A DNA stretch of 64,000 nt from Gaiellaceae bacterium. Its GTDB lineage: Bacteria > Actinomycetota > Thermoleophilia > Gaiellales > Gaiellaceae. Location: assembly GCA_026002995.1 (NCBI GenBank), contig BPGK01000001.1, positions 248,001-312,000 of the forward strand, read 5' to 3'. Position 1 is the stretch's first letter, and each line of letters starts with the position of its first letter. The notes under the pieces were generated by a model. The model had not been told where the DNA came from. It did not search any database and saw only the letters and a list, made by a program, of their open reading frames with translations. Both the position numbers and the translations under genes were made by a program. Below, one piece after another: positions 1 through 64,000 of the stretch.

Positions 1-1051
1 GCTCGAAGAGCACACGCTCACGGTCTTCCGGCGCGACGAGCTCGCTCGTGCCGCCGGCGCTGCTCGCGAGGAAGGGGAGACCGAGCACGACGCACTCGAC
101 CACCGTGTTCGGAGAGTTGTCCTCGAGGGACGGCATCACGACGAGCGTCCCGGGCTGCGCGAGCGCGGCGAGCGCTTCGCTTCGACCGAGCTCTGTCTCG
201 AACGTGATGGCTCCGAGCGTCGTCCGCACTCGTTCGGACATGTCTTCGAGGATGCGCGCGGGAGTCCATGCCGCGGTCGCCGTGCCGAAGAACGCGACCT
301 CCACTCCTCGGAGGAGCTCCGGGTCGAGCGCCTCGAGCGCCTCCAAGAAGATGCGGATTCCCTTTCGGACCTCCAGCCGACCGAAGAAGGCGAGTCGTCG
401 CGGTGCCAGACGATGTGTCTGTGTGACGCCGTCCGCTTGTACGCCGAGCTCGTGCCTGCGGGTCAGGTACGGAATCACGAACTCATGGGGTGGCAGGCGC
501 CAGCCCTGGCCGCGCATCCAGTCGAGCATGTACTCATTCGCGCTGACCACGACATCCGCGAGCTCGAACGACTCGCGCTCGAGCAGCGAGACGGCGAGCG
601 CTCCGGGAAGCACGCGCGGCTTGCGGGACGCGTAGGCGACCCAGCGCCGGGTGCCGGAGCAGCGGATGACGAAGGTCGTGTCGGCGAGCCCGAGCCCGAG
701 CTCCCGGAGCCGGAGCGCGACGACGCACGGCGCTCCGAGGTCCTGGCTGACGACCACGTCCGGGGCGCGCTCGAGGAGGTTGCGCGCCACCACCAGGCTC
801 TTCTCGAGGAACGCGGGGGCGAGGTCGAGCTCGAGCTCGCCGGGGCGACGAATGACGATGCCTGCGTCGGCGTACCGCGTCCGCCACTCGGGGTCGGACG
901 TCTCTTCGCCTACTCCGGTGTAGAGCATGTCCACTCGGTGGCCCGCCTCGGCGAGCGCGAGCGCGTCGAGGGTCGTCGCAGTTCCCAGGCCGCCGCAGCG
1001 GTGGTAGCCGAGGAGCTCGTCTGCGACGAAGGTGATGTGCTTGCTCTGCAT
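1..1051 (-). CDS. Glycosyltransferase family 4-like, C-terminus cut by window edge
   Basis: Reading the minus strand from ATG at 1051 gives 350 codons without a stop, running off the left edge. The N-terminus (QSKHITFVADELLGYHRCGG, then LGTATTLDALALAEAGH) fits the acceptor domain of a GT-B transferase. The second half has LAPRRLAFFGRLEVRKGI and then MPSLEDNSPNTVVECVVLG followed by PFLASSAGGTSELV, the classical donor-site E(x7)E region of GT4 enzymes. It should move a sugar from a nucleotide donor onto a lipid-linked glycan in the cytoplasm; donor and acceptor are unknown. A TAGCCT box lies 10 bases upstream of the ATG. It is divergent from the 1101-8692 operon. Confidence 0.85.
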   Translation of the reverse strand, partial: MQSKHITFVADELLGYHRCGGLGTATTLDALALAEAGHRVDMLYTGVGEETSDPEWRTRYADAGIVIRRPGELELDLAPAFLEKSLVVARNLLERAPDVVVSQDLGAPCVVALRLRELGLGLADTTFVIRCSGTRRWVAYASRKPRVLPGALAVSLLERESFELADVVVSANEYMLDWMRGQGWRLPPHEFVIPYLTRRHELGVQADGVTQTHRLAPRRLAFFGRLEVRKGIRIFLEALEALDPELLRGVEVAFFGTATAAWTPARILEDMSERVRTTLGAITFETELGRSEALAALAQPGTLVVMPSLEDNSPNTVVECVVLGLPFLASSAGGTSELVAPEDRERVLFE

Positions 1052-1061
1052 GAGCTGGTGC

Positions 1062-1067
1062 AGGCTA
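1062..1067 (-). promoter_or_regulatory. -10 box TAGCCT for the minus-strand glycosyltransferase
   Basis: TAGCCT on the minus strand ends 10 bases before the ATG at 1051. The spacing is at the long end of the leaderless pattern seen across this window. No convincing -35 is visible. Confidence 0.4.
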
Positions 1068-1100
1068 ACGAGGGTCGGAGGCCGGCAGCGCCGCCTGAGT

Positions 1101-2549
1101 ATGCTCGCGCACGTACCGGTGGGCGGCCTCCTCGCAGACACTCCGAACCTCGTCGACGGTCAGCTCTCCGAGGCTGCGTCGGGAAAGTGGCTCGAGAAGC
1201 GTCGGCCCGCCGACGGGACGCTCCTGTGCCGGATCGCTCGGTCCGGGGCCGCGGACGTCGAGCAGGCGGTCGCGGCGGCCACCGCCGCGCAGCCGGCCTG
1301 GGCGGAGGCGACGGCGGTCGCGCGTGGCGAGACGCTCCGCGAGCTGGCCCTCCTCCTTCGCGCGCATCGGCAGGAGTTGGCCGAGATCGTCGTCGAGGAG
1401 ACGGGAAAGTCCCTCGAGCTCGCCCTCGGAGAGGTGGACGCCGCTGTCGAGATGGGGTTCTTCGTCGCCGGGGAGGGACGGCGCTCGTACGGGCGAACGC
1501 TCACCTCGGCGATGGCGCACCGAACCGTCTACACGACCCGGCAGCCGCTCGGCGTCGCGGCGCTGATCACGAGCTTCAACACGCCGCTGCCGAACATTGC
1601 CTGGAAGGCCTTCCCGGCTCTGCTCTGCGGGAACGCGGCGGTCGCGAAGCCGTCCGAGCACACGCCTGCCTCCGCGCTCCGCTTCGGTGAGCTCGCCCTC
1701 GAGGCAGGCGTCCCGCCCGGCGTGCTGAACGTCGTGCACGGCCTCGGCTCGGAGGCGGGCGCGGCGCTCGTCGAGCACGAGGACGTGGCGCTCGTCAGCT
1801 TCACGGGCTCCGCCGGTACCGGCCGGTGGATCAACGAGCGGGCCGGTCGTCGCCTCGCGAAGGTGTGCCTGGAGCTGGGAGGGAAGAACGCGCTCGTCGT
1901 CTGCGATGACGCCGACCTCGACAACGCCGAGCGGTGGGCGCTCGCCTCGGCCTTCTCGAACGCCGGTCAGCGCTGCGCCGCCGCGAGCAGGATCGTCGCC
2001 TTCGACGAGGTCTACGAGGAGGTGCGCGATCGTCTGGTTGCGCGCGCCCTCGAGCTTCCGCCCGAGCCCGTGATCAGCGAGGAGAGCCTCGAGCGCATCC
2101 TCGGGGCGCTCGAGCGTGCGCGCTCGGACGGAGCCGTCGTTCTCTGCGGCGGCGAGCGGCTTCGCAGCCCGGGCTTCTACCTCGCGCCGACGATCGTCGA
2201 GGCTGCCGAGTCGGGCTCCGAGATCGCGCGCACCGAGCTCTTCGGCCCGGTGACGCTCCTGTTCCGTGTGCGGGGGCTCGACGAGGCGATCGCGCTCGTC
2301 AACGACTCGCCGTACGGGCTCACGTCGGCGATCCATACGTCGAGCCTGCATCGGGCGCTGCGGTTCGCGGAGAAGGTGGAGGCGGGGGTCGTCGTCGTGA
2401 ACGGCGGCACCCACGGCTCCGAGCCGCACATGGGGTTCGGAGGCGTGAAGAGCTCGGGCACTGGGTGGCGTGAAGCAGGGGTCGAGGCGCTCGACGTGTA
2501 CTCCGATCTCAAGGTGGTCAACCTCATCGCGGATCCAACGCTCGTATGA
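1101..2549 (+). CDS. NAD(P)-dependent aldehyde dehydrogenase
   Basis: A 482-residue ALDH-superfamily enzyme that should oxidise an aldehyde to a carboxylate with NAD(P)+ in the cytoplasm. The general base is E258 in LELGGKN and the nucleophile C292 in GQRCA; the 34-residue spacing is the one normal for the family. The Rossmann-binding run KAFPALLCGNAAVAKPSEHT and the FTGSAGTGR turn are present, and length is typical. It is the first gene of an operon with a ketopantoate-reductase-like enzyme, CMP-sugar synthetase, acid-sugar dehydratase and transketolase, so a sugar aldehyde is the likely substrate (inference). The stop overlaps the next start (ATGA). The ATG at 1101 is chosen because homology begins near residue 17; a GTG at 1119 is possible. 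Confidence 0.9.
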   Translation: MLAHVPVGGLLADTPNLVDGQLSEAASGKWLEKRRPADGTLLCRIARSGAADVEQAVAAATAAQPAWAEATAVARGETLRELALLLRAHRQELAEIVVEETGKSLELALGEVDAAVEMGFFVAGEGRRSYGRTLTSAMAHRTVYTTRQPLGVAALITSFNTPLPNIAWKAFPALLCGNAAVAKPSEHTPASALRFGELALEAGVPPGVLNVVHGLGSEAGAALVEHEDVALVSFTGSAGTGRWINERAGRRLAKVCLELGGKNALVVCDDADLDNAERWALASAFSNAGQRCAAASRIVAFDEVYEEVRDRLVARALELPPEPVISEESLERILGALERARSDGAVVLCGGERLRSPGFYLAPTIVEAAESGSEIARTELFGPVTLLFRVRGLDEAIALVNDSPYGLTSAIHTSSLHRALRFAEKVEAGVVVVNGGTHGSEPHMGFGGVKSSGTGWREAGVEALDVYSDLKVVNLIADPTLV

Positions 2550-3439
2550 CGGGAACCTCCATCGCCGTTCTCGGCCCCGGCGCCGTTGGCGGCGCCCTCG
2601 CCACTCGGCTCAGCTTGGCCGGATTCCACGTCATCGTCGTCGGTCCGCCGGAGACGATCGGGCTCATCGCGCTCGCCGGGATCGTGGTCGAGACGCAGGA
2701 GGGGACGCTGAGCGCCCGGCCCGAGGTCCGGGAGCGACTCACGACGCCGGTCAATCTGCTCGTCGTCTCGGTGAAGGCCCCCGCGCTCGAGGACGCGCTC
2801 CAGCGCGTCGAGCCTTCTGCGGTGGAGAGCGGGGTCGCGCTCGCCGTGCTGAACGGGCTCGAGCACATGGCTGCGATGCGCACGCGCTTCGGCGACCGAG
2901 CCGCGGCGGGGAGCGTCTCGCACTACCAGGCGTACCGTCCAGGGCGCGTGCAGATCGTCGAGGCGAGCGCTCCCCCTCTCGTCACCATGGCCTCCGACAC
3001 CCTGCCGCGGAGCGACGTGGAGCGGGCGGCCGATCTCCTCCGCGCCGCGCGGCTCGAGGTTCGCGTCGGTCAGAGCGAGAAGCGTGTGCTCTGGCACAAA
3101 GCGGCGCGGATCGCTGCGCTCGCGGCAGCGACCTCGGCCAGCGGCCGGACGGTCGGGGAGCTGAGAAGCGACCCCGTGTGGCGCGAGCGCCTGCAGGCGG
3201 CGATCGCCGAAGCGTGCGACGTCGCCGAGGCCGATGGCGTCTCCCTCAACGTCCAGGCCCAGCTCGCGATCATCGACGAGATCGCCTCCGAGGCGACGAC
3301 GTCGGCCGCGCGCGACGTCGCGGCGAGCCGCGTGTCCGAGCTCGACGCGATCGTCGGCTCCGTCCTCCGCGCCGGCGTGCGGCTCGGAGTTCGGACGCCG
3401 ACGCTGCGCGAGCTGGCGACCGCCGCCGGTCTCCCGTGA
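2546..3439 (+). CDS. Ketopantoate reductase (ApbA/PanE)-family dehydrogenase
   Basis: A 297-residue two-domain dehydrogenase. The N-terminal Rossmann domain opens with GPGAVGG at residues 10-16. The C-terminal helical domain has WHKAAR with K185 and the SGRTVGELRSDP stretch typical of ApbA/PanE proteins. The family reduces 2-oxo acids with NADPH, ketopantoate to pantoate being the best known case. Housekeeping panE is not normally found between an ALDH and a CMP-sugar synthetase, so a 2-keto sugar acid or related intermediate is a plausible alternative substrate; this is inference. The start overlaps the ALDH stop by four bases, which suggests translational coupling. The 3' end overlaps the next start as GTGA. 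Confidence 0.8.
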   Translation: MTGTSIAVLGPGAVGGALATRLSLAGFHVIVVGPPETIGLIALAGIVVETQEGTLSARPEVRERLTTPVNLLVVSVKAPALEDALQRVEPSAVESGVALAVLNGLEHMAAMRTRFGDRAAAGSVSHYQAYRPGRVQIVEASAPPLVTMASDTLPRSDVERAADLLRAARLEVRVGQSEKRVLWHKAARIAALAAATSASGRTVGELRSDPVWRERLQAAIAEACDVAEADGVSLNVQAQLAIIDEIASEATTSAARDVAASRVSELDAIVGSVLRAGVRLGVRTPTLRELATAAGLP

Positions 3440-4191
3440 GCGCTCCTCGCGCTGTCGCGCTCGTCCCGGCGCGAGCGGGCTCCGAGCGCGTCCCCGGGAA
3501 GAACGTCCGCCTGCTCGCAGGCCATCCGCTCCTCGCGTACGCGATCGAGGCCGCCCTCCAGAGCGGCGTCTTCGAGCGCGTCGTCGTGTCCACGGACAGC
3601 GAGGAGATCGCCGACGTCGCGCGTTGGTACGGCGCCGACGTCCCCTTCCTGCGGCCCGCCGAGTACGCGACGGCGACCTCCCCGGACATCGAGTGGCTCT
3701 CGTACACGCTCCCACGGCTCGAGGAGCGCTTCGAGCTCTTCGCGATCGTCCGGGCGACGAACCCCTTCCGAGGTCCGGAGGCGATCCGCCGGGGGCTCGA
3801 GCAACTCCTCGCGACGCCGGAGGCGGACTCGCTCCGCGCAGTCGAGCTCGTGAAGCAGCACCCCGGGAAGATGTGGGTTCTCGCCGAGGACGGACGCACG
3901 ATGCGCCCGCTCCTCGATCAGTCCCACCTCGAGGTCGCCTGGCACGCGGGTCAGTACCAGGCGCTCCCTCCCGTCTACGTCCAGAACAGCGCGCTCGAGA
4001 TCGCATGGACGCGGGTGGTCGACGAGACGGGAACGCGAGAGGGTCGCGTAGTCGCCCCCTTCCTCACCCGCGGGTACGAGGGCTTCAACGTGGACGACGA
4101 GGAGGACTGGGAGCGAGCCGAGCGACTCGTCGCTGCAGGAGCCGCGACGCTGACCGTGGTGCGTCGCCCGCCGTATGCTCCAGGGTCGTGA
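3436..4191 (+). CDS. CMP-sugar (acylneuraminate-type) cytidylyltransferase
   Basis: A 251-residue protein of the CMP-NeuAc/CMP-Kdo synthetase family, which activates 3-deoxy-2-ulosonic acids with CTP, releasing pyrophosphate. The nucleotide-binding signature PARAGSERVPGKN is at residues 11-23, followed by VVVSTDSEEIADVA, SPDIEWLSYTL and the C-terminal NVDDEEDWERAERL. The GTG at 3436 overlaps the upstream TGA as GTGA. No NeuB/KdsA-type PEP-condensing synthase occurs in the window, so how the ulosonic acid arises is unclear. The neighbouring dehydratase and transketolase offer a PEP-independent route (see findings). The family is certain; the sugar is not. Confidence 0.9.
   Translation: MSAPRAVALVPARAGSERVPGKNVRLLAGHPLLAYAIEAALQSGVFERVVVSTDSEEIADVARWYGADVPFLRPAEYATATSPDIEWLSYTLPRLEERFELFAIVRATNPFRGPEAIRRGLEQLLATPEADSLRAVELVKQHPGKMWVLAEDGRTMRPLLDQSHLEVAWHAGQYQALPPVYVQNSALEIAWTRVVDETGTREGRVVAPFLTRGYEGFNVDDEEDWERAERLVAAGAATLTVVRRPPYAPGS
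4174..4179 (+). promoter_or_regulatory. -10 box TATGCT ahead of the dehydratase gene
   Basis: TATGCT lies inside the end of the cytidylyltransferase gene, eight bases before the GTG at 4188. It may drive a leaderless internal transcript, although the gene is also coupled to its upstream neighbour by a GTGA overlap. Confidence 0.4.
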
Positions 4192-5354
4192 AGGTCGCAG
4201 CGCTCGAGACGCTCTTCTGCGCCGCCGGCTGGCGCCCGTGGATCTTCGTCAAGGCGACCGCCGACGACGGCAGCGTCGGCTGGGCGGAGGTGACGGAGTC
4301 GAACGGCTCGCCGCACGGGATCGCCGGCGTCGTCGCCGACCTCGCTCCTCTCGTCGTCGGCCGCGATCCTCGTCCCGTCGAGCGGACCTACTGGGATCTC
4401 TACCGGGCGACTCGCCAGAGCCCGGGATCGGTCGTCGCAAAGGCGCTCGCGGGAATCGAGAACGCGCTCCTCGATCTCAAGGCGCGTGCCCTCGGTATCC
4501 CCGTGTACGAGCTCTTCGGAGGACCCACGCGCGATGCGATCCCGCTCTACTGGTCGCACTGCGGCACGACGCGCGCGCGCGCCTGGGAGGTGACGAAGAC
4601 GCCGAAGCTCGCCTCCTACGACGACGTCGCTGCGCTCGGACGCGAGGTCGTCGCGCGCGGCTACCGCGCGTTCAAGACGAACATCGTCCTGCCGGGCGAG
4701 GAGCCCCGCGTCCTCATGCCCGGGTTCCGTGAGGGTGGCGGGCAGGAGCGAGCAGAGGAGATCGTCCGCGCGCTCGTCGCGCTGCTCGAGGCGTTCCGGG
4801 AGGGGACGGGAGACCGCGCGCGTCCCATCGTCGACCTCAACTTCAACCTCGGGCCGGAGGGGATCGTTCGGGTCGCCCGTTCGCTCGAGCCCTTCGACCT
4901 CGTCTGGCTCGAGGTCGATCTCTACGACGCGGTCGCGCTCGCGGACGTTCGCCGTGCCGCTCCCATGCCGATCTGCTCGGGCGAGAACCTGCTCGGGAGC
5001 CGCGCGTTCCGTCCCTACCTCGAGCAGCGTGCGCTCGCCGTCGCCTCGGTGGACGTCATCTGGAACGGGTTCCACCAGGCGAAGAAGATCGCCGACCTCG
5101 CGGAGACCTTCGAGGTCACGTGCGCTCCCCACAACTACACCTCGCACCTCGCGACCTTCATCGCGGCCCAGTGGTGCGCCGCGATTCCGAACGCGCGGAT
5201 CCTCGAGTTCGACGTCGACGACGTGCCGTGGCGCGACGAGCTCGTGACCGTCCTGCCCGAGATCTCAGACGGTGAGATCCGCGTCCCAGCGGGCCCTGGC
5301 TGGGGCGTCGACGTTCGCGAGGACGTCCTCGCTGAGCATCCCTGGCCCCGCTAG
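4188..5354 (+). CDS. Enolase-superfamily acid-sugar dehydratase (mandelate racemase/MLE type)
   Basis: A 388-residue enolase-superfamily enzyme. The three metal ligands are visible at the usual spacing: D216 (IVDLNF), E242 (WLEVDL) and E266 (CSGENL). K163 in FKTN at the end of barrel strand 2 and H315 in APHNYT are the probable acid/base residues. Family members abstract the proton alpha to a carboxylate; sugar-acid dehydratases convert aldonates or aldarates to 2-keto-3-deoxy acids. The motif after strand 3 (DLN) is not the DFH of D-galactonate dehydratase, so the substrate is open. Sitting between a CMP-sugar synthetase and a transketolase it could make the ulosonic acid that is then activated (inference). 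GTG 4188 overlaps the previous stop. Confidence 0.85.
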   Translation: MKVAALETLFCAAGWRPWIFVKATADDGSVGWAEVTESNGSPHGIAGVVADLAPLVVGRDPRPVERTYWDLYRATRQSPGSVVAKALAGIENALLDLKARALGIPVYELFGGPTRDAIPLYWSHCGTTRARAWEVTKTPKLASYDDVAALGREVVARGYRAFKTNIVLPGEEPRVLMPGFREGGGQERAEEIVRALVALLEAFREGTGDRARPIVDLNFNLGPEGIVRVARSLEPFDLVWLEVDLYDAVALADVRRAAPMPICSGENLLGSRAFRPYLEQRALAVASVDVIWNGFHQAKKIADLAETFEVTCAPHNYTSHLATFIAAQWCAAIPNARILEFDVDDVPWRDELVTVLPEISDGEIRVPAGPGWGVDVREDVLAEHPWPR

Positions 5355-5359
5355 CACGG

Positions 5360-5365
5360 TACCGT
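5360..5365 (+). promoter_or_regulatory. -10 box TACCGT ahead of the transketolase gene
   Basis: TACCGT is followed by a seven-base spacer and the GTG at 5373. The 18-base gap before this gene holds this box and no Shine-Dalgarno sequence. Confidence 0.5.
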
Positions 5366-5372
5366 CAGGATC

Positions 5373-7325
5373 GTGAGAGAGCTCGAGCTCATTCCGCGAC
5401 GCGAGCTCGAGCGCGTTCGGGAGTCCGTGTCCGACCCCGACGTGCGGCTCGCGCTCCTAGCCGACATGTGCCGGCTCAACGCGCTCGTCGCCGTCAAGCG
5501 AGCCGGATCTGGTCATCTGGGGTCGAGCTTCAGCGCCATGGACATCGTCGTGTTCTGCCTGTTCGAGGAGCTGAACACGGCCGAGCTCGGCTGGGAGCAT
5601 CCGGACCGCGACGTGTACTTCTCCTCGAAAGGGCACGACGTTCCCGGCCTGTACGCAGTGCTCTTCGCACTCGGAGTGATCCCGCGAGAGCGGTTCCTGC
5701 GCCTACGTCGCCTCGGCGGTCTGGACGGGCACCCGGACGTCGGCATTCCTGGGATCGAGGCGAACTCGGGCTCGCTCGGCATGGGGATCTCCAAGGGGCG
5801 CGGGATCGCGTGGGCGAAGCGCCGCCTCGAGCGCGGTGGGCGTGTCGTCGTCATGGTCGGGGACGGCGAGCTCCAGGAGGGGCAGAACTACGAGGCGCTC
5901 GCGGCGGCTGCGCACGAGGGGCTCGACCGACTCACCGTTGTCGTCGATCGCAACGAGGTCCAGTCCGACAAGCTGACGGAGGAGATCGTCGCTCTCGGCG
6001 AGCTCGAGGAGCGCTTCCGAGTGTTCGGCTGGCACGTGCGCTCCTGCGACGGGCACGACCCGCGTGCCCTGCGTGAGGCGTTCGCCTCCTTCCGCGGTGT
6101 CCGCGGCAGGCCGCAGGCTCTCGTCGCGCACACGGTCAAAGGCAGGGGTGTGTCCTTCATGGAGCATCCGGTGGCGCTCGTCGAGGGCGGGGGGACATAC
6201 CGCTGGCATGCGGGAGCACCAGCCGACGAGGTGTTCGCCCGCGCCGTCGGCGAGCTCGAGGAGCGCATCGCCGAGCGGCTCGCCGCCGTCGGGCTCGACC
6301 CCTTGCAGATGGAGCCTGTCGAGCCCGAGGAGGAGGCGCTCGAGCGTCTCGAGGGTGAGCCCGAGTCGGGGGTTGGCCTGCGCGTATCGGTCACGGACGA
6401 GTACGTCGCAGACGCCTACGGCGAGGCGCTCGTCGAGCTCGGACGGAAACACGAGCGGCTCGTCGTGCTCGACGCCGACCTCGCCTCCGACTGCCGCGTG
6501 CGTGCGTTCGAGCTCGCGTTCCCGGACCGCTTCCTCGAGTGCGGCATCGCCGAGCAGGACATGGTCTCGACCGCCGCCGGCCTCGCGCGTCACGGCCTCC
6601 TTCCGGTCGTCAACTCCTTCGCGGCCTTCCTCGCCTCGCGCGCGAACGAGCAGATCGCAAACCAGGCGAGCGAGGGGTCGAGAGTCATCTACGCCCTCCA
6701 CTACGCAGGGCTCATTCCCGCGGGTCCGGGCAAGTCGCACCAGAGCGTGCGCGACATCGCGCTCCTCGGAGCGCTCCCCGGGGTCGTCATCGTGCAGCCC
6801 GGAAACGCCGAGGAGACCCGGGCGCTCCTGCGCTGGGCGGTCGAGGAGGCGACCGAGAGCGTCGCTCTGCGGCTCGCGATCGGCCCTTCGCCGCGGCGGA
6901 TCGAGTTCCCCGCAGGAGACGCCGTGCGGCCCGGGTGGGGACGCATGTTGCGCGAGGGGGAGGATGCGGTCCTCCTCGCCTACGGTCCGGTCATGCTCCA
7001 CGAAGCGCTGACCGCGTCCGAGATCCTCGCCGAGCGCGGTGTCGCGCTCGCCATCGTCTCCATGCCCTGGCTCAATCGCTTCGATCGCACCTGGCTCGCG
7101 CGCGACCTGGCCCCCTTCGAGCGCGTACTCGTCCTCGAGGATCACGCGCCAGTCGGCGGGCTCGCCGACGCCCTCCGCCGCGAGCTCGGGCGCGAGGTTG
7201 TCGGGTTCGGGGTCGAGGGCTGGCCCGCGTGCGGGACGCCGAGCGAGGCGCTTCGCGCGCACGGTCTCGACGGTCTCTCCCTCGCGGCAAGGGTCGAAGC
7301 GACACTCGGCGCACGAGCTCGCTGA
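5373..7325 (+). CDS. Transketolase, single-chain
   Basis: A 650-residue transketolase with both halves in one chain. The N-terminal thiamine-diphosphate domain carries GDGELQEGQN (residues 163-172) with the metal-binding GDG...N signature, after an FSSKGHDVPGLYAVL substrate-loop segment. The pyrimidine-binding domain starts near residue 335 with YGEALVELG and includes CGIAEQDM with the catalytic Glu that activates the cofactor. A transketolase C-domain follows. It transfers two-carbon ketol units between sugars. It is a little shorter than housekeeping Tkt, and being embedded among sugar-acid genes suggests a dedicated role in building an unusual sugar chain rather than the pentose phosphate pathway (inference). 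Confidence 0.9.
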   Translation: MRELELIPRRELERVRESVSDPDVRLALLADMCRLNALVAVKRAGSGHLGSSFSAMDIVVFCLFEELNTAELGWEHPDRDVYFSSKGHDVPGLYAVLFALGVIPRERFLRLRRLGGLDGHPDVGIPGIEANSGSLGMGISKGRGIAWAKRRLERGGRVVVMVGDGELQEGQNYEALAAAAHEGLDRLTVVVDRNEVQSDKLTEEIVALGELEERFRVFGWHVRSCDGHDPRALREAFASFRGVRGRPQALVAHTVKGRGVSFMEHPVALVEGGGTYRWHAGAPADEVFARAVGELEERIAERLAAVGLDPLQMEPVEPEEEALERLEGEPESGVGLRVSVTDEYVADAYGEALVELGRKHERLVVLDADLASDCRVRAFELAFPDRFLECGIAEQDMVSTAAGLARHGLLPVVNSFAAFLASRANEQIANQASEGSRVIYALHYAGLIPAGPGKSHQSVRDIALLGALPGVVIVQPGNAEETRALLRWAVEEATESVALRLAIGPSPRRIEFPAGDAVRPGWGRMLREGEDAVLLAYGPVMLHEALTASEILAERGVALAIVSMPWLNRFDRTWLARDLAPFERVLVLEDHAPVGGLADALRRELGREVVGFGVEGWPACGTPSEALRAHGLDGLSLAARVEATLGARAR

Positions 7326-7327
7326 CG

Positions 7328-8692
7328 GTGAAGCGCGTCTGGCTCGTTCTCCCCGATCGTCTGTCGACGCGCCTGTTCGTCGACACCGGGATCGTCGCTC
7401 GGCTCCGAGAGGGCCTGGGAGCGGAGCTCACCGTGCTCCTCCTCGACGACGCGCGCTCGTGGGAGGGTTCCCTCGACGAGGTCGAGGTCGCGGACGGCGA
7501 GGCGCTCGTGCCTGCGAGTGTGTCGCTTCTCGAGCGCACCTGGCGCCGTCTCGACCGGGCGCTCGACGCCGAGCTCGGCTACTACCCGCTCGCGATCCGC
7601 CTGAACGAGCGCTACGGCTTCCACCGGGAGCGGATGGCTCCGGGCCATCCCAACTGGATGCTCGACTCGAGCCGCGCGGGACGGCTGCCGCGCTGGCGCT
7701 CGCTCGAGCGCGTGATGTTCCGCTGGCACTTCGGTCGACTCCGTTACGTGCCCTCGGCGCTGCGCGAGCGTATGCGAGCGGACTGCGCAGCCCTCGTCCT
7801 CTCGAACGTCCAGCCTCGGAGCGCGGTGCCGTTCCTGCTCTCCGCTCGACGCCTCGGCCTCCCCATCGTCGCGCACGTCGCGAGCTGGGATCACACGGTC
7901 GGCAAGGGCGTGATCGCCCCGTTCTGCGACGTCTACATCGTCCAGAACGAGACGATGAGCGAGGACCTCGCCCGCTACCACGGCATCGGCCCGCAGCGGG
8001 TTGTCGTCACCGGCTGGCCGCAGACCGACCTCTACCACCGCGGGCGTCCCCGTGAGGCGTTCGACGCTCTCCTCCGCTCGTACGGGCTCGATCCGACGCT
8101 TCCGCTCGTGGCCTTCCTCGGGAACACGCCGACCAACGCTCCCTATGAGGGGCGCCTCGTCAGACGGCTCGTCTCCTGGTGGGAAGAGGAGGCGAGGGGT
8201 CGAATCTCCCTCCTCTTCCGCCCGCATCCTCGGGACCGTGACTGGCGGGAGCGCTTTGCGGAGGCAATCGGTCGCGACGGCATGTGTGTGCAGGAGCCGA
8301 GCTTCACCGATCTCGAGGTGCTCGCCACGCTCCTCCAGCACGCCGCCTGCGTCGTCTCGAACGCGGGCACCGTGCTCCTCGAGGCGCTCGTCAACGATCG
8401 TCCCGCCGTATGCGTCCTCTACGACGAAGGGGCGCCTCCGGAGGAGAGCTGGGCGGTGAAGAACATCTCGGGCGACCACTACCGGGAGCTCGCCCGCTCG
8501 GGCGCCTTCTATCGAGCCGAGCGGTTCGAGGAGGTCGTCGCAGGGATCGTGCGCGCGCTTCGCGATCCCGACGAGCTCGTCGCCGAGCGCCGGCGTGTCG
8601 CGCGGGAGGTCGTCGGGGAGGTGGACGGCCGCGCTGCGGAGCGGGTCGCGGACACGATCGTCCGAGCTGTGGCGCGAAGGTCCGGGAGGTAG
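7328..8692 (+). CDS. GT-B surface-polymer transferase with HP motif (CDP-glycerol/CMP-sugar transferase-like)
   Basis: A 454-residue soluble protein whose GTG starts two bases after the transketolase stop. The C-terminal half has FRPHPRD (H300-P301) followed by SNAGTVLLEAL, and VTGWPQTDLY precedes it. An HP dipeptide followed by a small-residue-rich turn is shared by TagF-type glycerophosphotransferases and by several GT-B sialyl- and Kdo-transferases, which all use CDP or CMP donors. With a CMP-sugar synthetase three genes upstream, it is the best candidate to transfer the activated acidic sugar (inference). A DEG motif occurs, but after the HP motif instead of before it as in sialyltransferases, so family membership is unproven. 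Confidence 0.65.
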   Translation: MKRVWLVLPDRLSTRLFVDTGIVARLREGLGAELTVLLLDDARSWEGSLDEVEVADGEALVPASVSLLERTWRRLDRALDAELGYYPLAIRLNERYGFHRERMAPGHPNWMLDSSRAGRLPRWRSLERVMFRWHFGRLRYVPSALRERMRADCAALVLSNVQPRSAVPFLLSARRLGLPIVAHVASWDHTVGKGVIAPFCDVYIVQNETMSEDLARYHGIGPQRVVVTGWPQTDLYHRGRPREAFDALLRSYGLDPTLPLVAFLGNTPTNAPYEGRLVRRLVSWWEEEARGRISLLFRPHPRDRDWRERFAEAIGRDGMCVQEPSFTDLEVLATLLQHAACVVSNAGTVLLEALVNDRPAVCVLYDEGAPPEESWAVKNISGDHYRELARSGAFYRAERFEEVVAGIVRALRDPDELVAERRRVAREVVGEVDGRAAERVADTIVRAVARRSGR

Positions 8693-8695
8693 CGT
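8690..8695 (+). promoter_or_regulatory. -10 box TAGCGT overlapping a stop codon
   Basis: The TAG stop of the preceding transferase gene forms the first half of TAGCGT. Seven bases later comes the TTG at 8703, which supports TTG as the start of the sulfotransferase gene. Confidence 0.5.
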
Positions 8696-8702
8696 CGGAG
8701 CG

Positions 8703-9389
8703 TTGTCCGAGGGAGTCTTCGTCGTCGGAATGCACCGTGCCGGCACGTCGATCGCGACGCGCCTCCTCGGTCTCCTCGGCCTCCGCCTGCCTGTGCCCGA
8801 GGATCTCGTGCCCGCCGATGCGCGGAATCCCGCGGGCTACTGGGAGAGCATGTCTCTCGTAGCGCTCTCCGAGCGTGCGCTCCGGATGGTCGACTCGGAT
8901 GCGCGCTGTCCGCGGCGGCTCGCCGCCGGTTGGGAGCGCGACCCGCGGCTGGACGAGCTGCGACGCGAGGGCCGGGGCGCGGTTCGCCGGGCATTCGGGG
9001 GCGTCCCCTGGGCCTGGAAGGATCCACGACTCTGCCTCGCCGCGGCCTTCTGGCGATCGGTGATCGCGAGCGAGCGCATCCCGGTCGTCCTCCTCTGTCG
9101 CAACCCGCTCGAGATCGCAGAGTCCGCCGCGCGCGCTGATCGGCCGGACGGGAAGCTCTACACGCTCGCGCTCTGGGAGCGCTACCTCCGGGAAGCCCTC
9201 GTGCAGATCGGCGGTCTCCCGGTGCTCGTCACCCGGTACGACGACCTCATGCGAGATCCGGTTCGCTGGTGTGCCGAGGCGGCGTCGTTCCTCGGGAGGA
9301 ACGGGCTCGCCGTGCGGCCGGCGGACGCGAAGCCTCGTCACTGCTCTTGTCGATCCCACGGCACGCTCGCTCTCGCTCGAGCTCGCTGA
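8703..9389 (+). CDS. Sulfotransferase-like protein, probably frameshifted near its 3' end
   Basis: The protein opens with FVVGMHRAGTSIATRLL, the 5'-phosphosulfate-binding loop of PAPS-dependent sulfotransferases, then WAWKDPRLCL and VVLLCRNPLEIAESAA with the 3'-phosphate-binding Arg/Ser region. The TTG at 8703 is the only start that keeps the loop intact. It would sulfate a glycan or other carbohydrate. The frame ends at 9389 in a poor run (CSCRSHGTLALARAR), while the frame one base over stays strongly GC3-biased and continues to 9663 with LVTALVDPTARS, the kind of C-terminal segment expected next. A one-base net shift near 9325-9345 therefore splits the gene. It could be a sequencing error or a real mutation. 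Confidence 0.75.
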   Translation: MSEGVFVVGMHRAGTSIATRLLGLLGLRLPVPEDLVPADARNPAGYWESMSLVALSERALRMVDSDARCPRRLAAGWERDPRLDELRREGRGAVRRAFGGVPWAWKDPRLCLAAAFWRSVIASERIPVVLLCRNPLEIAESAARADRPDGKLYTLALWERYLREALVQIGGLPVLVTRYDDLMRDPVRWCAEAASFLGRNGLAVRPADAKPRHCSCRSHGTLALARAR

Positions 9390-9663
9390 GCTCGAGCGCG
9401 ACCCAGCGGTCTCCGCGGCGCAGTGTGAGCTGGCGTCCGCCCTCGACGAGTTGACGGGCGAGCACTCCTCGTTCGTCGCCCCCGCGCTCGGTCCGGAGAC
9501 CCCGACGACGGAGGCGCTTCTGAGCGAGCGCCGTCGCGCGCTCGAGCGCGAGCGCAAGCTTGCCGCACCTTCTGGCCTGCGCCGGGGCTGGAAGGATCGT
9601 GTGCGGCGCGTGCCCGGGCTTGCAGCGCTTCGCGCACGCTACGTGCGCTGGCGTTCGGACTGA
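9331..9663 (+). other. Out-of-frame C-terminal part of the sulfotransferase gene
   Basis: This frame is offset by one base from the upstream sulfotransferase frame. It reads LVTALVDPTARSLSLELAEL, then SALDELTGEHSSF and a basic, Arg-rich tail, and closes at a TGA at 9661-9663. Codon third positions are nearly all G or C, so it looks translated, but it has no plausible start of its own in the right place. I read it as the tail of the 8703 gene. The last 25 bases overlap the end of the convergent minus-strand gene. Confidence 0.55.
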
Positions 9664-11225
9664 GACGGGTCGGGCCTCCGTCCTAGGAGCCCTCCGAGCC
9701 CGAGCAGGACGAACGCCGGGGTGACGGGCAGGACGAAGTGGCGGTCGGCGAAGAGACCGAGCGCGTTGAGGAGGACGACGAGCAGTCCGGCTAGGGCGAG
9801 CGCGACGAGCGCGCGCGAGCCCCGGGGACGCCGCCACGCGATCGCGACGAGCCCGACCACGAGGAAGATGATGGGCCGCGGGAACCAGCGCGAGGCCTGG
9901 TCGAGGCGGAGCGCGAGGGTCGCATTCGGCTCGCGGTCCGGGAACGATCCCAAGAGCTCGTCTCGCCGCTCGACCACGGCCTCGAATCGCTCCCGCAGGG
10001 ATGGGTCGGAGAACGCGAACGAGAACTCCGTTGGAGAGCGCCAGACCTGGCGAATCACATTGTCCGGTCGCGAGATCCAGACGACCTGACCGCCGGGGAT
10101 CGGCTGTCCTTCACTCGGTTCGGGGAGCACTCCCCGCCTGGGAGCCGCAGGTACCGGCGCTCCGCGCGAAGCGGGTTGGGTCTGCCCGCGGAAGAGCGAC
10201 TCGCTGAGTTGGAGCCACACCGTCTTCGCGACGCCGCGCGCGTACGCGAGCGGATGCGCACGAACCGCCTCGATGCCGGCGTCGCGCAGGATCGCGTAGT
10301 CGGTCTCCCATCCAAAAACCTCGTCCGAGAGGAGGTAGAGATCCTCGTGGATGCGAAAGCTGCCGCTCGAGAAGACGTCGTCGAGCGTAACGCCGTACGA
10401 GCGGTAGGGCTCGCGAACGAGCAGGTGGCGACGGATCGCCTCAGCGAGCTCGCGCGAGCGCGGGCCGTTGTCCGGATGGACGATGCGATCCGAGATGAAC
10501 GCTCGGTAGAAGGGGATCACCGCGTTCCCGCCGCGTGCAAGCGCCCACGTGTCGTACCGGACGCCGTTGTGGATCGTCCAGCCGACGAGCGGCACCAGGG
10601 CGACGAGACCCACCGCTGCCGCCCGGACGAGTCGGTCCCAGAGGCTGCCGGGCAAGACGAGCGGGAGGAGAACGAGCGCGAGGAGGACGACATTTCCGGG
10701 CCGCACGAGCGCGCACAGGGCGACGCCCAGTCCGACTCCGGCCCAGCGCCCGGCCGAAGGGCTGTCCGCGGCTCGGACGACGAGCAGGGCAAGCAGGGCG
10801 AAGGCTGTTGCGAAGACGGGCTCGCTCGAGAGCTCGTGGAAGAGAAGGCCGTAGGCGGGGTAGAGGAGGAGTGCGAGGGCGGTCGCGAGCGCGACCCAGG
10901 GCCCAAACGTCCGTGCTGCCACGCTCCAGCAGAGGATCGAGAGCGCGAAGAGGAGCGCCATGACGATCTCCGCGAGCGCGCCATCGAGCATGTCGAGCGC
11001 GAAGCCGGCGACGAGCGGTGTCACCGGCGTTCGGAAGAGGAGCGACCACGGCAGAACCGGATCGGCGTCGTCGAGCTGGATGTACGCGTACAGGTACTCG
11101 TCGAGGTCTCGGCCGGCGGTCAGCGGCCAGCCACGGGCACGGAGGCCGTAGACGACCAGAGCGGCGGCGAAGACGAGCACGCCGCCGAGTGGGCGCGAGG
11201 CGAGCCGTTCGAGGACGTCTCTCAC
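9639..11225 (-). CDS. Polytopic GT-C-type glycosyltransferase (ArnT/PMT-like), paralogue of 14010-15674
   Basis: A 528-residue membrane protein with about ten hydrophobic segments. The first loop after TM1 carries TAGRDLDEYL, an acidic motif like that of GT-C enzymes, which take sugars from polyprenyl-phosphate carriers on the outer membrane face. A long soluble region holds EPYRSYG, EVFGWETDYAIL, ARGVAKTVW and PDNVIRQVWRSPTE, blocks shared almost word for word with the 14010 gene. Hydrophobic helices resume near residue 455. GTG 11225 overlaps the stop of the upstream GT2 gene as GTGA. It is last in the operon 13945-9639 and its end overlaps the convergent sulfotransferase tail. Confidence 0.75.
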   Translation of the reverse strand: MRDVLERLASRPLGGVLVFAAALVVYGLRARGWPLTAGRDLDEYLYAYIQLDDADPVLPWSLLFRTPVTPLVAGFALDMLDGALAEIVMALLFALSILCWSVAARTFGPWVALATALALLLYPAYGLLFHELSSEPVFATAFALLALLVVRAADSPSAGRWAGVGLGVALCALVRPGNVVLLALVLLPLVLPGSLWDRLVRAAAVGLVALVPLVGWTIHNGVRYDTWALARGGNAVIPFYRAFISDRIVHPDNGPRSRELAEAIRRHLLVREPYRSYGVTLDDVFSSGSFRIHEDLYLLSDEVFGWETDYAILRDAGIEAVRAHPLAYARGVAKTVWLQLSESLFRGQTQPASRGAPVPAAPRRGVLPEPSEGQPIPGGQVVWISRPDNVIRQVWRSPTEFSFAFSDPSLRERFEAVVERRDELLGSFPDREPNATLALRLDQASRWFPRPIIFLVVGLVAIAWRRPRGSRALVALALAGLLVVLLNALGLFADRHFVLPVTPAFVLLGLGGLLGRRPDPSQSERQRT

Positions 11226-12142
11226 AGGTCGTTGCTCCAGGCGGACGGGACCGTGCTCAGGCGTCGCTTGAGGGCGAGCGGGAGGCGCTCGTGCCTGCGC
11301 CCGAGCTGGAGCCCGAGGAGCTTTGCCGTCTCGTACACGGCCGCGTACGGGATCCAGCGGCGCCGCCCCGTCCGCCACAGCCAGGCGAGCTCGCCCCTGG
11401 CGTAGACGACCGCAGCACGGTCGAGCGCTCGTGCCGAGCTCCGGGTCGCCCCGACGTACGTGCGACTCGCTGTGGCCCCCGAGTCGAAGAAGCGCCGGAA
11501 GGCGCCTGCGATCGAGTACCGGTGCGAGTGGTAGACGGCTGCTCGTGCCTCGTACACGATCGTCTTGCCGGCGAGGAGCACCCTGCGCGACCACTCCTGA
11601 TCCTCGCTCATGGGGAGGTCCTCGGCGAAGGGGAACTCGCGCCAGATCCGCTGCGGGATCGCCGAGTTGACGTTCGAGAACAGCGTGTGCTCATAGGTCA
11701 GCCTGGAGGGATCGAGCACCTGTTGCACACGTCCGTTCGGCCCGTAGAGGAAGTCGAGGAAGTACCGCTCGGGCGGCCGAGCGTCCTCGTGTGGAAGCTG
11801 GCGGCCGTAGACCCCGGCGACCTGCGGGTCGGCGAGCGGCGCGACGAGTCTCTCCAGCCAGCGCTCGTCGGCGGCGTAGGCGTCCTGGGTGGTGAAGACG
11901 AGGACGTCTCCGCGGGCGAGCTCGGCGGCGAGGTTGCGCGTCCTGCCGTGGTTGAACTCGTAGGCAGCGATCTCGTGGACGCGGGCTCCGAGCGCTCGTG
12001 CTCGGTCGGGGCTCCCGTCCGACGACCCCGAGTCCACGACCACGACCTCGACCTCGTCGTCCACGCGCTGCCGCGCGATCGCCTCCAGGCAGCGAACGAG
12101 ATCGCTCCCGCCGTCCTTCACCGGTATCAGGATCGAGATCAC
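11222..12142 (-). CDS. Glycosyltransferase family 2 (rhamnosyltransferase-like)
   Basis: A 306-residue GT-A protein. It begins ISILIPVKDGG, with VVVDSGSSDGSPD as the first nucleotide-binding segment, FTTQDAYAADERWLERL in the DxD region, and SEDQEWSRRVLLAG as the ED base region. The FNHGRTRNLA stretch is typical of GT2 rhamnosyltransferase-type enzymes. It should act at the cytoplasmic membrane face with a nucleotide sugar. GTG 12142 overlaps the methyltransferase stop (GTGA). The donor cannot be told from sequence. Confidence 0.85.
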   Translation of the reverse strand: MISILIPVKDGGSDLVRCLEAIARQRVDDEVEVVVVDSGSSDGSPDRARALGARVHEIAAYEFNHGRTRNLAAELARGDVLVFTTQDAYAADERWLERLVAPLADPQVAGVYGRQLPHEDARPPERYFLDFLYGPNGRVQQVLDPSRLTYEHTLFSNVNSAIPQRIWREFPFAEDLPMSEDQEWSRRVLLAGKTIVYEARAAVYHSHRYSIAGAFRRFFDSGATASRTYVGATRSSARALDRAAVVYARGELAWLWRTGRRRWIPYAAVYETAKLLGLQLGRRHERLPLALKRRLSTVPSAWSNDL

Positions 12143-12795
12143 ACCGGCTCCGCGCCCACGACGAACTGGTACGCGAAGAGCGACGGTCGGACTCGGCCGA
12201 TGACATGTGCGACACGCTCGACGGCGTCGCATCGCAGGACAGGTACCGGTGCCGTGAACCCGAACGAAGTGATGCGATATCCGGCGTTCGCGAGCGCCCG
12301 GGAGAGCGTCGCCCGCGTGAACAGGTGTACGTGCGTCCGATCGAGTATCCCGCGCTCCGTGTAGCGCCACCTGCCGGCGAGCAAGCTGAGCCGGATGGAC
12401 CAGTTCGCGACGTTCGGCGTGGACAGCGCGAGAGTGCCTCCAGGGCGCAGGAGTGGATGGAGTCGACGCAGGACTGCGACCGGATCCCGGAGATGCTCGA
12501 TGACGTCGGCGCAGACGATCGCGTCGAAGCTCCGACGAGCGAACGGAAGGTGGGCGGTCTCGATGTCCGCGACCATCACGTCGTCGCACACCTCGCGTGC
12601 GCGAGCGGCAGCCACCGGGTCACGCTCGATCCCGATGACGCTACATCCCTTCTCCACGAGTGGACGGGCGAGGGTTCCGGCGGAGCAGCCGACGTCGAGA
12701 ACGCGTGCTCTCGGTGGGACGAGTGCGAGGATCTGTTGGTGTCCGCTCAGCCTCCGCGGGTTTAGCGGGACGTAGCCGTCGTTCGCGTCAGCCAT
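12139..12795 (-). CDS. SAM-dependent class I methyltransferase
   Basis: A 218-residue methyltransferase with motif I VLDVGCSAGTLARPL, the acidic motif II strand VIGIERDP, and SFDAIVCADVIEHLRDP before LRPGGTLALSTPNVANW. The last block is characteristic of sugar or lipid O-methyltransferases of the Methyltransf_11/23 group. It is placed between two GT2 genes, which suggests it methylates a sugar in the growing glycan or an end residue (inference). ATG 12795 lies eight bases inside the upstream GT2 gene. Confidence 0.85.
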   Translation of the reverse strand: MADANDGYVPLNPRRLSGHQQILALVPPRARVLDVGCSAGTLARPLVEKGCSVIGIERDPVAAARAREVCDDVMVADIETAHLPFARRSFDAIVCADVIEHLRDPVAVLRRLHPLLRPGGTLALSTPNVANWSIRLSLLAGRWRYTERGILDRTHVHLFTRATLSRALANAGYRITSFGFTAPVPVLRCDAVERVAHVIGRVRPSLFAYQFVVGAEPV

Positions 12796-13945
12796 CGTCG
12801 CGGTGTTGTCGGGGAAGTCGCATGACGAGGAGGCTGAGGAAGAAGGCGCCGAAGACGATCTGGAGGCCGAGCCCGAGGGTCGTCACGAGGAGCGCCGTCT
12901 CGAAGGCGCGCCCGAGCTCCCCGAAGCCCGCTCGCGCCCACTCGATTGCGATCGCGACGAGCCCGCCGAGGGAGAGGAGGACGACGAAGCCCCCGACGAG
13001 GAGCCCGTGCTCGAGGCGCAGGCGCCGGCCGAGCCGGTCGAGGAGCGGGTCGTGCTCGCCGATCGCGACACGCGCGTACGTTCGCGCGAAGACGCCGAGC
13101 TGGACGATCTGGGCGCCGATGAGGGTGAGCGCGACGAAGCCGAGCATGGTGTGGATCTGCCACGAGCGGCCGAACACGTCGATCGGCCCCGTGGCGAGCG
13201 CGAGCATGCCGACGAGACCGAGCAGGAGAATGAGCCCGCCGGGGACGAGGTAGAGCCAGCTCGGGCTGTACAGGAGCATGAAGCGCACGTGCCGCCACGC
13301 GTCACCGAAGCGGTTGAGCTTCGACTCGCCCTCGCGCGGGAAGTAGTCGATCGGGATCTCGCTCACCGTCAGCCCTCGCCGGTAGGCCTTGAACACCATC
13401 TCCGAGGCGAACTCCATGCCGGTCGAGTGGAGGTCGAGCCGGGGGAGCGCGTCCCTGCGGATCGCGCGCATCCCGCAGTGCGCGTCGGACACCTTCACGC
13501 CGAAGAGGAGGTTGAGCATCCCGGTGAGGATCGGGTTGCCGATGTAGCGGTTCGCCCAGGGCATCGCTCCCTCGTGGATCTCGCCCGCGAAGCGCGAGCC
13601 GAGCACGAGGTCGTCCCCGTTCGCCAGCCGCTCCACGAACGGGGCGAGCTCGTCGAGCGGGTAGGTGCCGTCGGCGTCCGCCATGACGATGTACCGACCG
13701 CGAGCGACGGCCAGTCCACGCAGGTACGCGCTCCCGTAGCCGGGCACGGGTTCCGCGACGACGGTCGCGCCGTGTGCGGCCGCGATCTCGGCCGAGCGAT
13801 CCGTCGAGTTGTTGTCGACGACGATGACCTCGCCGCTCCGCTGCGAGCGCCGGATTCCCGCCCACGCCTGATCCACCGTCTCGCCGACGGCGCTCTCCTC
13901 GTTGAGGCACGGGATGACCACCGAGATCTCGGGCGACGGTTCCAT
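12788..13945 (-). CDS. Dolichyl-phosphate-mannose-synthase-like GT2 with C-terminal membrane segments
   Basis: A 385-residue protein. Residues 1-230 are a GT2 catalytic domain with SVVIPCLNEESAVGETV, VVDNNSTDRS, the YIVMADADGTYP DxD and VKVSDAHCGMRAIRRD. Residues about 235-370 hold four hydrophobic segments. This is the architecture of polyprenyl-phosphate glycosyltransferases that charge undecaprenyl phosphate with one sugar. Such a lipid-linked sugar is the donor GT-C enzymes use, and one lies at the end of this operon (9639), so the pair may work together (inference). ATG 13945 heads the operon; no clear -10 box was seen for it. Confidence 0.85.
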   Translation of the reverse strand: MEPSPEISVVIPCLNEESAVGETVDQAWAGIRRSQRSGEVIVVDNNSTDRSAEIAAAHGATVVAEPVPGYGSAYLRGLAVARGRYIVMADADGTYPLDELAPFVERLANGDDLVLGSRFAGEIHEGAMPWANRYIGNPILTGMLNLLFGVKVSDAHCGMRAIRRDALPRLDLHSTGMEFASEMVFKAYRRGLTVSEIPIDYFPREGESKLNRFGDAWRHVRFMLLYSPSWLYLVPGGLILLLGLVGMLALATGPIDVFGRSWQIHTMLGFVALTLIGAQIVQLGVFARTYARVAIGEHDPLLDRLGRRLRLEHGLLVGGFVVLLSLGGLVAIAIEWARAGFGELGRAFETALLVTTLGLGLQIVFGAFFLSLLVMRLPRQHRDDG

Positions 13946-13995
13946 GCTCCCGCCGAATGATCGCACCACGACCCGAGGACGTTCCGTGCGGGCGC

Positions 13996-14001
13996 TAGCC
14001 T
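13996..14001 (+). promoter_or_regulatory. -10 box TAGCCT that argues for a TTG start
   Basis: TAGCCT is followed by eight bases and the TTG at 14010. This spacing matches the leaderless pattern and favours TTG 14010 over the GTG at 13986, which would sit upstream of the box. Confidence 0.45.
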
Positions 14002-14009
14002 TGGCAGGG

Positions 14010-15674
14010 TTGCCGGCCGACACCAACGACCATGCCGCTCCCGGCCCGCTGCTCGGGAGCGGCCTCCGTGGCCGCGTCGCCCGGCTCGACGACTGGATCG
14101 AAGGGCTCGCTCCCGCTCGCGGGCTCGCAGCGCTCGTCGCGCTCGCGGCTGCGACCTGGGTGCTCCAGAGCATCGCGTGGCCCGTCACTGCCGGTCGTGA
14201 TCTCGGCACCTACCTCCGTTACTACGCGCAGATGTGGGAGTGGAGCGCGGTCTTCCCGCAAGCCATGCTCGGGCGCACGCCGGGCTCCGCGCTCGTGCTC
14301 GGCCTCGTCTTGGAGCTCGGGCCCTGGGCGGTGGAGCTCGTCTCGGCTCTAGCGTTCGTCGCCTCGGTGGTCGCGTGGACGCTCGCCGCGGCTGCGTTCG
14401 ACCGGCGTGCCGCTGCCCTCGTGGCGGCGATCTTGCTCCTGTATCCGGGCTACGGGGCCGTCTTCCACCAGTTCTCGAGCGATGCCCTCTCCGCGGCGGG
14501 CTTCGCCTTTCTCGCCCTCGTGGCAGTCCGTGTCGCGCTCCGCCCGAGCACCCGTCGCTTCGCGCTCCTCGGCGTGGGGCTCGTCGTGCTCATCCTCGTT
14601 CGGCCCGCGAACCAAGCGCTGCTCGCCTTCGGTCTGGCGCCGCTCCTCCTGGCGGCGCCCTGGCGTGAGCGCCTCGCACGGAGCGCGGCGTTCCTGGGCG
14701 TCTCGATCGGGCTGCTCGTTGCCTGGTCAGTGCACAACGCCGTCCGCTACGACGACTTCACCGTCGCACGCGGGTCGAGCATCGTCGTCCCGTTCGCGCG
14801 TGCGTTCACCGAGGAGCGCATCGTCTCGCCGGACAACGGCCCCGCGTCGGCGCGCCTCGCGCGCGCGGTCGAGCGCGACCTCCTCAGCGAGGAGCCGTAC
14901 CGCTCGTACGGGATCGACCTCGAGACGTTCTTCGGCTCGGGCAGCTCGCGCATGCTCGAAGACGTCGCGTCGCTGAGCGACCGCGCCTTCGGTTGGGACT
15001 CGGACTACGCGATCCTGCGCGAGGCGGGAGTGGAGGCTGTGCGCGCGCATCCGGGCGCGTACGCGAGAGGGGTCGCCCGAACGATGTGGCAGCTCCTCCG
15101 TGCACCGGCGTACGTCGTTCCGTCGGGATCGACGCGCGTCTCGGACGAGGAGAGCTCGTCTGTGGGTGGCGACAGTGGAAGCGGGGAGACGATCGTCGTC
15201 AATGGCCGTGTTCTTCCGAAGCCCTCGGAGGGTGAGCCGATCCCGAGCTCGCACCAAGCGCTCTGGGTCTCGACGCCGGACAACCGGATCCGCGAGGTGT
15301 GGTCGTCCCCCACGGAGCACCATCTCGTCTTCCGAGACCCCGAGGACTCGGCGCGTGCGCGCCGCGTCGAGGAGGAGATCGGCAGGCTCGTGGAGCGGCT
15401 TCCGAGTCGAGCCGGTCGCGCGGCTCTCGGTCACCGGCTGAACCAGATCGCCTACCGTTTTCCGCCGCCGGGGCTGTGGCTCGCCGTCGGGCTCGCCGCC
15501 TGGGCGTGGCGGCGACCCCGACACGGCGGTGTCGCGCTCGCTCTTGCCGCCTCCGGCTTCCTCGTGCTTGCCGTCTCCGCCCTCGGTCTGCCCGCGGTCG
15601 CCGAGTACGCGATGCCGGTCGTTCCGTCCTTCGCGCTCCTCGCGGCCGTCGGCCTGCTCGGCGGACGCCGATAG
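14010..15674 (+). CDS. Polytopic GT-C-type glycosyltransferase, paralogue of 9639-11225
   Basis: A 554-residue membrane protein if TTG 14010 is used. It shares with the 9639 gene the first-loop motif TAGRDLGTYLRYY, YPGYGAVFHQFSSD, SPDNGP, EPYRSYGIDLETFFGSG, FGWDSDYAILREAGVEAV, ARGVARTMW and PDNRIREVWSSPTE. The order of hydrophobic N-terminal half, large soluble region and C-terminal helices is the same. It should transfer a sugar from a polyprenyl-phosphate donor outside the membrane. The paralogues lie on opposite strands around the GT2/methyltransferase/GT2 genes. An insert rich in Ser, Gly and Glu (ESSSVGGDSGSGE) separates two conserved blocks here. Confidence 0.75.
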   Translation: MPADTNDHAAPGPLLGSGLRGRVARLDDWIEGLAPARGLAALVALAAATWVLQSIAWPVTAGRDLGTYLRYYAQMWEWSAVFPQAMLGRTPGSALVLGLVLELGPWAVELVSALAFVASVVAWTLAAAAFDRRAAALVAAILLLYPGYGAVFHQFSSDALSAAGFAFLALVAVRVALRPSTRRFALLGVGLVVLILVRPANQALLAFGLAPLLLAAPWRERLARSAAFLGVSIGLLVAWSVHNAVRYDDFTVARGSSIVVPFARAFTEERIVSPDNGPASARLARAVERDLLSEEPYRSYGIDLETFFGSGSSRMLEDVASLSDRAFGWDSDYAILREAGVEAVRAHPGAYARGVARTMWQLLRAPAYVVPSGSTRVSDEESSSVGGDSGSGETIVVNGRVLPKPSEGEPIPSSHQALWVSTPDNRIREVWSSPTEHHLVFRDPEDSARARRVEEEIGRLVERLPSRAGRAALGHRLNQIAYRFPPPGLWLAVGLAAWAWRRPRHGGVALALAASGFLVLAVSALGLPAVAEYAMPVVPSFALLAAVGLLGGRR

Positions 15675-15677
15675 GCT
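15672..15677 (+). promoter_or_regulatory. -10 box TAGGCT overlapping a stop codon
   Basis: The TAG stop of the GT-C gene begins TAGGCT, nine bases before the ATG at 15687. Confidence 0.45.
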
Positions 15678-15686
15678 TGCTCTGCG

Positions 15687-16778
15687 ATGAAGCTCGTCAT
15701 GACGCTCGTCGCGCGGGACGAGATCGACATCGTCGACGCGCAGCTCGCGTTCCACCTGAACGCGGGAGTGGACTTCGTGATCGCGACCGACCACGGGTCG
15801 TCCGACGGGACGACCGACGTCTTCCGCCGGTACGAGCGCGAGGGCGTCCTGCGGCTGCTGCGCGAGGAGGGCGACTACCACGAGGCGGAGTGGCGCACCC
15901 GGATGGCGCGGCTGGCGGCGACCGAACACGGGGCCGACTGGGTGTTCGCGAGCGACGCGGACGAGTTCTGGTGGCCGCGCGGCGGCTCGCTCAAGGATGT
16001 CCTCCAGGCGATTCCCTCGCGCTACGGGGTGGTTCGCGCCTTCTGGCGGCCGTTCGTGCCGCGCCCCGACGACGGGTCGTTCTTCGCAGAGCGAATGACC
16101 GCGCGGCTCTCGCCCACCGCGCCGATCAACGACCCCCTCAGCCAGTGGCGCCCGAACGCCAAGGTGCTCCACCGCGGACGGGCCGACGCGACGGTGGGTA
16201 GGGGAAACCACACCGTCGACGGCACCGACCTCATCCCGCTGCGCGGCTGGTATCCGGTCGAGGTGCTGCACTTTCCTCTCCGCACGCGGGAGCAGTTCGA
16301 GCGCAAGGCCTCCGTGTGGCACTCGACGCAGACGGTCCGCTTCCACGAGGCGCATCGCGCTGCGAGCGAGGCCGTCGCGTCCGGGCGTGGCGAGGAGGCG
16401 TTCGGCGCGCTCGTCGTCGACGACGCCCAGCTCGAGCGAGGGCTCGCGGACGGGTCGCTCGTGCTCGACGTGCGACTGCGCGACGCGTTGCGGACGCTCG
16501 CCGGGGTCGAGATCCTCGAGCCGGTCGGAGACCCCGGGGTGAGCCGCTTCTCGCTTCCCCGCGAAGGAGGCTCTCCCCTCCGGTTCCCGTTGCCGACTGT
16601 CGTCGAGGACGCCGCCTACGCCGTGGACGTCGCGACGCTCGGCGAGGCCGACGTCGTGCGAGCGCAGCGGCGCCTCGACGTCCTCGAAGAGAGGATCGCC
16701 GAGCTCGAGCGCCGGCCGACGGCGCGGCTAGAGCGCCTCGTCCGTCGGGCGGTCGGCAGGGTTCGTCGCTCGGCTTGA
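15687..16778 (+). CDS. GT2-like glycosyltransferase (Glyco_tranf_2_4 type), first of a tandem pair
   Basis: A 363-residue protein starting MKLVMTLVARDEIDIVDAQL. ATDHGSSDGTTDVF corresponds to the GT-A nucleotide-binding loop and FASDADEFWWPRGG to the metal-binding DxD. A His in the second half (VLHFPLRT) may serve in the active site. The C-terminal 70 residues are charged and likely helical (RAQRRLDVLEERIAELE), perhaps coiled coil. These features fit GT2-like proteins annotated as Glyco_tranf_2_4, often found in polysaccharide clusters. Its downstream neighbour is a clear paralogue, so the two may add related sugars. Donor and acceptor are unknown. Confidence 0.75.
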   Translation: MKLVMTLVARDEIDIVDAQLAFHLNAGVDFVIATDHGSSDGTTDVFRRYEREGVLRLLREEGDYHEAEWRTRMARLAATEHGADWVFASDADEFWWPRGGSLKDVLQAIPSRYGVVRAFWRPFVPRPDDGSFFAERMTARLSPTAPINDPLSQWRPNAKVLHRGRADATVGRGNHTVDGTDLIPLRGWYPVEVLHFPLRTREQFERKASVWHSTQTVRFHEAHRAASEAVASGRGEEAFGALVVDDAQLERGLADGSLVLDVRLRDALRTLAGVEILEPVGDPGVSRFSLPREGGSPLRFPLPTVVEDAAYAVDVATLGEADVVRAQRRLDVLEERIAELERRPTARLERLVRRAVGRVRRSA

Positions 16779-16791
16779 GCTCCTGCTGGTC

Positions 16792-17871
16792 GTGAAGCTC
16801 GCGATGACGCTGCTCGTCCGCAACGAGGCGGACCTCGTAGGCGCGAACCTCGCGTACCACCTCGCTGCGGGCGTCGACGTGATCATCGCGACCGACAACC
16901 GCTCCGACGACGGCACAACGGAGATCCTCGAGTCGTTCGCTCGCGACGGCTCCGTGCACGTCATTCGAGAGGAAGGCTCCGACATGCGGCAAGGGGCCTG
17001 GGTGACGCGGATGGCGCGTCTCGCGGCCGTCGAGCACGGAGCCGACTGGGTCATCCACGCCGACGCCGACGAGTTCTACTGGCCGCGGGGAGGAACGCTC
17101 AAAGAGGTGCTCGATCCGATCCCGATGCGCTTCGGGTCGGTGCGGAGCTTCGTGCGGACTTTCCTGCTCCGCCCCGGGTCAGACGACGATCCCTTCTACG
17201 AGCGCATGACGGTCAGGCTGTCGACGCCGGCGCCGATCCACGATCCAGCCAGCATCTTTCGGCCCGGCTCGAAGCTCATCCACCGTGCGCATCCCGACGT
17301 TCGAGTAGGGGACGGGACGCACGCGCTCCACGAGGTCTCGTTGCCCGAGTTGCGTCACCACTACCCGATCGAGATGCTCCACTTCCCCTTCCGAACGGTC
17401 GCGCAGACCGAGCGCAAGCTCATGCGTGCCTACGCGGCGTGGACGGAGAATCCGAGCCGTCCGCCGCCGCACTACTACGCGAAGGCGTACGCGGCGATCG
17501 CCGACGGACGGGCGAGCGACTTCATCGACTCGCTGGCCTGCACGAGCAGCGTGCTCCAGCTCGGGTTGGCGGAAGGCACGCTCGTGGTCGACACGCGCCT
17601 CCGCGACGTGCTGCGGGGCCTGCGCGAGCCGAGCCAACGTGGGTTCCGAGTGGAGCGCGCCGCGAGCTCGGTGTTCGCGAGGCCTGACCTCGACGACGAG
17701 GCGCGCTACGCGGCCGAGGCCGCCGCGCTCGTCGAAGCGGAGGTCGTGAGGGTGCGGCGACGCGCGGACGCGCTCGCCGCCCGGCTCGTCTCGCTCGATC
17801 GCCGCCGAGGGCCCCGCTGGCGGGCTGCCGATGCCGCGCTCGACGGCGGCGAGATCCACGGCGAGGGCTAG
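16792..17871 (+). CDS. GT2-like glycosyltransferase (Glyco_tranf_2_4 type), second of the tandem pair
   Basis: A 359-residue paralogue of the preceding gene. It has the same MTLLVRNEADLVGANL start, the IATDNRSDDGTTEIL loop, HADADEFYWPRGG as DxD region and EMLHFPFRT. The GTG at 16792 is 13 bases after the previous stop. No TANNNT box lies in front of it, so it probably shares the 15672 transcript. The C-terminal part is again Arg/Ala/Glu-rich. The stop TAG forms part of the -10 box for the downstream ABC exporter. The role is transfer of an undetermined sugar. Confidence 0.75.
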   Translation: MKLAMTLLVRNEADLVGANLAYHLAAGVDVIIATDNRSDDGTTEILESFARDGSVHVIREEGSDMRQGAWVTRMARLAAVEHGADWVIHADADEFYWPRGGTLKEVLDPIPMRFGSVRSFVRTFLLRPGSDDDPFYERMTVRLSTPAPIHDPASIFRPGSKLIHRAHPDVRVGDGTHALHEVSLPELRHHYPIEMLHFPFRTVAQTERKLMRAYAAWTENPSRPPPHYYAKAYAAIADGRASDFIDSLACTSSVLQLGLAEGTLVVDTRLRDVLRGLREPSQRGFRVERAASSVFARPDLDDEARYAAEAAALVEAEVVRVRRRADALAARLVSLDRRRGPRWRAADAALDGGEIHGEG

Positions 17872-17874
17872 CAT
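17869..17874 (+). promoter_or_regulatory. -10 box TAGCAT for the wzm-wzt operon
   Basis: TAGCAT uses the TAG stop of the previous gene and is followed by a six-base spacer and the GTG at 17881, a spacing that fits leaderless transcription. Confidence 0.55.
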
Positions 17875-17880
17875 CGTCCC

Positions 17881-18777
17881 GTGAGCCAGCTCGAGGTAGA
17901 GAGGCCTCGTCGATCACGTCCCACGCCGGGGCCGGCAGGTGACGCAGCCGACCGGGTCGATCGCGTCACGGTCATCAAGCCTGCGCCCCGCTGGCCTCAT
18001 CTCGACGTGCGCGAGCTCTGGCACTACCGCGAGCTCCTCTTCCGACTCGTCTGGCGGGACGTCGTCGTTCGCTACAAGCAGACCTCGATCGGCGTCCTCT
18101 GGGCGATCCTGCAGCCGTTCCTCACGATGGTCGTCTTCACGCTCGTCTTCGGGAAGTTCGCCGACTTCCCGTCGAAGGGCGTCCCGTACCCGATCTTCAC
18201 GTACTCGGCGCTCCTGCCGTGGACGTACTTCGCATCGTCCGTCGCGCAGTCGTCGTCGAGCATCGTCGGCAACAGGGCGCTCGTCACGAAGGTCTACTTC
18301 CCACGCGTGCTCGCGCCGCTCGCAGGCGTGACGGTTCCGATCGTGGACTTCATGCTCGCGTTCACGGTCCTCGTCGGGATGATGATCTGGTTCGGGATCT
18401 TCCCGACTGCGGCGATCGTCTTCGCGCCCCTCTTCCTGCTCATGGCCCTCGTCTCGGCACTCGGGGTCGGCCTCTTCCTGTCGGCCGTCAATGTGCGCTA
18501 TCGCGACGTGCCGTACGCCATCCCCTTCCTGATGCAGATGTGGCTCTTCCTCTCCGGCGTCGTTTTCGCGATCACGTCGCTGCCGGAGCGCTGGCAGTGG
18601 ATCCTCGCGCTGAATCCGATGACCGCCGTGATCAACGGCTTCCAGTGGGGCGTGATCGGGACGCCGGCGCCGGATCTCGGAAAGACGCTCGTGAGCGTCG
18701 GGGCGGCATGTTCCTTCTTCATCGTCGGGCTCTGGTACTTCCGCCGCTCCGAGCCTCGGTTCGCGGACACGATCTGA
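17881..18777 (+). CDS. wzm: ABC-2 polysaccharide exporter permease (Wzm)
   Basis: A 298-residue integral membrane protein with six hydrophobic segments after a roughly 45-residue cytoplasmic N-terminus. The VWRDVVVRYKQTSIGVLWAI amphipathic segment before TM1 and the FGKFADFPSKGVPYPIFTYS loop are hallmarks of Wzm/RfbD-type permeases. It forms the channel that exports a finished lipid-linked O-antigen or teichoic-type polymer, powered by the ATPase encoded next. The two genes overlap by one base (TGATG). An ABC route implies that chain length is set before export, unlike the Wzx/Wzy route encoded at 43727-46476. Confidence 0.93.
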   Translation: MSQLEVERPRRSRPTPGPAGDAADRVDRVTVIKPAPRWPHLDVRELWHYRELLFRLVWRDVVVRYKQTSIGVLWAILQPFLTMVVFTLVFGKFADFPSKGVPYPIFTYSALLPWTYFASSVAQSSSSIVGNRALVTKVYFPRVLAPLAGVTVPIVDFMLAFTVLVGMMIWFGIFPTAAIVFAPLFLLMALVSALGVGLFLSAVNVRYRDVPYAIPFLMQMWLFLSGVVFAITSLPERWQWILALNPMTAVINGFQWGVIGTPAPDLGKTLVSVGAACSFFIVGLWYFRRSEPRFADTI

Positions 18778-20033
18778 TGGCGAAGGCGATCGTCGTCGAG
18801 GAGCTCGGCAAGCGGTACCGCATCGGCCAGCTCCAGAGCGCCTACGGAACCCTCAGAGACGCGCTCGCGGAGGGCGCCGCACGGATCGTCCGTCGCGAGC
18901 GCAAGCCGACCTACGAGGAGATCTGGGCCCTGCGCGACGTCTCCTTCGAGGTCACCGAGGGGGAGGTGCTCGGCGTCCTCGGGCGTAACGGCGCGGGGAA
19001 ATCGACGCTGCTCAAGATCCTGACGCGGATCACGAATCCGACGACGGGGACGGCGACCATCCGCGGTCGCGTCGGGAGCCTGCTCGAGGTCGGCACGGGC
19101 TTCCACCCCGAGCTCACAGGACGCGAGAACATCTTCCTGAACGGCTCGATCCTGGGCATGAAGCGCAAGGAGATCCTGCGCAAGTTCGACGAGATCGTCG
19201 AGTTCGCGGGCGTCGAGAAGTTCATCGACACCCCGGTCAAGCGCTACTCGAGCGGGATGTCCGTCCGTCTGGCGTTCGCCGTCGCCGCCCACCTCGAGCC
19301 GGAGATCCTGCTCGTCGACGAGGTACTCGCGGTCGGTGACGCCGAGTTCCAGCGACGCTGCCTCGGTCGCATGGAGGACATCAGCATGACGGGTCGGACG
19401 GTGCTCTTCGTCTCCCACAACATGCAGACGCTGACCGCGCTCTGCAACCGGGCGATCTGGCTCGACCAGGGCGCGATCGTACGGGACGGAAAGAGCTCCG
19501 AGGTCGTCGCCCAGTACCTCCAGGCAGGCTTCGGGACGGGCTCGCAGCGCGAGTGGCCGGACGTCGAGACCGCGCCCGGGAACCAGTACGTGCGCATGCG
19601 GTTCGTGCGCGTGGTGCAGGACGGGCGCGTGGTCGATGCCGTGGACGTCCGGCGGCCGGTGGGAATCGAGATCGGCTTCCGCGTGTTCGACGGGGCGCCT
19701 CCGCTCTTCCCCAAGATCAAGCTCTGGGACGCCCAGTCGAACGTCGCGTTCAACGCGATGGACACGAGCCGCCGCTGGGACGATCCGCCGCCGCCCGGCG
19801 ACTACGTGTGCACCGCCTGGATACCCGGCAACCTCCTGAACGAAGGGCTGATGACCGTCCTCACCCAGATCTGCTCGATCGACGTCACGAAGCTCTGGCC
19901 GCATGCGAGCGGCGGGAACGTCGCCTTCCACGTGCAGGATCCCGGCGAGGGCGACTCGGCACGCGGCCGGTACGCCGGGCAGTGGAAGGGGGTTGTCCGC
20001 CCGCTCCTAGACTGGACGACCGAGTGGAGCTGA
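18777..20033 (+). CDS. wzt: ABC exporter ATPase with C-terminal polymer-binding domain (Wzt)
   Basis: A 418-residue protein. Residues 1-245 are an ABC ATPase with Walker A GRNGAGKST at 69-77, signature YSSGM around 158-161 and Walker B ILLVDEVLAVGD. FHPELTGRENIFLNG is typical of the Wzt/TagH group. Residues about 265-418 form a Wzt_C-like beta domain (VDVRRPVGIEIGFRVFDG, then GDYVCTAWIPGNLLNEG), which in characterised relatives recognises the capped non-reducing end of the polymer. This suggests the exported glycan carries a terminal modification. Its end lies three bases from the end of the convergent dioxygenase gene. Confidence 0.92.
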   Translation: MAKAIVVEELGKRYRIGQLQSAYGTLRDALAEGAARIVRRERKPTYEEIWALRDVSFEVTEGEVLGVLGRNGAGKSTLLKILTRITNPTTGTATIRGRVGSLLEVGTGFHPELTGRENIFLNGSILGMKRKEILRKFDEIVEFAGVEKFIDTPVKRYSSGMSVRLAFAVAAHLEPEILLVDEVLAVGDAEFQRRCLGRMEDISMTGRTVLFVSHNMQTLTALCNRAIWLDQGAIVRDGKSSEVVAQYLQAGFGTGSQREWPDVETAPGNQYVRMRFVRVVQDGRVVDAVDVRRPVGIEIGFRVFDGAPPLFPKIKLWDAQSNVAFNAMDTSRRWDDPPPPGDYVCTAWIPGNLLNEGLMTVLTQICSIDVTKLWPHASGGNVAFHVQDPGEGDSARGRYAGQWKGVVRPLLDWTTEWS

Positions 20034-20036
20034 GCG

Positions 20037-20975
20037 TCAGTCGAGCGCGTACCGTGTGGCAGCGTCGAGCTCGTCCAGCGCTCCGGCGTAGCGATAGCTC
20101 CGCTCGGTCAGCGAGGCGAGCGACGCCGGGGACGAGTACGTCGCCGTCGCGAGCACGCGCGGGCGCGCGGTCGCGAAGCCTCCGCGGTGGAAGCCCGCGG
20201 TGTTGCAGAAGAGCAGCGTGCCTCTCGGGCCGGTAAAGGTGTGGATCGCCTCCGGCGGTATCCGGCGCTCCAGCTCCTCCTCGGGCGGGTAGTTCTCTCC
20301 CAGGGGCCTCCACGGCCAGGCGTCGCCGTACGGGCCGCCCGGAGCGCTGCCGGCTGCGTACTGGAAAGGACCGGTGTCCGTGTCGACGTCGACCAGGTAG
20401 AGGAACACCTTGACGAGCTTGCGGTCGTTGAAGTCGCGGTGCCAGCGCTGGGAGGAGACGCGGGTCGCCTCCTCCGGCTGGGGCACCGAGTACCAGAGAT
20501 CGACGTACTCGAGCTTCGACCACATCCCGAGGTAGGCGTTCGCGACGTCGAGCATGCGCTGCGAGGCGCAGGCGCGGAACCAGGGATCCGAGAAGTCGAG
20601 CTCGACCCCGTAGCTGTGCAACCGGACGACGAACTCCTTGCCTGCTCGCACGCGGAGCCGCTCGCGGTCTCCGGCGAGACCGGCCTCCGTCTCCTCGACG
20701 AAGCGCGCTCCCTGCGCCGTGATCTCCTCCCACAGCGGGTCGCCGTCGAACAGCTCCGAGAAGGTGAGGAGAGAGAAGCCGCGCGCGTCGAGATCGTCGA
20801 CGATCCGCCGCTGAACAGCGTCCAAGACCGGCGGGGCCTGAGCGAATCGTCGCCGGCTCGCCCGGTTCGAGAGCGCTCGGTCGTGCAGCGTGTAGGTCGC
20901 TCGGATCCCGCGGCGCTCGAGAGCGGAGGCGACCCGGCTGACTCGGGCGGCGAAGCGCGTCTTCGTCCGATGCAT
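20037..20975 (-). CDS. Phytanoyl-CoA-dioxygenase-family Fe(II)/2-oxoglutarate enzyme
   Basis: A 312-residue protein with the iron-binding H179-R-D181 in QRWHRDFND, followed by FLYLVDVDTDTGPFQY and GSAPGG. The distal His is in FCNTAGFHRGG and an Arg follows. That HxD...H triad fits the PhyH family, whose members hydroxylate or otherwise oxidise varied small molecules using 2-oxoglutarate and O2. Sitting back to back with wzt suggests it modifies a sugar or lipid of the exported glycan, perhaps the end cap (inference). A TAGCGT box lies nine bases before the ATG at 20975. Confidence 0.85.
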   Translation of the reverse strand: MHRTKTRFAARVSRVASALERRGIRATYTLHDRALSNRASRRRFAQAPPVLDAVQRRIVDDLDARGFSLLTFSELFDGDPLWEEITAQGARFVEETEAGLAGDRERLRVRAGKEFVVRLHSYGVELDFSDPWFRACASQRMLDVANAYLGMWSKLEYVDLWYSVPQPEEATRVSSQRWHRDFNDRKLVKVFLYLVDVDTDTGPFQYAAGSAPGGPYGDAWPWRPLGENYPPEEELERRIPPEAIHTFTGPRGTLLFCNTAGFHRGGFATARPRVLATATYSSPASLASLTERSYRYAGALDELDAATRYALD

Positions 20976-20984
20976 TCGCCTCGT

Positions 20985-20990
20985 ACGCTA
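20985..20990 (-). promoter_or_regulatory. -10 box TAGCGT for the dioxygenase gene
   Basis: Minus-strand TAGCGT, with a nine-base spacer to the ATG at 20975. It shares the 39-base intergenic region with the divergent box at 21001. Confidence 0.45.
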
Positions 20991-21000
20991 GCGGCTCCAC

Positions 21001-21006
21001 TACCGT
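21001..21006 (+). promoter_or_regulatory. -10 box TACCGT for the four-gene glycosyltransferase operon
   Basis: TACCGT is followed by eight bases and the GTG at 21015. This box decides the start, since the reading frame stays open far upstream. Confidence 0.5.
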
Positions 21007-21014
21007 TGCGCGCC

Positions 21015-22154
21015 GTGGAGGGTCACGCGCACGCCCCGACCGTCTTCGTCCTCTACCGGAGGTCGGCGTTGCGGAGCGCCGGCCTCGCCTCGCCGCGCGG
21101 CTCGCTCGAGCGCTACAGCCTCTACGGCCTCGACGAGCTCGAGGACGCAGGGTGGATCGTTCGGCACAACCTCGAGCCCGGGCGAGCGCCTGGCCCGGGA
21201 GCTCGACTGCTCGGCTCCGTGCTCGAGCGGCTCGTGCGCGCGACCGGCGGCTATCCGGGCGACTTCGCGACCGTCCTTGCCTCGCTCGGGGCGATCAGGC
21301 GCGCGGACGTCGTCTTCTCGACGGTCGACACGGTCGGCATCCCGCTCGTGCTCCTCTCACGCGTCGGTCTCGTCCGTACGCCGGTCGTGTATGCGGCGAT
21401 CGGCCTCCCGGAGCGCATCGAGCGCCTCCGGGGAGCTGGAGCTCGGCGCCTCTACCGTGGGGCGTACCGGAGACTGCGAACGATCATCGCGTACGGAGCC
21501 GGAGAGGTCGATGCCCTGCGAGCATGGCTCGGCGAGCAGGGACCCGAGGTCGTCCTCGTGCCGTTCGGTGTCGACAGCCGCTCGTTCCGCCCCGACCCCA
21601 CGATCCGACCCGACGTGGACGTGGTCTCCGTGGGCGCCGACCCGCGGCGAGACCTCGCGCTCCTCGCGGCCGTCGCGGCGCGTCGCCCGGTGTGGACGTT
21701 CCACGTCGTTGCATCTGCGGAGAACGTCGCTCAGCTCGTCGGCGCGCCCGGCAACGTACGCATCGAGCGCGACGTCCCGCTCTCCGTCGTGCGCGACCGG
21801 CTTCTCGGCGGTCGAGTCGTCGCCCTGCCTGTGCGCGAGAACACGTACTCGGGCGCTACCACCGTGCTGCTCCAGGCGATGGCGCTCGCCAAGCCGGTCG
21901 TCGTCAGCGAGACGGCCGCGCTCGCGCGCGGATACCACCTCCGGGACGGGGTCAACTGCCGGCTCGTCCCGCCGGGCGACCCGAACGCGCTCGAGCGCGC
22001 GATCGCGGAGCTCCTCGCCGACCCCGACGCGGCCGCGACGCTCGGTCGACGCGCGAGGGAGACGGTCGAAGAGCACCTCGGCTGGGAGCGCTACGCGCAG
22101 CGCCTCGTCGATCGCATCGCCGCCGCTCTCGGTTCGGCGACGGTGGAGCGATGA
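21015..22154 (+). CDS. Glycosyltransferase family 4-like, first of four overlapping genes
   Basis: A 379-residue GT-B protein. The acceptor half includes RADVVFSTVDTVGIPLVLLS, and the donor half has VPFGVDSRSFRP, VDVVSVGADPRRDLALL and LPVRENTYSGATTVLLQAMA followed by AKPVVVSETAALARGY. The latter corresponds to the E(x7)E donor site of GT4 enzymes, but here the Glu positions read E(x12)Q, so the donor-binding acidic pair is altered. The reading frame is open far upstream; GTG 21015 is chosen from the -10 box. It overlaps the next gene as ATGA. The donor is unknown. Confidence 0.8.
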   Translation: MEGHAHAPTVFVLYRRSALRSAGLASPRGSLERYSLYGLDELEDAGWIVRHNLEPGRAPGPGARLLGSVLERLVRATGGYPGDFATVLASLGAIRRADVVFSTVDTVGIPLVLLSRVGLVRTPVVYAAIGLPERIERLRGAGARRLYRGAYRRLRTIIAYGAGEVDALRAWLGEQGPEVVLVPFGVDSRSFRPDPTIRPDVDVVSVGADPRRDLALLAAVAARRPVWTFHVVASAENVAQLVGAPGNVRIERDVPLSVVRDRLLGGRVVALPVRENTYSGATTVLLQAMALAKPVVVSETAALARGYHLRDGVNCRLVPPGDPNALERAIAELLADPDAAATLGRRARETVEEHLGWERYAQRLVDRIAAALGSATVER

Positions 22155-23164
22155 GCATCGCCAGGGTGCCGCGTGCCGCGCTCGTTCGCGGACGGCGAGC
22201 AGCGGAGAGGGTCGTGCGAGAGGGTCGAACCGAGATCGACGTCCGCTTCCGACGTCGGGGACGAGCCGATCTCGCTGTTTTCCACGAGCTCGTCCCACCG
22301 CCGAGCGGCGGTGGCCACCAGTTCCTGCGTGCGCTCCTCGGCGAGCTCGAGCGGCGAGGGCTTCGCGTCGAGCGAAACCGGATCTCGAGCGAGACGCCCG
22401 CGTGTCTTTTCAACTCGTTCAACTTCGACGAACGCCGTCTCCGGCGCTTCGCGCGGACAGACTGCCGGATGGTGCACCGCGTGGACGGGCCACTTGCCGC
22501 GTACCGCGGGTTCGACGACGGTACCGACTCGCGCGTCGCGCAGCTCAATCGGGAGCTCGCGCAGGCGACGGTCGTCCAGTCTCGCTACAGCCTCGAGGCT
22601 CACCGGGAGTGCGGTATCGAGCTCCGCGCGCCGCGTGTGATCCCGAACGCGGTGGATCCTGCGATCTTCCATCCGCCGCGCGTCCGCGATGCTCGTGCCG
22701 GACGCTCGCTGCGCCTGATTGCGACGAGTTGGTCCGACAACCCGCGCAAGGGCGCGGATGTTTTGTCGCTGCTCGATCGCAGCCTCGACGGAACGCGCTT
22801 CACGCTGACCTTCGTCGGGAGGACGAGCGCGACGCTCGAGCGTGCGCGGGTTCTCGGCCCCCTGCCGTCGAGACAGCTCGCCGACGTGCTGCGCTCTCAC
22901 GACATCTACGTCGCGGGGAGCGTGAACGACCCCGCCTCGAACGCGTTGCTCGAGGCGCTCGCCTGCGGGCTTCCGGCTCTCTATCGAGCAAGCGGCGGGC
23001 ACCCGGAGATCGTCGGGGACGGGGGTGTGCCGTTCGAGGCGCCGGAGGACGCCCTTCCCGCGCTCGAGCGCCTCGTCTCCGAGCTCGACGAGCGTCGCGC
23101 TGCGATCCGGGTGCCCCGGCTCGACGAGGTCGCGGACCGGTACCTGGAGGCGCTCCTCGGGTGA
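22151..23164 (+). CDS. Glycosyltransferase family 4-like, second of four
   Basis: A 337-residue GT-B protein. It has HELVPPPSGGGHQFLRALLG with the Gly-rich acceptor loop, VHRVDGPLAAYRGFDDGTD, RVIPNAVDPAIFHPP and the donor-site block VNDPASNALLEALACGLPAL followed by YRASGGHPEIVGDGG. The RVDGP segment is like that of Lewis-type GT4 transferases in actinobacterial clusters. The start ATG 22151 lies inside the previous stop, and the gene ends in a GTGA overlap with the next, so all four genes look translationally coupled. The linkage formed is unknown. Confidence 0.85.
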   Translation: MSIARVPRAALVRGRRAAERVVREGRTEIDVRFRRRGRADLAVFHELVPPPSGGGHQFLRALLGELERRGLRVERNRISSETPACLFNSFNFDERRLRRFARTDCRMVHRVDGPLAAYRGFDDGTDSRVAQLNRELAQATVVQSRYSLEAHRECGIELRAPRVIPNAVDPAIFHPPRVRDARAGRSLRLIATSWSDNPRKGADVLSLLDRSLDGTRFTLTFVGRTSATLERARVLGPLPSRQLADVLRSHDIYVAGSVNDPASNALLEALACGLPALYRASGGHPEIVGDGGVPFEAPEDALPALERLVSELDERRAAIRVPRLDEVADRYLEALLG

Positions 23165-24273
23165 CGAGAGGAGCACGCACTCTCGCCGCGCCGGTCGTAC
23201 GGCCCCTTGCGCGAGGGTTCGTCCGTGCGCGCACGAGCCGTTGGGGGCAGGCGACGCGCCTCCTCCCCCTCGGGGACGCAGGTGGTTGGTCGGTCGACGA
23301 GGATGCTGCCCACCTCGCGGCTGCCGCGCGGCGCCTCGGCTATCGGGTCGCGCCCGGCTGGTGGGCGCGATTCGCGGAGGGACAGGCGGTGTTCCTCACG
23401 AGCCACTTCGAGGCGCTCGCTCCCCGCTGGCTCGAGACGTCGCACCGGCTCGGAACCGCGTACCTACACGGGAGACCGGGGACGCCGTACGCCCCCGAGT
23501 TCGACGCAGCGTTCGCGGCGCTGCGCCGCAGTCCTCGGCGTCTCGACAGGATCCAGGTAACGCACGCGGAGATGCACGAGCTCGTCCTCGAAGCAGGAGT
23601 GCCGGCGGAGCGCGTACATCGCATCCCGATCGGCATCGACCTCGAGCACTTCCCACTCGGAGGCGACGACGAGCGTCGAGCAGCGCGGAGGCGACTCGGC
23701 CTCCCTCGGCAGGCGGTCGTCGTCGGCTCGTTCCAGAAAGACGGTGTCGGCTGGGACGAGGGGCACGAGCCGAAGCTCGTCAAGGGTCCCGACATCCTCG
23801 TGCGCGCGCTGGAGCTGCTCCGGGTGGAGGTGCCGGAGCTCCATGTTCTTCTCACCGGCCCAGCCCGCGGGTACGTCCGCCGGGAGCTCGAGCGCCTGGC
23901 CATCCCCTACGTCCATGCTCGGCTACGGTCGCGGCCGGCGCTCGCGAGCGCCTACCACGCGCTCGACGTCTACCTCGTTGCCTCGCGTCAGGAAGGCGGG
24001 CCGAAGGCGGTGCTCGAAGCGATGGCGGCGGGCGTGCCGCTCGTCTCCACGCGCGTGGGACAGGCGACCGAGGTCGTGCGGGACGGCGAGAACGGCTGGC
24101 TCGTCGAGGTGGAGGACGCCGAGGGCCTCGCCGACAGGGCGCTCGCCGCCGTCCGTCATGCGGGCGGGCGCGTACGCGAGGCGGCACGGGCGACCGCGGA
24201 GGGATACGCGAACGAGCGCCTCGACGCGCTCTGGGACCGACTGCTCGAGGGATTCGTCGCTCGTGCTCGTTGA
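23161..24273 (+). CDS. Glycosyltransferase family 4, third of four
   Basis: A 370-residue GT-B enzyme. The N-terminal half has the AFLTSH-like sequence VFLTSHFEALAPRWLE and HGRPGTPY. The C-terminal half has RIPIGIDLEHFPLGG, HVLLTGPARGYVRRELERL and the donor-site block ASRQEGGPKAVLEAMAAGVP followed by STRVGQATEVVRDGENGWLV, where E(x7)E is complete. It acts in the cytoplasm on a lipid-linked acceptor. GTG 23161 is coupled to the previous stop, and the 3' end overlaps the fourth gene by 11 bases. Confidence 0.87.
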   Translation: MTRGARTLAAPVVRPLARGFVRARTSRWGQATRLLPLGDAGGWSVDEDAAHLAAAARRLGYRVAPGWWARFAEGQAVFLTSHFEALAPRWLETSHRLGTAYLHGRPGTPYAPEFDAAFAALRRSPRRLDRIQVTHAEMHELVLEAGVPAERVHRIPIGIDLEHFPLGGDDERRAARRRLGLPRQAVVVGSFQKDGVGWDEGHEPKLVKGPDILVRALELLRVEVPELHVLLTGPARGYVRRELERLAIPYVHARLRSRPALASAYHALDVYLVASRQEGGPKAVLEAMAAGVPLVSTRVGQATEVVRDGENGWLVEVEDAEGLADRALAAVRHAGGRVREAARATAEGYANERLDALWDRLLEGFVARAR

Positions 24274-25348
24274 CCGTGCCCGTGTCGGACGGTACGTGCG
24301 TGCAGGCGTGCGCTGGACGCGGCTGCTCGCGTCTCGTCGGCGTGCGCCTGGCGTCCGCGTCTTCTACGGTCACGATCGCATTCCCGGGCCGGGCGAGCGC
24401 GCGGCGGGCGGGACGGCGAAGTTCCAGAAGCTCAACACCCGCTTCCCGAACGCCCCGGTCGATTTCTCCGTTCTCTACCTGGGCTCGACATGGCTTCCGC
24501 GCGACCTGCGGCCGTTGCTCGCCCTCGCTGCCCGTCGGCGGATCCCGATCGTCCTGAACCAGGATGGCGTCGGCTACCCGGGGTGGGCCGGGCCGCGAAC
24601 CGAGCAGGTGAACCGCCCGCTGCGCCGAGCGCTGGAGGCGGCCGATCACGTCATCTACCAGAGCGCCTTCTCCAAGCGCTCCGCCGACCTCTTTCTCGGC
24701 GAGGCGCGAGGGAGCTGGGAGGTGCTCCCGAACTGCGCCGACGTCGCGCACTTCACGCCCGCCGAGCAGCGGCCGGCGAACGGTCCCGTGCTCCTGCTCG
24801 GGGGCGACCAGACGCAGGCCTACCGGCTGGAGCTCGCCCTCGAGACGCTCCGCTCTCTCCTCCCGCGTCAGCCCGACGCTCGCTTGCTCGTCACCGGGCG
24901 ACTCGTCGTTCCGCTCGAGCCACTCGTCGAGCGACTGGGGCTCGAGGGACATGTCCACGCAGTTGGCGAGTACGCGCAGCGCGAGGCTCCCGAGATCTTT
25001 CGACGCGCGCACGTCCTTCTCCACACGAAGGTCAACGACCCCTGCCCGACGCTCGTTGTCGAGGCGATGGCGACAGGGCTCCCCGTCGTCTATCCAGCGA
25101 GTGGAGGGACGCCCGAGCTCGTGGGCGACGAAGCCGGCATCGGCGTGCCGCACGACGACTCGTTCGATCACGACAGCCCTCCCCCACCGGAGGCGCTGGC
25201 CGACGCGGTCGAGCGCGTGCTCTCCGACCTCCCGCGCTACGCAGCTGCGGCCCGCGCACGGGCAGTCGAGCGGTTCGCGCTCGAGCCCTGGCTCGAGCGT
25301 CACGCAGAGCTCTTCCGAGAGCTCACGCGGGAGCGCGGCTCGGCGTAG
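24263..25348 (+). CDS. Glycosyltransferase family 4-like, fourth of four
   Basis: A 361-residue GT-B protein. The start GTG 24263 lies 11 bases inside the third gene. It has VFYGHDRIPGPGERAAGGTA, LNQDGVGYPGWAGP, an acceptor-side segment VIYQSAFSKRSADLF, VLPNCADVAHFTP and the donor block HTKVNDPCPTLVVEAMATGL, then VVYPASGGTPELVGDEAGIG. The E(x7)E pattern is replaced by D(x9)E, yet the fold is clear. The last 26 bases overlap the convergent methyltransferase gene. The sugar is unknown. Confidence 0.82.
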   Translation: MLVDRARVGRYVRAGVRWTRLLASRRRAPGVRVFYGHDRIPGPGERAAGGTAKFQKLNTRFPNAPVDFSVLYLGSTWLPRDLRPLLALAARRRIPIVLNQDGVGYPGWAGPRTEQVNRPLRRALEAADHVIYQSAFSKRSADLFLGEARGSWEVLPNCADVAHFTPAEQRPANGPVLLLGGDQTQAYRLELALETLRSLLPRQPDARLLVTGRLVVPLEPLVERLGLEGHVHAVGEYAQREAPEIFRRAHVLLHTKVNDPCPTLVVEAMATGLPVVYPASGGTPELVGDEAGIGVPHDDSFDHDSPPPPEALADAVERVLSDLPRYAAAARARAVERFALEPWLERHAELFRELTRERGSA

Positions 25349-26114
25349 CGCGCGCCCAGATCTCGCCCCAGACGAGCCGCCACTCCTCGAGCGCCCAGCC
25401 TGACGCGGAGAGCTCGTCGCGGAGCAGGTCGAGGTCGTACTCGACCTCATGCTCCGGGTCGCTGAAGTACGGGAGCCCGAGCTCGCGGCGGAGCGGGACG
25501 ATCCAGTCTCGCTCCAAGACCGGCACGCGGATGAGCAGCTTCCGCGCCCCGAGATCCTCGCGCAACCGACGGAGGAACGGCACGCGTGGGCCGAGATGCT
25601 CGAGCACGTTCGAGAGGACGACGGTGTCGATTGGCTCCTCGGGCACGTAGGTCAGGGCGTCCGCCTCGACGTACCGCACGCGGGGGTGGGCGTTCTCGAG
25701 CCGCGCGTGCTCCAGCGCCCAGGGGCTGCGGTCGAGGGCGAGAACACTGGCGCCGGATCGCTCGGCGAGGTCGGCGGCGAGCTCGCCCTTGTGGCAGCCG
25801 ACGTCGAGCACGCGCTCTCCGGGCTCCACGCGCTCCACGAAGAAGTCGTGGTAGCGCGTCAGCCGGTGCTTCGCGTGCGTGCCGCCGTCGTAGTCGATCG
25901 CCCCGCGATCCAGTCCGACGAGGACGTCTCCGTGAAGCGTCAGCAGCTCGCGCATCGCCTGCGCCCTGCTCGGCTGCGCGCGGATCACCTCGAGCCAGAG
26001 CCTGAAGAGCAAGCGCCAGAGCCCGAACGGAAAGAGAATGCGCAGGGGCCGGAGGGGGAGTCGGCGTCGCGCGCGTCCGGCGAGCGCACGTGCTCGGGAG
26101 CGAGCGAGGCTCAT
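25323..26114 (-). CDS. SAM-dependent methyltransferase
   Basis: A 263-residue protein with a basic N-terminal 60 residues followed by a class I methyltransferase domain: RVLDVGCHKGELAADLA (motif I), VLALDRSPWALEHAR, and IDTVVLSNVLEHLGPRVPFL. The C-terminal stretch includes HEVEYDLDLLRDELSASGW, common in sugar-cluster methyltransferases. It probably O-methylates a glycan residue. ATG 26114 overlaps the stop of the upstream GT2 gene as ATGA, so both form a small minus-strand operon. Tail-to-tail overlap of 26 bases with the gene ending at 25348. Confidence 0.85.
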   Translation of the reverse strand: MSLARSRARALAGRARRRLPLRPLRILFPFGLWRLLFRLWLEVIRAQPSRAQAMRELLTLHGDVLVGLDRGAIDYDGGTHAKHRLTRYHDFFVERVEPGERVLDVGCHKGELAADLAERSGASVLALDRSPWALEHARLENAHPRVRYVEADALTYVPEEPIDTVVLSNVLEHLGPRVPFLRRLREDLGARKLLIRVPVLERDWIVPLRRELGLPYFSDPEHEVEYDLDLLRDELSASGWALEEWRLVWGEIWARATPSRAPA

Positions 26115-26962
26115 CGTCTGTGCGGCCCGCTGTGGAAGTAGCCCGTCAGCCGCCCCCGAAGAGAGGCGGCGTGGTAGCGCGCGCGTCCCACGTCGCCCCG
26201 TGCGAGCGAGAGGGCGACCCCGCCGAGCGGACGGGCGAGCATCCGTCCAACCGTTCGCGGACCGTAGCGGTGTTTGCGGAGGAGGTAGCCGACGCTCGCT
26301 CCGTCTCGATAGCCGAGCGTCGCGTCGTCTCGGCGGACGACGTGGCGGACGACCAGACCTGGCTCGTAGGCGATCCGCGCCCCCGTGGCGAGCGCACGGA
26401 TCAGGTAGTCGATCTCCTCTCCGGACGACCACGGCCCCGGCCCGCCGAGACCGAGCTCTTCGTCGAACGCCCCGACCTGGGCGATGATCTCTCGCCGGAG
26501 GAAGAGACCGTACGAGGCCGCTCGGTTCCAGAGGTTCGAGCGCGTGAGAGCTCCTGGATCGGTCTTCCAGGACGGCGAGGAGCGACCGTCGCAATCGGCG
26601 CCTCGGAGGCTCAAGCCCGCGAGGCCCGTGTCTCCGACGAACCGCTCGGCCACCCGCTCGAGGAGGTCGTCGGAGTATGAGCAGTCGTCGTCGGGAAAGG
26701 CCACGATGTCGGCGACGAGGTGCGGCAGCGCATGGTTTCGGGCGCGGGAGAGGCCTCTGGGCGCGTGCAGCCGTACGAGATCGAGACTGCGATACCGCGC
26801 GAGGTGTCGATCGAGCCGGTCGTCAGCGTTCTGGTCGACGAGGAGCACGCGAAAGGCGCGGTAGGTCTGACGCTCGAGCGACGAGAGCAGATCGACGAGG
26901 GGCTCGACGCGATCGACGGTCGCGACGACGAGGTCGAACGAGAGGGGCTCGTGCGATGGCAC
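26111..26962 (-). CDS. Glycosyltransferase family 2
   Basis: A 283-residue GT-A enzyme. It has FDLVVATVDRVEPLVDLLSS, VLLVDQNADDRLD as the nucleotide loop, VAFPDDDCSYSDDLLERVAE as the DxD region and GGPGPWSSGEEIDYLIRALA as the base-bearing ED-like region. The frame continues open upstream, but GTG 26962 is favoured by a TAGCCT box seven bases in front. It shares a 22-base region with the divergent GT2-GT4 fusion gene. The donor sugar is unknown. Confidence 0.85.
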   Translation of the reverse strand: MPSHEPLSFDLVVATVDRVEPLVDLLSSLERQTYRAFRVLLVDQNADDRLDRHLARYRSLDLVRLHAPRGLSRARNHALPHLVADIVAFPDDDCSYSDDLLERVAERFVGDTGLAGLSLRGADCDGRSSPSWKTDPGALTRSNLWNRAASYGLFLRREIIAQVGAFDEELGLGGPGPWSSGEEIDYLIRALATGARIAYEPGLVVRHVVRRDDATLGYRDGASVGYLLRKHRYGPRTVGRMLARPLGGVALSLARGDVGRARYHAASLRGRLTGYFHSGPHRR

Positions 26963-26968
26963 GGCCCG

Positions 26969-26974
26969 TAGGCT
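26969..26974 (+). promoter_or_regulatory. -10 box TAGGCT for the GT2-GT4 fusion gene
   Basis: TAGGCT is followed by ten bases and the GTG at 26985. It occupies nearly the same bases as the minus-strand box at 26970-26975, so the two directions share a near-palindromic GTAGGCTAC core. Confidence 0.4.
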
Positions 26975-26975
26975 A
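26970..26975 (-). promoter_or_regulatory. -10 box TAGCCT for the GT2/methyltransferase operon
   Basis: Minus-strand TAGCCT, seven-base spacer, GTG at 26962. It overlaps the plus-strand box of the divergent gene by five bases. Confidence 0.5.
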
Positions 26976-26984
26976 CGGAAGGCC

Positions 26985-29201
26985 GTGTCTCGTGCTGCGC
27001 CCCGTGTCTCCGTGTTGATGGCCGCCCGCGACGCGGAGCGATTTCTTCGCCCCGCGCTCGCGAGCGTCCTCCAGCAGACCCTCGTCGATCTCGAGCTCGT
27101 CGTGGTGGACGACGCCTCGTCGGATGCAACCCCCGAGATCCTGGGCTCCGTGGACGATCCCCGGCTGCGGGTGGCCCGAAACGACGAGCCGAGAGGTCTC
27201 GCCGACTCGCTCAACCGGGCCCTCGACCTCGCCCGCGGCCGTTTCATCGCCCGTCTCGACGCAGACGACGTCGCTCTTCCGAAGCGGCTCGAGCGTCAGG
27301 TCGCGCGCCTCGAGGCCGACCCCTCGCTCGCGGTCGTCGGGAGCGCGATTCTCGAGTTGGGCGAGGACGAGCGTGTGCGCTCGCTCCACGCGATGCCCGA
27401 GAGCCCACATGCCGTGCGTTGGGCAGCGCTCTTCAGCTCGCCCTTCTACCACCCTACCGTTCTCCTCGATCGCGAGGCGCTCACGCGCGAGGGTCTCCGC
27501 TACGACACGGGCTACGCGGAGAGCGAGGACTACGAGCTCTGGACACGGCTCCTGCGGGTCGTCGACGGCGGCAACCTCCCGGAGCCGCTCGTCCTCTACC
27601 GCATCCATCCCGAGCAGGCGAGCCGTCGTCGCCGCGGCCTCCAGCGGGATCTCCAACGCGAGATCGCCCTGCGCGAGATCGCCTCCGTTGCGCCGGCCCT
27701 CTCCGCCCGAGACGCGGAGCTGGCCTGGCGCGTCGGAGCCTCCGAGCCGATCGCCCCGTCCGAGCGCACCCGCGCCGCCGACGCATTCCGAGAGCTCCTC
27801 GGAGGCTTCGAGCGCACGAACGGCCGTGCCTCCGAAGTTCGCCGCGCGGCGGCTCGGGCGCTCCTCCGCCTCGCGCTCGCCGACGGCGGTGCTCAGTCGC
27901 TCGCGCTCCTGCGAGCTGCGCTCGCCGTCGATCCCGGGGTTCCCGCCGACAGTCTCCGGCGAAGGCTTCGTCGCCGGAGCCGGGCTCGCGTCTGGGGCGC
28001 TGAGGCTCGCCGGACGCTTGCCTCGCTCGCCGGCGCACGTGCGGCGCCGCTCCGCGTCGTCGTCGTCTCGCCGGAGCCCACGCCGTACCGAGCGCCGATC
28101 TTCGACCTCCTCGCCGAGCGTCCGGAGCTCGACCTCACGGTTCTGTACACGGCGGAGACGCTCGCGTCGCGCGGGTGGGTCGTCGAGCCGAGGCACGCGA
28201 CGCGGTTCCTCCGGGGTGTTCGCGTCCCGCTCGTCGGACGGCTGCTCGCCCACGACTACGTCCTCAATCCGGGTGTGGGCTCCGCGCTCCGCGACCTGGC
28301 TCCGGACGTGGCCGTCATCTCCGGCTGGAGTACGTTCGCGTGCCAGGCGGCTCTGCTCTGGTGCCGCCGCAACGGCGTGCCGTACGTGCTGCACGTCGAG
28401 AGTCACGACGCCGGTCCCAGGCCCGGCTGGCGACGCGCGGTGAAAGGCGCTGTCGTGCCTCGTGCGGTGCGCGGTGCCGCGTGGATCCTCGTCACGGGAA
28501 CGCTCGTCCGGCAGTCGATGCTCGAGCGGGGCGCCGATCCTCACCGTATCGGGCTCTTCGCCGTGACGATCGACGTCGGCGCCTTCGCCCGGCGGGCGGA
28601 GACGGCGCGACGGGATCGCGAGGCGCTACGGGCGAGACTAGGGGTGCGGGAGGACGACGTCGTCGTTCTCTGCGCGGCGCGGCTCGCGCCCGAGAAGGGA
28701 CTGGACACGCTCGTTCGCGCTCTCGCCGCGACCGGAGACAGTCGGGTTGTGGGCGTCGTGGTCGGCGAGGGGCCGGAGCGCGCACGGCTCGAGGAGCTCG
28801 CGCGCCGTGAGCGTGCGCGCGTCCTCTTCCCGGGGGCGAGACCCTGGGAAGCGATGGTCGAGACCTACGTTGCGGCTGACGTCTTCGCGCTTCTCTCCGA
28901 GCGCGAGCCGTGGGGAGTCGTCGTCAACGAGGCTGCCGCGTGCGCGTTACCGCTCGTACTCTCGGATCGCGTCGGGGCCGCCCCCGACCTCCTCCGGGAC
29001 GGCGAGAACGGCTTCCTCGTGCGCGCGCGCGACGTGTCAGCGGCTGCCGACGCGCTCCGCAGGCTGGCGGCCGACCCGGAGCTCCGGCGCCGTCAGGGTG
29101 AGCGATCGCGCGCGATCGTGGCCGACTGGGGATACGGCCCTAGCGTCGAGGGCTTCCTCGTCGCAGTTCGCAGGGCTCTCGACGCCACGGTTCAACGCTA
29201 G
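26985..29201 (+). CDS. Fused GT2-GT4 bifunctional glycosyltransferase
   Basis: A 738-residue protein joining two complete transferases. Residues 1-240 are GT2: RVSVLMAARDAERFLRPALA, VVVDDASSDATPEIL, the FIARLDADDVALPKRLE DxD and AESEDYELWTRLLR. An Ala/Arg/Leu-rich linker (about 250-345) leads into GT4: RVVVVSPEPTPYRAPIFDLL, ARLAPEKGLDTLVRALAA, SEREPWGVVVNEAAACALPL and SDRVGAAPDLLRDGENGF. One chain could add two sugars in sequence to the same acceptor (inference). It is about twice the length of single-domain neighbours. Start GTG 26985; the stop TAG is part of the next gene's -10 box. Confidence 0.88.
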   Translation: MSRAAPRVSVLMAARDAERFLRPALASVLQQTLVDLELVVVDDASSDATPEILGSVDDPRLRVARNDEPRGLADSLNRALDLARGRFIARLDADDVALPKRLERQVARLEADPSLAVVGSAILELGEDERVRSLHAMPESPHAVRWAALFSSPFYHPTVLLDREALTREGLRYDTGYAESEDYELWTRLLRVVDGGNLPEPLVLYRIHPEQASRRRRGLQRDLQREIALREIASVAPALSARDAELAWRVGASEPIAPSERTRAADAFRELLGGFERTNGRASEVRRAAARALLRLALADGGAQSLALLRAALAVDPGVPADSLRRRLRRRSRARVWGAEARRTLASLAGARAAPLRVVVVSPEPTPYRAPIFDLLAERPELDLTVLYTAETLASRGWVVEPRHATRFLRGVRVPLVGRLLAHDYVLNPGVGSALRDLAPDVAVISGWSTFACQAALLWCRRNGVPYVLHVESHDAGPRPGWRRAVKGAVVPRAVRGAAWILVTGTLVRQSMLERGADPHRIGLFAVTIDVGAFARRAETARRDREALRARLGVREDDVVVLCAARLAPEKGLDTLVRALAATGDSRVVGVVVGEGPERARLEELARRERARVLFPGARPWEAMVETYVAADVFALLSEREPWGVVVNEAAACALPLVLSDRVGAAPDLLRDGENGFLVRARDVSAAADALRRLAADPELRRRQGERSRAIVADWGYGPSVEGFLVAVRRALDATVQR

Positions 29202-29204
29202 CCT
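29199..29204 (+). promoter_or_regulatory. -10 box TAGCCT overlapping a stop codon
   Basis: The TAG stop of the fusion gene starts TAGCCT, which lies six bases before the GTG at 29211. Confidence 0.5.
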
Positions 29205-29210
29205 TGGCCG

Positions 29211-30452
29211 GTGGCGACGAGCGCCGAACGACCGCGGATCCTCGTCCTGAACCAGTACTACTGGCCGGGAGTCGAGGCGACCGCGCACCTCCTGACCGAG
29301 CTGTGCGAGGCGCTCGCACGCGACTACGAGGTCGAGGTCGTCACTGGCGTTCTGCACGGGCACGAGGACGAGCCCCGCGTGCTCGAGCGCAACGGCGTTC
29401 GGATCACCCGCGTCGCATCCACCTCCTACGAGCGCTCGGCGATCGGTCGCCGGGCGGCGAACTACTTCTCGTACCTCGGCTCCGCGCTCGTCCATGCACT
29501 TCGAGGCCCGCGGCCCGACCTCGTGCTGTGCATGACCGACCCGCCCATCGTCGGCGATCTCGGTGTGGCCGTCGCGCGGCGGTTCGACGCCCCGGTCGCC
29601 GTCGTCAGCCAGGACGTCTTCCCCGAGATCGCGACCGAGTTGCATCGGCTCGAGAACCGGCTCGTCGTCGGGGTTCTCGGCGGCCTCGTCGGTGCCTACT
29701 TGAAACGGGCGGATCGCATCGTGGCGATCGGCGAGACGATGCGCGACCGCCTCGAGGCGAAGGGGGCGCCGCGCGAGCGCCTGCGCGTGATCCCGAACTG
29801 GGTCGACACGCGCGAGATCACTCCCCAGCCGCGCGACAACGCCTGGGCGGAGCAGCACGGGCTCGTCTCGAAGTTCGTCGTCATGCACTCGGGGAACGTC
29901 GGGCACGCGCAGGACCTCGACAGCCTCGTTCGCGCTGCCACCTTCCTGCGCGACCGCGACGACCTCCGGATCGTGATCGCCGGCTTCGGCGCCAGGCATG
30001 CGGAGATGGTCGCGCTCGCCCGGAGGCTCGAGGTGGAGGACACCGTCCGCTTCCTTCCCTACCAGGATCGAGCGCGGCTTCCCTTCTCGCTCTCGAGCGC
30101 CGACCTCCATGTCGTCGGGCTCGCGAAGGGGCTCGCGGGCTACGTGGTGCCGAGCCGGCTGTACGGAATCCTCGCGGCCGGCCGGCCGGTGGTCGCAGCA
30201 GCCGAGGCCGAGAGCGAGACGGCGCGGATCGTGCGCGAGGTCGGCTGCGGAATCGTCATCGATCCGGGGCGTCCCGAGCTCCTCGCCCGGACGATCCGGG
30301 ATGCCGCGGAGGGGAAGCATGATCTCGTCGAGATGGGACGGCGGGGACGCGCCTGGGTCGAGCGCGAGGCCGATCGAGCCGTCGCGATGGAGCGCTACCG
30401 TGCGCTCGTGCGAGAGCTCGTAGACGGCGCCGCGGAGCGTGGCGCTCGATGA
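29211..30452 (+). CDS. Glycosyltransferase family 4 (WbuB-like)
   Basis: A 413-residue GT-B enzyme with the WbuB-type N-terminus ILVLNQYYWPGVEATAHLLT and CMTDPPIVGDLGVAVARRF. The donor half has RVIPNWVDTREITP, VVMHSGNVGHAQDLDSLVRA and a modified acidic site in AKGLAGYVVPSRLYGILAAG. WbuB and relatives transfer an N-acetyl-fucosamine-type sugar to a lipid-linked HexNAc. The GDP-fucose-synthase-like gene at the right edge makes some deoxy sugar plausible, but the donor is not proven. The next gene overlaps its stop as ATGA. Confidence 0.85.
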   Translation: MATSAERPRILVLNQYYWPGVEATAHLLTELCEALARDYEVEVVTGVLHGHEDEPRVLERNGVRITRVASTSYERSAIGRRAANYFSYLGSALVHALRGPRPDLVLCMTDPPIVGDLGVAVARRFDAPVAVVSQDVFPEIATELHRLENRLVVGVLGGLVGAYLKRADRIVAIGETMRDRLEAKGAPRERLRVIPNWVDTREITPQPRDNAWAEQHGLVSKFVVMHSGNVGHAQDLDSLVRAATFLRDRDDLRIVIAGFGARHAEMVALARRLEVEDTVRFLPYQDRARLPFSLSSADLHVVGLAKGLAGYVVPSRLYGILAAGRPVVAAAEAESETARIVREVGCGIVIDPGRPELLARTIRDAAEGKHDLVEMGRRGRAWVEREADRAVAMERYRALVRELVDGAAERGAR

Positions 30453-31609
30453 CAGGGCCTCCGAGATCCATCCCGGCTCACTCGGCAGACGAGGACGCCG
30501 CCGTGGGACGGGCCGAGATGGGGACGTTCCAGGATGTCCGAGTGCCCCGCTCGCTCGTGCTCGCCGCGGCGATCAGCTGGCGCCTGCTCGTCGTGGGAGC
30601 CGCCGTCTACGTGACGGTCACACTCCTCGCGCGCCTGCAGGTGATCATCGTCCCGGCGGCCGTCGCGCTGCTTCTGGCTTGCGCTCTCTGGCCCGGGGTC
30701 CGGAGGCTCCGTGCGAGCGGCCTGCGCCCCGCGTTCGCCGCGGCCACGATGCTCGTCGCGCTCCTGGGGGCGGTCTCCGTCGTCGTTCTCGTGCTCGCGC
30801 CGCGCGCGGCCGACGAGATCTCGGAGCTCGACGTCAACGTCGCGGGCGGCGTGGACGTGATCAAGGGCTGGCTGACCGATGGGCCGCTCTCCTTCTCGGA
30901 GGCCAGGGTCGAGAGCTTCTTCGACGAGCTCGAGAGCCAGCTTCGAGCGGCCAGCGGGACGATCGCGAGCGGCGCCCTGGGGGGCGCGATGCTCGCCGCT
31001 GAGATCGTGGTGGGGATCCTCCTCGCGGTCGTGCTGCTCTTTTTCTTCCTCAAGGACGGCGATCGCATGTGGCTGTGGCTCGAGCGCCTCCTCCCGGAGT
31101 CGAGACAGCAGGCGTGGCACGCGACGGCCGTGGAGGTTCGCGACGTCCTCTCCGCGTTCATCCGCGGAACCGCGATCGTCGCCCTCGTCGACGCGATCGG
31201 GATCGGCCTCGGCCTCTACCTCCTCGGCGTGCCCCTCGTCGTCCCCCTCGCCGTGCTCACCTTCGTCGGCGGGTTCGTCCCCATCGTCGGGGCGACCGTG
31301 GCCGGGTTCGTCGCGGTGATGGTGGCGCTCGTGAGCGACGGATTTGTCATCGCGCTTCTCGTGCTCGGGGTGGTGATCCTCGTCCAGCAGCTCGAGAGCA
31401 ACTTCCTGCAGCCCGTCGTCGTAGGGAGGTACGTCCAGCTCCACCCGGCTGCCGTGCTGCTCGCGGTCGGAGCAGGAGCCGTCCTCTACGGTGTCGCTGG
31501 CGCCCTTCTCGCGGTTCCGGTGACGGCTGCGCTCTCGGTCGTGCTCGGTCGCAACCGCCCGCGACCCGAGGCGGCGGTCGTCCTCGGTGGCTCACAGCCC
31601 GAGGCGTGA
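30449..31609 (+). CDS. AI-2E/PerM-family membrane protein
   Basis: A 386-residue polytopic protein. TMs near residues 45-65 and 70-110 precede a soluble region (about 115-175), followed by TMs including VGILLAVVLLFFFLKDGDRM, then VPLVVPLAVLTFVGGFVPIVG, and a QQLESNFLQPVVVGRYVQLH block. This block and the FVPIVGATVAG run are hallmarks of the AI-2E transporter (PF01594) family, whose members are proposed exporters or permeases. The start ATG overlaps the previous glycosyltransferase stop. Its role in a glycan locus is unclear; it may be a hitchhiking housekeeping gene or move an intermediate. Confidence 0.87.
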   Translation: MTGPPRSIPAHSADEDAAVGRAEMGTFQDVRVPRSLVLAAAISWRLLVVGAAVYVTVTLLARLQVIIVPAAVALLLACALWPGVRRLRASGLRPAFAAATMLVALLGAVSVVVLVLAPRAADEISELDVNVAGGVDVIKGWLTDGPLSFSEARVESFFDELESQLRAASGTIASGALGGAMLAAEIVVGILLAVVLLFFFLKDGDRMWLWLERLLPESRQQAWHATAVEVRDVLSAFIRGTAIVALVDAIGIGLGLYLLGVPLVVPLAVLTFVGGFVPIVGATVAGFVAVMVALVSDGFVIALLVLGVVILVQQLESNFLQPVVVGRYVQLHPAAVLLAVGAGAVLYGVAGALLAVPVTAALSVVLGRNRPRPEAAVVLGGSQPEA

Positions 31610-31627
31610 GGGGCCTCGGGGCGTCCC

Positions 31628-31633
31628 TACAAT
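31628..31633 (+). promoter_or_regulatory. -10 box TACAAT for the 31641-35270 operon
   Basis: TACAAT, a seven-base spacer and GTG 31641. It is among the closest matches to the TATAAT consensus in the window and also selects the start in a frame that is open further upstream. Confidence 0.6.
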
Positions 31634-31640
31634 CGCGCCG

Positions 31641-32768
31641 GTGATCGCGAGGACTGCGTTTTGGGGTGCGCTCGGCGCGCTCGCCTGGACGCACGTCGGC
31701 TACCCGGCGTTCATGGCGCTCTTGGCGCGGGCACGACCACGACCCGTCTCGAAGGGCGACGTGACGCCGACGGTCGCGCTCGTCGTCTCCGCGCACAACG
31801 AGGAAGCGGTGATCCGTCGGCGGCTCGAGAATCTGCTCGAGCTCGAGTACCCGGCGGAGCGCGTGGAGATCGTCGTCGCCTCGGACGGCTCGAGCGACCG
31901 AACGGACGAGATCGTCGAGGAGATCGCGGCCCGCGAGCCGCGCGTGCGTCTCCTGCGCTGTCCGCGCGAGGGCAAGGTCGCCGCGCAGCATCGCGCCGTG
32001 CGGGAGACGGAGAGCGAGGTCCTCGCCTTCACCGACGCCAATACGTCGTGGCGTTCCGATGCGCTTCGGTTGCTCGTGCGCAACCTGGCCGATCCCGAGG
32101 TCGGCTACGTCTGTGGGCAGCTCCGACTCGAGAGCTCCGAGGGCGAGAACCTCGAGGGCCTCTACTGGCGCTACGAGGTGTGGGTTCGCGAACAGGAGTC
32201 GCGCGCGAGCTCGATCACGGCCGGCAACGGCGCCATCTACGCGGTGCCGCGCGACGCGTACGTCGAGGACGACCCGAGGTTCGGTCACGACTTCGGCTTT
32301 CCGTACCTCATGGAGCAGCGCGGGCGGCGCGCCGTCTACGAGCCCGCCGCAGTCGCCGTCGAGCGGGCTGCGAGCGAGACCGAGGACGAGTACGGGCGCA
32401 AGGTGCGCACGATCGCCCGCGTCTGGGGCCACATCCTGACCGGGCGCGTGTTTCGTCCGGTGCGGCCGCTCTACGCCGTCCAGCTCTTCTCCCACCGCAT
32501 CCTGCGGTACTCGAGCGGCCTCCTCCACCTCGCGCTCCTCCTCTCCAACCTCGCCCTCGTCGGTCGCGCCCCGTTCTACCGAGCGTCTCTCGCGCTCCAG
32601 GTCGCGGGCCTCGCGCTCGCGGGCGCCGGCAAGGCCCGCGTTCCGATCCCCGGCGCCCGCCTCGCCTTCTACTACGTCGCGGTCACGTGGGCGACGCTGG
32701 CCGGGCTCGTCCGCTACCTGCGCTCGGGCACCCCGCAGATGTGGGAGAAGGCGAAGGGCACGCGGTGA
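31641..32768 (+). CDS. Membrane-anchored glycosyltransferase family 2
   Basis: A 375-residue protein with one N-terminal TM (FWGALGALAWTHVGYPAF), a GT2 domain (VALVVSAHNEEAVIRRRLEN, VASDGSSDRTDEI, AFTDANTSWRSDA as the DxD region, and EDDPRFGHDFGFP), and two or three C-terminal TMs. TPHQ-like QxxRW is replaced by RKVRTIARVWGHI. The layout resembles hyaluronan synthase-like or poly-GlcNAc synthase-like processive GT2 enzymes, though it could be a simple membrane GT. It begins an operon with the sugar phosphotransferase and two TupA-like genes. Confidence 0.85.
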   Translation: MIARTAFWGALGALAWTHVGYPAFMALLARARPRPVSKGDVTPTVALVVSAHNEEAVIRRRLENLLELEYPAERVEIVVASDGSSDRTDEIVEEIAAREPRVRLLRCPREGKVAAQHRAVRETESEVLAFTDANTSWRSDALRLLVRNLADPEVGYVCGQLRLESSEGENLEGLYWRYEVWVREQESRASSITAGNGAIYAVPRDAYVEDDPRFGHDFGFPYLMEQRGRRAVYEPAAVAVERAASETEDEYGRKVRTIARVWGHILTGRVFRPVRPLYAVQLFSHRILRYSSGLLHLALLLSNLALVGRAPFYRASLALQVAGLALAGAGKARVPIPGARLAFYYVAVTWATLAGLVRYLRSGTPQMWEKAKGTR

Positions 32769-33355
32769 ACAGGCTCGCGGACGTCCTGATCGCGGGCACC
32801 GGGCTCGCGCTCACGAGCCCCGTGCTCGGGCTCGCTGCGCTCGCGATCAAGCTCGAGGACGGAGGTCCCGTCCTCTACCGACAGACCCGCGTGGGGAAGG
32901 ACGGGAAGGACTTCGAGCTCTTGAAGCTCCGCACGATGGTCGTCGGAGCGGAGCGGATGGGCGCAGGGTATGCGGTCAACGCCGGCGATCCCCGGATCAC
33001 GCGGGTCGGGCGTGTCCTGCGTCGCACGTCCATCGACGAGCTGCCGCAGCTCTGGAACGTGCTTCGAGGCGACATGAGCATCATCGGTCCGCGTCCGACG
33101 CTTCGTTACCAGGTCGAGCAGTACGACGAACGTCAGCGCCGCCGCCTCGAGGTGAAGCCGGGGCTCACGGGGTGGGCGCAGGTGAACGGACGCGCTGCGC
33201 TTCCCTGGGCGGAGCGAATCGAGCTCGACGTGTGGTACGTCGACAACCGCTCGCCGCTGCTCGATCTGAAGATCCTGCTGCGGACACCCCTCGCGCTCTT
33301 CCGCGGGACGTACAAGGGTGCCACCGGCGGCTGGCACGGCACGCCCGAGCGATGA
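32765..33355 (+). CDS. Short polyprenyl-phosphate sugar-1-phosphate transferase
   Basis: A 196-residue member of the bacterial sugar transferase family (PF02397), consisting of the catalytic core only. One N-terminal hydrophobic segment (re-entrant helix) is followed by KLEDGGPVLYRQTRVGKDGK, FELLKLRTMVV, TRVGRVLRRTSIDELPQLWN with the catalytic Asp-Glu, GDMSIIGPRPTL and VKPGLTGWAQVNGR. It starts a lipid-linked repeat unit by moving a sugar-1-phosphate from UDP-sugar to undecaprenyl phosphate at the cytoplasmic face. A second, long member lies at 57682, suggesting two separate initiation events. GTGA overlap at the 5' end and ATGA at the 3' end. Confidence 0.92.
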   Translation: MNRLADVLIAGTGLALTSPVLGLAALAIKLEDGGPVLYRQTRVGKDGKDFELLKLRTMVVGAERMGAGYAVNAGDPRITRVGRVLRRTSIDELPQLWNVLRGDMSIIGPRPTLRYQVEQYDERQRRRLEVKPGLTGWAQVNGRAALPWAERIELDVWYVDNRSPLLDLKILLRTPLALFRGTYKGATGGWHGTPER

Positions 33356-34299
33356 CTGCGCTCGCGCGCCACGTCCTTGCGGCGGGTAGCCGTGTGATCG
33401 GTCTGCCCCTCTTCCCGGGATCGTGGGAGCGTGCTCTTCGCGAGTGGAAGTGGAGCGGGGATGCGCGACGAGCGCTCGCAGTCCCGCGCCGACCTCGAAC
33501 GTTCAACGAGAAGGTCCGCTTCAAGATGGCGAGCGATCGACGTCCCATCATCGCCACGCTCTCGGACAAGGTCGAGACCCGGTCCTACGTCGAGCGACTC
33601 ATCGGGCACGACGTTCTGACCGAGGTCTACCTCGTCACCGACGATCCGAGCGAGTTGCGTCGGGAGCGCTTCCCGCGCGAAGTCGCGATCAAGGCTGCGC
33701 ACGGTTCCGGAGGGTGCGTGCTCATCTCGGATGCGGCCCCTCCCGACGCGGCGCTGCCCGAGCCTCCCGTCGGCTGGTCGCGATTCCTCGTGCGGCCCGA
33801 GGCGACGGACTGGGGGAGGCTCCGTCGTCTCTGCGCGGAGTGGCTCTCGCGACGGTACGCGACCTGGGAGTGGGGCTACCGCGACCTGATCCCTCGGATT
33901 CTGGCTGAGGAGCTCCTCCACGGGGAGCAGGGCGTTCCCTGGGACTACAAGCTCTTCACCTTCCACGGCCGCGTACGACTCGTCGAGGTCGACGTCGATC
34001 GGTATGGCGAGATTCGACGTACGCTGTACACGCCCGACTGGGAGCTCGTTCCCGTCCGGTTCAAGTATCCGCGCGGCCCCGAGGTCGAGCGCCCGGAGCG
34101 ACTCGACGAGATGATCGAGATCGCGGAGCGGCTCGCAGGAATGCTGGACTTCGTGCGCGTCGACTTCTTCGCTCTCGGCTCCAGAGTCGTCGTCGGTGAG
34201 CTGACGTCCTACCCCGGGGCTGGCGCCTCGCTCGTCGATCCGCCCGAGTTCGATGCCGAGCTCGGCTCCTGGTGGTCGCAGCCGAGGAGGTACCGGTGA
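33352..34299 (+). CDS. TupA-like ATP-grasp protein, first of a tandem pair
   Basis: A 315-residue member of the TupA-like ATP-grasp family (PF14305), named after the teichuronopeptide biosynthesis protein of alkaliphilic Bacillus. It has TFNEKVRFKMASDRRPI, TLSDKVETRSYVE, a Gly-rich AIKAAHGSGGCVLIS ATP-binding stretch, RILAEELLHGEQGVPWDYKL, FTFHGRVR and MLDFVRVDFFALG. ATP-grasp enzymes activate a carboxylate and join it to an amine. A likely job is adding an amino acid or peptide to a uronic-acid sugar in the polymer (inference from the family name; the chemistry of TupA itself is little tested). Overlaps the next paralogue by one base. Confidence 0.82.
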   Translation: MTALARHVLAAGSRVIGLPLFPGSWERALREWKWSGDARRALAVPRRPRTFNEKVRFKMASDRRPIIATLSDKVETRSYVERLIGHDVLTEVYLVTDDPSELRRERFPREVAIKAAHGSGGCVLISDAAPPDAALPEPPVGWSRFLVRPEATDWGRLRRLCAEWLSRRYATWEWGYRDLIPRILAEELLHGEQGVPWDYKLFTFHGRVRLVEVDVDRYGEIRRTLYTPDWELVPVRFKYPRGPEVERPERLDEMIEIAERLAGMLDFVRVDFFALGSRVVVGELTSYPGAGASLVDPPEFDAELGSWWSQPRRYR

Positions 34300-35270
34300 T
34301 GCGCATCCGCTCGATCCTCGGTCGGATCGCGCGCTCGCGCGTCACGCCTCGCCCTCTCCGCGAGCGATTCGAGCGCTGGCGCTGGAGTCGCTCGGCCGCA
34401 CGGCTGCTCGGCGTCCCGCGGAGTCCGACGACCTTCAACGAGAAGACGCGGTACAAGATGGCCCACGATCTGCGTCCGCTGCTCACGACGCTCTCTGACA
34501 AAGTGGCGGCGCGGGAGTACGTCGCGCGGATCATCGGGCCAGCCGTGCTGCCCGAGCTCTACCTCGTGACTCGGGAGCCGGCGGCCGTTCGCCGCGAGAC
34601 GCTCCCCCGAGACGTCGCAGTCAAGGTCGCGCACGGGTCGGGTGGCGTCGTGCTCGTCTCCGGGAGCGCGCCGGTCGACAACCGGCTGCGCGAGCCACCT
34701 GTCGGCTGGACGCGATTCCTCGTCCATCCCGAGAGCGTCGACTGGGACGTGCTGCGCGCGCTCCTAGCGGACTGGCTCTCCCGACCGTACAAGCCCGACA
34801 CGCACTGGCCGAACAGTCGGATCGTCCCCCAGATACTCGCCGAGGAGCTCGTGTACGAAGACGGGGCGATCGCGCGGGACTTCAAGCTGTTCACGTTTCA
34901 CGGACGTGTGCGAGTCATCGTGGTCGACACGAATCGCTTCTCAGGGCACGTGCGGACTCTCTACACACCCGAGTGGGAGCGCCTGGCGTTCGAGCTCAAG
35001 TTCCCCGCCGGCCCGGACGTCGAGCGGCCTGCACTGCTGCGCGAGATGGTCGACGTCGCCGAGCGACTCGCCGGTGGGCTCGACTTCCTGCGCGTCGACC
35101 TCTACGTGCCGGGCGACCGCCTCGTCGTCGGCGAGTTGACGAGCTTCCACGGCGCCGGCACGGAGGAGTTCAGGCCAGCCTCTTGGGACGCCTGGCTGGG
35201 GTCGTTCTGGACGATTCCGAGGCGCTACCGACGCCCGTTGACGCCCTTCGCTTCGAGCAGGGAGCGGTAG
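34299..35270 (+). CDS. TupA-like ATP-grasp protein, second of a tandem pair
   Basis: A 323-residue paralogue of the preceding gene with the same order of blocks: TFNEKTRYKMAHDLRPL, TLSDKVAAREYVARIIG, AVKVAHGSGGVVLVS, EPPVGWTRFLVHPES, QILAEELVYEDGAIARDFKL, FTFHGRVRV and LDFLRVDLYVPGDR. Differences cluster at the N-terminus and in the loops after the ATP site, so the two may use different acceptors. The ATG at 34299 shares one base with the previous TGA (TGATG). The last 46 bases overlap the end of the minus-strand GT4 gene, the largest tail overlap in the window. Confidence 0.82.
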   Translation: MRIRSILGRIARSRVTPRPLRERFERWRWSRSAARLLGVPRSPTTFNEKTRYKMAHDLRPLLTTLSDKVAAREYVARIIGPAVLPELYLVTREPAAVRRETLPRDVAVKVAHGSGGVVLVSGSAPVDNRLREPPVGWTRFLVHPESVDWDVLRALLADWLSRPYKPDTHWPNSRIVPQILAEELVYEDGAIARDFKLFTFHGRVRVIVVDTNRFSGHVRTLYTPEWERLAFELKFPAGPDVERPALLREMVDVAERLAGGLDFLRVDLYVPGDRLVVGELTSFHGAGTEEFRPASWDAWLGSFWTIPRRYRRPLTPFASSRER

Positions 35271-36424
35271 AGGCGGTCCACGTCGTCGACGAGGCGCTCG
35301 ACCGCGTACCGGCGGCGAACCCGCTCCCGACCGCTCACTCCCATCTCTCGTGCCCGCTCGCGATCGTCGGCGAGCCGCGCCAGGCGATCCGCCGCTGCCT
35401 CGATGTCGCCCGGCTCGACGAGGAACCCGTCGATCCCGTCTCGAACGACGTCCGGCACGCCCCCGACGCGGTTCGCGACGACCGGCGTGCCCGAGGCGAG
35501 CGCCTCGATCGCCGAGACGGGCGTCCCCTCGTTCACGGACGGTAGGAGGAAGGCGTCGAACAGCTCGTAGTAGGGCGCGACCTCCGTCTGGTAGCCGACG
35601 AAGTACACGCTGCGCGCGATTCCGAGCTCGTGGGCGAGCCCCTCGAGCCCGTCTCGCTCCGGCCCGTCGCCGACCATGCAGAGGGCTGCGTCGACACCGC
35701 GGTCGCGGAGGGAGGCGAGGATGCGAAGCAGAGCGCCCGTGTCCTTCACGGCCGTCATCCGACCGACCCAGCCCACGACGAACGTCCGCTCCGGGATTCC
35801 GTATGCGCGGCGCAGGTCGAGCGCGGCGGCGCTCCCGACCCGATCCTCGAGCGGGACGCCGAGATGGACGACCGCGAACTTCGAGCGCGGCGCGACGCCG
35901 AGCGCGACGAGCTCGTCGCGCACCTCCGGGCTTACCGCGACGAGGACGTCCGATCGTGTCGCGAGGACGCTCTCGACGAGTCGGAAGAACGCCGCGCGGC
36001 CAGGGCCGAAGTACCCCTTTAGCACGTGCCCGTGGAAGGTGTGCACGACGACCGGCGGTCGCGATCGACCCGCCAGGATCGCCGCTGCGCGTGCGAGCGC
36101 CCCGGCTTTGGCGGTGTGCGTGTGCAAGATGTGGGGGCGCACCGCGTCGATCAGCGAGGCGAGGCGACGCACGGCCCGCGCATCGTTCAGCGGCGAGACC
36201 TCCCTCTCCATCTCCGGCACCGCGACCACGGAGACGCCGAGCCGGTCGGCGAGAAACGCCATCGAGTCCTCGCCCCGCGCGAGGCTTCCAGCGACGAGCG
36301 TCGTCCGATAGCCACGAGGCTCGAGCCCTGCGGCGAGGCTCGCGACGTGGATCGCCGGACCGCCCATATTCAGACGCGCGATGACGCGCAGGACGCGAAT
36401 CGACTCGGAGCCGGCCCCCGACAC
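35225..36424 (-). CDS. Glycosyltransferase family 4
   Basis: A 399-residue GT-B enzyme. The acceptor half has VLRVIARLNMGGPAIHVASL, HILHTHTAKAGALARAAAIL and HTFHGHVLKGYFGPG; the donor half has VVHLGVPLEDRV, FVVGWVGRMTAVKDTGALL and LPSVNEGTPVSAIEALASGT followed by ANRVGGVPDVVRDGIDGFLV, a complete E(x7)E site. The HTHTAKAG/FHGH combination is common in actinobacterial and cyanobacterial capsule clusters. GTG 36424 is preceded by TAAGGT eight bases upstream. The donor is unknown. Confidence 0.88.
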   Translation of the reverse strand: MSGAGSESIRVLRVIARLNMGGPAIHVASLAAGLEPRGYRTTLVAGSLARGEDSMAFLADRLGVSVVAVPEMEREVSPLNDARAVRRLASLIDAVRPHILHTHTAKAGALARAAAILAGRSRPPVVVHTFHGHVLKGYFGPGRAAFFRLVESVLATRSDVLVAVSPEVRDELVALGVAPRSKFAVVHLGVPLEDRVGSAAALDLRRAYGIPERTFVVGWVGRMTAVKDTGALLRILASLRDRGVDAALCMVGDGPERDGLEGLAHELGIARSVYFVGYQTEVAPYYELFDAFLLPSVNEGTPVSAIEALASGTPVVANRVGGVPDVVRDGIDGFLVEPGDIEAAADRLARLADDRERAREMGVSGRERVRRRYAVERLVDDVDRLYRSLLEAKGVNGRR

Positions 36425-36432
36425 GAGGACTC

Positions 36433-36438
36433 ACCTTA
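36433..36438 (-). promoter_or_regulatory. -10 box TAAGGT for the minus-strand GT4 gene
   Basis: Minus-strand TAAGGT, eight-base spacer, GTG at 36424. It is paired with the divergent TACCAT at 36477. Confidence 0.5.
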
Positions 36439-36476
36439 GCCGCGTGGTCGCGGGCTCCTCCGGAGCGGCGCGCCTC

Positions 36477-36482
36477 TACCAT
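36477..36482 (+). promoter_or_regulatory. -10 box TACCAT for the 36491-39245 operon
   Basis: TACCAT, eight-base spacer, ATG at 36491. No Shine-Dalgarno sequence is visible between box and start. Confidence 0.55.
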
Positions 36483-36490
36483 TCCCGCCC

Positions 36491-37408
36491 ATGCGCTACG
36501 TCGTCACGGGGGCGGCCGGGTTCGTCGGCTCCCACCTCCTGCGCGCGCTCCTCGAGCGGGGGCACGACGCCGTCGGTTGGGACGCCTTCACGGACTACTA
36601 CGACCCCGCGCTGAAGGAGGAGAACGCGGCCGGGCTCCCGGTGGAGCGGCTCGATCTCGTCGACGACCCGCTCGAGCTCGAGGGAGTGGATGGCGTGTTC
36701 CACCTCGCAGGGCAACCGGGCGTACGGAGCTTCGGAGCCGTGTTCCCCGTGTACGTTCGGGAGAACATCCTCGCCACGCAGCGTCTCCTCGAGGCGGCTG
36801 CGAGGGCCGGCTCGCGGGTCGTCTTCGCCTCCTCGTCCTCGGTGTACGGCGACGCCGAGACCTACCCGACACCCGAGCAGGCGGTACCAGCCCCGCTCTC
36901 ACCGTACGGAATCACGAAGCTCGCCTGCGAGCACCTCGCCTCCGCGTGCGGGCGCGAGCTCGGGCTCGACTGGGTCACGCTCCGCTACTTCACGATCTAC
37001 GGCCCGCGACAGCGGCCGGACATGGCGCTCGCTCGCATCGTCTCCTGCCTCGTCGAGGGGCGTCCGTTCGAGCTCTACGGCGACGGCTCCCAGTCGCGGA
37101 GCTTCACCTTCGTCGACGACGCGGTCGAGGCCACGATCGCCGCGATGGAGCGCGGACGAGCGGGCGCGACCTACAACGTCGGGGGCGGTGAGGAAGCGAC
37201 GCTGCTCGAGGCGATCGAGACGCTCGGGCGTATCGCCGGCCGGAGGCTCGAGGTCGTCCGGCGGCCACGACGGGAGGGTGACGCGCGGCGCACGTCCGCC
37301 GACACGACGCGGATCCGCGCCGACCTCGGCTGGGCGCCGGCGACGAGCATCGAACGGGGTCTGGAGGCTCAGTGGCGCTGGGCCGCTGATAGGGTCGCGG
37401 CCGCATGA
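36491..37408 (+). CDS. UDP-glucuronate 4-epimerase-like extended SDR
   Basis: A 305-residue extended short-chain dehydrogenase. NAD binding is by GAAGFVGSHL at residues 8-17. The catalytic residues are in FASSSSVYG and the YGITK Tyr-Lys pair. DAFTDYYDPALKEEN and HLAGQPGVR are typical of UDP-glucuronate 4-epimerases, which interconvert UDP-GlcA and UDP-GalA in the cytoplasm. TIYGPRQRPDMAL and FTFVDDAVEA close the substrate site. UDP-GalA would supply acidic sugars for amidation or peptide ligation by AsnB or the TupA-like proteins (inference). Its stop overlaps the Wzz-like gene by four bases. Confidence 0.82.
   Translation: MRYVVTGAAGFVGSHLLRALLERGHDAVGWDAFTDYYDPALKEENAAGLPVERLDLVDDPLELEGVDGVFHLAGQPGVRSFGAVFPVYVRENILATQRLLEAAARAGSRVVFASSSSVYGDAETYPTPEQAVPAPLSPYGITKLACEHLASACGRELGLDWVTLRYFTIYGPRQRPDMALARIVSCLVEGRPFELYGDGSQSRSFTFVDDAVEATIAAMERGRAGATYNVGGGEEATLLEAIETLGRIAGRRLEVVRRPRREGDARRTSADTTRIRADLGWAPATSIERGLEAQWRWAADRVAAA
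37390..37395 (+). promoter_or_regulatory. Possible internal -10 box TAGGGT
   Basis: TAGGGT is nine bases before ATG 37405, inside the epimerase gene. Because the gene is also coupled to its upstream neighbour this may be chance. Confidence 0.25.
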
Positions 37409-38304
37409 TGGAGCCCCGTTCCGACGCCGAGCTCGTAGAGGACGAGGTCGACCTCGCGTCCGCGTGGCGACGGCTGACGCTGCGCTGGTGGCTGCCGGTG
37501 GGAGGGCTCGTCGCCGGCGCGGTCGTCGGTGTCGGTCTGGCTCTCTCCGGCGGCACCGTCTGGCGGGCCGAGACGATCGTCTACCTCGGCCAGCCGTTCG
37601 CTGCGCTCGGCGGGGGGCAGATCCAGAGCCTCGCGACGAACCCCAGAACCGTCGGCGAGATCGTCCGCTCCGAGCGTGTGCTCCAGGACGTCTCCCGTAC
37701 GACGGGCATTCCGGTCGCGAAGCTGCGGACGTCGATCTCCACCCGCGAGCTCGTCGCGACCGGGCAGGCGCGCGGGATCAACCCGCTGATCGAGATCGCC
37801 GTCAAAGGGACGCAGCCGCGCAAGCTCGAGGCGGCGGCGGACGCGCTCGCCGAGCGCGTCGTGGAGAACGTCTCGCGCTTCGTGATTCAGAAGACGGAGC
37901 TCCTCGAGGAGCAAGTCGCGCGGAACGAGGCACAGCTCGAGGAGGTGAACGAGCGCATCCGCTCCGCGCAGGAGCAGCAGGCGGAGGTCATCGGAAATCG
38001 GACGCTTCCGCTCGGTGAGCGGCTCCTCCTCACCGCGAACCTCAACTCCGTGATCACGACCGCGGACGCGCGCAGGGCGGCGATCCAGGATCAGCTCTTT
38101 CAGGCGCGCCAGCTCCTCAACCAGGCCGAGAACGTCGAGGCGAGCCGCGTCGTCGAGCGGGCGGCGGCGGCGAAGACGTCCGCTCGCTCGAGTCGGACGT
38201 CGCTCCTCGTCGGCGCCCTCGTCGGGCTCCTGCTCGGCGCGATCGCGGCCCTCGCGGTCGAGCCGATCCTCGCGCGACGGCGCACTGCGGCCTCGGACGG
38301 CTGA
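37405..38304 (+). CDS. Wzz-like polysaccharide co-polymerase (chain-length regulator)
   Basis: A 299-residue protein with TM1 near residues 30-50 (LPVGGLVAGAVVGVGLALSG), a long extracytoplasmic region rich in charged helices (about 140-260, probable coiled coil, with KTELLEEQVARNEAQLEEVN), and TM2 near residues 267-287. That two-TM layout is the Wzz/PCP type that sets the modal length of Wzy-made polymers. No cytoplasmic tyrosine kinase domain follows. It lies between the epimerase and a GT2 gene, overlapping both. It most likely pairs with the Wzx/Wzy proteins at 43727-46476. Confidence 0.72.
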   Translation: MMEPRSDAELVEDEVDLASAWRRLTLRWWLPVGGLVAGAVVGVGLALSGGTVWRAETIVYLGQPFAALGGGQIQSLATNPRTVGEIVRSERVLQDVSRTTGIPVAKLRTSISTRELVATGQARGINPLIEIAVKGTQPRKLEAAADALAERVVENVSRFVIQKTELLEEQVARNEAQLEEVNERIRSAQEQQAEVIGNRTLPLGERLLLTANLNSVITTADARRAAIQDQLFQARQLLNQAENVEASRVVERAAAAKTSARSSRTSLLVGALVGLLLGAIAALAVEPILARRRTAASDG

Positions 38305-39245
38305 TGCTCGAGGGCAAGCGGGTCGCCGTCGTCGTGCCCGCGTACGACGAGGAGCGCCTCGTCGCCGAGACGCTCCGCGGGATCCCCGGCTTCGTCGACC
38401 GCGTCTACGTCGTGGACGACGCCTCGCGGGACGGCACGGCCGCGGCTGCCGAGGCGGTCGGAGACGAGCGCGTCGTCGTCCTCCGTCACGAGCGAAACCA
38501 GGGGGTAGGCGCGGCGATCGTCACGGGGTACCGGGCGGCGCTCGCAGACGAGATCGACGTCACCTGCGTGATGGCAGCGGACAACCAGATGGATCCGTCC
38601 GAGCTCGAGAGGCTGGCGGCGCCCGTCGCGCGCGGCGAGGTCGAGTACGCGAAGGCGAACCGGCTCGTCTCGGGCGAGGCCTGGAAGGTCATCCCGCGCA
38701 CGCGCTACCTGGGGAACGCGGTGCTCTCGCTCCTGACGAAGATCGCCTCCGGCTACTGGCACGTCGCCGACTCGCAGGCGGGCTACACGGCGCTTGCGCT
38801 CGACGCGCTGCGGCGGCTCGATCTCGACCGGCTGTACACGCGCTACGGCTTCCCGAACGACCTCCTCGTCCACCTGAACGTGCAGAACGCACGCGTGCGG
38901 GACGTCCCCTCGCGGCCGATCTACGGCGTCGGTGAGCGCTCGGGGATCCGACTGCGCTCCGTCGTGCCGCGGATCTCGTGGCTTCTGTGGAAGGGCTTCT
39001 GGTGGCGGCTTGCGCAGAAGTACGTCATCCGCGACTTCCACCCGCTCGTCTTCTTCTACGTCTTCGGCGCCGCGATGCTGCTGGCGGGGGTCGTCCTGGG
39101 AGCGATCGAGGTCGTTCTGCGCGCCTTCGGCAACGCCATCCCTCCGGCGACCATCGTGCTCGTCGCCGTGCTCGTCATCGCCGGGCTCCAGCTGACGCTC
39201 TTCGCCATGTGGTTCGACATGGAGCAGAACAAGGAGCTCAGGTGA
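38304..39245 (+). CDS. DPM1-like GT2 with two C-terminal membrane segments
   Basis: A 313-residue protein. Residues 1-225 are GT2: VAVVVPAYDEERLVAETLRG, VYVVDDASRDGTAAAAE, the CVMAADNQMDPSELERLA DxN in place of DxD, ADSQAGYTALALDAL and YTRYGFPNDLLVHLNV. Two hydrophobic segments follow (FFYVFGAAMLLAGVVLGA and PATIVLVAVLVIAGLQLTLF). It probably makes a polyprenyl-phosphate-linked sugar for extracytoplasmic transfer. ATG 38304 shares one base with the Wzz-like stop. Its last eight bases overlap the end of the minus-strand sulfotransferase. Confidence 0.85.
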   Translation: MLEGKRVAVVVPAYDEERLVAETLRGIPGFVDRVYVVDDASRDGTAAAAEAVGDERVVVLRHERNQGVGAAIVTGYRAALADEIDVTCVMAADNQMDPSELERLAAPVARGEVEYAKANRLVSGEAWKVIPRTRYLGNAVLSLLTKIASGYWHVADSQAGYTALALDALRRLDLDRLYTRYGFPNDLLVHLNVQNARVRDVPSRPIYGVGERSGIRLRSVVPRISWLLWKGFWWRLAQKYVIRDFHPLVFFYVFGAAMLLAGVVLGAIEVVLRAFGNAIPPATIVLVAVLVIAGLQLTLFAMWFDMEQNKELR

Positions 39246-40047
39246 GACACCTTCCGGCTTCGAGCGCCTCCAGCTCCTCCAGCATCGCCGCGTAGCGCGT
39301 GCCCGCGAGCGCGCGCCGGACCTCCTCCCTGTTCGCGACGAGATCCAGCGGGCGCGGGCTCGTGACGACGAGCGTGGTCTCGGCAGGCCACGGCTTGGTC
39401 GCAAGCCCGAGGAAGGTCGCGATGCGAGCGAGCTCGGAAGTCGTCCTCGCCACGAGGTCCTCGTAGGAAACCTCGAGCGTCGGGAACCGATGGTGAGCGA
39501 GGAGCTCGCGGCTCTTCGCGACCTCGGCTTCCATGCGGTCGAGATCGCGAGCGAGCTTCTCCGGCTTCAGGCGCACCGTGACCTGTAGGAGTGTGTCTCC
39601 AACTCGAGCTCTGAACACGCCGCGCGCAACCGCCACCCGGAGCGAGATGAGCTTGGCGAGCGTGTTCCGTCGAACGAGGTGGACGATGCGCGACTGTCGG
39701 CGGGCGAGGGCGTCGAGGAGAGTCGGTCGACGGCGCGTGTTCTCGAGCATCACCTTGAGCCCCACGGCGCGAGATCGCGGTCGCGAGCGATAGAGAAGCC
39801 TCAGGTAGAGATCGAGCTCGAGCTCCTCGACGCGCGGAATCCTCCGAGCGAACCGGGTCGGCAGGTCGTCGAATCGGACGAAGCCACGGTCTCCGTTGTC
39901 ACGCGGGACACCTCGCCCTTCGTAGAAGCGCTCACCGAAACAGGTAATCGCAGGGTGGGAGTTCAGGAGCTCGACGAGCCACGAGGAGCCCGTTCTCGGC
40001 GTGCTGAAGATCGCGAACGGGGTCACCTGCGGCTGTCTGCGTCTCAT
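39238..40047 (-). CDS. Stf0-type sulfotransferase family protein
   Basis: A 269-residue protein with the 5'-phosphosulfate loop [20 protein letters not shown] at residues 12-31. [20 protein letters not shown] gives the 3'-phosphate-binding Arg and Ser region, and VSYEDLV is the usual helix cap. The RTGSSWL loop is like that of trehalose sulfotransferase Stf0 and many mycobacterial Stf proteins; PAPS-dependent sulfation of a sugar is the expected reaction. The frame is open upstream to 40137; ATG 40047 is chosen because homology starts 11 residues later and a TACTCT box precedes it. ATG 40098 is an alternative. Confidence 0.82.
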
Positions 40048-40057
40048 CGCGGCGACG

Positions 40058-40063
40058 AGAGTA
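40058..40063 (-). promoter_or_regulatory. Possible -10 box TACTCT for the sulfotransferase gene
   Basis: Minus-strand TACTCT ends ten bases before ATG 40047. The longer spacing and an alternative upstream ATG make it a weak call. Confidence 0.3.
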
Positions 40064-40131
40064 CGCAACGCTGACCGGCCGATGTACCACGAGGTCATGG
40101 GTACGGCGAGGCCGCACGCCGCACGTGCGGC

Positions 40132-40137
40132 TAGCAT
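40132..40137 (+). promoter_or_regulatory. -10 box TAGCAT for the UDP-GlcA decarboxylase gene
   Basis: TAGCAT, eight-base spacer, ATG at 40146. It excludes the in-frame ATG at 40125, which lies upstream of the box. Confidence 0.55.
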
Positions 40138-40145
40138 CGAACGCC

Positions 40146-41087
40146 ATGCCGACGTCAGTCGTCACCGGCGGAGCGGGCTTCCTCGGCTCGCACCTGTGCG
40201 AGGCGCTGCTCGAGCGCGGCCATCGCGTCATCTGCCTCGACAACCTCGTCGTCTCGACGCTCGAGAACATCGACCACCTGCGCGACGACGCGTTCGTGTT
40301 CGTGAACCACGACGTCATCGAGCCGATTGTGATCGACGAGCCCGTCGACGTCGTCTTCCACCTCGCCGCGCTCGCGAGCCCGGTGGACTACCTCCGCATG
40401 CCGCTCCACTCGCTGAAGACGGGGTCGTACGGGACTCATCACGCTCTCGGCCTCGCGAAGTGGAAGCGGGCGCGCTTCGTCCTCGCCTCGACGAGCGAGG
40501 TCTACGGCGACCCGGAGGTGCACCCGCAGCCCGAGACGTACTGGGGGAACGTCAACCCCATCGGGCCGCGCGGCGTGTACGACGAGGCGAAGCGCTACGC
40601 GGAGGCGCTGACGATGGCGTACCACCGGCAGCAAGGCGTTGACACCGCGATCGCGCGCATATTCAACACGTACGGACCACGGATGCGGGCGCACGACGGC
40701 CGCGCGATCCCCACCTTCCTCCGCCAGGCTCTCGAGGGGAAGCCGGTCACGGTCTTCGGCGACGGCTCGCAGACGCGGAGCTTCTGCTACGTGGACGACC
40801 TCGTCCGCGGCATCGTCCTCCTCGCCGAGTCGGGCGAGCACCTCCCCGTGAACCTCGGAAACCCGGACGAGAAGACGCTCCTCGAGCTCGCGCGACTCAT
40901 CATCCGGCTCGCGGGCTCCTCGAGCGAGATCGTGTTCGAGGCGCTTCCGGTCGACGACCCGCAGGTGCGCCGGCCGGACATCACGCGCGCGCGGCAACTG
41001 CTCGGCTGGGAGCCCGAGGTCGCGCTCGAGGACGGGCTACGCCGAACCCTCGCTTCGCTCGGGCACGAGGCCGCCGTCGGGGCGTGA
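40146..41087 (+). CDS. UDP-glucuronate decarboxylase (UDP-xylose synthase)
   Basis: A 313-residue extended SDR very like UXS enzymes, which oxidise, decarboxylate and re-reduce UDP-GlcA to UDP-xylose using bound NAD. It has [19 protein letters not shown] at residues 8-26, [56 protein letters not shown] with the Tyr-Lys pair, and [19 protein letters not shown]. The [14 protein letters not shown] block is a UXS hallmark. The gene is coupled to the downstream methyltransferase by a GTGA overlap. It indicates xylose, or arabinose after epimerisation, in one of the polymers. Confidence 0.93.
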
Positions 41088-41698
41088 CCGACCTCGGCGA
41101 GCGCTACGAGCGCCACCACCGAGAACACCGCGCGGGCGGCGACTTCGTCTTCGTGACGGAGCGGATCCCGTTGTTTCGAGCGGCGATCGGGCGCGGGAAG
41201 CGCGTCCTCGACCTCGGTTGCCGCTCCGGCGCACTGACGAAGCACTTCCTCGAGGGCAACACGGTGGTCGGGCTCGACGTCGATCGCGCGGCGCTGGCGA
41301 AGGCCGCGGCGCTCGGAATCGAGACGGTGGCCGCGGACGTTGAGGATCCGCTCCCGTTTCCGGACGAGAGCTTCGACGCCGTCGTCGCCGGCGAGCTCCT
41401 CGAGCACCTGCGCTTCCCCGACGAGCTCGTCGCCGAGATCCGGCGCGTGCTGCGTCCCGGAGGCGTCCTCGTCGGGTCGGTGCCGAACGCGTTCAACGTC
41501 CAGAATCGGTTGCGGTTCCTGCGCGGCCTCCCTCCGGAGCGCGACCGCACGCACCTGCACATGTTCCGCCCGCAGGACCTCGAGGAGCTGCTTCGCACCT
41601 TCGAGCGCGTCCGGCTGACGTTCGTCGGCGGGCGCTACGTTCGCCTGAGCGCGCGCCTCTTCGCCCAGGACATCGTCTTCTCGGCGCTCAGGCCGTAG
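41084..41698 (+). CDS. SAM-dependent class I methyltransferase
   Basis: A 204-residue methyltransferase with [18 protein letters not shown] (motif I), [34 protein letters not shown] and [20 protein letters not shown], ending with [15 protein letters not shown]. The same block order as the 12139 gene marks it as a sugar or lipid-cluster methyltransferase. It follows UDP-xylose synthase in the same operon and might methylate a xylose-derived residue (inference). GTG 41084 overlaps the previous stop. The last 11 bases overlap the convergent cupin gene. Confidence 0.83.
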
Positions 41699-42095
41699 AC
41701 TCGTCTGCCTTTCCGAAGGCGGCGCGCCGGGCGATATCGGCCTCGTCGACCATGTGCCCGTCGCGCTCCACGTAGCCCCCTTTGCCGCCGACGACGAGGA
41801 GAACGAGATCCTCGCTCTCGCTCGCGTTCGAGACACGGCGCGGGGTCGTGGACTCGACGTGGCAGAGCCCGCCGGCCTCGAGGATGCGCTCCTCGTCCGC
41901 CACCTCGAAGCGGGCAGTTCCGGAATGGACGAAGTAGAGCTCGTCCTGCGTGTCGTGGTAGTGGAAGAAGCCGACGTATCCCGGGGGCATGACGATCGCG
42001 TTGACGCCGAAGGCCGTGACACCGAGCGGCGCGCGGATCTTGCGGAAGCCGTACCCCTCGCCGAGCTCGTCGAGGGTTGCGAATGCGTGTGCCAT
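41688..42095 (-). CDS. Cupin-domain protein
   Basis: A 135-residue single-cupin protein. Motif 1 is seen as FFHYHDTQDELYFVHSG, with two His and a Glu that would bind a metal, and motif 2 as LCHVESTTPRRVSNAS, with one His. Proteins of this type include sugar isomerases, epimerases and dioxygenases, but many are of unknown function. It is the last gene of the operon 45121-41688, behind a UDP-sugar epimerase gene, so a role in sugar modification is possible. ATG 42095 has a clear Shine-Dalgarno sequence, unusual here. Confidence 0.78.
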   Translation of the reverse strand: MAHAFATLDELGEGYGFRKIRAPLGVTAFGVNAIVMPPGYVGFFHYHDTQDELYFVHSGTARFEVADEERILEAGGLCHVESTTPRRVSNASESEDLVLLVVGGKGGYVERDGHMVDEADIARRAAFGKADESTA

Positions 42096-43036
42096 CACCG
42101 TTCCTTTCCGTTCAGGAGGTACTCGCACGTCCTGGAGAGGCCCTCTTCCAGTCCGATCTGCGGCTCGTACCCGAGCCCGGCCCGCGCCTCGCCGATGTCC
42201 GCCCAGGAGTTGCGGAGGTCGCCGGGACGCGGGGGGAGGTACGTCTTCTCCACCGGCCGCCCGAGCAGGCGGCCGATCGTGTCCGCGAGCTCGTTGACGC
42301 TCGTCGGCGACCCGGCGGAGATGTTGAAGATGCGTCCGCTCACCCCTTCGGCGTCGGCCGCGAGGAGGTTGGCGCGGACGACGTTGTCCACGTACGTGAA
42401 GTCGCGCGACTGCTCGCCGTCGTCGTACACCGTCACGGGCCGTCCCTCCGCGATCGCCGTGATGAAGCGCGGGACGACGGCCGCGTACTGCGAGGTCGGA
42501 TCCTGGCGGGGGCCGAACACGTTGAAGTAGCGCAGCACAACGGTCTCGAAGGAGTGGTAGACGCGGCTGAAGCTCACGCAGTAGCGCTCCGCGGCGAGCT
42601 TCGCGACCCCGTACGGGGAGACCGGGTCGGGCGCCATCGTCTCGCGCAGGGGGAGCTCGGGCTGGTTGCCGTAGACGGAGGAGGAGGAGGCGAAGACGAC
42701 GCGGCGCACGCCCTCGTCGCGGGCGGCGAGCTGGACGTTCAGCGTCCCCTCGATGTTCACGGCGCTCGATGTGAGCGGGTCCTGCACCGAGCGCGGCACC
42801 GACCCGAGCGCCCCGAGGTGGTAGACGACCTCGGTGCCGCGCACGGCGTTGTGCACGCGCTCGTAGCTGCGGAGCTCGCCCTCGACGACCTCGACGTCGC
42901 GCTCGAGGCCGTCGAGGTTGCGGCGACTCCCGGTCGAGAAGTTGTCGAGGACGCGCACCTCGTCGCCGCGGGCGAGGAGGGCGCGGACGAGATTCGAGCC
43001 GATGAACCCGGCGCCGCCGGTGACGAGGACCTTCAT
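42095..43036 (-). CDS. UDP-N-acetylhexosamine 4-epimerase-like extended SDR
   Basis: A 313-residue extended SDR. It has VTGGAGFIGSNLVRALLARG at the N-terminus, LDNFSTGSRRNL, HLGALGSVPRSVQDPLTSSA, FASSSSVYGNQPELPL and SPYGVAKLAAERYC with the Tyr-Lys pair, plus LRYFNVFGPRQDPTSQYAAV. The SVPRSVQDP stretch is characteristic of WbpP/Gne-type enzymes that prefer UDP-GlcNAc/GalNAc or their uronates, as distinct from GalE. It would supply a 4-epimer nucleotide sugar to the same pathway. It overlaps its upstream neighbour by four bases and the cupin gene by one. Confidence 0.83.
   Translation of the reverse strand: MKVLVTGGAGFIGSNLVRALLARGDEVRVLDNFSTGSRRNLDGLERDVEVVEGELRSYERVHNAVRGTEVVYHLGALGSVPRSVQDPLTSSAVNIEGTLNVQLAARDEGVRRVVFASSSSVYGNQPELPLRETMAPDPVSPYGVAKLAAERYCVSFSRVYHSFETVVLRYFNVFGPRQDPTSQYAAVVPRFITAIAEGRPVTVYDDGEQSRDFTYVDNVVRANLLAADAEGVSGRIFNISAGSPTSVNELADTIGRLLGRPVEKTYLPPRPGDLRNSWADIGEARAGLGYEPQIGLEEGLSRTCEYLLNGKER
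42101..42107 (-). promoter_or_regulatory. Ribosome binding site AAAGGAA for the cupin gene
   Basis: Minus-strand AAAGGAA, five bases before ATG 42095 and inside the end of the epimerase gene. It is one of very few Shine-Dalgarno sequences I could find in the window and it fixes the start against an upstream in-frame ATG at 42128. Confidence 0.6.
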
Positions 43037-43734
43037 TGCGGCACCTCGGCGACGACGTGGTAGTTCGCGTGGAGCGTGCCCGGACCCGGCTCGCGCAGAC
43101 GCGGCGACCGGGCGTCGATCGCCTCGGCGAGCGTGTTCGTGGCTGCGACCAGAGGCCGCGCGAGCCGACGGAGCCCGCCGCGCTTGAAAGCGAGGTCGAG
43201 GTAGAGCGAGACGATCATCCCGAGGCAGGCCGTGGTGCCGGAGGCGGGCGTCACCTTAACGGAGGCCCAGGAGGCGCTCTCGGTGAAGAGCTTCTCGAGG
43301 CCGGCGTGCGTCCAGCGCCAGTAGTCGGCGGGCGAGGGGTGGTAGACCATGACGCCGTGGGTCGTCGCGAGGACGCGGCCGCCGGGAGCGGTCACGCGCC
43401 GAAGCTCGGACACGGCACGCCGCGGATCGTCGCAGTGCTCGAGCACTTGCGTACAGAGAACCACGTCGAAGCTCCCGTCAGCGGCCGGGAGCTCCTCGAC
43501 CGAGCCACGGAGGTCGGCGTGGGGATTGTCGACCGGGTCGACGCCGACGTAGCTCTCGACGAAGGGGGCGAACAGCGGCTCGTACGGCTTCGCGCCGCAG
43601 CCCACGTCGAGCACGCGGTAGCGGCCGAGCTCCTCGTGCGCCCGGCGCGCCTCGGCTGCAAGCCAGCGAACGAGTGGCGCCCGCACCGCGTAGGTCGGCA
43701 GCGAGCGCGGCGGGTGGAGGCGCACATCAGCCAC
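43033..43734 (-). CDS. SAM-dependent class I methyltransferase
   Basis: A 233-residue protein with YRVLDVGCGAKPYEPLFAPF (motif I), YVGVDPVDNPHADLRGSVEE, SFDVVLCTQVLEHCDDPRRA and VTAPGGRVLATTHGVMVYHP, then ADYWRWTHAGLEKLF. The C-terminal part (about 150-215) has a hydrophobic helix that may touch the membrane. It is the second gene of the 45121 operon, after the O-antigen ligase-like gene. GTG 43734 lies eight bases inside that gene; GTG 43725 is an alternative. Its substrate is probably a sugar or lipid carrier of this pathway. Confidence 0.8.
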   Translation of the reverse strand: MADVRLHPPRSLPTYAVRAPLVRWLAAEARRAHEELGRYRVLDVGCGAKPYEPLFAPFVESYVGVDPVDNPHADLRGSVEELPAADGSFDVVLCTQVLEHCDDPRRAVSELRRVTAPGGRVLATTHGVMVYHPSPADYWRWTHAGLEKLFTESASWASVKVTPASGTTACLGMIVSLYLDLAFKRGGLRRLARPLVAATNTLAEAIDARSPRLREPGPGTLHANYHVVAEVPQ

Positions 43735-45121
43735 GGATGCTCCCCTCCGCGACCGCAGCGGACGTGACCGCGAGGCCCAGGACGAGGCTCGTGGCCGCTT
43801 GCAGGGGAATTCCCGCCACGATCCCCATGGATGCCCACTCTCCCGCAAGGGTCGCGAGCGCGCAAACGGAGAGGAGCCCTGCCCCGGCGGCCCACGGGTC
43901 CGGAGCCCGGCGAGCACCACGCCAGGCGAGGGCGATGCCGGCCCCGCCGACGGCGAGGAGGAGCACGAGCCCGATCGCTCCGGCATCCGCGAGCATCTGG
44001 ATGTAGAGGTTCTGCACGCCCCACTCGCGACCTGCGGCCGGGAACGCTTCCTCCGCGACGCCCGGGAAGCGGGCTCGAGCGTCGTCTACGTACGGCTCGA
44101 ACACCTCCGGGCTCGACGAGCGCAGCCAGCCGGCGCCGGCGACCGGGTGGTCGGCGAAGATCCGGAGACCGATATAGGCGAGCACCGTGCGGTGGGAGTA
44201 CGACTCCACGCCGACGGCGGGGGCCTCGCCCCGGAGGCCCAGGAAGCGCAGGAAGCTCCCGAGGTCGCTGTCGCGGATCGTGACGACGCCGGCGGCGGTG
44301 ACGGCGACGAGCGCGGTGAGCGCGAGCGTCCTGCGTCCCGAAGGGACGAAACCCGGGCGCGCGGCGAGCCAGAGGAGGGCGGCGCCGGCGGCGAGACCCG
44401 CGGCGGCAGTGACGGAGCCTGCGAGGATCATCCCCAGGACGCCGGCGCCCGCTGCGAGCGCGAGGAGGCGAGGCGCCGGCACGCGATCGCGGCCGGCGAC
44501 GATCCCCGCGGCTGCGAGCGCGGCGCCGAGCGCGCCGAGCGCGGCGAGATCGTGGTGGCCGAGGAAGGACGGCTGCCGCCAACCCGGGTTCCAGGCGTCG
44601 AACGCGCCCCAGCCGACGAACTGCGCGAGTGCGACGAGCGCCGCGATCGAGCTCCATACGACCACGCCGGCCAGCACGAGCGCGAGGTCGCGAGCACGGC
44701 GTACGAGGAGCGGCACGGCGAGCGCGAAGAGCGCGTACTCGACGAGCTTGAGGTAGGTGACGAGGTGCTCGGCGACCCGCTCGTCGCCGAGCGAGGCCGG
44801 GCGCAAGGCGCTGACAGCGAGCCAGGCGAGCAGGGCGGCGCCGGCGATCCACACCGCACGGCCGGCACGCAGAGGCGCCCACCCCTCGCGCAGGGCGCCG
44901 AGCGCCCCCGCGAGAACGACCACCGCGAGCGCGAGGTCGGAAGGCCGGAGCTCGGCTTCGGTCGCTCCGAGGTCGAGCGCGAGACTCGGCTGGTAGCGCT
45001 CGTGGAGGAAGAGGAACGGGATCGAGACTGCGACGAGCAGGGCGCCGAGGCCCTCGCGCTCGAGGAGGCGTTGGAGGCGGCCCGCCGAGCCGCGGGGGCG
45101 CTCGATCGGGGTCGTCGCCAC
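43727..45121 (-). CDS. O-antigen ligase/polymerase-like protein (Wzy/WaaL type)
   Basis: A 464-residue membrane protein with 10-12 hydrophobic segments. A large extracytoplasmic loop late in the chain holds YSHRTVLAYIGLRIFADHPV, then AGAGWLRSSSPEVFEPYVDD and GVQNLYIQMLADAGAIGLVL. The HR...HPVxGxGW and QNxYxQxLAdaG pattern is that of the O-antigen ligase/Wzy_C family (PF04932), which polymerises or ligates lipid-linked repeat units outside the cytoplasmic membrane. The divergent Wzx-like gene is 56 bases away, as expected for a Wzx/Wzy pair. GTG 45121 has TATAGT six bases upstream. Sequence alone does not separate polymerase from ligase. Confidence 0.83.
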   Translation of the reverse strand: MATTPIERPRGSAGRLQRLLEREGLGALLVAVSIPFLFLHERYQPSLALDLGATEAELRPSDLALAVVVLAGALGALREGWAPLRAGRAVWIAGAALLAWLAVSALRPASLGDERVAEHLVTYLKLVEYALFALAVPLLVRRARDLALVLAGVVVWSSIAALVALAQFVGWGAFDAWNPGWRQPSFLGHHDLAALGALGAALAAAGIVAGRDRVPAPRLLALAAGAGVLGMILAGSVTAAAGLAAGAALLWLAARPGFVPSGRRTLALTALVAVTAAGVVTIRDSDLGSFLRFLGLRGEAPAVGVESYSHRTVLAYIGLRIFADHPVAGAGWLRSSSPEVFEPYVDDARARFPGVAEEAFPAAGREWGVQNLYIQMLADAGAIGLVLLLAVGGAGIALAWRGARRAPDPWAAGAGLLSVCALATLAGEWASMGIVAGIPLQAATSLVLGLAVTSAAVAEGSIRG

Positions 45122-45127
45122 CGGGCC

Positions 45128-45133
45128 ACTATA
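45128..45133 (-). promoter_or_regulatory. -10 box TATAGT for the ligase-to-cupin operon
   Basis: Minus-strand TATAGT, six-base spacer, GTG at 45121. It faces the divergent TACACT box 30 bases away. Confidence 0.6.
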
Positions 45134-45163
45134 GGCGCGGGATCGCGCGGGACAGGCCGTCCT

Positions 45164-45169
45164 TACACT
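45164..45169 (+). promoter_or_regulatory. -10 box TACACT for the flippase-to-glycosyltransferase operon
   Basis: TACACT, eight-base spacer, GTG at 45178. With the opposing box it makes a 56-base divergent promoter for the Wzy-like and Wzx-like genes. Confidence 0.6.
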
Positions 45170-45177
45170 GACGCCTC

Positions 45178-46476
45178 GTGTCCTCCCGCCTCCTCCGGCG
45201 CCGCGCTGCGACGGCAGTCTGGGTCTGGTCGGCTGCGGCCTTCGGCATCCTCGGGACGGTCGTCGCCGCGCGTCGGCTCGGCCTCGAGGAGTTCGGCCTC
45301 TTCGCCACGACGCTCGCCGTCGTCGGCTTCTTCCAGGTGCTCGTCGACCTCACGGTCGAGGAGACGCTGACGAAGTACGGGTTCCGCTACGTCGCCACCC
45401 GGGAGTGGGGGCGGCTGCGCAGGCTCTTCCGGTCGCTGCTCGTCCTCAAGGTGGCCGGAGGAGCGCTCGCCACGCTCGTCCTCGTCGTGCTCGCTCCGTT
45501 CGCGGACGAGCTCTTCGACGCCGAGGGCATCGCCACCGCGATCGTCGCGGCAGCCTCGCTTCCTCTCGTGCAGTCCGTCGAGAACGTCGGAGCGACGGCC
45601 CTTCTCCTCCGCTCCCGCTACGACCTGCGTGGCGCGTACCAAGCCGGCTCCTCGGGCCTCCGTCTCCTCGCGATCGTGGTCGGCTCCTCGCATGGAGTGG
45701 CCGAGACCCTCGTCGCCATCGTGCTCGCCCAGCTCGTCGCCTCGACCGCCGTCTCGTTCGCCGGGATCGCCGCGCTCCGACGCTTTCCCGACGGCGCACG
45801 GGCCGAGCTCGGGGCCGACGTGCCGGAGATCACGTCGTTCGTCGTGCAGTCGAGCATCGCCACAGGGGTGATCTCGCTCCGCACCACACTCGTGCCGATC
45901 CTCCTCGGGGTCGTCGCCGGGCCGACGCAGGTCGGCCTCTTCCGCATCGCGCAGGCGCCACTCCAGGGGCTCGCAGTCGCGAGCTCCCCTGTGCGTCTCG
46001 TGCTGCTCACCGAGCAGACGCGAGACTGGGAGCGCGGTGAGCGGGCGAAGGTCTTCGCCGGAATCCGCCGCTACACCCGCTTCGCAGGCGGGATGATGCT
46101 CGTCGCGGTGCCCGCGTTCCTCGTTGCGATGCCGTGGCTCGTCGAGGTCGTCTTCGGCGGCGAGTACGAGGGCGCGGTCGCCGCCGCGCGGATCGTGCTC
46201 CTCGCCGCCGCGCTCCACTTCACGATCGGGTGGACGAAGTCGTTCCCGGTGACGATCGGCCGGCCGCGGCTGCGCATCGTCACCCACGGGCTGGAGGCGA
46301 TCGTCGCGGTGCCGCTCGCAGTCGTCCTCGGCGCGACGTGGGGCGCCACGGGGGCTGCGGCCGCCGTTCTCGCGTCAGCGGTCGTCTTCGCAGTGGCGTG
46401 GGGTGGAATCCTCGTGCGGATGCGGGCGGAGCTCCGCGCCGGTGCCGGCTCGACGGAGCGGGCGGTCGCGCGATGA
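45178..46476 (+). CDS. Wzx-type polysaccharide flippase
   Basis: A 432-residue polytopic protein of the MOP superfamily with about 12 hydrophobic segments in two halves. ILGTVVAARRLGLEEFGLFA near the N-terminus is the usual first-helix motif of Wzx/RfbX proteins, and PTQVGLFRIAQAPLQGLAVA lies at the start of the second half. Such proteins flip undecaprenyl-linked repeat units to the outer face for polymerisation. Next to the divergent O-antigen ligase-like gene this supports a Wzy-dependent pathway. The stop overlaps the next GT4 start as ATGA. Confidence 0.85.
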   Translation: MSSRLLRRRAATAVWVWSAAAFGILGTVVAARRLGLEEFGLFATTLAVVGFFQVLVDLTVEETLTKYGFRYVATREWGRLRRLFRSLLVLKVAGGALATLVLVVLAPFADELFDAEGIATAIVAAASLPLVQSVENVGATALLLRSRYDLRGAYQAGSSGLRLLAIVVGSSHGVAETLVAIVLAQLVASTAVSFAGIAALRRFPDGARAELGADVPEITSFVVQSSIATGVISLRTTLVPILLGVVAGPTQVGLFRIAQAPLQGLAVASSPVRLVLLTEQTRDWERGERAKVFAGIRRYTRFAGGMMLVAVPAFLVAMPWLVEVVFGGEYEGAVAAARIVLLAAALHFTIGWTKSFPVTIGRPRLRIVTHGLEAIVAVPLAVVLGATWGATGAAAAVLASAVVFAVAWGGILVRMRAELRAGAGSTERAVAR

Positions 46477-47606
46477 GGGTGCTGATCGTCTCCGGTATCT
46501 GGCCCCCCGACGTGGGCGGCCCGGCGAGCCATGCCCCCGAGCTCGCCGCCTTCCTCCGCGCCCGTGGGCACGAGGTCGAGGCTGTCGTGACCGCCGACGC
46601 CGCTCCCGCCCCGGAGGCCTACCCCGTTCGCTGGGTCGATCGCGCGACGCCGCGAGGCCTCCGCCATGCGCGGTGTGTCGCGCTCATCCGGAGTCGCGCC
46701 ACTCGCGCCGACGTCGTCTACGCGACGAGCATGCTCGGCCGTGCCTCGCTCGCGGCTGCCTTGGCGCGTACACCGCTCGTTGCGAAGCTCGTCGCCGACG
46801 AAGCCTACGAGCGTGCCCGTCGTCTCGGGCTCTTCGCCGGCGACCTCGACGCCTTCCAGCGGCACGAGGGGGGCGTTCGCGTGCGAGCGCTGCGCGTGGC
46901 CCGGAACCGAGCCCTCCGCCGCGTCGATCGGCTCGTCTGTCCGAGCTCGTACCTCGCCTCGCTCGCTGTCACGTGGGGCGTGCCGGAAGGCCGCATCGTC
47001 GTCTTACCGAACCCCGCGCCCGCGCTCCCGGAGCTCCCGAGCCGAGCAGCCGCTCGCGAGCGGCTCGAGCTCTCGGGTCCGACCCTCGCCTTCGCAGGGC
47101 GGATCACCCGCCAGAAGGCGCTCGAGGTGGCGCTCGGAGCGCTCGCCCGGGTCGAGGGCGTCGCGCTCGTCGTCGCCGGCGACGGGCCCGAGCTCGAGGA
47201 GGCGAGGGCCGAGGCGCAGCGGCTCCGTCTCGACGACCGCGTGCGCTTCCTGGGAGCGCTCGACCGGCAGGGCGTGCTGACCCTCTTCCGTGCCGCCGAC
47301 GCCTCGCTCATCTCGTCCACGTGGGAGAACTTCCCGCATACGGTGGTCGAGTCCCTGGCGGTGGGGACGCCGGTCGTCGCGACGGCGGTCGGCGGCGTCG
47401 CCGAGATCGTCCGCGACGGGGAGAACGGGTTGCTCGCACCGCCGGGTGACGTCGAGGCGCTCGCGCGAGCGATCCGGAGGATCGTCGCGGATCCGATGCT
47501 GCGCGAGCGCCTCGCAGCGTGCGCGCCGGCGTCGGTCGCGGAGCTCGCGCCCGAGCGTGTGTACGGGCGGCTCGAGGAGATCCTCCGTGAGGCGGCGCGG
47601 CGGTGA
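46473..47606 (+). CDS. Glycosyltransferase family 4
   Basis: A 377-residue GT-B enzyme. MRVLIVSGIWPPDVGGPASH is the N-terminal acceptor loop, YATSMLGRASLAAALARTPL and FQRHEGGVRVRALRVARNRA follow. The donor half has VVLPNPAPALPELP, LAFAGRITRQKALEVALGAL and SSTWENFPHTVVESLAVGTP followed by ATAVGGVAEIVRDGENGL, a complete E(x7)E site. It acts on the lipid-linked repeat unit before flipping. It is translationally coupled to the Wzx-like gene and to the next GT4 by four-base overlaps. The donor is unknown. Confidence 0.88.
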   Translation: MRVLIVSGIWPPDVGGPASHAPELAAFLRARGHEVEAVVTADAAPAPEAYPVRWVDRATPRGLRHARCVALIRSRATRADVVYATSMLGRASLAAALARTPLVAKLVADEAYERARRLGLFAGDLDAFQRHEGGVRVRALRVARNRALRRVDRLVCPSSYLASLAVTWGVPEGRIVVLPNPAPALPELPSRAAARERLELSGPTLAFAGRITRQKALEVALGALARVEGVALVVAGDGPELEEARAEAQRLRLDDRVRFLGALDRQGVLTLFRAADASLISSTWENFPHTVVESLAVGTPVVATAVGGVAEIVRDGENGLLAPPGDVEALARAIRRIVADPMLRERLAACAPASVAELAPERVYGRLEEILREAARR

Positions 47607-48742
47607 CCGGCGCGCTTCCACGGGTGCTCTACGTCGGCCGTGCACGGCTCCGCTTCCCGCTGGAGCGTGGCCTGGAGCGGCGGTACGAGGCCCTCTCGGG
47701 CGAGCTCGACTGGCGTCAGCTCGGGACGGCGGCGGGCGGGGAGGCCGGGAGCGACCGGTTCGTGCTCGCTCGCCCGTTCCCGATCGGGCGGTTCGACGGT
47801 CTCGTCTACCACCTCGCGCTCCCGTTTCGCGTGCGACGCGAGCTTCGTCGCTTCCGTCCCGACGCGGTCGTCGTGCAAGGGGCGCAGGAGACGGCGCTCG
47901 TGCTCGTCGCCCGAGCGCTGAGCCGCGTTCCGACGAAGGTGATCCTCGACCTTCACGGGGACTGGCGAGCTCCGACACGCCTCTACGGCTCGCGGGCCCG
48001 ACGGTTGCTCGACCCGCTTGCCGACGCGCTCGCCCGCTGGGCGCTCCGGCGCGCCGACGCCGTCCGGACGATCACGGCGTACACGACGCGACTCGTACGG
48101 GAGGAGGGAGTCGAGTCGGCGGCCGAGTTTCCCGCGTACATGGATCTCGCCGCGTTCACCGCCCGACCGGTCACGGCTCTCCCCGAGGCTCCGCGGGCGC
48201 TCTTCGTCGGCGTGCTCGAGCGCTACAAGGCCTTCGACGTCCTCGCCGAGGCCTGGCGCTCGGTCGCCGAGCAGGTTCCCGAGGCCACGCTCCGCGTGGT
48301 AGGACGAGGGGCGCTTGCGCCGCTCGCCGAGCGGCTCGTGGCCGATCTCCCCGGCCGCGTCGAGTGGACGCCGGCCGTCTCCGCGGATGGCGTCGCTGCC
48401 GCGCTCGACGCTGCGACCGTCCTCGTCCTCCCGTCGCGCTCGGAAGGCATGGGTCGGGTGGTCGTCGAGGCCGGGCTGCGCGGCCGGGGGGTCGTGGGCA
48501 GCCGCGTGGGCGGGATCCCCGACGTCGTTCGGGACGGAGAGACCGGCCTGCTCGTACCCCCCGAAGACCCCCGAGCGCTCGCGGATGCGCTCGTCCGCGT
48601 GCTCACCGACCGCGCGCTGGCGGAGCGGCTGGGGGCGGCCGCTCGCGCCGCGGCCGAGGAGTGGCTCGTCTCGCCGGAGGAGTACGCCCGGCGCGTCCGA
48701 GATCTCGTGGAGCGCGTGGTCGGGGCGCCTCGGAGCGCGTAG
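47603..48742 (+). CDS. Glycosyltransferase family 4
   Basis: A 379-residue GT-B enzyme. The N-terminal half has RVLYVGRARLRFPLERGLER and DLHGDWRAPTRLYGSRARRL; the donor half has AFTARPVTALPEAPRALFVG, YKAFDVLAEAWRSVAEQVPE and PSRSEGMGRVVVEAGLRGRG followed by GSRVGGIPDVVRDGETGLLV. The E(x7)E donor-site pattern is complete. GTG 47603 overlaps the previous stop (GTGA). A 21-base gap with its own -10 box separates it from the deacetylase gene, so a transcript may end or restart there. Confidence 0.87.
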   Translation: MTGALPRVLYVGRARLRFPLERGLERRYEALSGELDWRQLGTAAGGEAGSDRFVLARPFPIGRFDGLVYHLALPFRVRRELRRFRPDAVVVQGAQETALVLVARALSRVPTKVILDLHGDWRAPTRLYGSRARRLLDPLADALARWALRRADAVRTITAYTTRLVREEGVESAAEFPAYMDLAAFTARPVTALPEAPRALFVGVLERYKAFDVLAEAWRSVAEQVPEATLRVVGRGALAPLAERLVADLPGRVEWTPAVSADGVAAALDAATVLVLPSRSEGMGRVVVEAGLRGRGVVGSRVGGIPDVVRDGETGLLVPPEDPRALADALVRVLTDRALAERLGAAARAAAEEWLVSPEEYARRVRDLVERVVGAPRSA

Positions 48743-48750
48743 CCCGCGCC

Positions 48751-48756
48751 TACACT
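48751..48756 (+). promoter_or_regulatory. -10 box TACACT for the deacetylase operon
   Basis: TACACT, seven-base spacer, ATG at 48764. The sequence and spacing closely match the 31628 and 45164 boxes. Confidence 0.6.
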
Positions 48757-48763
48757 GCGCCCG

Positions 48764-49654
48764 ATGCGGGCCGACCGCGTGAAGCAACTGCTCAAGAACG
48801 GCGTCTACCGGGCGATCGGCGAGGCTGTGAGCGGTGTCGGCGCCCCCGACGACGGGGGGCGCGCGCTCCGGGTGCTCATGTACCACAAGGTCAACGACCT
48901 GTGGCCGAACCCGACGACCGTGCCGACCGCCGTCTTCGACGAGCAGATGCGGCTCCTGCGCGAGCTCGGGTACACGCCGGTGTCCCTCGATGCGGTACGG
49001 GACTACTACCTCGAGGGGGTACCACTTCCACCCGGCGCCGTGCTCATCACGTTCGACGACGGCTATCGCGACAACCTCGAGAACGCCTTGCCGATCCTCC
49101 AGCGCTACGGCTACCCCGCCGTCGTCTTCGTCCCCGTCGGCTTCCTCGACGACGGGCGGCCACTCCCGCACGAGGACGCGCTGCGCGTGCTCGGCGTGCG
49201 CAACGAGACCGTCGACTGGGAGCAGCTCGCGGAGCTCGAGCGCGGCGGGATTCGGGTCGAGTCGCACGGGATCGCGCACCGGCCGCTCTCCGAGCTCGAG
49301 CCCGACGAAGCGGTGCGGGAGATCGCGATCTCCAAGCTCCGACTCGAGGAGCGGCTCGGACGAGAGGTCGAGGCCTTCGCCTTCGTGAAGGGGTCGCTCG
49401 CCGACTACCGGCCGGAGCACGCGAGCCTCGTGCAGCAGGCGGGCTACAAGCTCGCCTTCACCTCGGTCTCAGGGGCGAACGGGCCGAGCACCGATCGCTT
49501 TCGACTCCGCCGCTACAACGTCGAGCCGTATTCGGCGCGCACCTTCGAGCTCGTCCTTGCCGGCGCGTGCGACCTCATCGCCGTGAAGGACACCGTGGCG
49601 GGGACGCACGTTCGCCGAGCGGTGAATGCGGCGCTCGGCACGTCCACGCGGTGA
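48764..49654 (+). CDS. NodB-type polysaccharide deacetylase
   Basis: A 296-residue carbohydrate esterase family 4 protein. RVLMYHKVND near residue 30 is the usual start of the fold. Motif 1 is AVLITFDDGYRDNLENALPI with the catalytic and metal-binding Asp pair, and motif 2 SHGIAHRPLSELE with both metal-binding His. Motif 3 is less clear (AFVKGSLADYRPEH). There is no signal peptide, so it may act on a cytoplasmic, lipid-linked sugar, removing an N-acetyl group. The GNAT acyltransferase gene that overlaps its stop could then add another acyl group (inference). Confidence 0.87.
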   Translation: MRADRVKQLLKNGVYRAIGEAVSGVGAPDDGGRALRVLMYHKVNDLWPNPTTVPTAVFDEQMRLLRELGYTPVSLDAVRDYYLEGVPLPPGAVLITFDDGYRDNLENALPILQRYGYPAVVFVPVGFLDDGRPLPHEDALRVLGVRNETVDWEQLAELERGGIRVESHGIAHRPLSELEPDEAVREIAISKLRLEERLGREVEAFAFVKGSLADYRPEHASLVQQAGYKLAFTSVSGANGPSTDRFRLRRYNVEPYSARTFELVLAGACDLIAVKDTVAGTHVRRAVNAALGTSTR

Positions 49655-50556
49655 CCTCGGCCGTCGAGCTCGAGCCCTTCGACCCGTCGCGTCGCGACGA
49701 CTACCTGCGCCTGCTCCGAGAGGCGTGGGGAGCGGGCGCGCTAAGCGGAGACGCGTTCGACTGGTGGTTCGACGGGAACCCGTCCGGGAGCCTGCGCTCC
49801 GTCGCTGTCCGCGGCGGCGAGGTCGTCGGGGTCGCGGGGCACAGCCTCTGCCGCCTGCGTCTCGGCGCTCGCGAGCGGCTGGGGCAGTTCTCCGTGCATG
49901 CCGTGACGGCTCCGTCGGCGCGGGGGCTCGGGGTCTTCCGCGCCCTCGAGCGGCGGCACGAGGAGCAGGGCGCGGAGCTCGGCTCGACGTGCGTCCTCGC
50001 GTTCGCGAGCGCGTCGACTCGCCCGCTCTTCCTCGGCCCGCTCGGCTGGACGCGGATCGACCGACGGCGCGTCTGGGCTCGTCCGTTCCCCGTGGGGCGG
50101 CGCGGTCGAGCGCTCGCGCGCTTCGAGGAGCGGCACGAGCGGGCCTACAGGCTCGTGGCCGATGCCTGGGGGCATCACGTCGTCCGTAGCCTGGCGTACC
50201 TCGATTGGCGGTATGCGCGCTCCCCGCGCGGCTACCGGCTCGTCGAGTCGCCGAAAGGAGGGTTCGCCGTCGTCGGCTTCACCCGGCGTCACGGCCTGCG
50301 ACTCGGGCTCCTCCTGGAGCTCGTCGGCTCTGCCGGAGAGACACGGCGTCTCCTGCGCGCCGCTCTCGCCGAGGCGCGCGGATGCGTCGCGCTCCTCGCG
50401 GTGCCGACCTCGTCGCTTCCGCGCGCCGTCCTTGCGCGGCACGGGTTCCTCCCGACACCGTATCGGCTCGACTTCATGGGCAAGGGGCTGCGCGAGCCGC
50501 TCGACTCCCGGCCCGACGCGTGGACGGTGACGCTCGGAGACACGGACTTCTTCTGA
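49651..50556 (+). CDS. GNAT-family N-acyltransferase
   Basis: A 301-residue protein. The N-terminal GNAT fold is visible as LEPFDPSRRDDYLRLLREAW, VAVRGGEVVGVAGHSL and FSVHAVTAPSARGLGVFRAL followed by ERRHEEQGAEL; the ARGLGVF stretch is the acetyl-CoA pyrophosphate loop. STRPLFLGPLGWTRI completes the domain. The C-terminal half (about 150-301) resembles a second, degenerate GNAT-like unit (YLDWRYARSPRGYRLVESPK), a common two-domain arrangement. GTG 49651 overlaps the deacetylase stop. Acylation of a glycan amino group is the likely task; the acyl donor is unknown. Confidence 0.78.
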   Translation: MTSAVELEPFDPSRRDDYLRLLREAWGAGALSGDAFDWWFDGNPSGSLRSVAVRGGEVVGVAGHSLCRLRLGARERLGQFSVHAVTAPSARGLGVFRALERRHEEQGAELGSTCVLAFASASTRPLFLGPLGWTRIDRRRVWARPFPVGRRGRALARFEERHERAYRLVADAWGHHVVRSLAYLDWRYARSPRGYRLVESPKGGFAVVGFTRRHGLRLGLLLELVGSAGETRRLLRAALAEARGCVALLAVPTSSLPRAVLARHGFLPTPYRLDFMGKGLREPLDSRPDAWTVTLGDTDFF

Positions 50557-51593
50557 TGGCGAGGAAGCTGATCTTCGTGACCCAGCAGGTCGATCCCGGC
50601 CATCCCGCCCTCGCCGCGACCGTGCCGAAGATCCGAGCGCTCGCGTCGCTCGTGGACGAGGTCGTCGTGCTCGCCGGCGAGGCGGTCGCTGGGGCGCTTC
50701 CCTTGAACTGCCGGGTCCATACGTTCCGGGCGGGCACGCGCGCGGCCAGAGGGGTGCGGTTCGAGGCCGCCCTCGCGCGGGAGCTCCGCGGCCTGCGCCG
50801 TGGAGCCGTCGTCGCGCACATGTGTCCGATCTACGCCGTGCTCGCGGCGCCACTCGTCCGTCCGCTCCGCGTCCCGCTCCTCCTCTGGTTCACGCACTGG
50901 AAGGCGAGTAGGCTCCTGCGCGCCGCGGAACGTGTGTGCACGGCTGTCGTCTCGGTGGACGAGCGGTCGTTCCCGCTCGTGTCGCGGAAGGTGCGCGCGA
51001 TCGGTCACGGTATCGACCTCGAGGAGTTCCCCTGCGTCGGCGCGCGCCCGGTGGGCGAGAGCCTGTCTCTCCTCGCTCTCGGCCGATACTCCGAGGCGAA
51101 GGGGCTCGACGTCGTCGTTCGCGCGGTCGCGGACGTCGCCGACGTCTCACTCCACGTCTACGGGCCCACGCTCTCGGCCGCGGAGCGTGCCACGCGCGCC
51201 GAGCTCGCCGCTCTCGCCTCGCGTCTGGGAGTCGGTGAGCGGGTCGCGCTCCGCGACGCGGTCCCACGCTCGAGCCTGCCTGCGCTCTTTCGCTCGTACG
51301 ACGCGCTCGTGAACAACATGCGCGCCGGCGCGCCCGACAAGGTCGTCTTCGAGGCGGCGGCGAGCTGTCTGCCCGTGCTCGCGTCGAACCCCGTCTTCGA
51401 CCGCTTCCTCGAGCCGGACCAGCGGTTCGAGCGCGACGACCCCGCCATGCTGGCCGACCGGATTCGTGTCCTCGCATCGCTCTCGGTCGAGCAGCGGGCG
51501 GAGCTCGGCCGACGCCTCCGGGAGCGCGTACGGGATGGGCACTCGGTGGAGTCGTGGGCGAGGGGCGTCGTCGAAGCGGCGGGACTGCGGTGA
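50556..51593 (+). CDS. Glycosyltransferase family 4
   Basis: A 345-residue GT-B protein. KLIFVTQQVDPGHPALAATV opens the acceptor domain, VVAHMCPIYAVLAAPLVRPL and LLLWFTHWKASRLLRAAERV follow. The donor half has AIGHGIDLEEFPCVG, LLALGRYSEAKGLDVVVRAV and NNMRAGAPDKVVFEAAASCL. The E(x7)E pattern is partly changed (the first acidic residue is replaced by Ala-Gly), as in several capsule GT4s. ATG 50556 shares one base with the GNAT stop. The linkage is unknown. Confidence 0.83.
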   Translation: MARKLIFVTQQVDPGHPALAATVPKIRALASLVDEVVVLAGEAVAGALPLNCRVHTFRAGTRAARGVRFEAALARELRGLRRGAVVAHMCPIYAVLAAPLVRPLRVPLLLWFTHWKASRLLRAAERVCTAVVSVDERSFPLVSRKVRAIGHGIDLEEFPCVGARPVGESLSLLALGRYSEAKGLDVVVRAVADVADVSLHVYGPTLSAAERATRAELAALASRLGVGERVALRDAVPRSSLPALFRSYDALVNNMRAGAPDKVVFEAAASCLPVLASNPVFDRFLEPDQRFERDDPAMLADRIRVLASLSVEQRAELGRRLRERVRDGHSVESWARGVVEAAGLR

Positions 51594-52708
51594 CGAGCTC
51601 GCCGCGTCCAGAGGGCCTCGTCCTGCACATGCAGAAGGTCGCGGGCATCTCCGGCTCCGAGGCGCACCTCCTCCAGCTCCTCCCCGATCTCCGCGAGCGG
51701 GGGTGGGACGTGGCGTTCCTCATGCTCCACGAGGGCGAGCCGGGCGCCTGGGCCTTCGCGCGCGAGCTCGAGAGGCGCGCTGTCCCGATCCAGGCGATCC
51801 GCGTGCGGGCGGACGTCGACCCGATCGCGTACGGGGAGGTTCTCGCCGCGCTCGTCCGCGCACGGCCACGGGTGCTCCACACGCACCTCGTGCACGCGGA
51901 CGTGTACGGGCAGCTTGCCGGAGCGTCCCTGCGTGTGCCGCTCCGGGTCTCCACGAAGCACGGGTTCAACTGGTTCCGCGAGAGCCGGTTCTTCGCGCTC
52001 GCCGACCGTGCTGTCGCCTCCTTCGCGCACCTGCACATCGCCATCTCGCGGGGGCTCGCCCGGTACCTCGCGGAGGTGGAGGGTTTCGAGGAGGACGCGT
52101 TCGAGATCGTCCACTACGGGCTGCGCGCGAGCGAGGACGCGACGCCGTACGCGGGCGGCGAGCCGCGACTCCTCTGCGTCGGCCGGTTGATTCCCGTCAA
52201 GGGGCACCTCGTCCTGTTCCGAGCGGTGGCGCAGGCGCGCTCCCGGGTCCCCGGCCTCCAGCTCGACATCGCCGGCCACGGGCCGCTTGAGCCGGCGCTC
52301 CGCAGCTACGTCCGCGAGCTCGGGCTTCAGGAGGCGGTGCGCTTTCTCGGCTTCGTATCCCCCGTTCAGGCGGCGCTCGAGAGCGCGGCGATCGTCGTCG
52401 TGCCGTCGCTCGGCGAGGGCTTCGGGATGGTCGCGCTCGAGGCGATGGAGCGGGCGCGGGCGGTCATCGCCAGCGACGTGGGCGGGCTGCCCGAGATCGT
52501 CGTCGACGGGGAGACCGGGCTCGTCGTCCCTGCAGGCGACGCCGAGGCGCTCGCCGAGGCGATCGTCGCGCTCGCGGGCGACCTCGAGCGGGCGGCCGAG
52601 ATGGGCCGTCTCGGTCGAGAGCGTGCGCTGCGGGCGTTCCGCCAAGAGCAGTGCACGGATCGGGTCGAAGCCCTCTACCTGCGCGCGCTCGCCAGCGCCT
52701 CCTCGTAG
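51590..52708 (+). CDS. Glycosyltransferase family 4
   Basis: A 372-residue GT-B enzyme. HMQKVAGISGSEAHLLQLLP carries the acceptor loop, then VLHTHLVHADVYGQLAGASL and STKHGFNWFRES. The donor half has EIVHYGLRASEDATPYAGGE, LLCVGRLIPVKGHLVLFRAV and PSLGEGFGMVALEAMERARA followed by ASDVGGLPEIVVDGETGLVV, with the E(x7)E site complete. It is similar along its length to the convergent 52675 gene (GISGSEAHLL versus GIGGSERHLL), so the two are probably duplicates. The last 34 bases overlap that gene's 3' end. Confidence 0.88.
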   Translation: MTSSPRPEGLVLHMQKVAGISGSEAHLLQLLPDLRERGWDVAFLMLHEGEPGAWAFARELERRAVPIQAIRVRADVDPIAYGEVLAALVRARPRVLHTHLVHADVYGQLAGASLRVPLRVSTKHGFNWFRESRFFALADRAVASFAHLHIAISRGLARYLAEVEGFEEDAFEIVHYGLRASEDATPYAGGEPRLLCVGRLIPVKGHLVLFRAVAQARSRVPGLQLDIAGHGPLEPALRSYVRELGLQEAVRFLGFVSPVQAALESAAIVVVPSLGEGFGMVALEAMERARAVIASDVGGLPEIVVDGETGLVVPAGDAEALAEAIVALAGDLERAAEMGRLGRERALRAFRQEQCTDRVEALYLRALASASS

Positions 52709-53781
52709 GCCTCGACCGTCCGGTCGGCCATCCGCGACACCGAGAACTCCCTCCGCGCGCGGGCGAGCCCCGCCGCCCCGAGGCCCGCGGCGCGGGCGGG
52801 CTCGTCGAGGAGGCCGACGACGGCGTCCGCGAGGGCGTCCGGGTCGTCGGGTGGGACGAGGATCCCGGTCTCCCCGTCGACGACGATCTCCGGGACGGCG
52901 CTCACGGACGAGGCGACGACTGGGCGCGCGCAGAGCATCGCCTCGAGGAGCGCGAGGCCGAAGCCCTCCCAGCGGGCCGGGTGCACGACGACGCTCGCCC
53001 GCCGGTACCACCAGGCGACGTCCCCGACGCGACCGGGCATGCTGACCGCGTCATCGACCCCGAGGGCGCGCGCGAGCGCGGTGAGCTCCTCGTGCAGCGG
53101 GCCTTCGCCGAGGACGACGAGCCGGCTCTCGGGATGGCGCTCGCAGATCCGCGGGAGCGCTTGGATCGCGATGTCGATCCCTTTCTGGCGGACGAGCCGT
53201 CCGACGGCGAGGAGCACGGGCACGCCCTCGGGGAGCTCCGGTCCGCCGTGCGGCCCCCACGCAGCCGGGGGCTCGTCGAGACCGTAGTGGACGACGCGGA
53301 GCTTCTCCGCCGGCAGGCCGACGACGTCGCGGTTGAAGGTCGCGAGCGCCTCGGTGATGCAGAGAACGAGCGCGGCGCGACGGGTCAGGAGCCGCTCGAG
53401 GTGACGGACGCGTCCCGACCGGAAGGGGTCGTCGTTGTGCTTCGTCGAGACGAGCGCCGCCTGCGTTCCGAGCGCGGCGAGCGCGCCGTAGAGGTCGGCG
53501 TGGATCAGGTGCGTGTGGAGGAGGTCGGGCGGCTCGCGGCGAGCCACGGCCCGCACGCGCCGCGCGAGGAGCGGGTCGACGTCTCGTGGGCAGGGGAGCC
53601 GCTCGAACGGGACGCCGCGCTCCGCGAGCGCCTCGTAGAAGGGCTCCGGCGCGAGCTGCGGGACATCGAGGCCCAGGAAGCGCGCGTCGATCCCCCGCTC
53701 GCGAAGGGCGGGGAGGAGGGCGAGGAGGTGGCGCTCGGAGCCGCCGATCCCGCCGATCCGGTGGACGTGGAGCGCTCTCAC
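52675..53781 (-). CDS. Glycosyltransferase family 4, related to 51590-52708
   Basis: A 368-residue GT-B enzyme. LHVHRIGGIGGSERHLLALL, DLLHTHLIHADLYGALAALG and STKHNDDPFRSGRVRHLERL mark the acceptor half. VVHYGLDEPPAAWGPHGGPE, LLAVGRLVRQKGIDIAIQAL and PARWEGFGLALLEAMLCARP followed by ASSVSAVPEIVVDGETGILV mark the donor half with a complete E(x7)E. GTG 53781 is chosen because it overlaps the upstream stop as GTGA, the local pattern; GTG 53808 is possible. It is last in the AsnB operon and converges on its relative. Confidence 0.87.
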   Translation of the reverse strand: MRALHVHRIGGIGGSERHLLALLPALRERGIDARFLGLDVPQLAPEPFYEALAERGVPFERLPCPRDVDPLLARRVRAVARREPPDLLHTHLIHADLYGALAALGTQAALVSTKHNDDPFRSGRVRHLERLLTRRAALVLCITEALATFNRDVVGLPAEKLRVVHYGLDEPPAAWGPHGGPELPEGVPVLLAVGRLVRQKGIDIAIQALPRICERHPESRLVVLGEGPLHEELTALARALGVDDAVSMPGRVGDVAWWYRRASVVVHPARWEGFGLALLEAMLCARPVVASSVSAVPEIVVDGETGILVPPDDPDALADAVVGLLDEPARAAGLGAAGLARARREFSVSRMADRTVEAYEEALASARR

Positions 53782-55043
53782 ACGCGTCGGAGGGCGCGCC
53801 GCCGCCACGCCCTCGCGAGGCCGAAGCCACGGACGAGCGCGGCGGCGGCGAGGACGGCGAGGAGGAAGTCGAAGGGAGCCCGGTAGCGCACCGTGCCGGC
53901 GAACGCCATTGCCGCGAGCGTGTTGTAGGCGAGGAGGAGAAGGGCGAGGGCGAGGAAGCGGCGTGGGACGAGGAAGGCGCCGACGAGCGCGCCGGCGTAG
54001 ACGAGCACCATGAAGAGTGGCTCGACGACCGCGCGGGCGAGGCCGACCGCTCCCCCGCGGTCGTCACCCTCCACCGTGAACGTTGGGCTCCACAGCATGC
54101 TCGTCGCCTGCACCGCGAGACGAGCCTTCTCGCGCGGGTAGTCACGCCAGAAGTCGAGGACGAGCTCGCGGTAGTAGCGCGCCTGCGCGCACTCGTCGAC
54201 TTCGGTGGGCTTCCCGGCGAGCGTGAGGTCGGCGGCGAGCTCGGGCCAGGGCGGGGCTCCGATCGGCTCCGGGACGTCGTCGATCCACCCGCCTCGGTCG
54301 AGCACGTCGCGGGTGTTGAGGTTGTTCGCCTTCCAGAGCGCGCGAACGTCGGTCGTGATCGTGGGGCACCCGAGCTGCAGCTCGTTCCGGAGCACCCACG
54401 GCGAGACGACGAGAGCCGCTCCGACGAGGACGGCGGCTGCGACGACGAGCGAGCGGCGGAGGGGGCGGAGTGGGACGGCGACGTAGACGGCGAGCACGAG
54501 CGGGAGGAGCGCGAGCCGAGCGTTTCCGAGGATCGCGAGACCGAGTGTCGCTCCCAGCCCGAGCGCGAGCAGCGCTCCCCGGCGCTCTGCGACGAGGAGC
54601 GCGAGGAGCGCCACCGCGGCCAGGGCGAGCTGGTCGAGAATCTCGCGGTTGACGTGCACGTCGTGCCAGACGAGGAAGGGATGGGCGGTGGCGAGAACGG
54701 CGCCGAGAGCACCGACCTCGACGCCGCCGACCCGACGACCGAGCTCGAAGACGAGGAGCGCCGTGAGCGCGGCGACCGCGATGTGCGCGACGCCGACGAC
54801 GAGCCAGTGCCGCTCGAACGCCTGGTACAGGCCTGCCAGGAACCAGGCATAGAGGGGCTGCGTGTAGCCGGACGGCCGCCCGGGGAGGAACCCGAACGTC
54901 CCGCTCGCGACGAGCGTGCGCGCGAAGCGGTCGCTCTTCTCCACGTTCTCGACGAGGATCGCGCCGCGCTCGGCCGCGAGCACGGCGGCGCGAGGCACGA
55001 CTGCCGCCGCGAGGACGATCGCGGTGGCCCAGCGGCGGCTCAC
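53778..55043 (-). CDS. Polytopic GT-C-type glycosyltransferase
   Basis: A 421-residue membrane protein with about nine hydrophobic segments. The first extracytoplasmic loop contains ENVEKSDRFARTLVASGTFG followed by FLPGRPSGYTQPLYAWFLAG, the part that carries catalytic acidic residues in ArnT/PMT/GT39 proteins. HPFLVWHDVHVNREILDQLA lies in a later loop. A soluble segment with LWKANNLNTRDVLDRGGW is followed by further helices. It likely uses a polyprenyl-phosphate sugar on the outer face. It is only distantly like the 9639/14010 pair. GTG 55043 overlaps the AsnB stop, and its own stop overlaps the GT4 gene. Confidence 0.75.
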   Translation of the reverse strand: MSRRWATAIVLAAAVVPRAAVLAAERGAILVENVEKSDRFARTLVASGTFGFLPGRPSGYTQPLYAWFLAGLYQAFERHWLVVGVAHIAVAALTALLVFELGRRVGGVEVGALGAVLATAHPFLVWHDVHVNREILDQLALAAVALLALLVAERRGALLALGLGATLGLAILGNARLALLPLVLAVYVAVPLRPLRRSLVVAAAVLVGAALVVSPWVLRNELQLGCPTITTDVRALWKANNLNTRDVLDRGGWIDDVPEPIGAPPWPELAADLTLAGKPTEVDECAQARYYRELVLDFWRDYPREKARLAVQATSMLWSPTFTVEGDDRGGAVGLARAVVEPLFMVLVYAGALVGAFLVPRRFLALALLLLAYNTLAAMAFAGTVRYRAPFDFLLAVLAAAALVRGFGLARAWRRRALRRV

Positions 55044-56932
55044 GCCGAGGCTGCGACGAGCCCTGTGCTCGGCGCTCGGTCGAGCCAGGTGCGCTCCCAG
55101 AGCTCGAGCACGAGGAGGCACCAGAGCCGGTGTCCGTGGTCGCGCCGCCCGCTCGTGTGCTCGTCGAGGAGCCGCCGCACGACGTCGGCGCGGAAGCGAC
55201 CGCGGGCCGGTGCGCCCGCGACGAGGAGGTCGGAGGCAAGCTCTCGGAGGGGGCCGCGGAACCAGGCGCCCAGAGGGACGCCGAAGCCGGTCTTTCCCCG
55301 AGCGATGGTCTCGCGCGGGAGGAGGTCGGCGAAGGCGCGTCGTAGCGCGACCTTCCCGCGGCGCCCGTCGATCTTGAGACGGTCCGGCAGCGAGATCCCG
55401 AGCTCGAGCACCTCGTGGTCGAGCAGCGGCGAGCGGAGCTCGAGCGACACGGCCATCGACGCGCGATCCGCCTTCACGAGCAGGTCGTCGGGCAGGTACG
55501 TGCGCGCGTCGAGCGCCTGGAGGCCGGCCGTTCCGGGCAGGAGCGCCGGGCCGAGGAGGGCAGACGCAGACCTCGGCGCTCCAGTGGCGGCTGTCAGCTC
55601 GGAGGCGTAGAGCTCCGCTCGCAGGCTCGGCGGGAACACCTCCACGAGCCGGCCGTACCGCTCGGACGGAGGAGCGGAGGCCGCCTCGAGGAGTCTCGCC
55701 GCGCGGTACGGCGTCGAGCGTGGCTCGCGCCTCCCGGAGGGCAGCGCGCGGAGGATCCGGCCGGCGGTCGCGGGGAGCAGCGGTGCGCGCGAGATCGTGT
55801 CCGCGAGCCCGAGGGCGGCGTACCGCTCGTAGCCGGCGAACGACTCGTCTCCGCCGTCTCCGACGAGCGCGACCGTCACGTGCCGTCGCGCCGCCTCGGA
55901 GACGAGCAGCGTCGGGAGGATCGCCTCGTCGCCGAGCGGCTCGTCGAGCACCGTGGCCAGGCGCGCGACGAGCTCCACCGGATCCGGCTCGACGACGATC
56001 TCCTCGTGCACGGTCCCGAAGGCCTCCGCCACCAGGCGGGCAGGAGCGCGCTCGTCGTAGCGCTCGTCCGCGACGCCGACGGTGAACGTGCGCACGGGCT
56101 CCGGCGACTCCTGGGCCATGAGGCCGACGACGACCGAGGAGTCGATGCCCCCCGAGAGCAGCGCCCCGAGCGGGACGTCGCTCACGAGCCGCTTCCGTAC
56201 GGCCGCGCGAACCGTGCTGCGAACGAGCTCGAGCCACTCCTCGTCGGCGAGGTCGCGATGGCGCGGCGTGAGCTCCCAGTAGCGGTTCGTGCTGAGCGCT
56301 CCGTCCTCCCACACGAGGACGTGTCCGGGGAGCAAGCGCCTGATGCCGGCGACGCCGACCTCCTCGCCCGGCACGTACCCGAGCGCGAGGTAGGCGTCCA
56401 GCGCAGCCGGGTCGAGCTCCCTCTCGATCCCGGGGAGCGTGAAGAGCGCCTTGAGCTCGGAAGCGAACGCGAGGCCGCCGTCCGGGAGGACGACGTAGTG
56501 GAGCGGCTTCTTCCCGACGCGATCCCGCGCCAGCACGAGGCGGTCTCGGGAGGCGTCCCAGAGCGCGACCGCGAACATGCCCGCGAGCGCCGTCGGGAAC
56601 TCGGGGCCCTGCTCCTCGTACACGTGCGGGAGGACAGCCGTGTCGCCGGTGCCTGGCACGCGGTGGCCGCGGGAGGAGAGGTCGTCGCGGAGGCCGGCGA
56701 AGTCGTACAACTCGCCGTTGAAGACGACGACGACGTCGCCCGCCTCGTTCGTCGCCGGCTGGTCGCCAGTCTCGAGGTCGAGCACCTTCAGGCGTCGATG
56801 CCCGAGGACGCAGCGCCCGAGCTCGGTGACGCCCCCTGCGTCCGGCCCGCGGTGGACGAGCGTGGCGACCATCCGCTCGACGAGCGCCGGGTCGGCCGTC
56901 GTTCGTGCTACGAGTCCCGCGATGCCGCACAC
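55040..56932 (-). CDS. asnB: Glutamine-dependent asparagine-synthetase-like amidotransferase
   Basis: A 630-residue class II glutamine amidotransferase. GTG-encoded residue 1 is followed directly by Cys2, the nucleophile that frees ammonia from glutamine; HRGPDAGG and VVVFNGELYDFAGLRDDL complete the glutaminase domain. The C-terminal ATP-pyrophosphatase domain has LSGGIDSSVVVGLMAQ near residue 260 and ALVGDGGDESFAGYERY. It normally converts aspartate to asparagine. Close relatives in polysaccharide clusters are suspected to amidate uronic-acid carboxylates, a role that would fit the UDP-GlcA/GalA enzymes here (inference). A TACCGT box lies nine bases upstream. The start region overlaps the divergent 56922 gene. 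Confidence 0.88.
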   Translation of the reverse strand: MCGIAGLVARTTADPALVERMVATLVHRGPDAGGVTELGRCVLGHRRLKVLDLETGDQPATNEAGDVVVVFNGELYDFAGLRDDLSSRGHRVPGTGDTAVLPHVYEEQGPEFPTALAGMFAVALWDASRDRLVLARDRVGKKPLHYVVLPDGGLAFASELKALFTLPGIERELDPAALDAYLALGYVPGEEVGVAGIRRLLPGHVLVWEDGALSTNRYWELTPRHRDLADEEWLELVRSTVRAAVRKRLVSDVPLGALLSGGIDSSVVVGLMAQESPEPVRTFTVGVADERYDERAPARLVAEAFGTVHEEIVVEPDPVELVARLATVLDEPLGDEAILPTLLVSEAARRHVTVALVGDGGDESFAGYERYAALGLADTISRAPLLPATAGRILRALPSGRREPRSTPYRAARLLEAASAPPSERYGRLVEVFPPSLRAELYASELTAATGAPRSASALLGPALLPGTAGLQALDARTYLPDDLLVKADRASMAVSLELRSPLLDHEVLELGISLPDRLKIDGRRGKVALRRAFADLLPRETIARGKTGFGVPLGAWFRGPLRELASDLLVAGAPARGRFRADVVRRLLDEHTSGRRDHGHRLWCLLVLELWERTWLDRAPSTGLVAASA

Positions 56933-57671
56933 GTCCGGGAAACGGTACGCGGTCGTCTCCTGCCACGTCGAGCGGCCGCTCGACGATCGGGTCTGGGAGC
57001 GGTTCGCGAGCCTCCAGGAGCGGAGGCCGGGAGGCTTCCGCATCGCCGCGCTCGTCCGGCCGGCCGACCCCGCGGTCGGGGAGGACGAGAGGCTCTGGCT
57101 CGAGCGGGCGCGCGCGGCGGCCTCGCACGCGGCGCTTGGGCACCACACGCACTGGACGGCTCCCGACTACGCGCGCCCGACTGCGCCCGGAGCGGCCGAG
57201 CGTGTTCGGCGAGAGGCCGCCCGGCTCACGGAGCTCGGGCTCGAGGCGACGCTCTTCTGCGGCGGCGGCTGGTACACGGACGAGGACGTCGCCGAGGCGT
57301 GCGCGGCGCTCGGCTACGTGGACTGCACGCCGCGTGCGTTGCGCCCACCCGCGCTCGGCTCGGGCGAGCGGTGGGCGCAGCTCGCGATGCCCGCTCGGCT
57401 GCGACTCCCCTCCGGCGCGGGGTTGCTCACGCTGCCGACGACCCACTCACTCGGCGACCTCGCGCGCGCGCTCGCGCGGAGGTCGCTGCCGCGCTTCGTC
57501 CACGTCTACTTCCACGACACCGACCTCCTCGACCTGCGCCGCCGGGCGCTCGTCTACGCGCTCCTCCCGGCCCTCGCCCGCGTCGCCGTCCCCGCGGATG
57601 CGAGCGAGCTCGTCGCTTCGCTCCGCGACGCCTCGGAGGAGATCGCCTGGAACGACGTCGCGCGGCTCTAA
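56922..57671 (+). CDS. Polysaccharide-deacetylase-like protein
   Basis: A 249-residue protein. AVVSCHVERPLDDRVWERFA opens the fold, AALGHHTHWTAPDYARP holds a His cluster, and GLEATLFCGGGWYTDEDVAE follows. LRLPSGAGLLTLPTTHSLGD and HVYFHDTDLLD complete it. The arrangement looks like a divergent NodB/CE4-type barrel; the canonical TFDDG motif is missing, which may mean another metal site or loss of activity. ATG 56922 lies within the first codons of the divergent asnB gene, so the two 5' ends overlap by 11 bases. No TANNNT box was found for this gene. Confidence 0.55.
   Translation: MPHTSGKRYAVVSCHVERPLDDRVWERFASLQERRPGGFRIAALVRPADPAVGEDERLWLERARAAASHAALGHHTHWTAPDYARPTAPGAAERVRREAARLTELGLEATLFCGGGWYTDEDVAEACAALGYVDCTPRALRPPALGSGERWAQLAMPARLRLPSGAGLLTLPTTHSLGDLARALARRSLPRFVHVYFHDTDLLDLRRRALVYALLPALARVAVPADASELVASLRDASEEIAWNDVARL
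56942..56947 (-). promoter_or_regulatory. -10 box TACCGT for the asnB operon
   Basis: Minus-strand TACCGT, nine-base spacer, GTG at 56932. It lies within the coding part of the divergent deacetylase-like gene. Confidence 0.45.
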
Positions 57672-57674
57672 CAT
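57669..57674 (+). promoter_or_regulatory. -10 box TAACAT overlapping a stop codon
   Basis: The TAA stop of the deacetylase-like gene starts TAACAT. A seven-base spacer leads to the GTG at 57682. Confidence 0.55.
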
Positions 57675-57681
57675 CCGAGAG

Positions 57682-59190
57682 GTGTCCAGGACGGCCCCTC
57701 CGACCGAGACGCCGTCAACCGCAGCGGAGCGTCCGTCGACGGCAAGGGACGTCCGCGCTTCCCGACCCTACGTCCTCTCTCGCGGTGCCGGGCGCGGCGC
57801 GGTTCGACGGGCGTTCTCGGTGGCGGCTCTCGTCGTGCTCGATGTCGTCGGGCTCGCGCTCGGGATCTACCTCGCCCTCGTCCTGCGGCAGGTGATCCGT
57901 GGCGAGGAGGTGCTCTTCGGGCTGCTCTGGCGCGACGGCGTGTCCCAGTGGCTCGAGTGGGCGGCGCCGATCACGGTGCTCGTCTTCGCGCAGGCCGGGC
58001 TCTACCGGGAGCGGGAGCGCAGGCCGGGATCGGGCCGCATCCTCGCCTCCCTGATCGTCGTCGCGCTCATCGTGCTCGCGTTCGGCCTCGGCACCGGGTA
58101 CGAGTTCACGACGACGGGACTCATCCCTACGTCCGTGGTCGTCGCAGCGGTGACGATCGGGCTCCTCCGCGCGGCGTACGAGTCCGCCTCGCTCGAGCTC
58201 CTGCGCGCGCTCGGTGTGCGACGGCGCGTGGTGCTCGTCGGTGAGGGAGAGAACCTCCTCCGGCTCCGTCGCGCGCTCGCCGGCTCCCGCTCGGGGATCG
58301 GCTACGAGTTCCTCGGCGCGCTCGCCGACGAGCCCGTGCCCGGGCTTACGCTCCTCGGCAGGCGCGACGAGCTCGCGGAGGTCCTCGATCGCGTCCGTCC
58401 CGACGAGGTCGTCCTCGCGGAAGGCGGACTGCGGGAGCGCGACGTCCTCGAGGTCGTGAAGCACGCGCATGCGCGCGGGGTGAAGGTGCAGCTCGCGCCC
58501 GAGACGACGGAGCTCCTCGTCCAGCGTGGCGAGTACGTCCCCGGTCAGGGCGCTCCGCTGTTCGAGCTCCGGCCGCCGGTGCTCACGGGCTGGGACTGGG
58601 CGATCAAGCGCGCGTTCGACATCGTTGTGAGCCTGCTCGTGGGAGTCCTCTTCCTGCCGCTCTGGCTCCTCATCGCGCTCGCGGTGAAGCTCGAGTCGCG
58701 CGGGCCGGTGCTCTACGTCGACCGACGCATCGGCGTCGGGGAGCGCGAGTTCGGAATGCTGAAGTTCCGGACGATGGTCGCCGACGCGGCTGCGCGGCAG
58801 GTGGAGCTCGAGGCGTTGAACGAGGCCGAAGGCGCGCTCTTCAAGATCCGTGACGACCCGCGCGTGACGCGCGTCGGGAAGGTGCTCCGCAGGCTCTCGC
58901 TCGACGAGATCCCTCAGATCGTCAACGTCCTGCGCGGTGAGATGAGCCTCGTCGGGCCGCGTCCGCTCCCCCTCCGCGACTACCGGCTGCTCGAGGACTG
59001 GCACAAGGCGCGCTACGCCGTCCTGCCGGGGATGACGGGGCTGTGGCAGATCTCGGGGCGCTCGGGGCTCGGGTTCGACGACCTCGTCAGGCTCGACTTC
59101 ACGTACATCGAGAACTGGTCGGTCTGGCTCGACATCACGATCATCGCGCGGACGATCCCTGCCGTGCTGACGGGGCGGGGTGCCTATTGA
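57682..59190 (+). CDS. Long polyprenyl glycosylphosphotransferase (WcaJ/WbaP type)
   Basis: A 502-residue initiating sugar phosphotransferase. After a polar N-terminus, four TMs (about residues 45-170) precede a CoA-binding-like domain (VRRRVVLVGEGENLLRLRRA) and a fifth hydrophobic segment. The catalytic PF02397 core has KLESRGPVLYVDRRIGVGER, EFGMLKFRTMVADA, TRVGKVLRRLSLDEIPQIVN with the catalytic Asp-Glu, GEMSLVGPRPLPLRDY and LPGMTGLWQISGRSGLGFDD. It transfers a hexose-1-phosphate to undecaprenyl phosphate. Together with the short form at 32765 it suggests two repeat units. The GTG overlaps nothing; it is preceded by a TAACAT box. The next gene starts in its stop (TTGA). Confidence 0.93.
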   Translation: MSRTAPPTETPSTAAERPSTARDVRASRPYVLSRGAGRGAVRRAFSVAALVVLDVVGLALGIYLALVLRQVIRGEEVLFGLLWRDGVSQWLEWAAPITVLVFAQAGLYRERERRPGSGRILASLIVVALIVLAFGLGTGYEFTTTGLIPTSVVVAAVTIGLLRAAYESASLELLRALGVRRRVVLVGEGENLLRLRRALAGSRSGIGYEFLGALADEPVPGLTLLGRRDELAEVLDRVRPDEVVLAEGGLRERDVLEVVKHAHARGVKVQLAPETTELLVQRGEYVPGQGAPLFELRPPVLTGWDWAIKRAFDIVVSLLVGVLFLPLWLLIALAVKLESRGPVLYVDRRIGVGEREFGMLKFRTMVADAAARQVELEALNEAEGALFKIRDDPRVTRVGKVLRRLSLDEIPQIVNVLRGEMSLVGPRPLPLRDYRLLEDWHKARYAVLPGMTGLWQISGRSGLGFDDLVRLDFTYIENWSVWLDITIIARTIPAVLTGRGAY

Positions 59191-60395
59191 CCCGCTCGCC
59201 GCGCGTCCTCGCGGTCGCCTCCGCCATCGACCTCGACTTCCGCTACGGGTGCACGCCTGCGTGGTGGCAGCTCTGGAAGGGGCTGTACGAGGTAGGCGTC
59301 GATCTCGTCGTCACCCCGTACCGCGGCCGGCCGGTGGAGTCGCCGTGGTGGCGCACGGCGCCGAACCCCACGTATCGAGAGGGCGAGTCGTACCAGGCGT
59401 TCCGCGACGTCCTCGCCCGCCTACGGGGTGACCGCTACCTGCGACGCGAGGAGGAGAGCCCGGAGGACTCGGTGCTCGACCGGCTCACGCGGGAGACGAT
59501 CCGGCGCGTCGTCACGCCGCGCTGGCAGCGCCACCTCGAGCGCCTCATCGAGCGCGAGCGGCCGGATGCGGTGATCGTGTTCACCGTCCCGATGGCGCAC
59601 TTGACCGGCGTCCCGACCGCGCTCCGCGAGCGCTTCTCGCTCCCGATCGTGTTCTACGACGGCGACGTGCCGATGAGCCTGCCCGAGTACGGAGGCATGG
59701 ACACGGGCTTCAACCCGTACCACGGCGCCGATCCCTGGGAGTACGACCTCGTGGTCTCGAACTCCGAGGGAGGGATCCCGCGTCTGCTCGAGCTCGGCGC
59801 GCGGCGCGCCGAGGCGCTCTTCTGGGGCGCCGACCCGGAGTTCTTCGCACCGCAGCCGGTGCCGAAGGAGGTCGACGTCTTCTTCTACGGGTACGGCGAC
59901 AAGTTCCGGCGCGACTGGATGAAGACCATGGTCGGCGAGCCGTCCCGGCTCGCCCCGGAGCTCGACTTCGCGCTCGGCGGCCTCGACTTCCAGGGCGACA
60001 CGGGACGCGCCCGCCTGCTCGGGGACGTGCCCTTCAACACCTTCGCACGAGCAATCTCGGCGGCCCGCGTCAACCTCAACCTCACCCGGCGTCCGCACGC
60101 GACCGTCCCCGGGTCGTCGACCGCGCGGCCGTTCGAGCTCGCCTCCTCCGGCGCCGCGATCGTCTCGAACCCGCACGCGGGCATCGAGCGCTGGTTCGAG
60201 CCCGGACGGGAGCTCCTCGTCGTCGAGAGCGCCGAGGAGGCCGTCGCCGCCTACCGCGAGCTCGTCGCCGATCCCGCGCAGGCAGCGGAGCTCGGGCGCA
60301 GGGCGCGGGAGCGCGTGCTCGACGAGCACACGTACGCGCATCGCGCGCGGAGGCTCTTGGAGCTCATTGGCCTCGGGGTAGGAGTCGCGGCGTGA
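59187..60395 (+). CDS. CgeB-like glycosyltransferase with TTG start
   Basis: A 402-residue GT-B protein of the type with a C-terminal Glyco_trans_1_2 domain (PF13524), as in CgeB. FRYGCTPAWWQLWKGLYEVG, VIVFTVPMAHLTGVPTALRE, FYDGDVPMSLPEYGGMDTGF, LVVSNSEGGIPRLLELGARR and FWGADPEFFAPQP form the N-terminal part. ARVNLNLTRRPHATVPGSST followed by RPFELASSGAAIVSNPHAG is the donor-site region with the final Glu. TTG 59187 overlaps the previous TGA and is the only start near the homologous N-terminus. The sugar it adds is unknown. Confidence 0.82.
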   Translation: MTRSPRVLAVASAIDLDFRYGCTPAWWQLWKGLYEVGVDLVVTPYRGRPVESPWWRTAPNPTYREGESYQAFRDVLARLRGDRYLRREEESPEDSVLDRLTRETIRRVVTPRWQRHLERLIERERPDAVIVFTVPMAHLTGVPTALRERFSLPIVFYDGDVPMSLPEYGGMDTGFNPYHGADPWEYDLVVSNSEGGIPRLLELGARRAEALFWGADPEFFAPQPVPKEVDVFFYGYGDKFRRDWMKTMVGEPSRLAPELDFALGGLDFQGDTGRARLLGDVPFNTFARAISAARVNLNLTRRPHATVPGSSTARPFELASSGAAIVSNPHAGIERWFEPGRELLVVESAEEAVAAYRELVADPAQAAELGRRARERVLDEHTYAHRARRLLELIGLGVGVAA

Positions 60396-61120
60396 TCGAG
60401 ACGCGGATCGCAGCGATCGTGCCGGCCTTCCAGGAGGAGGTCGCGATCGGCGGGGTCGTCTCCGAGATCCGCGCGACGGGGCTGCCGATCGACGTCGTCG
60501 TCGTCGACGACGCTTCCACCGACCGGACGGCCGAGGTCGCGTCCGCCGCCGGGGCGACCGTCCTCCGCCTGCCGTTCAACGTCGGCATCGGCGGCGCCGT
60601 GCAGACAGGTCTGCGCTACGCGCGCGACGAGGGGTACGCGCGCGCCGTCCGCCTCGACGGCGACGGGCAGCACGTCGCCGCGGAGCTGCCGACGCTGCTC
60701 GCGCCGCTCGAGCGCGGGGAGGCGGACCTCGTGATCGGCTCGCGCTTCGCGGACGGCAGCGGCTCCTACCGGCCACCGCTCGCCCGCCGCATCGGGATCC
60801 GCGTCTTCGCTCGTCTCGTGTCGCTCCTCGGGAGGCAGTCCGTGACGGACACGACCTCCGGCTTCGTCGCGCTCGACCGTGCCGCGATCGAGCTCTTCGC
60901 GGCGGAGTACCCGCACGACTACCCCGAGGTGGAGGCGACCCTCGTCGCCCTCCGCAGCGGCTTGCGACTCGCGCAGGTACAGGTCGAGATGCGCGAGCGC
61001 GCCTCGGGCTCGTCCTCCATCACGTTCCTCCGCTCCGTCTACTACGTCGTGAAGGTGACGCTCGCGCTGCTCGTCGCGAGCCTGCGCCGCTACCCGAAGC
61101 TCCAGGAGGCCCGCCCGTGA
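60392..61120 (+). CDS. DPM1-like glycosyltransferase family 2
   Basis: A 242-residue GT2 enzyme without TM tail. AAIVPAFQEEVAIGGVVSEI, VVVDDASTDRTAEVASAAGA, LPFNVGIGGAVQTGLRYA, ARAVRLDGDGQHVAAELPTL with the DxD, and VTDTTSGFVALDRAAIELFA are all typical of polyprenyl-phosphate glycosyltransferases. A small DUF2304 membrane protein is encoded directly after it with a four-base overlap, a pairing seen in many genomes where it is thought to anchor the enzyme. It could charge undecaprenyl phosphate for the GT-C protein at 61463. Confidence 0.88.
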   Translation: MIETRIAAIVPAFQEEVAIGGVVSEIRATGLPIDVVVVDDASTDRTAEVASAAGATVLRLPFNVGIGGAVQTGLRYARDEGYARAVRLDGDGQHVAAELPTLLAPLERGEADLVIGSRFADGSGSYRPPLARRIGIRVFARLVSLLGRQSVTDTTSGFVALDRAAIELFAAEYPHDYPEVEATLVALRSGLRLAQVQVEMRERASGSSSITFLRSVYYVVKVTLALLVASLRRYPKLQEARP

Positions 61121-61488
61121 CCCCGCTCCGCGTCTCCATCGTCGGCGCGATCGCCTCGCTCCTCCTGATCCTCGTCGTCCTCGAGCTCATCCGCGGCCGC
61201 AGGCTGAAGGAGCGCTACGCGCTGCTCTGGCTCGCGACCGGGATCGTCCTCCTCGTCCTCTCCGTCTGGCGCGACGGGCTGAACACCATCGCCGGCTGGC
61301 TCGGAGTCTCGACGTACCCGCCGGCGGTGCTCTTCGCCGTCGCGACCCTCTTCATCCTCCTCGTCCTCCTCCACTACTCGACCGTGCTCTCGAAGCTCAC
61401 CGACGAGAACGTCGACCTCGCCCAGCGGATCGCGCTCCTCGAGGAGCGTCTGCGCCGGAACGCTACGGCGACTCGACCGGGGGACTGA
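61117..61488 (+). CDS. DUF2304 small membrane protein
   Basis: A 123-residue protein with three hydrophobic helices (about 6-25, 38-55 and 70-88) and a C-terminal charged helix (STVLSKLTDENVDLAQRIAL, likely coiled coil). RRLKERYALLWLATGIVLLV is the family core. DUF2304 proteins are typically encoded next to DPM1-like GT2 enzymes, as here, and probably help hold them at the membrane; the function is not proven. GTG 61117 overlaps the GT2 stop. The 3' end overlaps the convergent GT-C gene by 26 bases. Confidence 0.87.
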   Translation: MTPLRVSIVGAIASLLLILVVLELIRGRRLKERYALLWLATGIVLLVLSVWRDGLNTIAGWLGVSTYPPAVLFAVATLFILLVLLHYSTVLSKLTDENVDLAQRIALLEERLRRNATATRPGD

Positions 61489-63148
61489 AGGCGAACACGT
61501 CGCCCTGCGCCGGGTCGTCGAGCCAGTTCGTCGCGACGCCGATTCGGTACGTCGCGCCTCGCACGGGTGCGTTGTCCGTCCACGTTCCATCGCGCGTCGT
61601 ACCGATCAGCGCGCCCAGGAAGTAGCAGTTCCACGCTACGCCACCTTCTGTGACGCACTGGAGATCGGAGCCGGGCGTAGGCGTACGGTAGACGCGGTAG
61701 AAGACGCTGGCCCGCCAGGCGGAGTTCTCCTGCCAACGCAGCCGTACAGACCGGTCGGCCGTCTCGGCGTGCAGCTCGAGGGTCGTGTCCACGGGTGTCA
61801 ACATCGTCGTCCCCGTCTCGAACGACTGCACGATCGCCGGCACGTCAGGGGGCTCGACCCGCGTCGCCGTCGCGGTGGCAGCGAGGGGGACGGCGAGCGC
61901 GAGAGCGGCTGCCAGCCCGACCCAGCGCCTCCTCACCGGAGCGCGTGGTGGCGCATCGAGGCGCGCTCCGAGGCGGCGCGGGAACGTCGGGACGAGCAGG
62001 GGAACCGAGGCGAGGAGCAGGAGGTACGCGGGCCAAGCCGGCATCAGGAGTCGCCAGAAGGTGTTGGACTCGATGCTCGCGCGTGGCGAGAACCCTTTGA
62101 CGACGAGAAACGCGGCGAGCCATCCGGCGAGCAGAGCCGCGATCGCGTGGCGGCGTATCCGAACGACAGCGAGCAGGCCCGCGATGGGTGCCCACTGAGC
62201 GAGACGAGGGCTCCAGAAGAACTCGCGCAGCTCGTTCATCTGCGAGCGCCAGTGCTCGAAGCTCATGTCGAAGTAGCGCTCGAGGTTCAGGTCGAGGGCA
62301 AGGGGCGACACGGAGGAGAGGGCGAGCCGGGTCTCCTCGAGCGCGAGCACGGGGAGAGCTCCCAGGCCGCGGATCTTCCAGAACGCGAGCACGACGACGC
62401 TCGCGCCCACGATCGCGGTGAACACGGCGCCCTCGCGCCAGCGGCGCGCGAGCGCGTACGCGGCAAGGGCGCCCGCGAGGAAGAGGTAGTTCGGTGGCTT
62501 CAGGCCGCCGGCCGCGCCGGCGAGCACTCCAGCGAGTGCTGCGTCGGTGACCCGCTCGCCCGGAAGCGATCGCACGACGAAGAGAGCGGCTGCCAGCACC
62601 GCGACCATCGACGGGAAGTCCGCCATCGCCGTCAACCCCAATGCCTGGGGCAGGAACTGATCGATCCAGCGCTCCTGGTAGCGATCCACGAACAGCGGAA
62701 TCGCGACGAACGGAGCGGCCACCCAGGCAGCTCCGGCCCAGTAGCCCAAGAGCCTCCCGCCGATATGGGTTGCTATCCCGTAGACGCAGAAGAGAGCGAT
62801 CGGCGCGAGGACGAGCACCTGGAGCAGGACGAGCGGAGGGAGCGCCTGGACGTAGGTGGGGCCTGTGGCCCAGGTGATCGGCGCGAGCGAGAAGGGCCAC
62901 AGGTACGAGCTCACGGTCGGCGGGAGCTCGAGTCGTCCGACGAGCCACCCGGTGGTCGTGAGCCCGATCTGGTCGCCGCCCTGGAAGTAGACCCAACCGT
63001 TGTGGGTCGCCGCGATCGCGAGCGCGGCGGTCGTCCCGAGTTGGGCGAGGACGAGGGCGCCGAGAACGACGCGCGGCCGCTCGAGCAGGCGATCCGCGAG
63101 GTCGCTCGCAGTCCGTGCCACTGCCACCGTCGTGTCCGTGACCGACAT
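61463..63148 (-). CDS. Polytopic GT-C-like transferase with C-terminal extracytoplasmic domain
   Basis: A 561-residue protein. TM1 near residues 29-48 is followed by an extracytoplasmic loop with WVYFQGGDQIGLTTTGWLVG. About ten more hydrophobic segments run to residue 435. The last 120 residues are soluble and beta-rich (ELHAETADRSVRLRWQENSA, then SVFYRVYRTPTPGSDLQCVT and GATYRIGVATNWLDD), like a fibronectin type III-type domain outside the cell. That makes it a candidate sugar transferase or polymer-binding membrane protein. ATG 63148 lies four bases after the TAG of the upstream SDR gene, with no own -10 box seen. Annotation is by topology more than by motif. Confidence 0.6.
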   Translation of the reverse strand: MSVTDTTVAVARTASDLADRLLERPRVVLGALVLAQLGTTAALAIAATHNGWVYFQGGDQIGLTTTGWLVGRLELPPTVSSYLWPFSLAPITWATGPTYVQALPPLVLLQVLVLAPIALFCVYGIATHIGGRLLGYWAGAAWVAAPFVAIPLFVDRYQERWIDQFLPQALGLTAMADFPSMVAVLAAALFVVRSLPGERVTDAALAGVLAGAAGGLKPPNYLFLAGALAAYALARRWREGAVFTAIVGASVVVLAFWKIRGLGALPVLALEETRLALSSVSPLALDLNLERYFDMSFEHWRSQMNELREFFWSPRLAQWAPIAGLLAVVRIRRHAIAALLAGWLAAFLVVKGFSPRASIESNTFWRLLMPAWPAYLLLLASVPLLVPTFPRRLGARLDAPPRAPVRRRWVGLAAALALAVPLAATATATRVEPPDVPAIVQSFETGTTMLTPVDTTLELHAETADRSVRLRWQENSAWRASVFYRVYRTPTPGSDLQCVTEGGVAWNCYFLGALIGTTRDGTWTDNAPVRGATYRIGVATNWLDDPAQGDVFAFSPPVESP

Positions 63149-63152
63149 CGCG

Positions 63153-64000
63153 CTAGCCGCGGACGCCTGCGGCCCGGTGGGCTCGGTACCAGGCGACCGT
63201 GCGGGCGAGTCCTTCCTCGAGGCCGACTCTGGCCCGGAAGCCGAAGCGCTCCGCTGCGCGACTCGTGTCGAGCCGCCTGCGCGGCTGCCCGTTCGGCTTC
63301 GTCGTGTCCCACGTAATCTCGCCGGAGTAGCCGGTGAGCTCGGCCACGAGAGCGGCGAGGTCGCGGATCGAGATCTCCTCGCCGGTTCCGAGGTTGACCG
63401 GGTCGGCTCCGTCGTAGCGCTCGGCAGCGAGGACGAGACCCTCGACGCAGTCGTCGACGTAGAGGAACTCGCGGGTCGGCGAGCCGTCTCCCCAGAGAAC
63501 GATCTCCGTCGCTCCCTGCTCTTCGGCCTCGACCATCTTCCGGATCAAGGCCGGGATGACGTGCGAGGTCTCGAGGTCGAAGTTGTCGCGCGGCCCGTAC
63601 AGGTTCACCGGCAGGAGGTAGATCGCGTTCAGCCCGTACTGCTCGCGGTAGGCCTGCGCGCCGACGAGGAGCGTCTTCTTCGCGATCCCGTACGGCGCGT
63701 TCGTCTCCTCCGGGTAGCCCGACCAGAGGTCGTCCTCTCGGAACGGGACCGGCGCGTGCTTGGGGTACGCGCAGATCGTCCCCGTGAGCACGAGCTTCGG
63801 GGTCGAGTGGAGGCGTGCCTGCTCGAGCACGTGCGCGCCCATGAGCAGGTTCGAGAACCAGTAGCGGCCGGGATTCGCGCGGTTGGCGCCGATCCCGCCG
63901 ACCTCGGCGGCGAGGTGGAACACGAGCTCCGCGTCGGCGTCGGCGAAGAGGCGTGCGGTGTCGGCCATCGATGTGAGGTCGTAGTCGGCGCTCCGCGCGA
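63153..64000 (-). CDS. GDP-L-fucose-synthase-like extended SDR, N-terminus cut by window edge
   Basis: The frame is open to the right edge, so the NAD-binding N-terminus is missing. The visible part begins [16 protein letters not shown] and continues with [56 protein letters not shown] (Tyr-Lys pair), [20 protein letters not shown] and [15 protein letters not shown]. These are features of GDP-fucose synthase (GMER) and close relatives, which epimerise and reduce GDP-4-keto-6-deoxymannose. The usual SSC of the SSCIYPK motif is TIC here, as in a common actinobacterial subgroup, so GDP-fucose is likely but not certain. Confidence 0.8.

Follow-up and report, generated by a model that had tools for sequence, protein, structure and literature searches.

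A tandem pair of TupA-like ATP-grasp proteins in a variable slot of a surface-sugar gene cluster of a Gaiellaceae bacterium

Introduction

Two adjacent genes for TupA-like ATP-grasp proteins, here called TupA1 and TupA2, fill a variable slot of an otherwise conserved surface-sugar cluster in a Gaiellaceae bacterium. They are located in a stretch of 64,000 nucleotides (contig BPGK01000001.1 of assembly GCA_026002995.1, positions 248,001 to 312,000 of the forward strand), which is referred to as the window. The kind of enzyme is already known; new is the tandem pair, which as judged from the sequences is a lineage-specific duplication, and its place in the variable slot. Both proteins are predicted, with high confidence, to be ATP-dependent amide-forming enzymes. 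We propose that they are ATP-grasp carboxylate-amine ligases amidating the uronic acid of the cluster, a proposal that we consider evenly balanced between right and wrong. Amide capping of uronic acids would alter the charge of a surface polymer and probably phage binding and antigenicity. To our knowledge, few enzymes for such capping have been characterised.

Results

The gene pair

33352..34299, forward strand: TupA1, TupA-like ATP-grasp protein (PF14305), 315 aa; Pfam 120.2 bits (model positions 1-238 of 241); AlphaFold mean pLDDT 88.9; Z 14.0 to D-Ala-D-Ala ligase (Ddl)
34299..35270, forward strand: TupA2, paralogue of TupA1 (PF14305), 323 aa; Pfam 112.5 bits (model positions 7-238 of 241); AlphaFold mean pLDDT 89.1; Z 14.5 to Ddl

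Both reading frames are free of internal stops and closely packed. The start of TupA1 shares the four bases ATGA with the stop of a gene encoding a small polyprenyl-phosphate sugar-phosphate transferase (Bac_transf, PF02397), which bears out the coupling to a sugar phosphotransferase gene claimed in an earlier note on this DNA. The start of TupA2 and the stop of TupA1 share TGATG, and the 3' end of TupA2 overlaps a convergent GT4 glycosyltransferase gene by 46 nt. TupA1 and TupA2 are 57% identical over 294 columns (BLASTP, E 2e-113), and the shared blocks described before (FNEK, LSDKV, HGSGG, ILAEEL, FTFHGRVR) were all found in both proteins in identical order. A chance likeness is ruled out by this identity and by the fact that both proteins match PF14305 above its curated Pfam cut-off of 25 bits. 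In the 2.62-Mb genome, a single contig, they are the only matches to this profile. An NCBIfam search gave no match for either protein, and no solved structure was significantly related to them by sequence.

Predicted fold and conserved residues

The structure prediction suggested earlier as a check yielded well-predicted models, according to which both copies have an ATP-grasp fold. Comparison with the PDB by VIA-align placed D-Ala-D-Ala ligase 6u1k in the top row for TupA1 (rmsd 3.6) as well as for TupA2 (rmsd 3.9), with 202 aligned positions in each case. LysX/ArgX rows reached Z 12.4-13.3, and carbamoyl-phosphate synthetase, pyruvate carboxylase and biotin-carboxylase-type chains Z 12-13.7. 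Foldseek against the PDB returned for the TupA1 model the ATP-grasp ligase PsnB as the top row (E 2.4e-7, TM-score about 0.39). VIA-align rows at most 1 Z apart count as tied; these comparisons thus point to the ATP-grasp fold, and the reaction is not chosen by the fold.

Concerning the residues, the family alignment reveals the conserved lysine and acidic residues of ATP-grasp proteins in both copies, with roles assigned by analogy. TupA1 and TupA2 both retain E53, K54, D72, K73, K114, E186, D198, K200, R269, D271, E283 and T285 (in the numbering of TupA1). Judging from other ATP-grasp enzymes, ATP would be bound by K114 and the HGSGG after it, and the metal by D271 and E283. Loss of ATP-binding residues in both copies, named beforehand as one of the findings that would speak against the idea, is absent: the alignment rules out a loss of the conserved ATP/metal-type positions for either protein.

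Origin and distribution of the pair

In a maximum-likelihood tree of TupA-like proteins (42 rows), TupA1 and TupA2 are sisters with support 100/100, which indicates that one gene was duplicated in the lineage of the window. The nearest clade, joined with support 80/95, consists of sequences from Nocardioides, Jatrophihabitans and an Acidimicrobiia contig, which are 36-45% identical to the window pair. A copy from a genome of the same phylum (G378) was placed among Mycobacterium sequences. Other tandem pairs are likewise sister copies, namely the Acidimicrobiia pair L047 (100/99) and the pair L029 from a genome of the same class (99/94), so tandem pairs arose independently. Two full-length copies were present in five of the 35 loci L027-L061 (L029, L038, L047, L059 and L061), those of L038 about 1.2 kb apart, and L035 and L041 contain a partial second copy.

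Among 61 genomes of the relatives set, of which 24 are at least 90% complete, PF14305 was detected solely in the window's own; it was not found in the other 60, many of which are incomplete. At class level, 3 of 299 genomes had a match to the profile; at phylum level, a search with the TupA1 sequence gave matches in 18 of 396 genomes. Given the rarity among relatives and in the class, loss of an ancestral pair by the relatives is less likely. The simplest reading is that the gene was probably gained by transfer and then duplicated. Base composition backs a transfer weakly: the GC content is 0.675 for TupA1 and 0.689 for TupA2, against a mean of 0.714 (sd 0.020) for 19 other genes, a departure too small for a strong sign of recent transfer.

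Divergence between the copies

A column was taken as family-conserved if at least 75% of 37 homologues have the same residue in it; of 45 such columns, 5 are altered in TupA1 and 7 in TupA2. TupA1 keeps E173, Y176 and P288, which are conserved in 89%, 92% and 81% of the homologues, whereas TupA2 carries H, N and H at these positions. Two of the changed positions belong to an E-W-x-Y motif, and all three lie outside the set of ATP/metal-type residues given above. The changes would fit an altered specificity, but only suggestively. A distant homologue, L032, bears N and H at two of the three positions; the changes are therefore not unique to TupA2 and need not mean a new substrate. The earlier note had spoken of possibly two different amino acids. 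There are indeed two copies, and three near-invariant positions are changed in one of them, but the claim was a guess from copy number. That TupA1 and TupA2 add different amines we consider possible, though doubtful.

The same changes could be read as decay, with TupA1 alone active and TupA2 a decaying or regulatory copy, since TupA2 has the greater number of altered conserved columns, including the two E-W-x-Y positions. TupA2 has nevertheless kept the conserved ATP/metal-type residues, an open frame and a well-predicted fold, and the branch lengths of the two copies are similar (0.47 and 0.55). We judge its decay very unlikely.

The glycan cluster around the pair

31587..32768, forward strand: GT2 glycosyltransferase (Pfam), upstream of the transferase; a frequent upstream neighbour in the family
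32765..33355, forward strand: Bac_transf sugar-phosphate transferase (223.6 bits), anchor of the conserved cluster; conserved in sister genomes
35225..36424, reverse strand: GT4 glycosyltransferase (Pfam), convergent with TupA2; 73-76% identical copies in G007, G006 and G010
36491..37408, forward strand: NAD-dependent sugar-nucleotide epimerase, UDP-glucuronate 4-epimerase-like; PDB 6zl6 214 bits, MoeE5 206 bits
37405..38304, forward strand: Wzz-like chain-length protein; Pfam 24.5 bits, just under the cut-off of 25.5; syntenic in sister genomes
38304..39245, forward strand: GT2 glycosyltransferase (Pfam); syntenic in the sister genome G007
40125..41087, forward strand: UDP-glucuronate decarboxylase (UDP-xylose synthase)-like; 361 bits to 4gll/2b69
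42095..43036, reverse strand: UDP-hexose 4-epimerase, nearest to WbpP and WbgU-type enzymes
43727..45121, reverse strand: weak Wzy-like polymerase/ligase; Wzy_C 22.8 bits, under the cut-off of 31.7
45178..46476, forward strand: Wzx-type flippase; PF01943 47.2 bits

The UDP-glucuronate 4-epimerase-like gene lies 1.2 kb past TupA2. Its best matches, 6zl6 and MoeE5, we take to be UDP-GlcA 4-epimerases; it reached no NCBIfam cut-off. UDP-glucose-dehydrogenase-type genes (PF03721) occur at two other sites of the genome. Together with the enzymes encoded at 36491 and 40125, they make it plausible that uronic-acid donors are available to the cluster, and the previous description of the pair as lying next to uronic-acid sugar-nucleotide genes is a fair one. 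The decarboxylase-like enzyme would itself use up UDP-GlcA.

Pfam scans covered part of the window's ORFs, at E 0.01 for some and E 1e-6 for others. Neither a phosphatase nor an amine-making gene like those of Campylobacter was recognised among 48 other window ORFs, several of which had no match.

The variable slot

The larger part of the cluster is syntenic in the sister genome G007. Identities to the window are 77% for the GT2 glycosyltransferase, 87% for the transferase, 75% for the GT4 glycosyltransferase, 73% for the epimerase, 74% for the Wzz-like protein, 81% for the second GT2 glycosyltransferase and 90% for the decarboxylase. The AI-2E-type transporter and the sulfotransferase of the window had no match in the G007 cluster. 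At the site of the TupA pair, G007 and G006 carry a kinase gene of the APH family (PF01636). G004 has a PylC-like ATP-grasp gene (PF21360, PF15632, PF02655) immediately behind the transferase gene, and no GT4 match was found at this locus. G006 has a PylC-like gene as well, located beyond the GT4 gene where the window has its epimerase. Within the genus, where several genomes are incomplete, PylC-like genes and the 36491-type epimerase were detected in different genomes, the former in G004 and G006, the latter in G000, G001, G007 and G010 (E 1e-60).

Of 103 genomes of the family, 53 have a match to the transferase at E 1e-75 or better. Besides the window's, 52 transferase loci were surveyed, 40 of them with at least 2.5 kb downstream. 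A PylC-like gene is found downstream of the transferase in 26 of these 40, every time on the same strand. Four loci (L109, L110, L112, L119) have another gene there, in three of them lacking a Pfam match at E 0.001; the L109 gene matched ATPgrasp_Ter at E 0.1 (18.7 bits, under the cut-off of 29.1). In genus g6 the downstream gene is ornithine-cyclodeaminase-like (two scanned, L143 and L147). TupA-like genes follow the transferase in the window alone, that is in one of 53 loci, and a search of the window's genome for a PylC-like protein gave no match at E 1e-8.

A strict one-for-one swap of PylC-like and TupA genes at a single site is not borne out by the layouts of G006 and G004. In a looser form, the slot might be an exchangeable amide-tailoring position at which either a PylC-like ligase or a gained and duplicated TupA pair alters the capping of carboxylates, with the two copies adding different amines; we put this forward tentatively and think it rather improbable.

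Relatives and their genomic context

Closest by sequence are the single TupA-like genes of Nocardioides and Jatrophihabitans (L043-L046 and L053; 40-45% identical). Like the window pair, they have an extra loop behind HGSGG, and their C-termini, mostly with PRRYR, resemble those of the pair. In contrast to the tandem pair of the window, they are single copies outside glycan clusters (L044 being 4.4 kb long). Glycan context was counted in loci of at least 11 kb with simple profiles built from the window's own glycan genes. In the closest clade, none of the five such loci had at least two glycan genes, and L046 had one GT4 gene. Ten neighbours in this clade were searched with Pfam, which recognised, among others, BrkB, a methyltransferase, a penicillin-binding protein, MFS, DUF294, Excalibur and a match to aldehyde dehydrogenase; a GDSL-lipase-like neighbour was just under the cut-off. 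The tandem pair of L047 adjoins a gene for a bifunctional penicillin-binding protein. More distant, mycobacterial-type relatives (26-34% identical) follow a formyltransferase-like gene in five of six loci (three by Pfam) and have at most one glycan gene nearby. With so little glycan context in both groups, TupA-like ligases do not have to depend on a glycan encoded at the same locus.

These surroundings suggest a reading in which the ligases are real but their acceptor is a carboxylate of a lipid, of peptidoglycan, of a peptide or of a small molecule rather than the glycan of the cluster. The window pair, however, overlaps the transferase gene by four bases inside a cluster conserved in sister genomes, and at least two glycan genes were counted in 12 of all 31 TupA loci of at least 11 kb, as compared to none of 20 hand-picked control stretches (4 of 20 with one). 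An acceptor elsewhere appears fairly unlikely to us, and we lean slightly towards the pair acting on a uronic acid of the glycan made by this cluster.

Discussion

The reaction, the substrate and the division of labour of TupA1 and TupA2 we infer as follows. With MgATP, each ligase would first phosphorylate a uronic-acid residue, either GlcA or GalA from the 36491 epimerase, at its C6 carboxylate; the acyl phosphate would then couple to a primary amine to form an amide. By analogy with HS19.11C and Cj1438C of Campylobacter, amidation would occur on the glycan during its building in the cytoplasm, before Wzx/Wzy-like export. As no gene for a special amine was recognised among the ORFs scanned, the amine is more likely to be a common amino acid or amino alcohol than a dedicated compound. 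The pair goes back to one gene, probably gained by the lineage, that was then duplicated; the copies keep the ATP/metal-type residues and diverge at other family-conserved positions, so they may differ in the amine or in the residue that is amidated.

The two enzymes might instead act one after the other on one site, the second amino acid being added to the first, or work as a hetero-oligomer; the product would be a short peptide branch resembling teichuronopeptide. The overlapping reading frames of two paralogues, their origin as sister copies and the independent tandem pairs elsewhere are consistent with this, and linked peptide ligases often carry out successive ligations, as stated in one report (PMC4431377). 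No poly-glutamate synthesis gene was recognised among the window ORFs scanned with Pfam, however, and we regard successive action as unlikely.

To return to the amidation of a uronic acid by the pair, the characterised TupA-like enzymes support its acceptor more than its amine. According to the Campylobacter reports, Cj1438C, which is described as having a TupA-like ATP-grasp fold, and the approximately 60% identical HS19.11C amidate GlcA at its C6 carboxylate, either in the growing chain or in a simple glucuronide (PMC11800379, PMC13276843); for HS19.11C, the same reaction order with formation of ADP is described (PMC13276843). The link of TupA to uronic acids is sound on this account. The amines given there are (S)-serinol phosphate or ethanolamine phosphate and not amino acids (PMC11800379, PMC13276843). 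The expectation of amide-linked amino acids on the glycan therefore stands in part: TupA-like ligases with conserved residues in a uronic-acid cluster agree with it, whereas the amino-alcohol phosphates of Campylobacter and the location of the closest relatives outside glycan clusters do not.

Tandem stand-alone ligases in one species and other genes at the same spot in sister species offer a clean natural comparison for the attached group. The literature matches listed included none on actinobacterial tandem TupA-like ligases, and the pair can be compared, besides with the single genes of its closest relatives, with three known systems. The first is Cj1438C/HS19.11C of the Campylobacter jejuni capsule, likened to the window pair by description. 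Like the pair, they belong to a surface-glycan cluster, and they act on glucuronic acid, but they form the C-terminal part of larger proteins that begin with a GT2 domain (PMC11800379, PMC13276843), whereas the window proteins are stand-alone and tandem, with one recognised domain each and no GT2 fusion; among the window ORFs scanned, neither phosphatase nor serinol-phosphate genes were recognised. The second is the PylC-like ATP-grasp gene behind the transferase in other members of the bacterial family, which belongs to the same superfamily and occupies the same stretch of the cluster, and which differs in its Pfam matches (PF21360, PF15632 and PF02655, as compared to PF14305). The third is TupA of Bacillus halodurans, of teichuronopeptide, which gives its name to the PF14305 family matched by both TupA1 and TupA2; by description, the window pair is set apart from it by a high-GC actinobacterial host, a glycosyltransferase-rich cluster and the presence of two copies.

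Genes beside the transferase or TupA-like genes in other genomes

Two sister genomes (loci L077 and L078) carry a gene of an APH-family kinase where the window has the pair of TupA-like ATP-grasp genes. Elsewhere in the bacterial family, the sugar-phosphate transferase gene is followed in one genus by a gene of about 350-390 amino acids, and immediately downstream in genus g6 by an ornithine-cyclodeaminase-like gene.

L077:9799-10680, APH-family kinase (Pfam PF01636)
L078:2423-3307, APH-family kinase (PF01636)
L109:4636-5706, gene of about 350-390 amino acids
L110:2989-4050, same
L112:3383-4453, same
L119:3281-4453, same
L143:4603-5547, ornithine-cyclodeaminase-like (Pfam PF02423), g6
L147:4421-5497, same, g6

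The sole match of the L109 gene, the only one of these four scanned at E 0.1, was ATPgrasp_Ter, below threshold (18.7 bits against a cut-off of 29.1); the four genes possibly encode a divergent ATP-grasp protein.

Mycobacterial-type TupA-like genes are preceded by a formyltransferase-like gene in five of six loci (L034, L055, L056, L058, L060), with PF00551 and PF02911 in all three scanned, and have at most one glycan gene nearby. The two genes form a putative two-gene unit.

Further genes of the glycosyltransferase-rich region

30449-31609, + strand, AI-2E-family transporter (Pfam PF01594)
39238-40137, - strand, sulfotransferase family (Pfam PF13469)
55040-57148, - strand, asparagine-synthase-like protein carrying a glutamine amidotransferase domain (Pfam PF00733, PF13537)

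The transporter gene is flanked on both sides by glycosyltransferase genes of the cluster. The sulfotransferase-family gene, also within the cluster, adjoins a UDP-glucuronate decarboxylase-like gene; its GC3 (0.807) is the lowest among 21 genes measured, and a comparison with the syntenic part of G007, a sister genome, gave no match to it.

The asparagine-synthase-like gene lies in the same glycosyltransferase-rich region as the TupA pair. Since enzymes of this domain composition make uronamides elsewhere, its product may offer another way of amidating uronic acids here.
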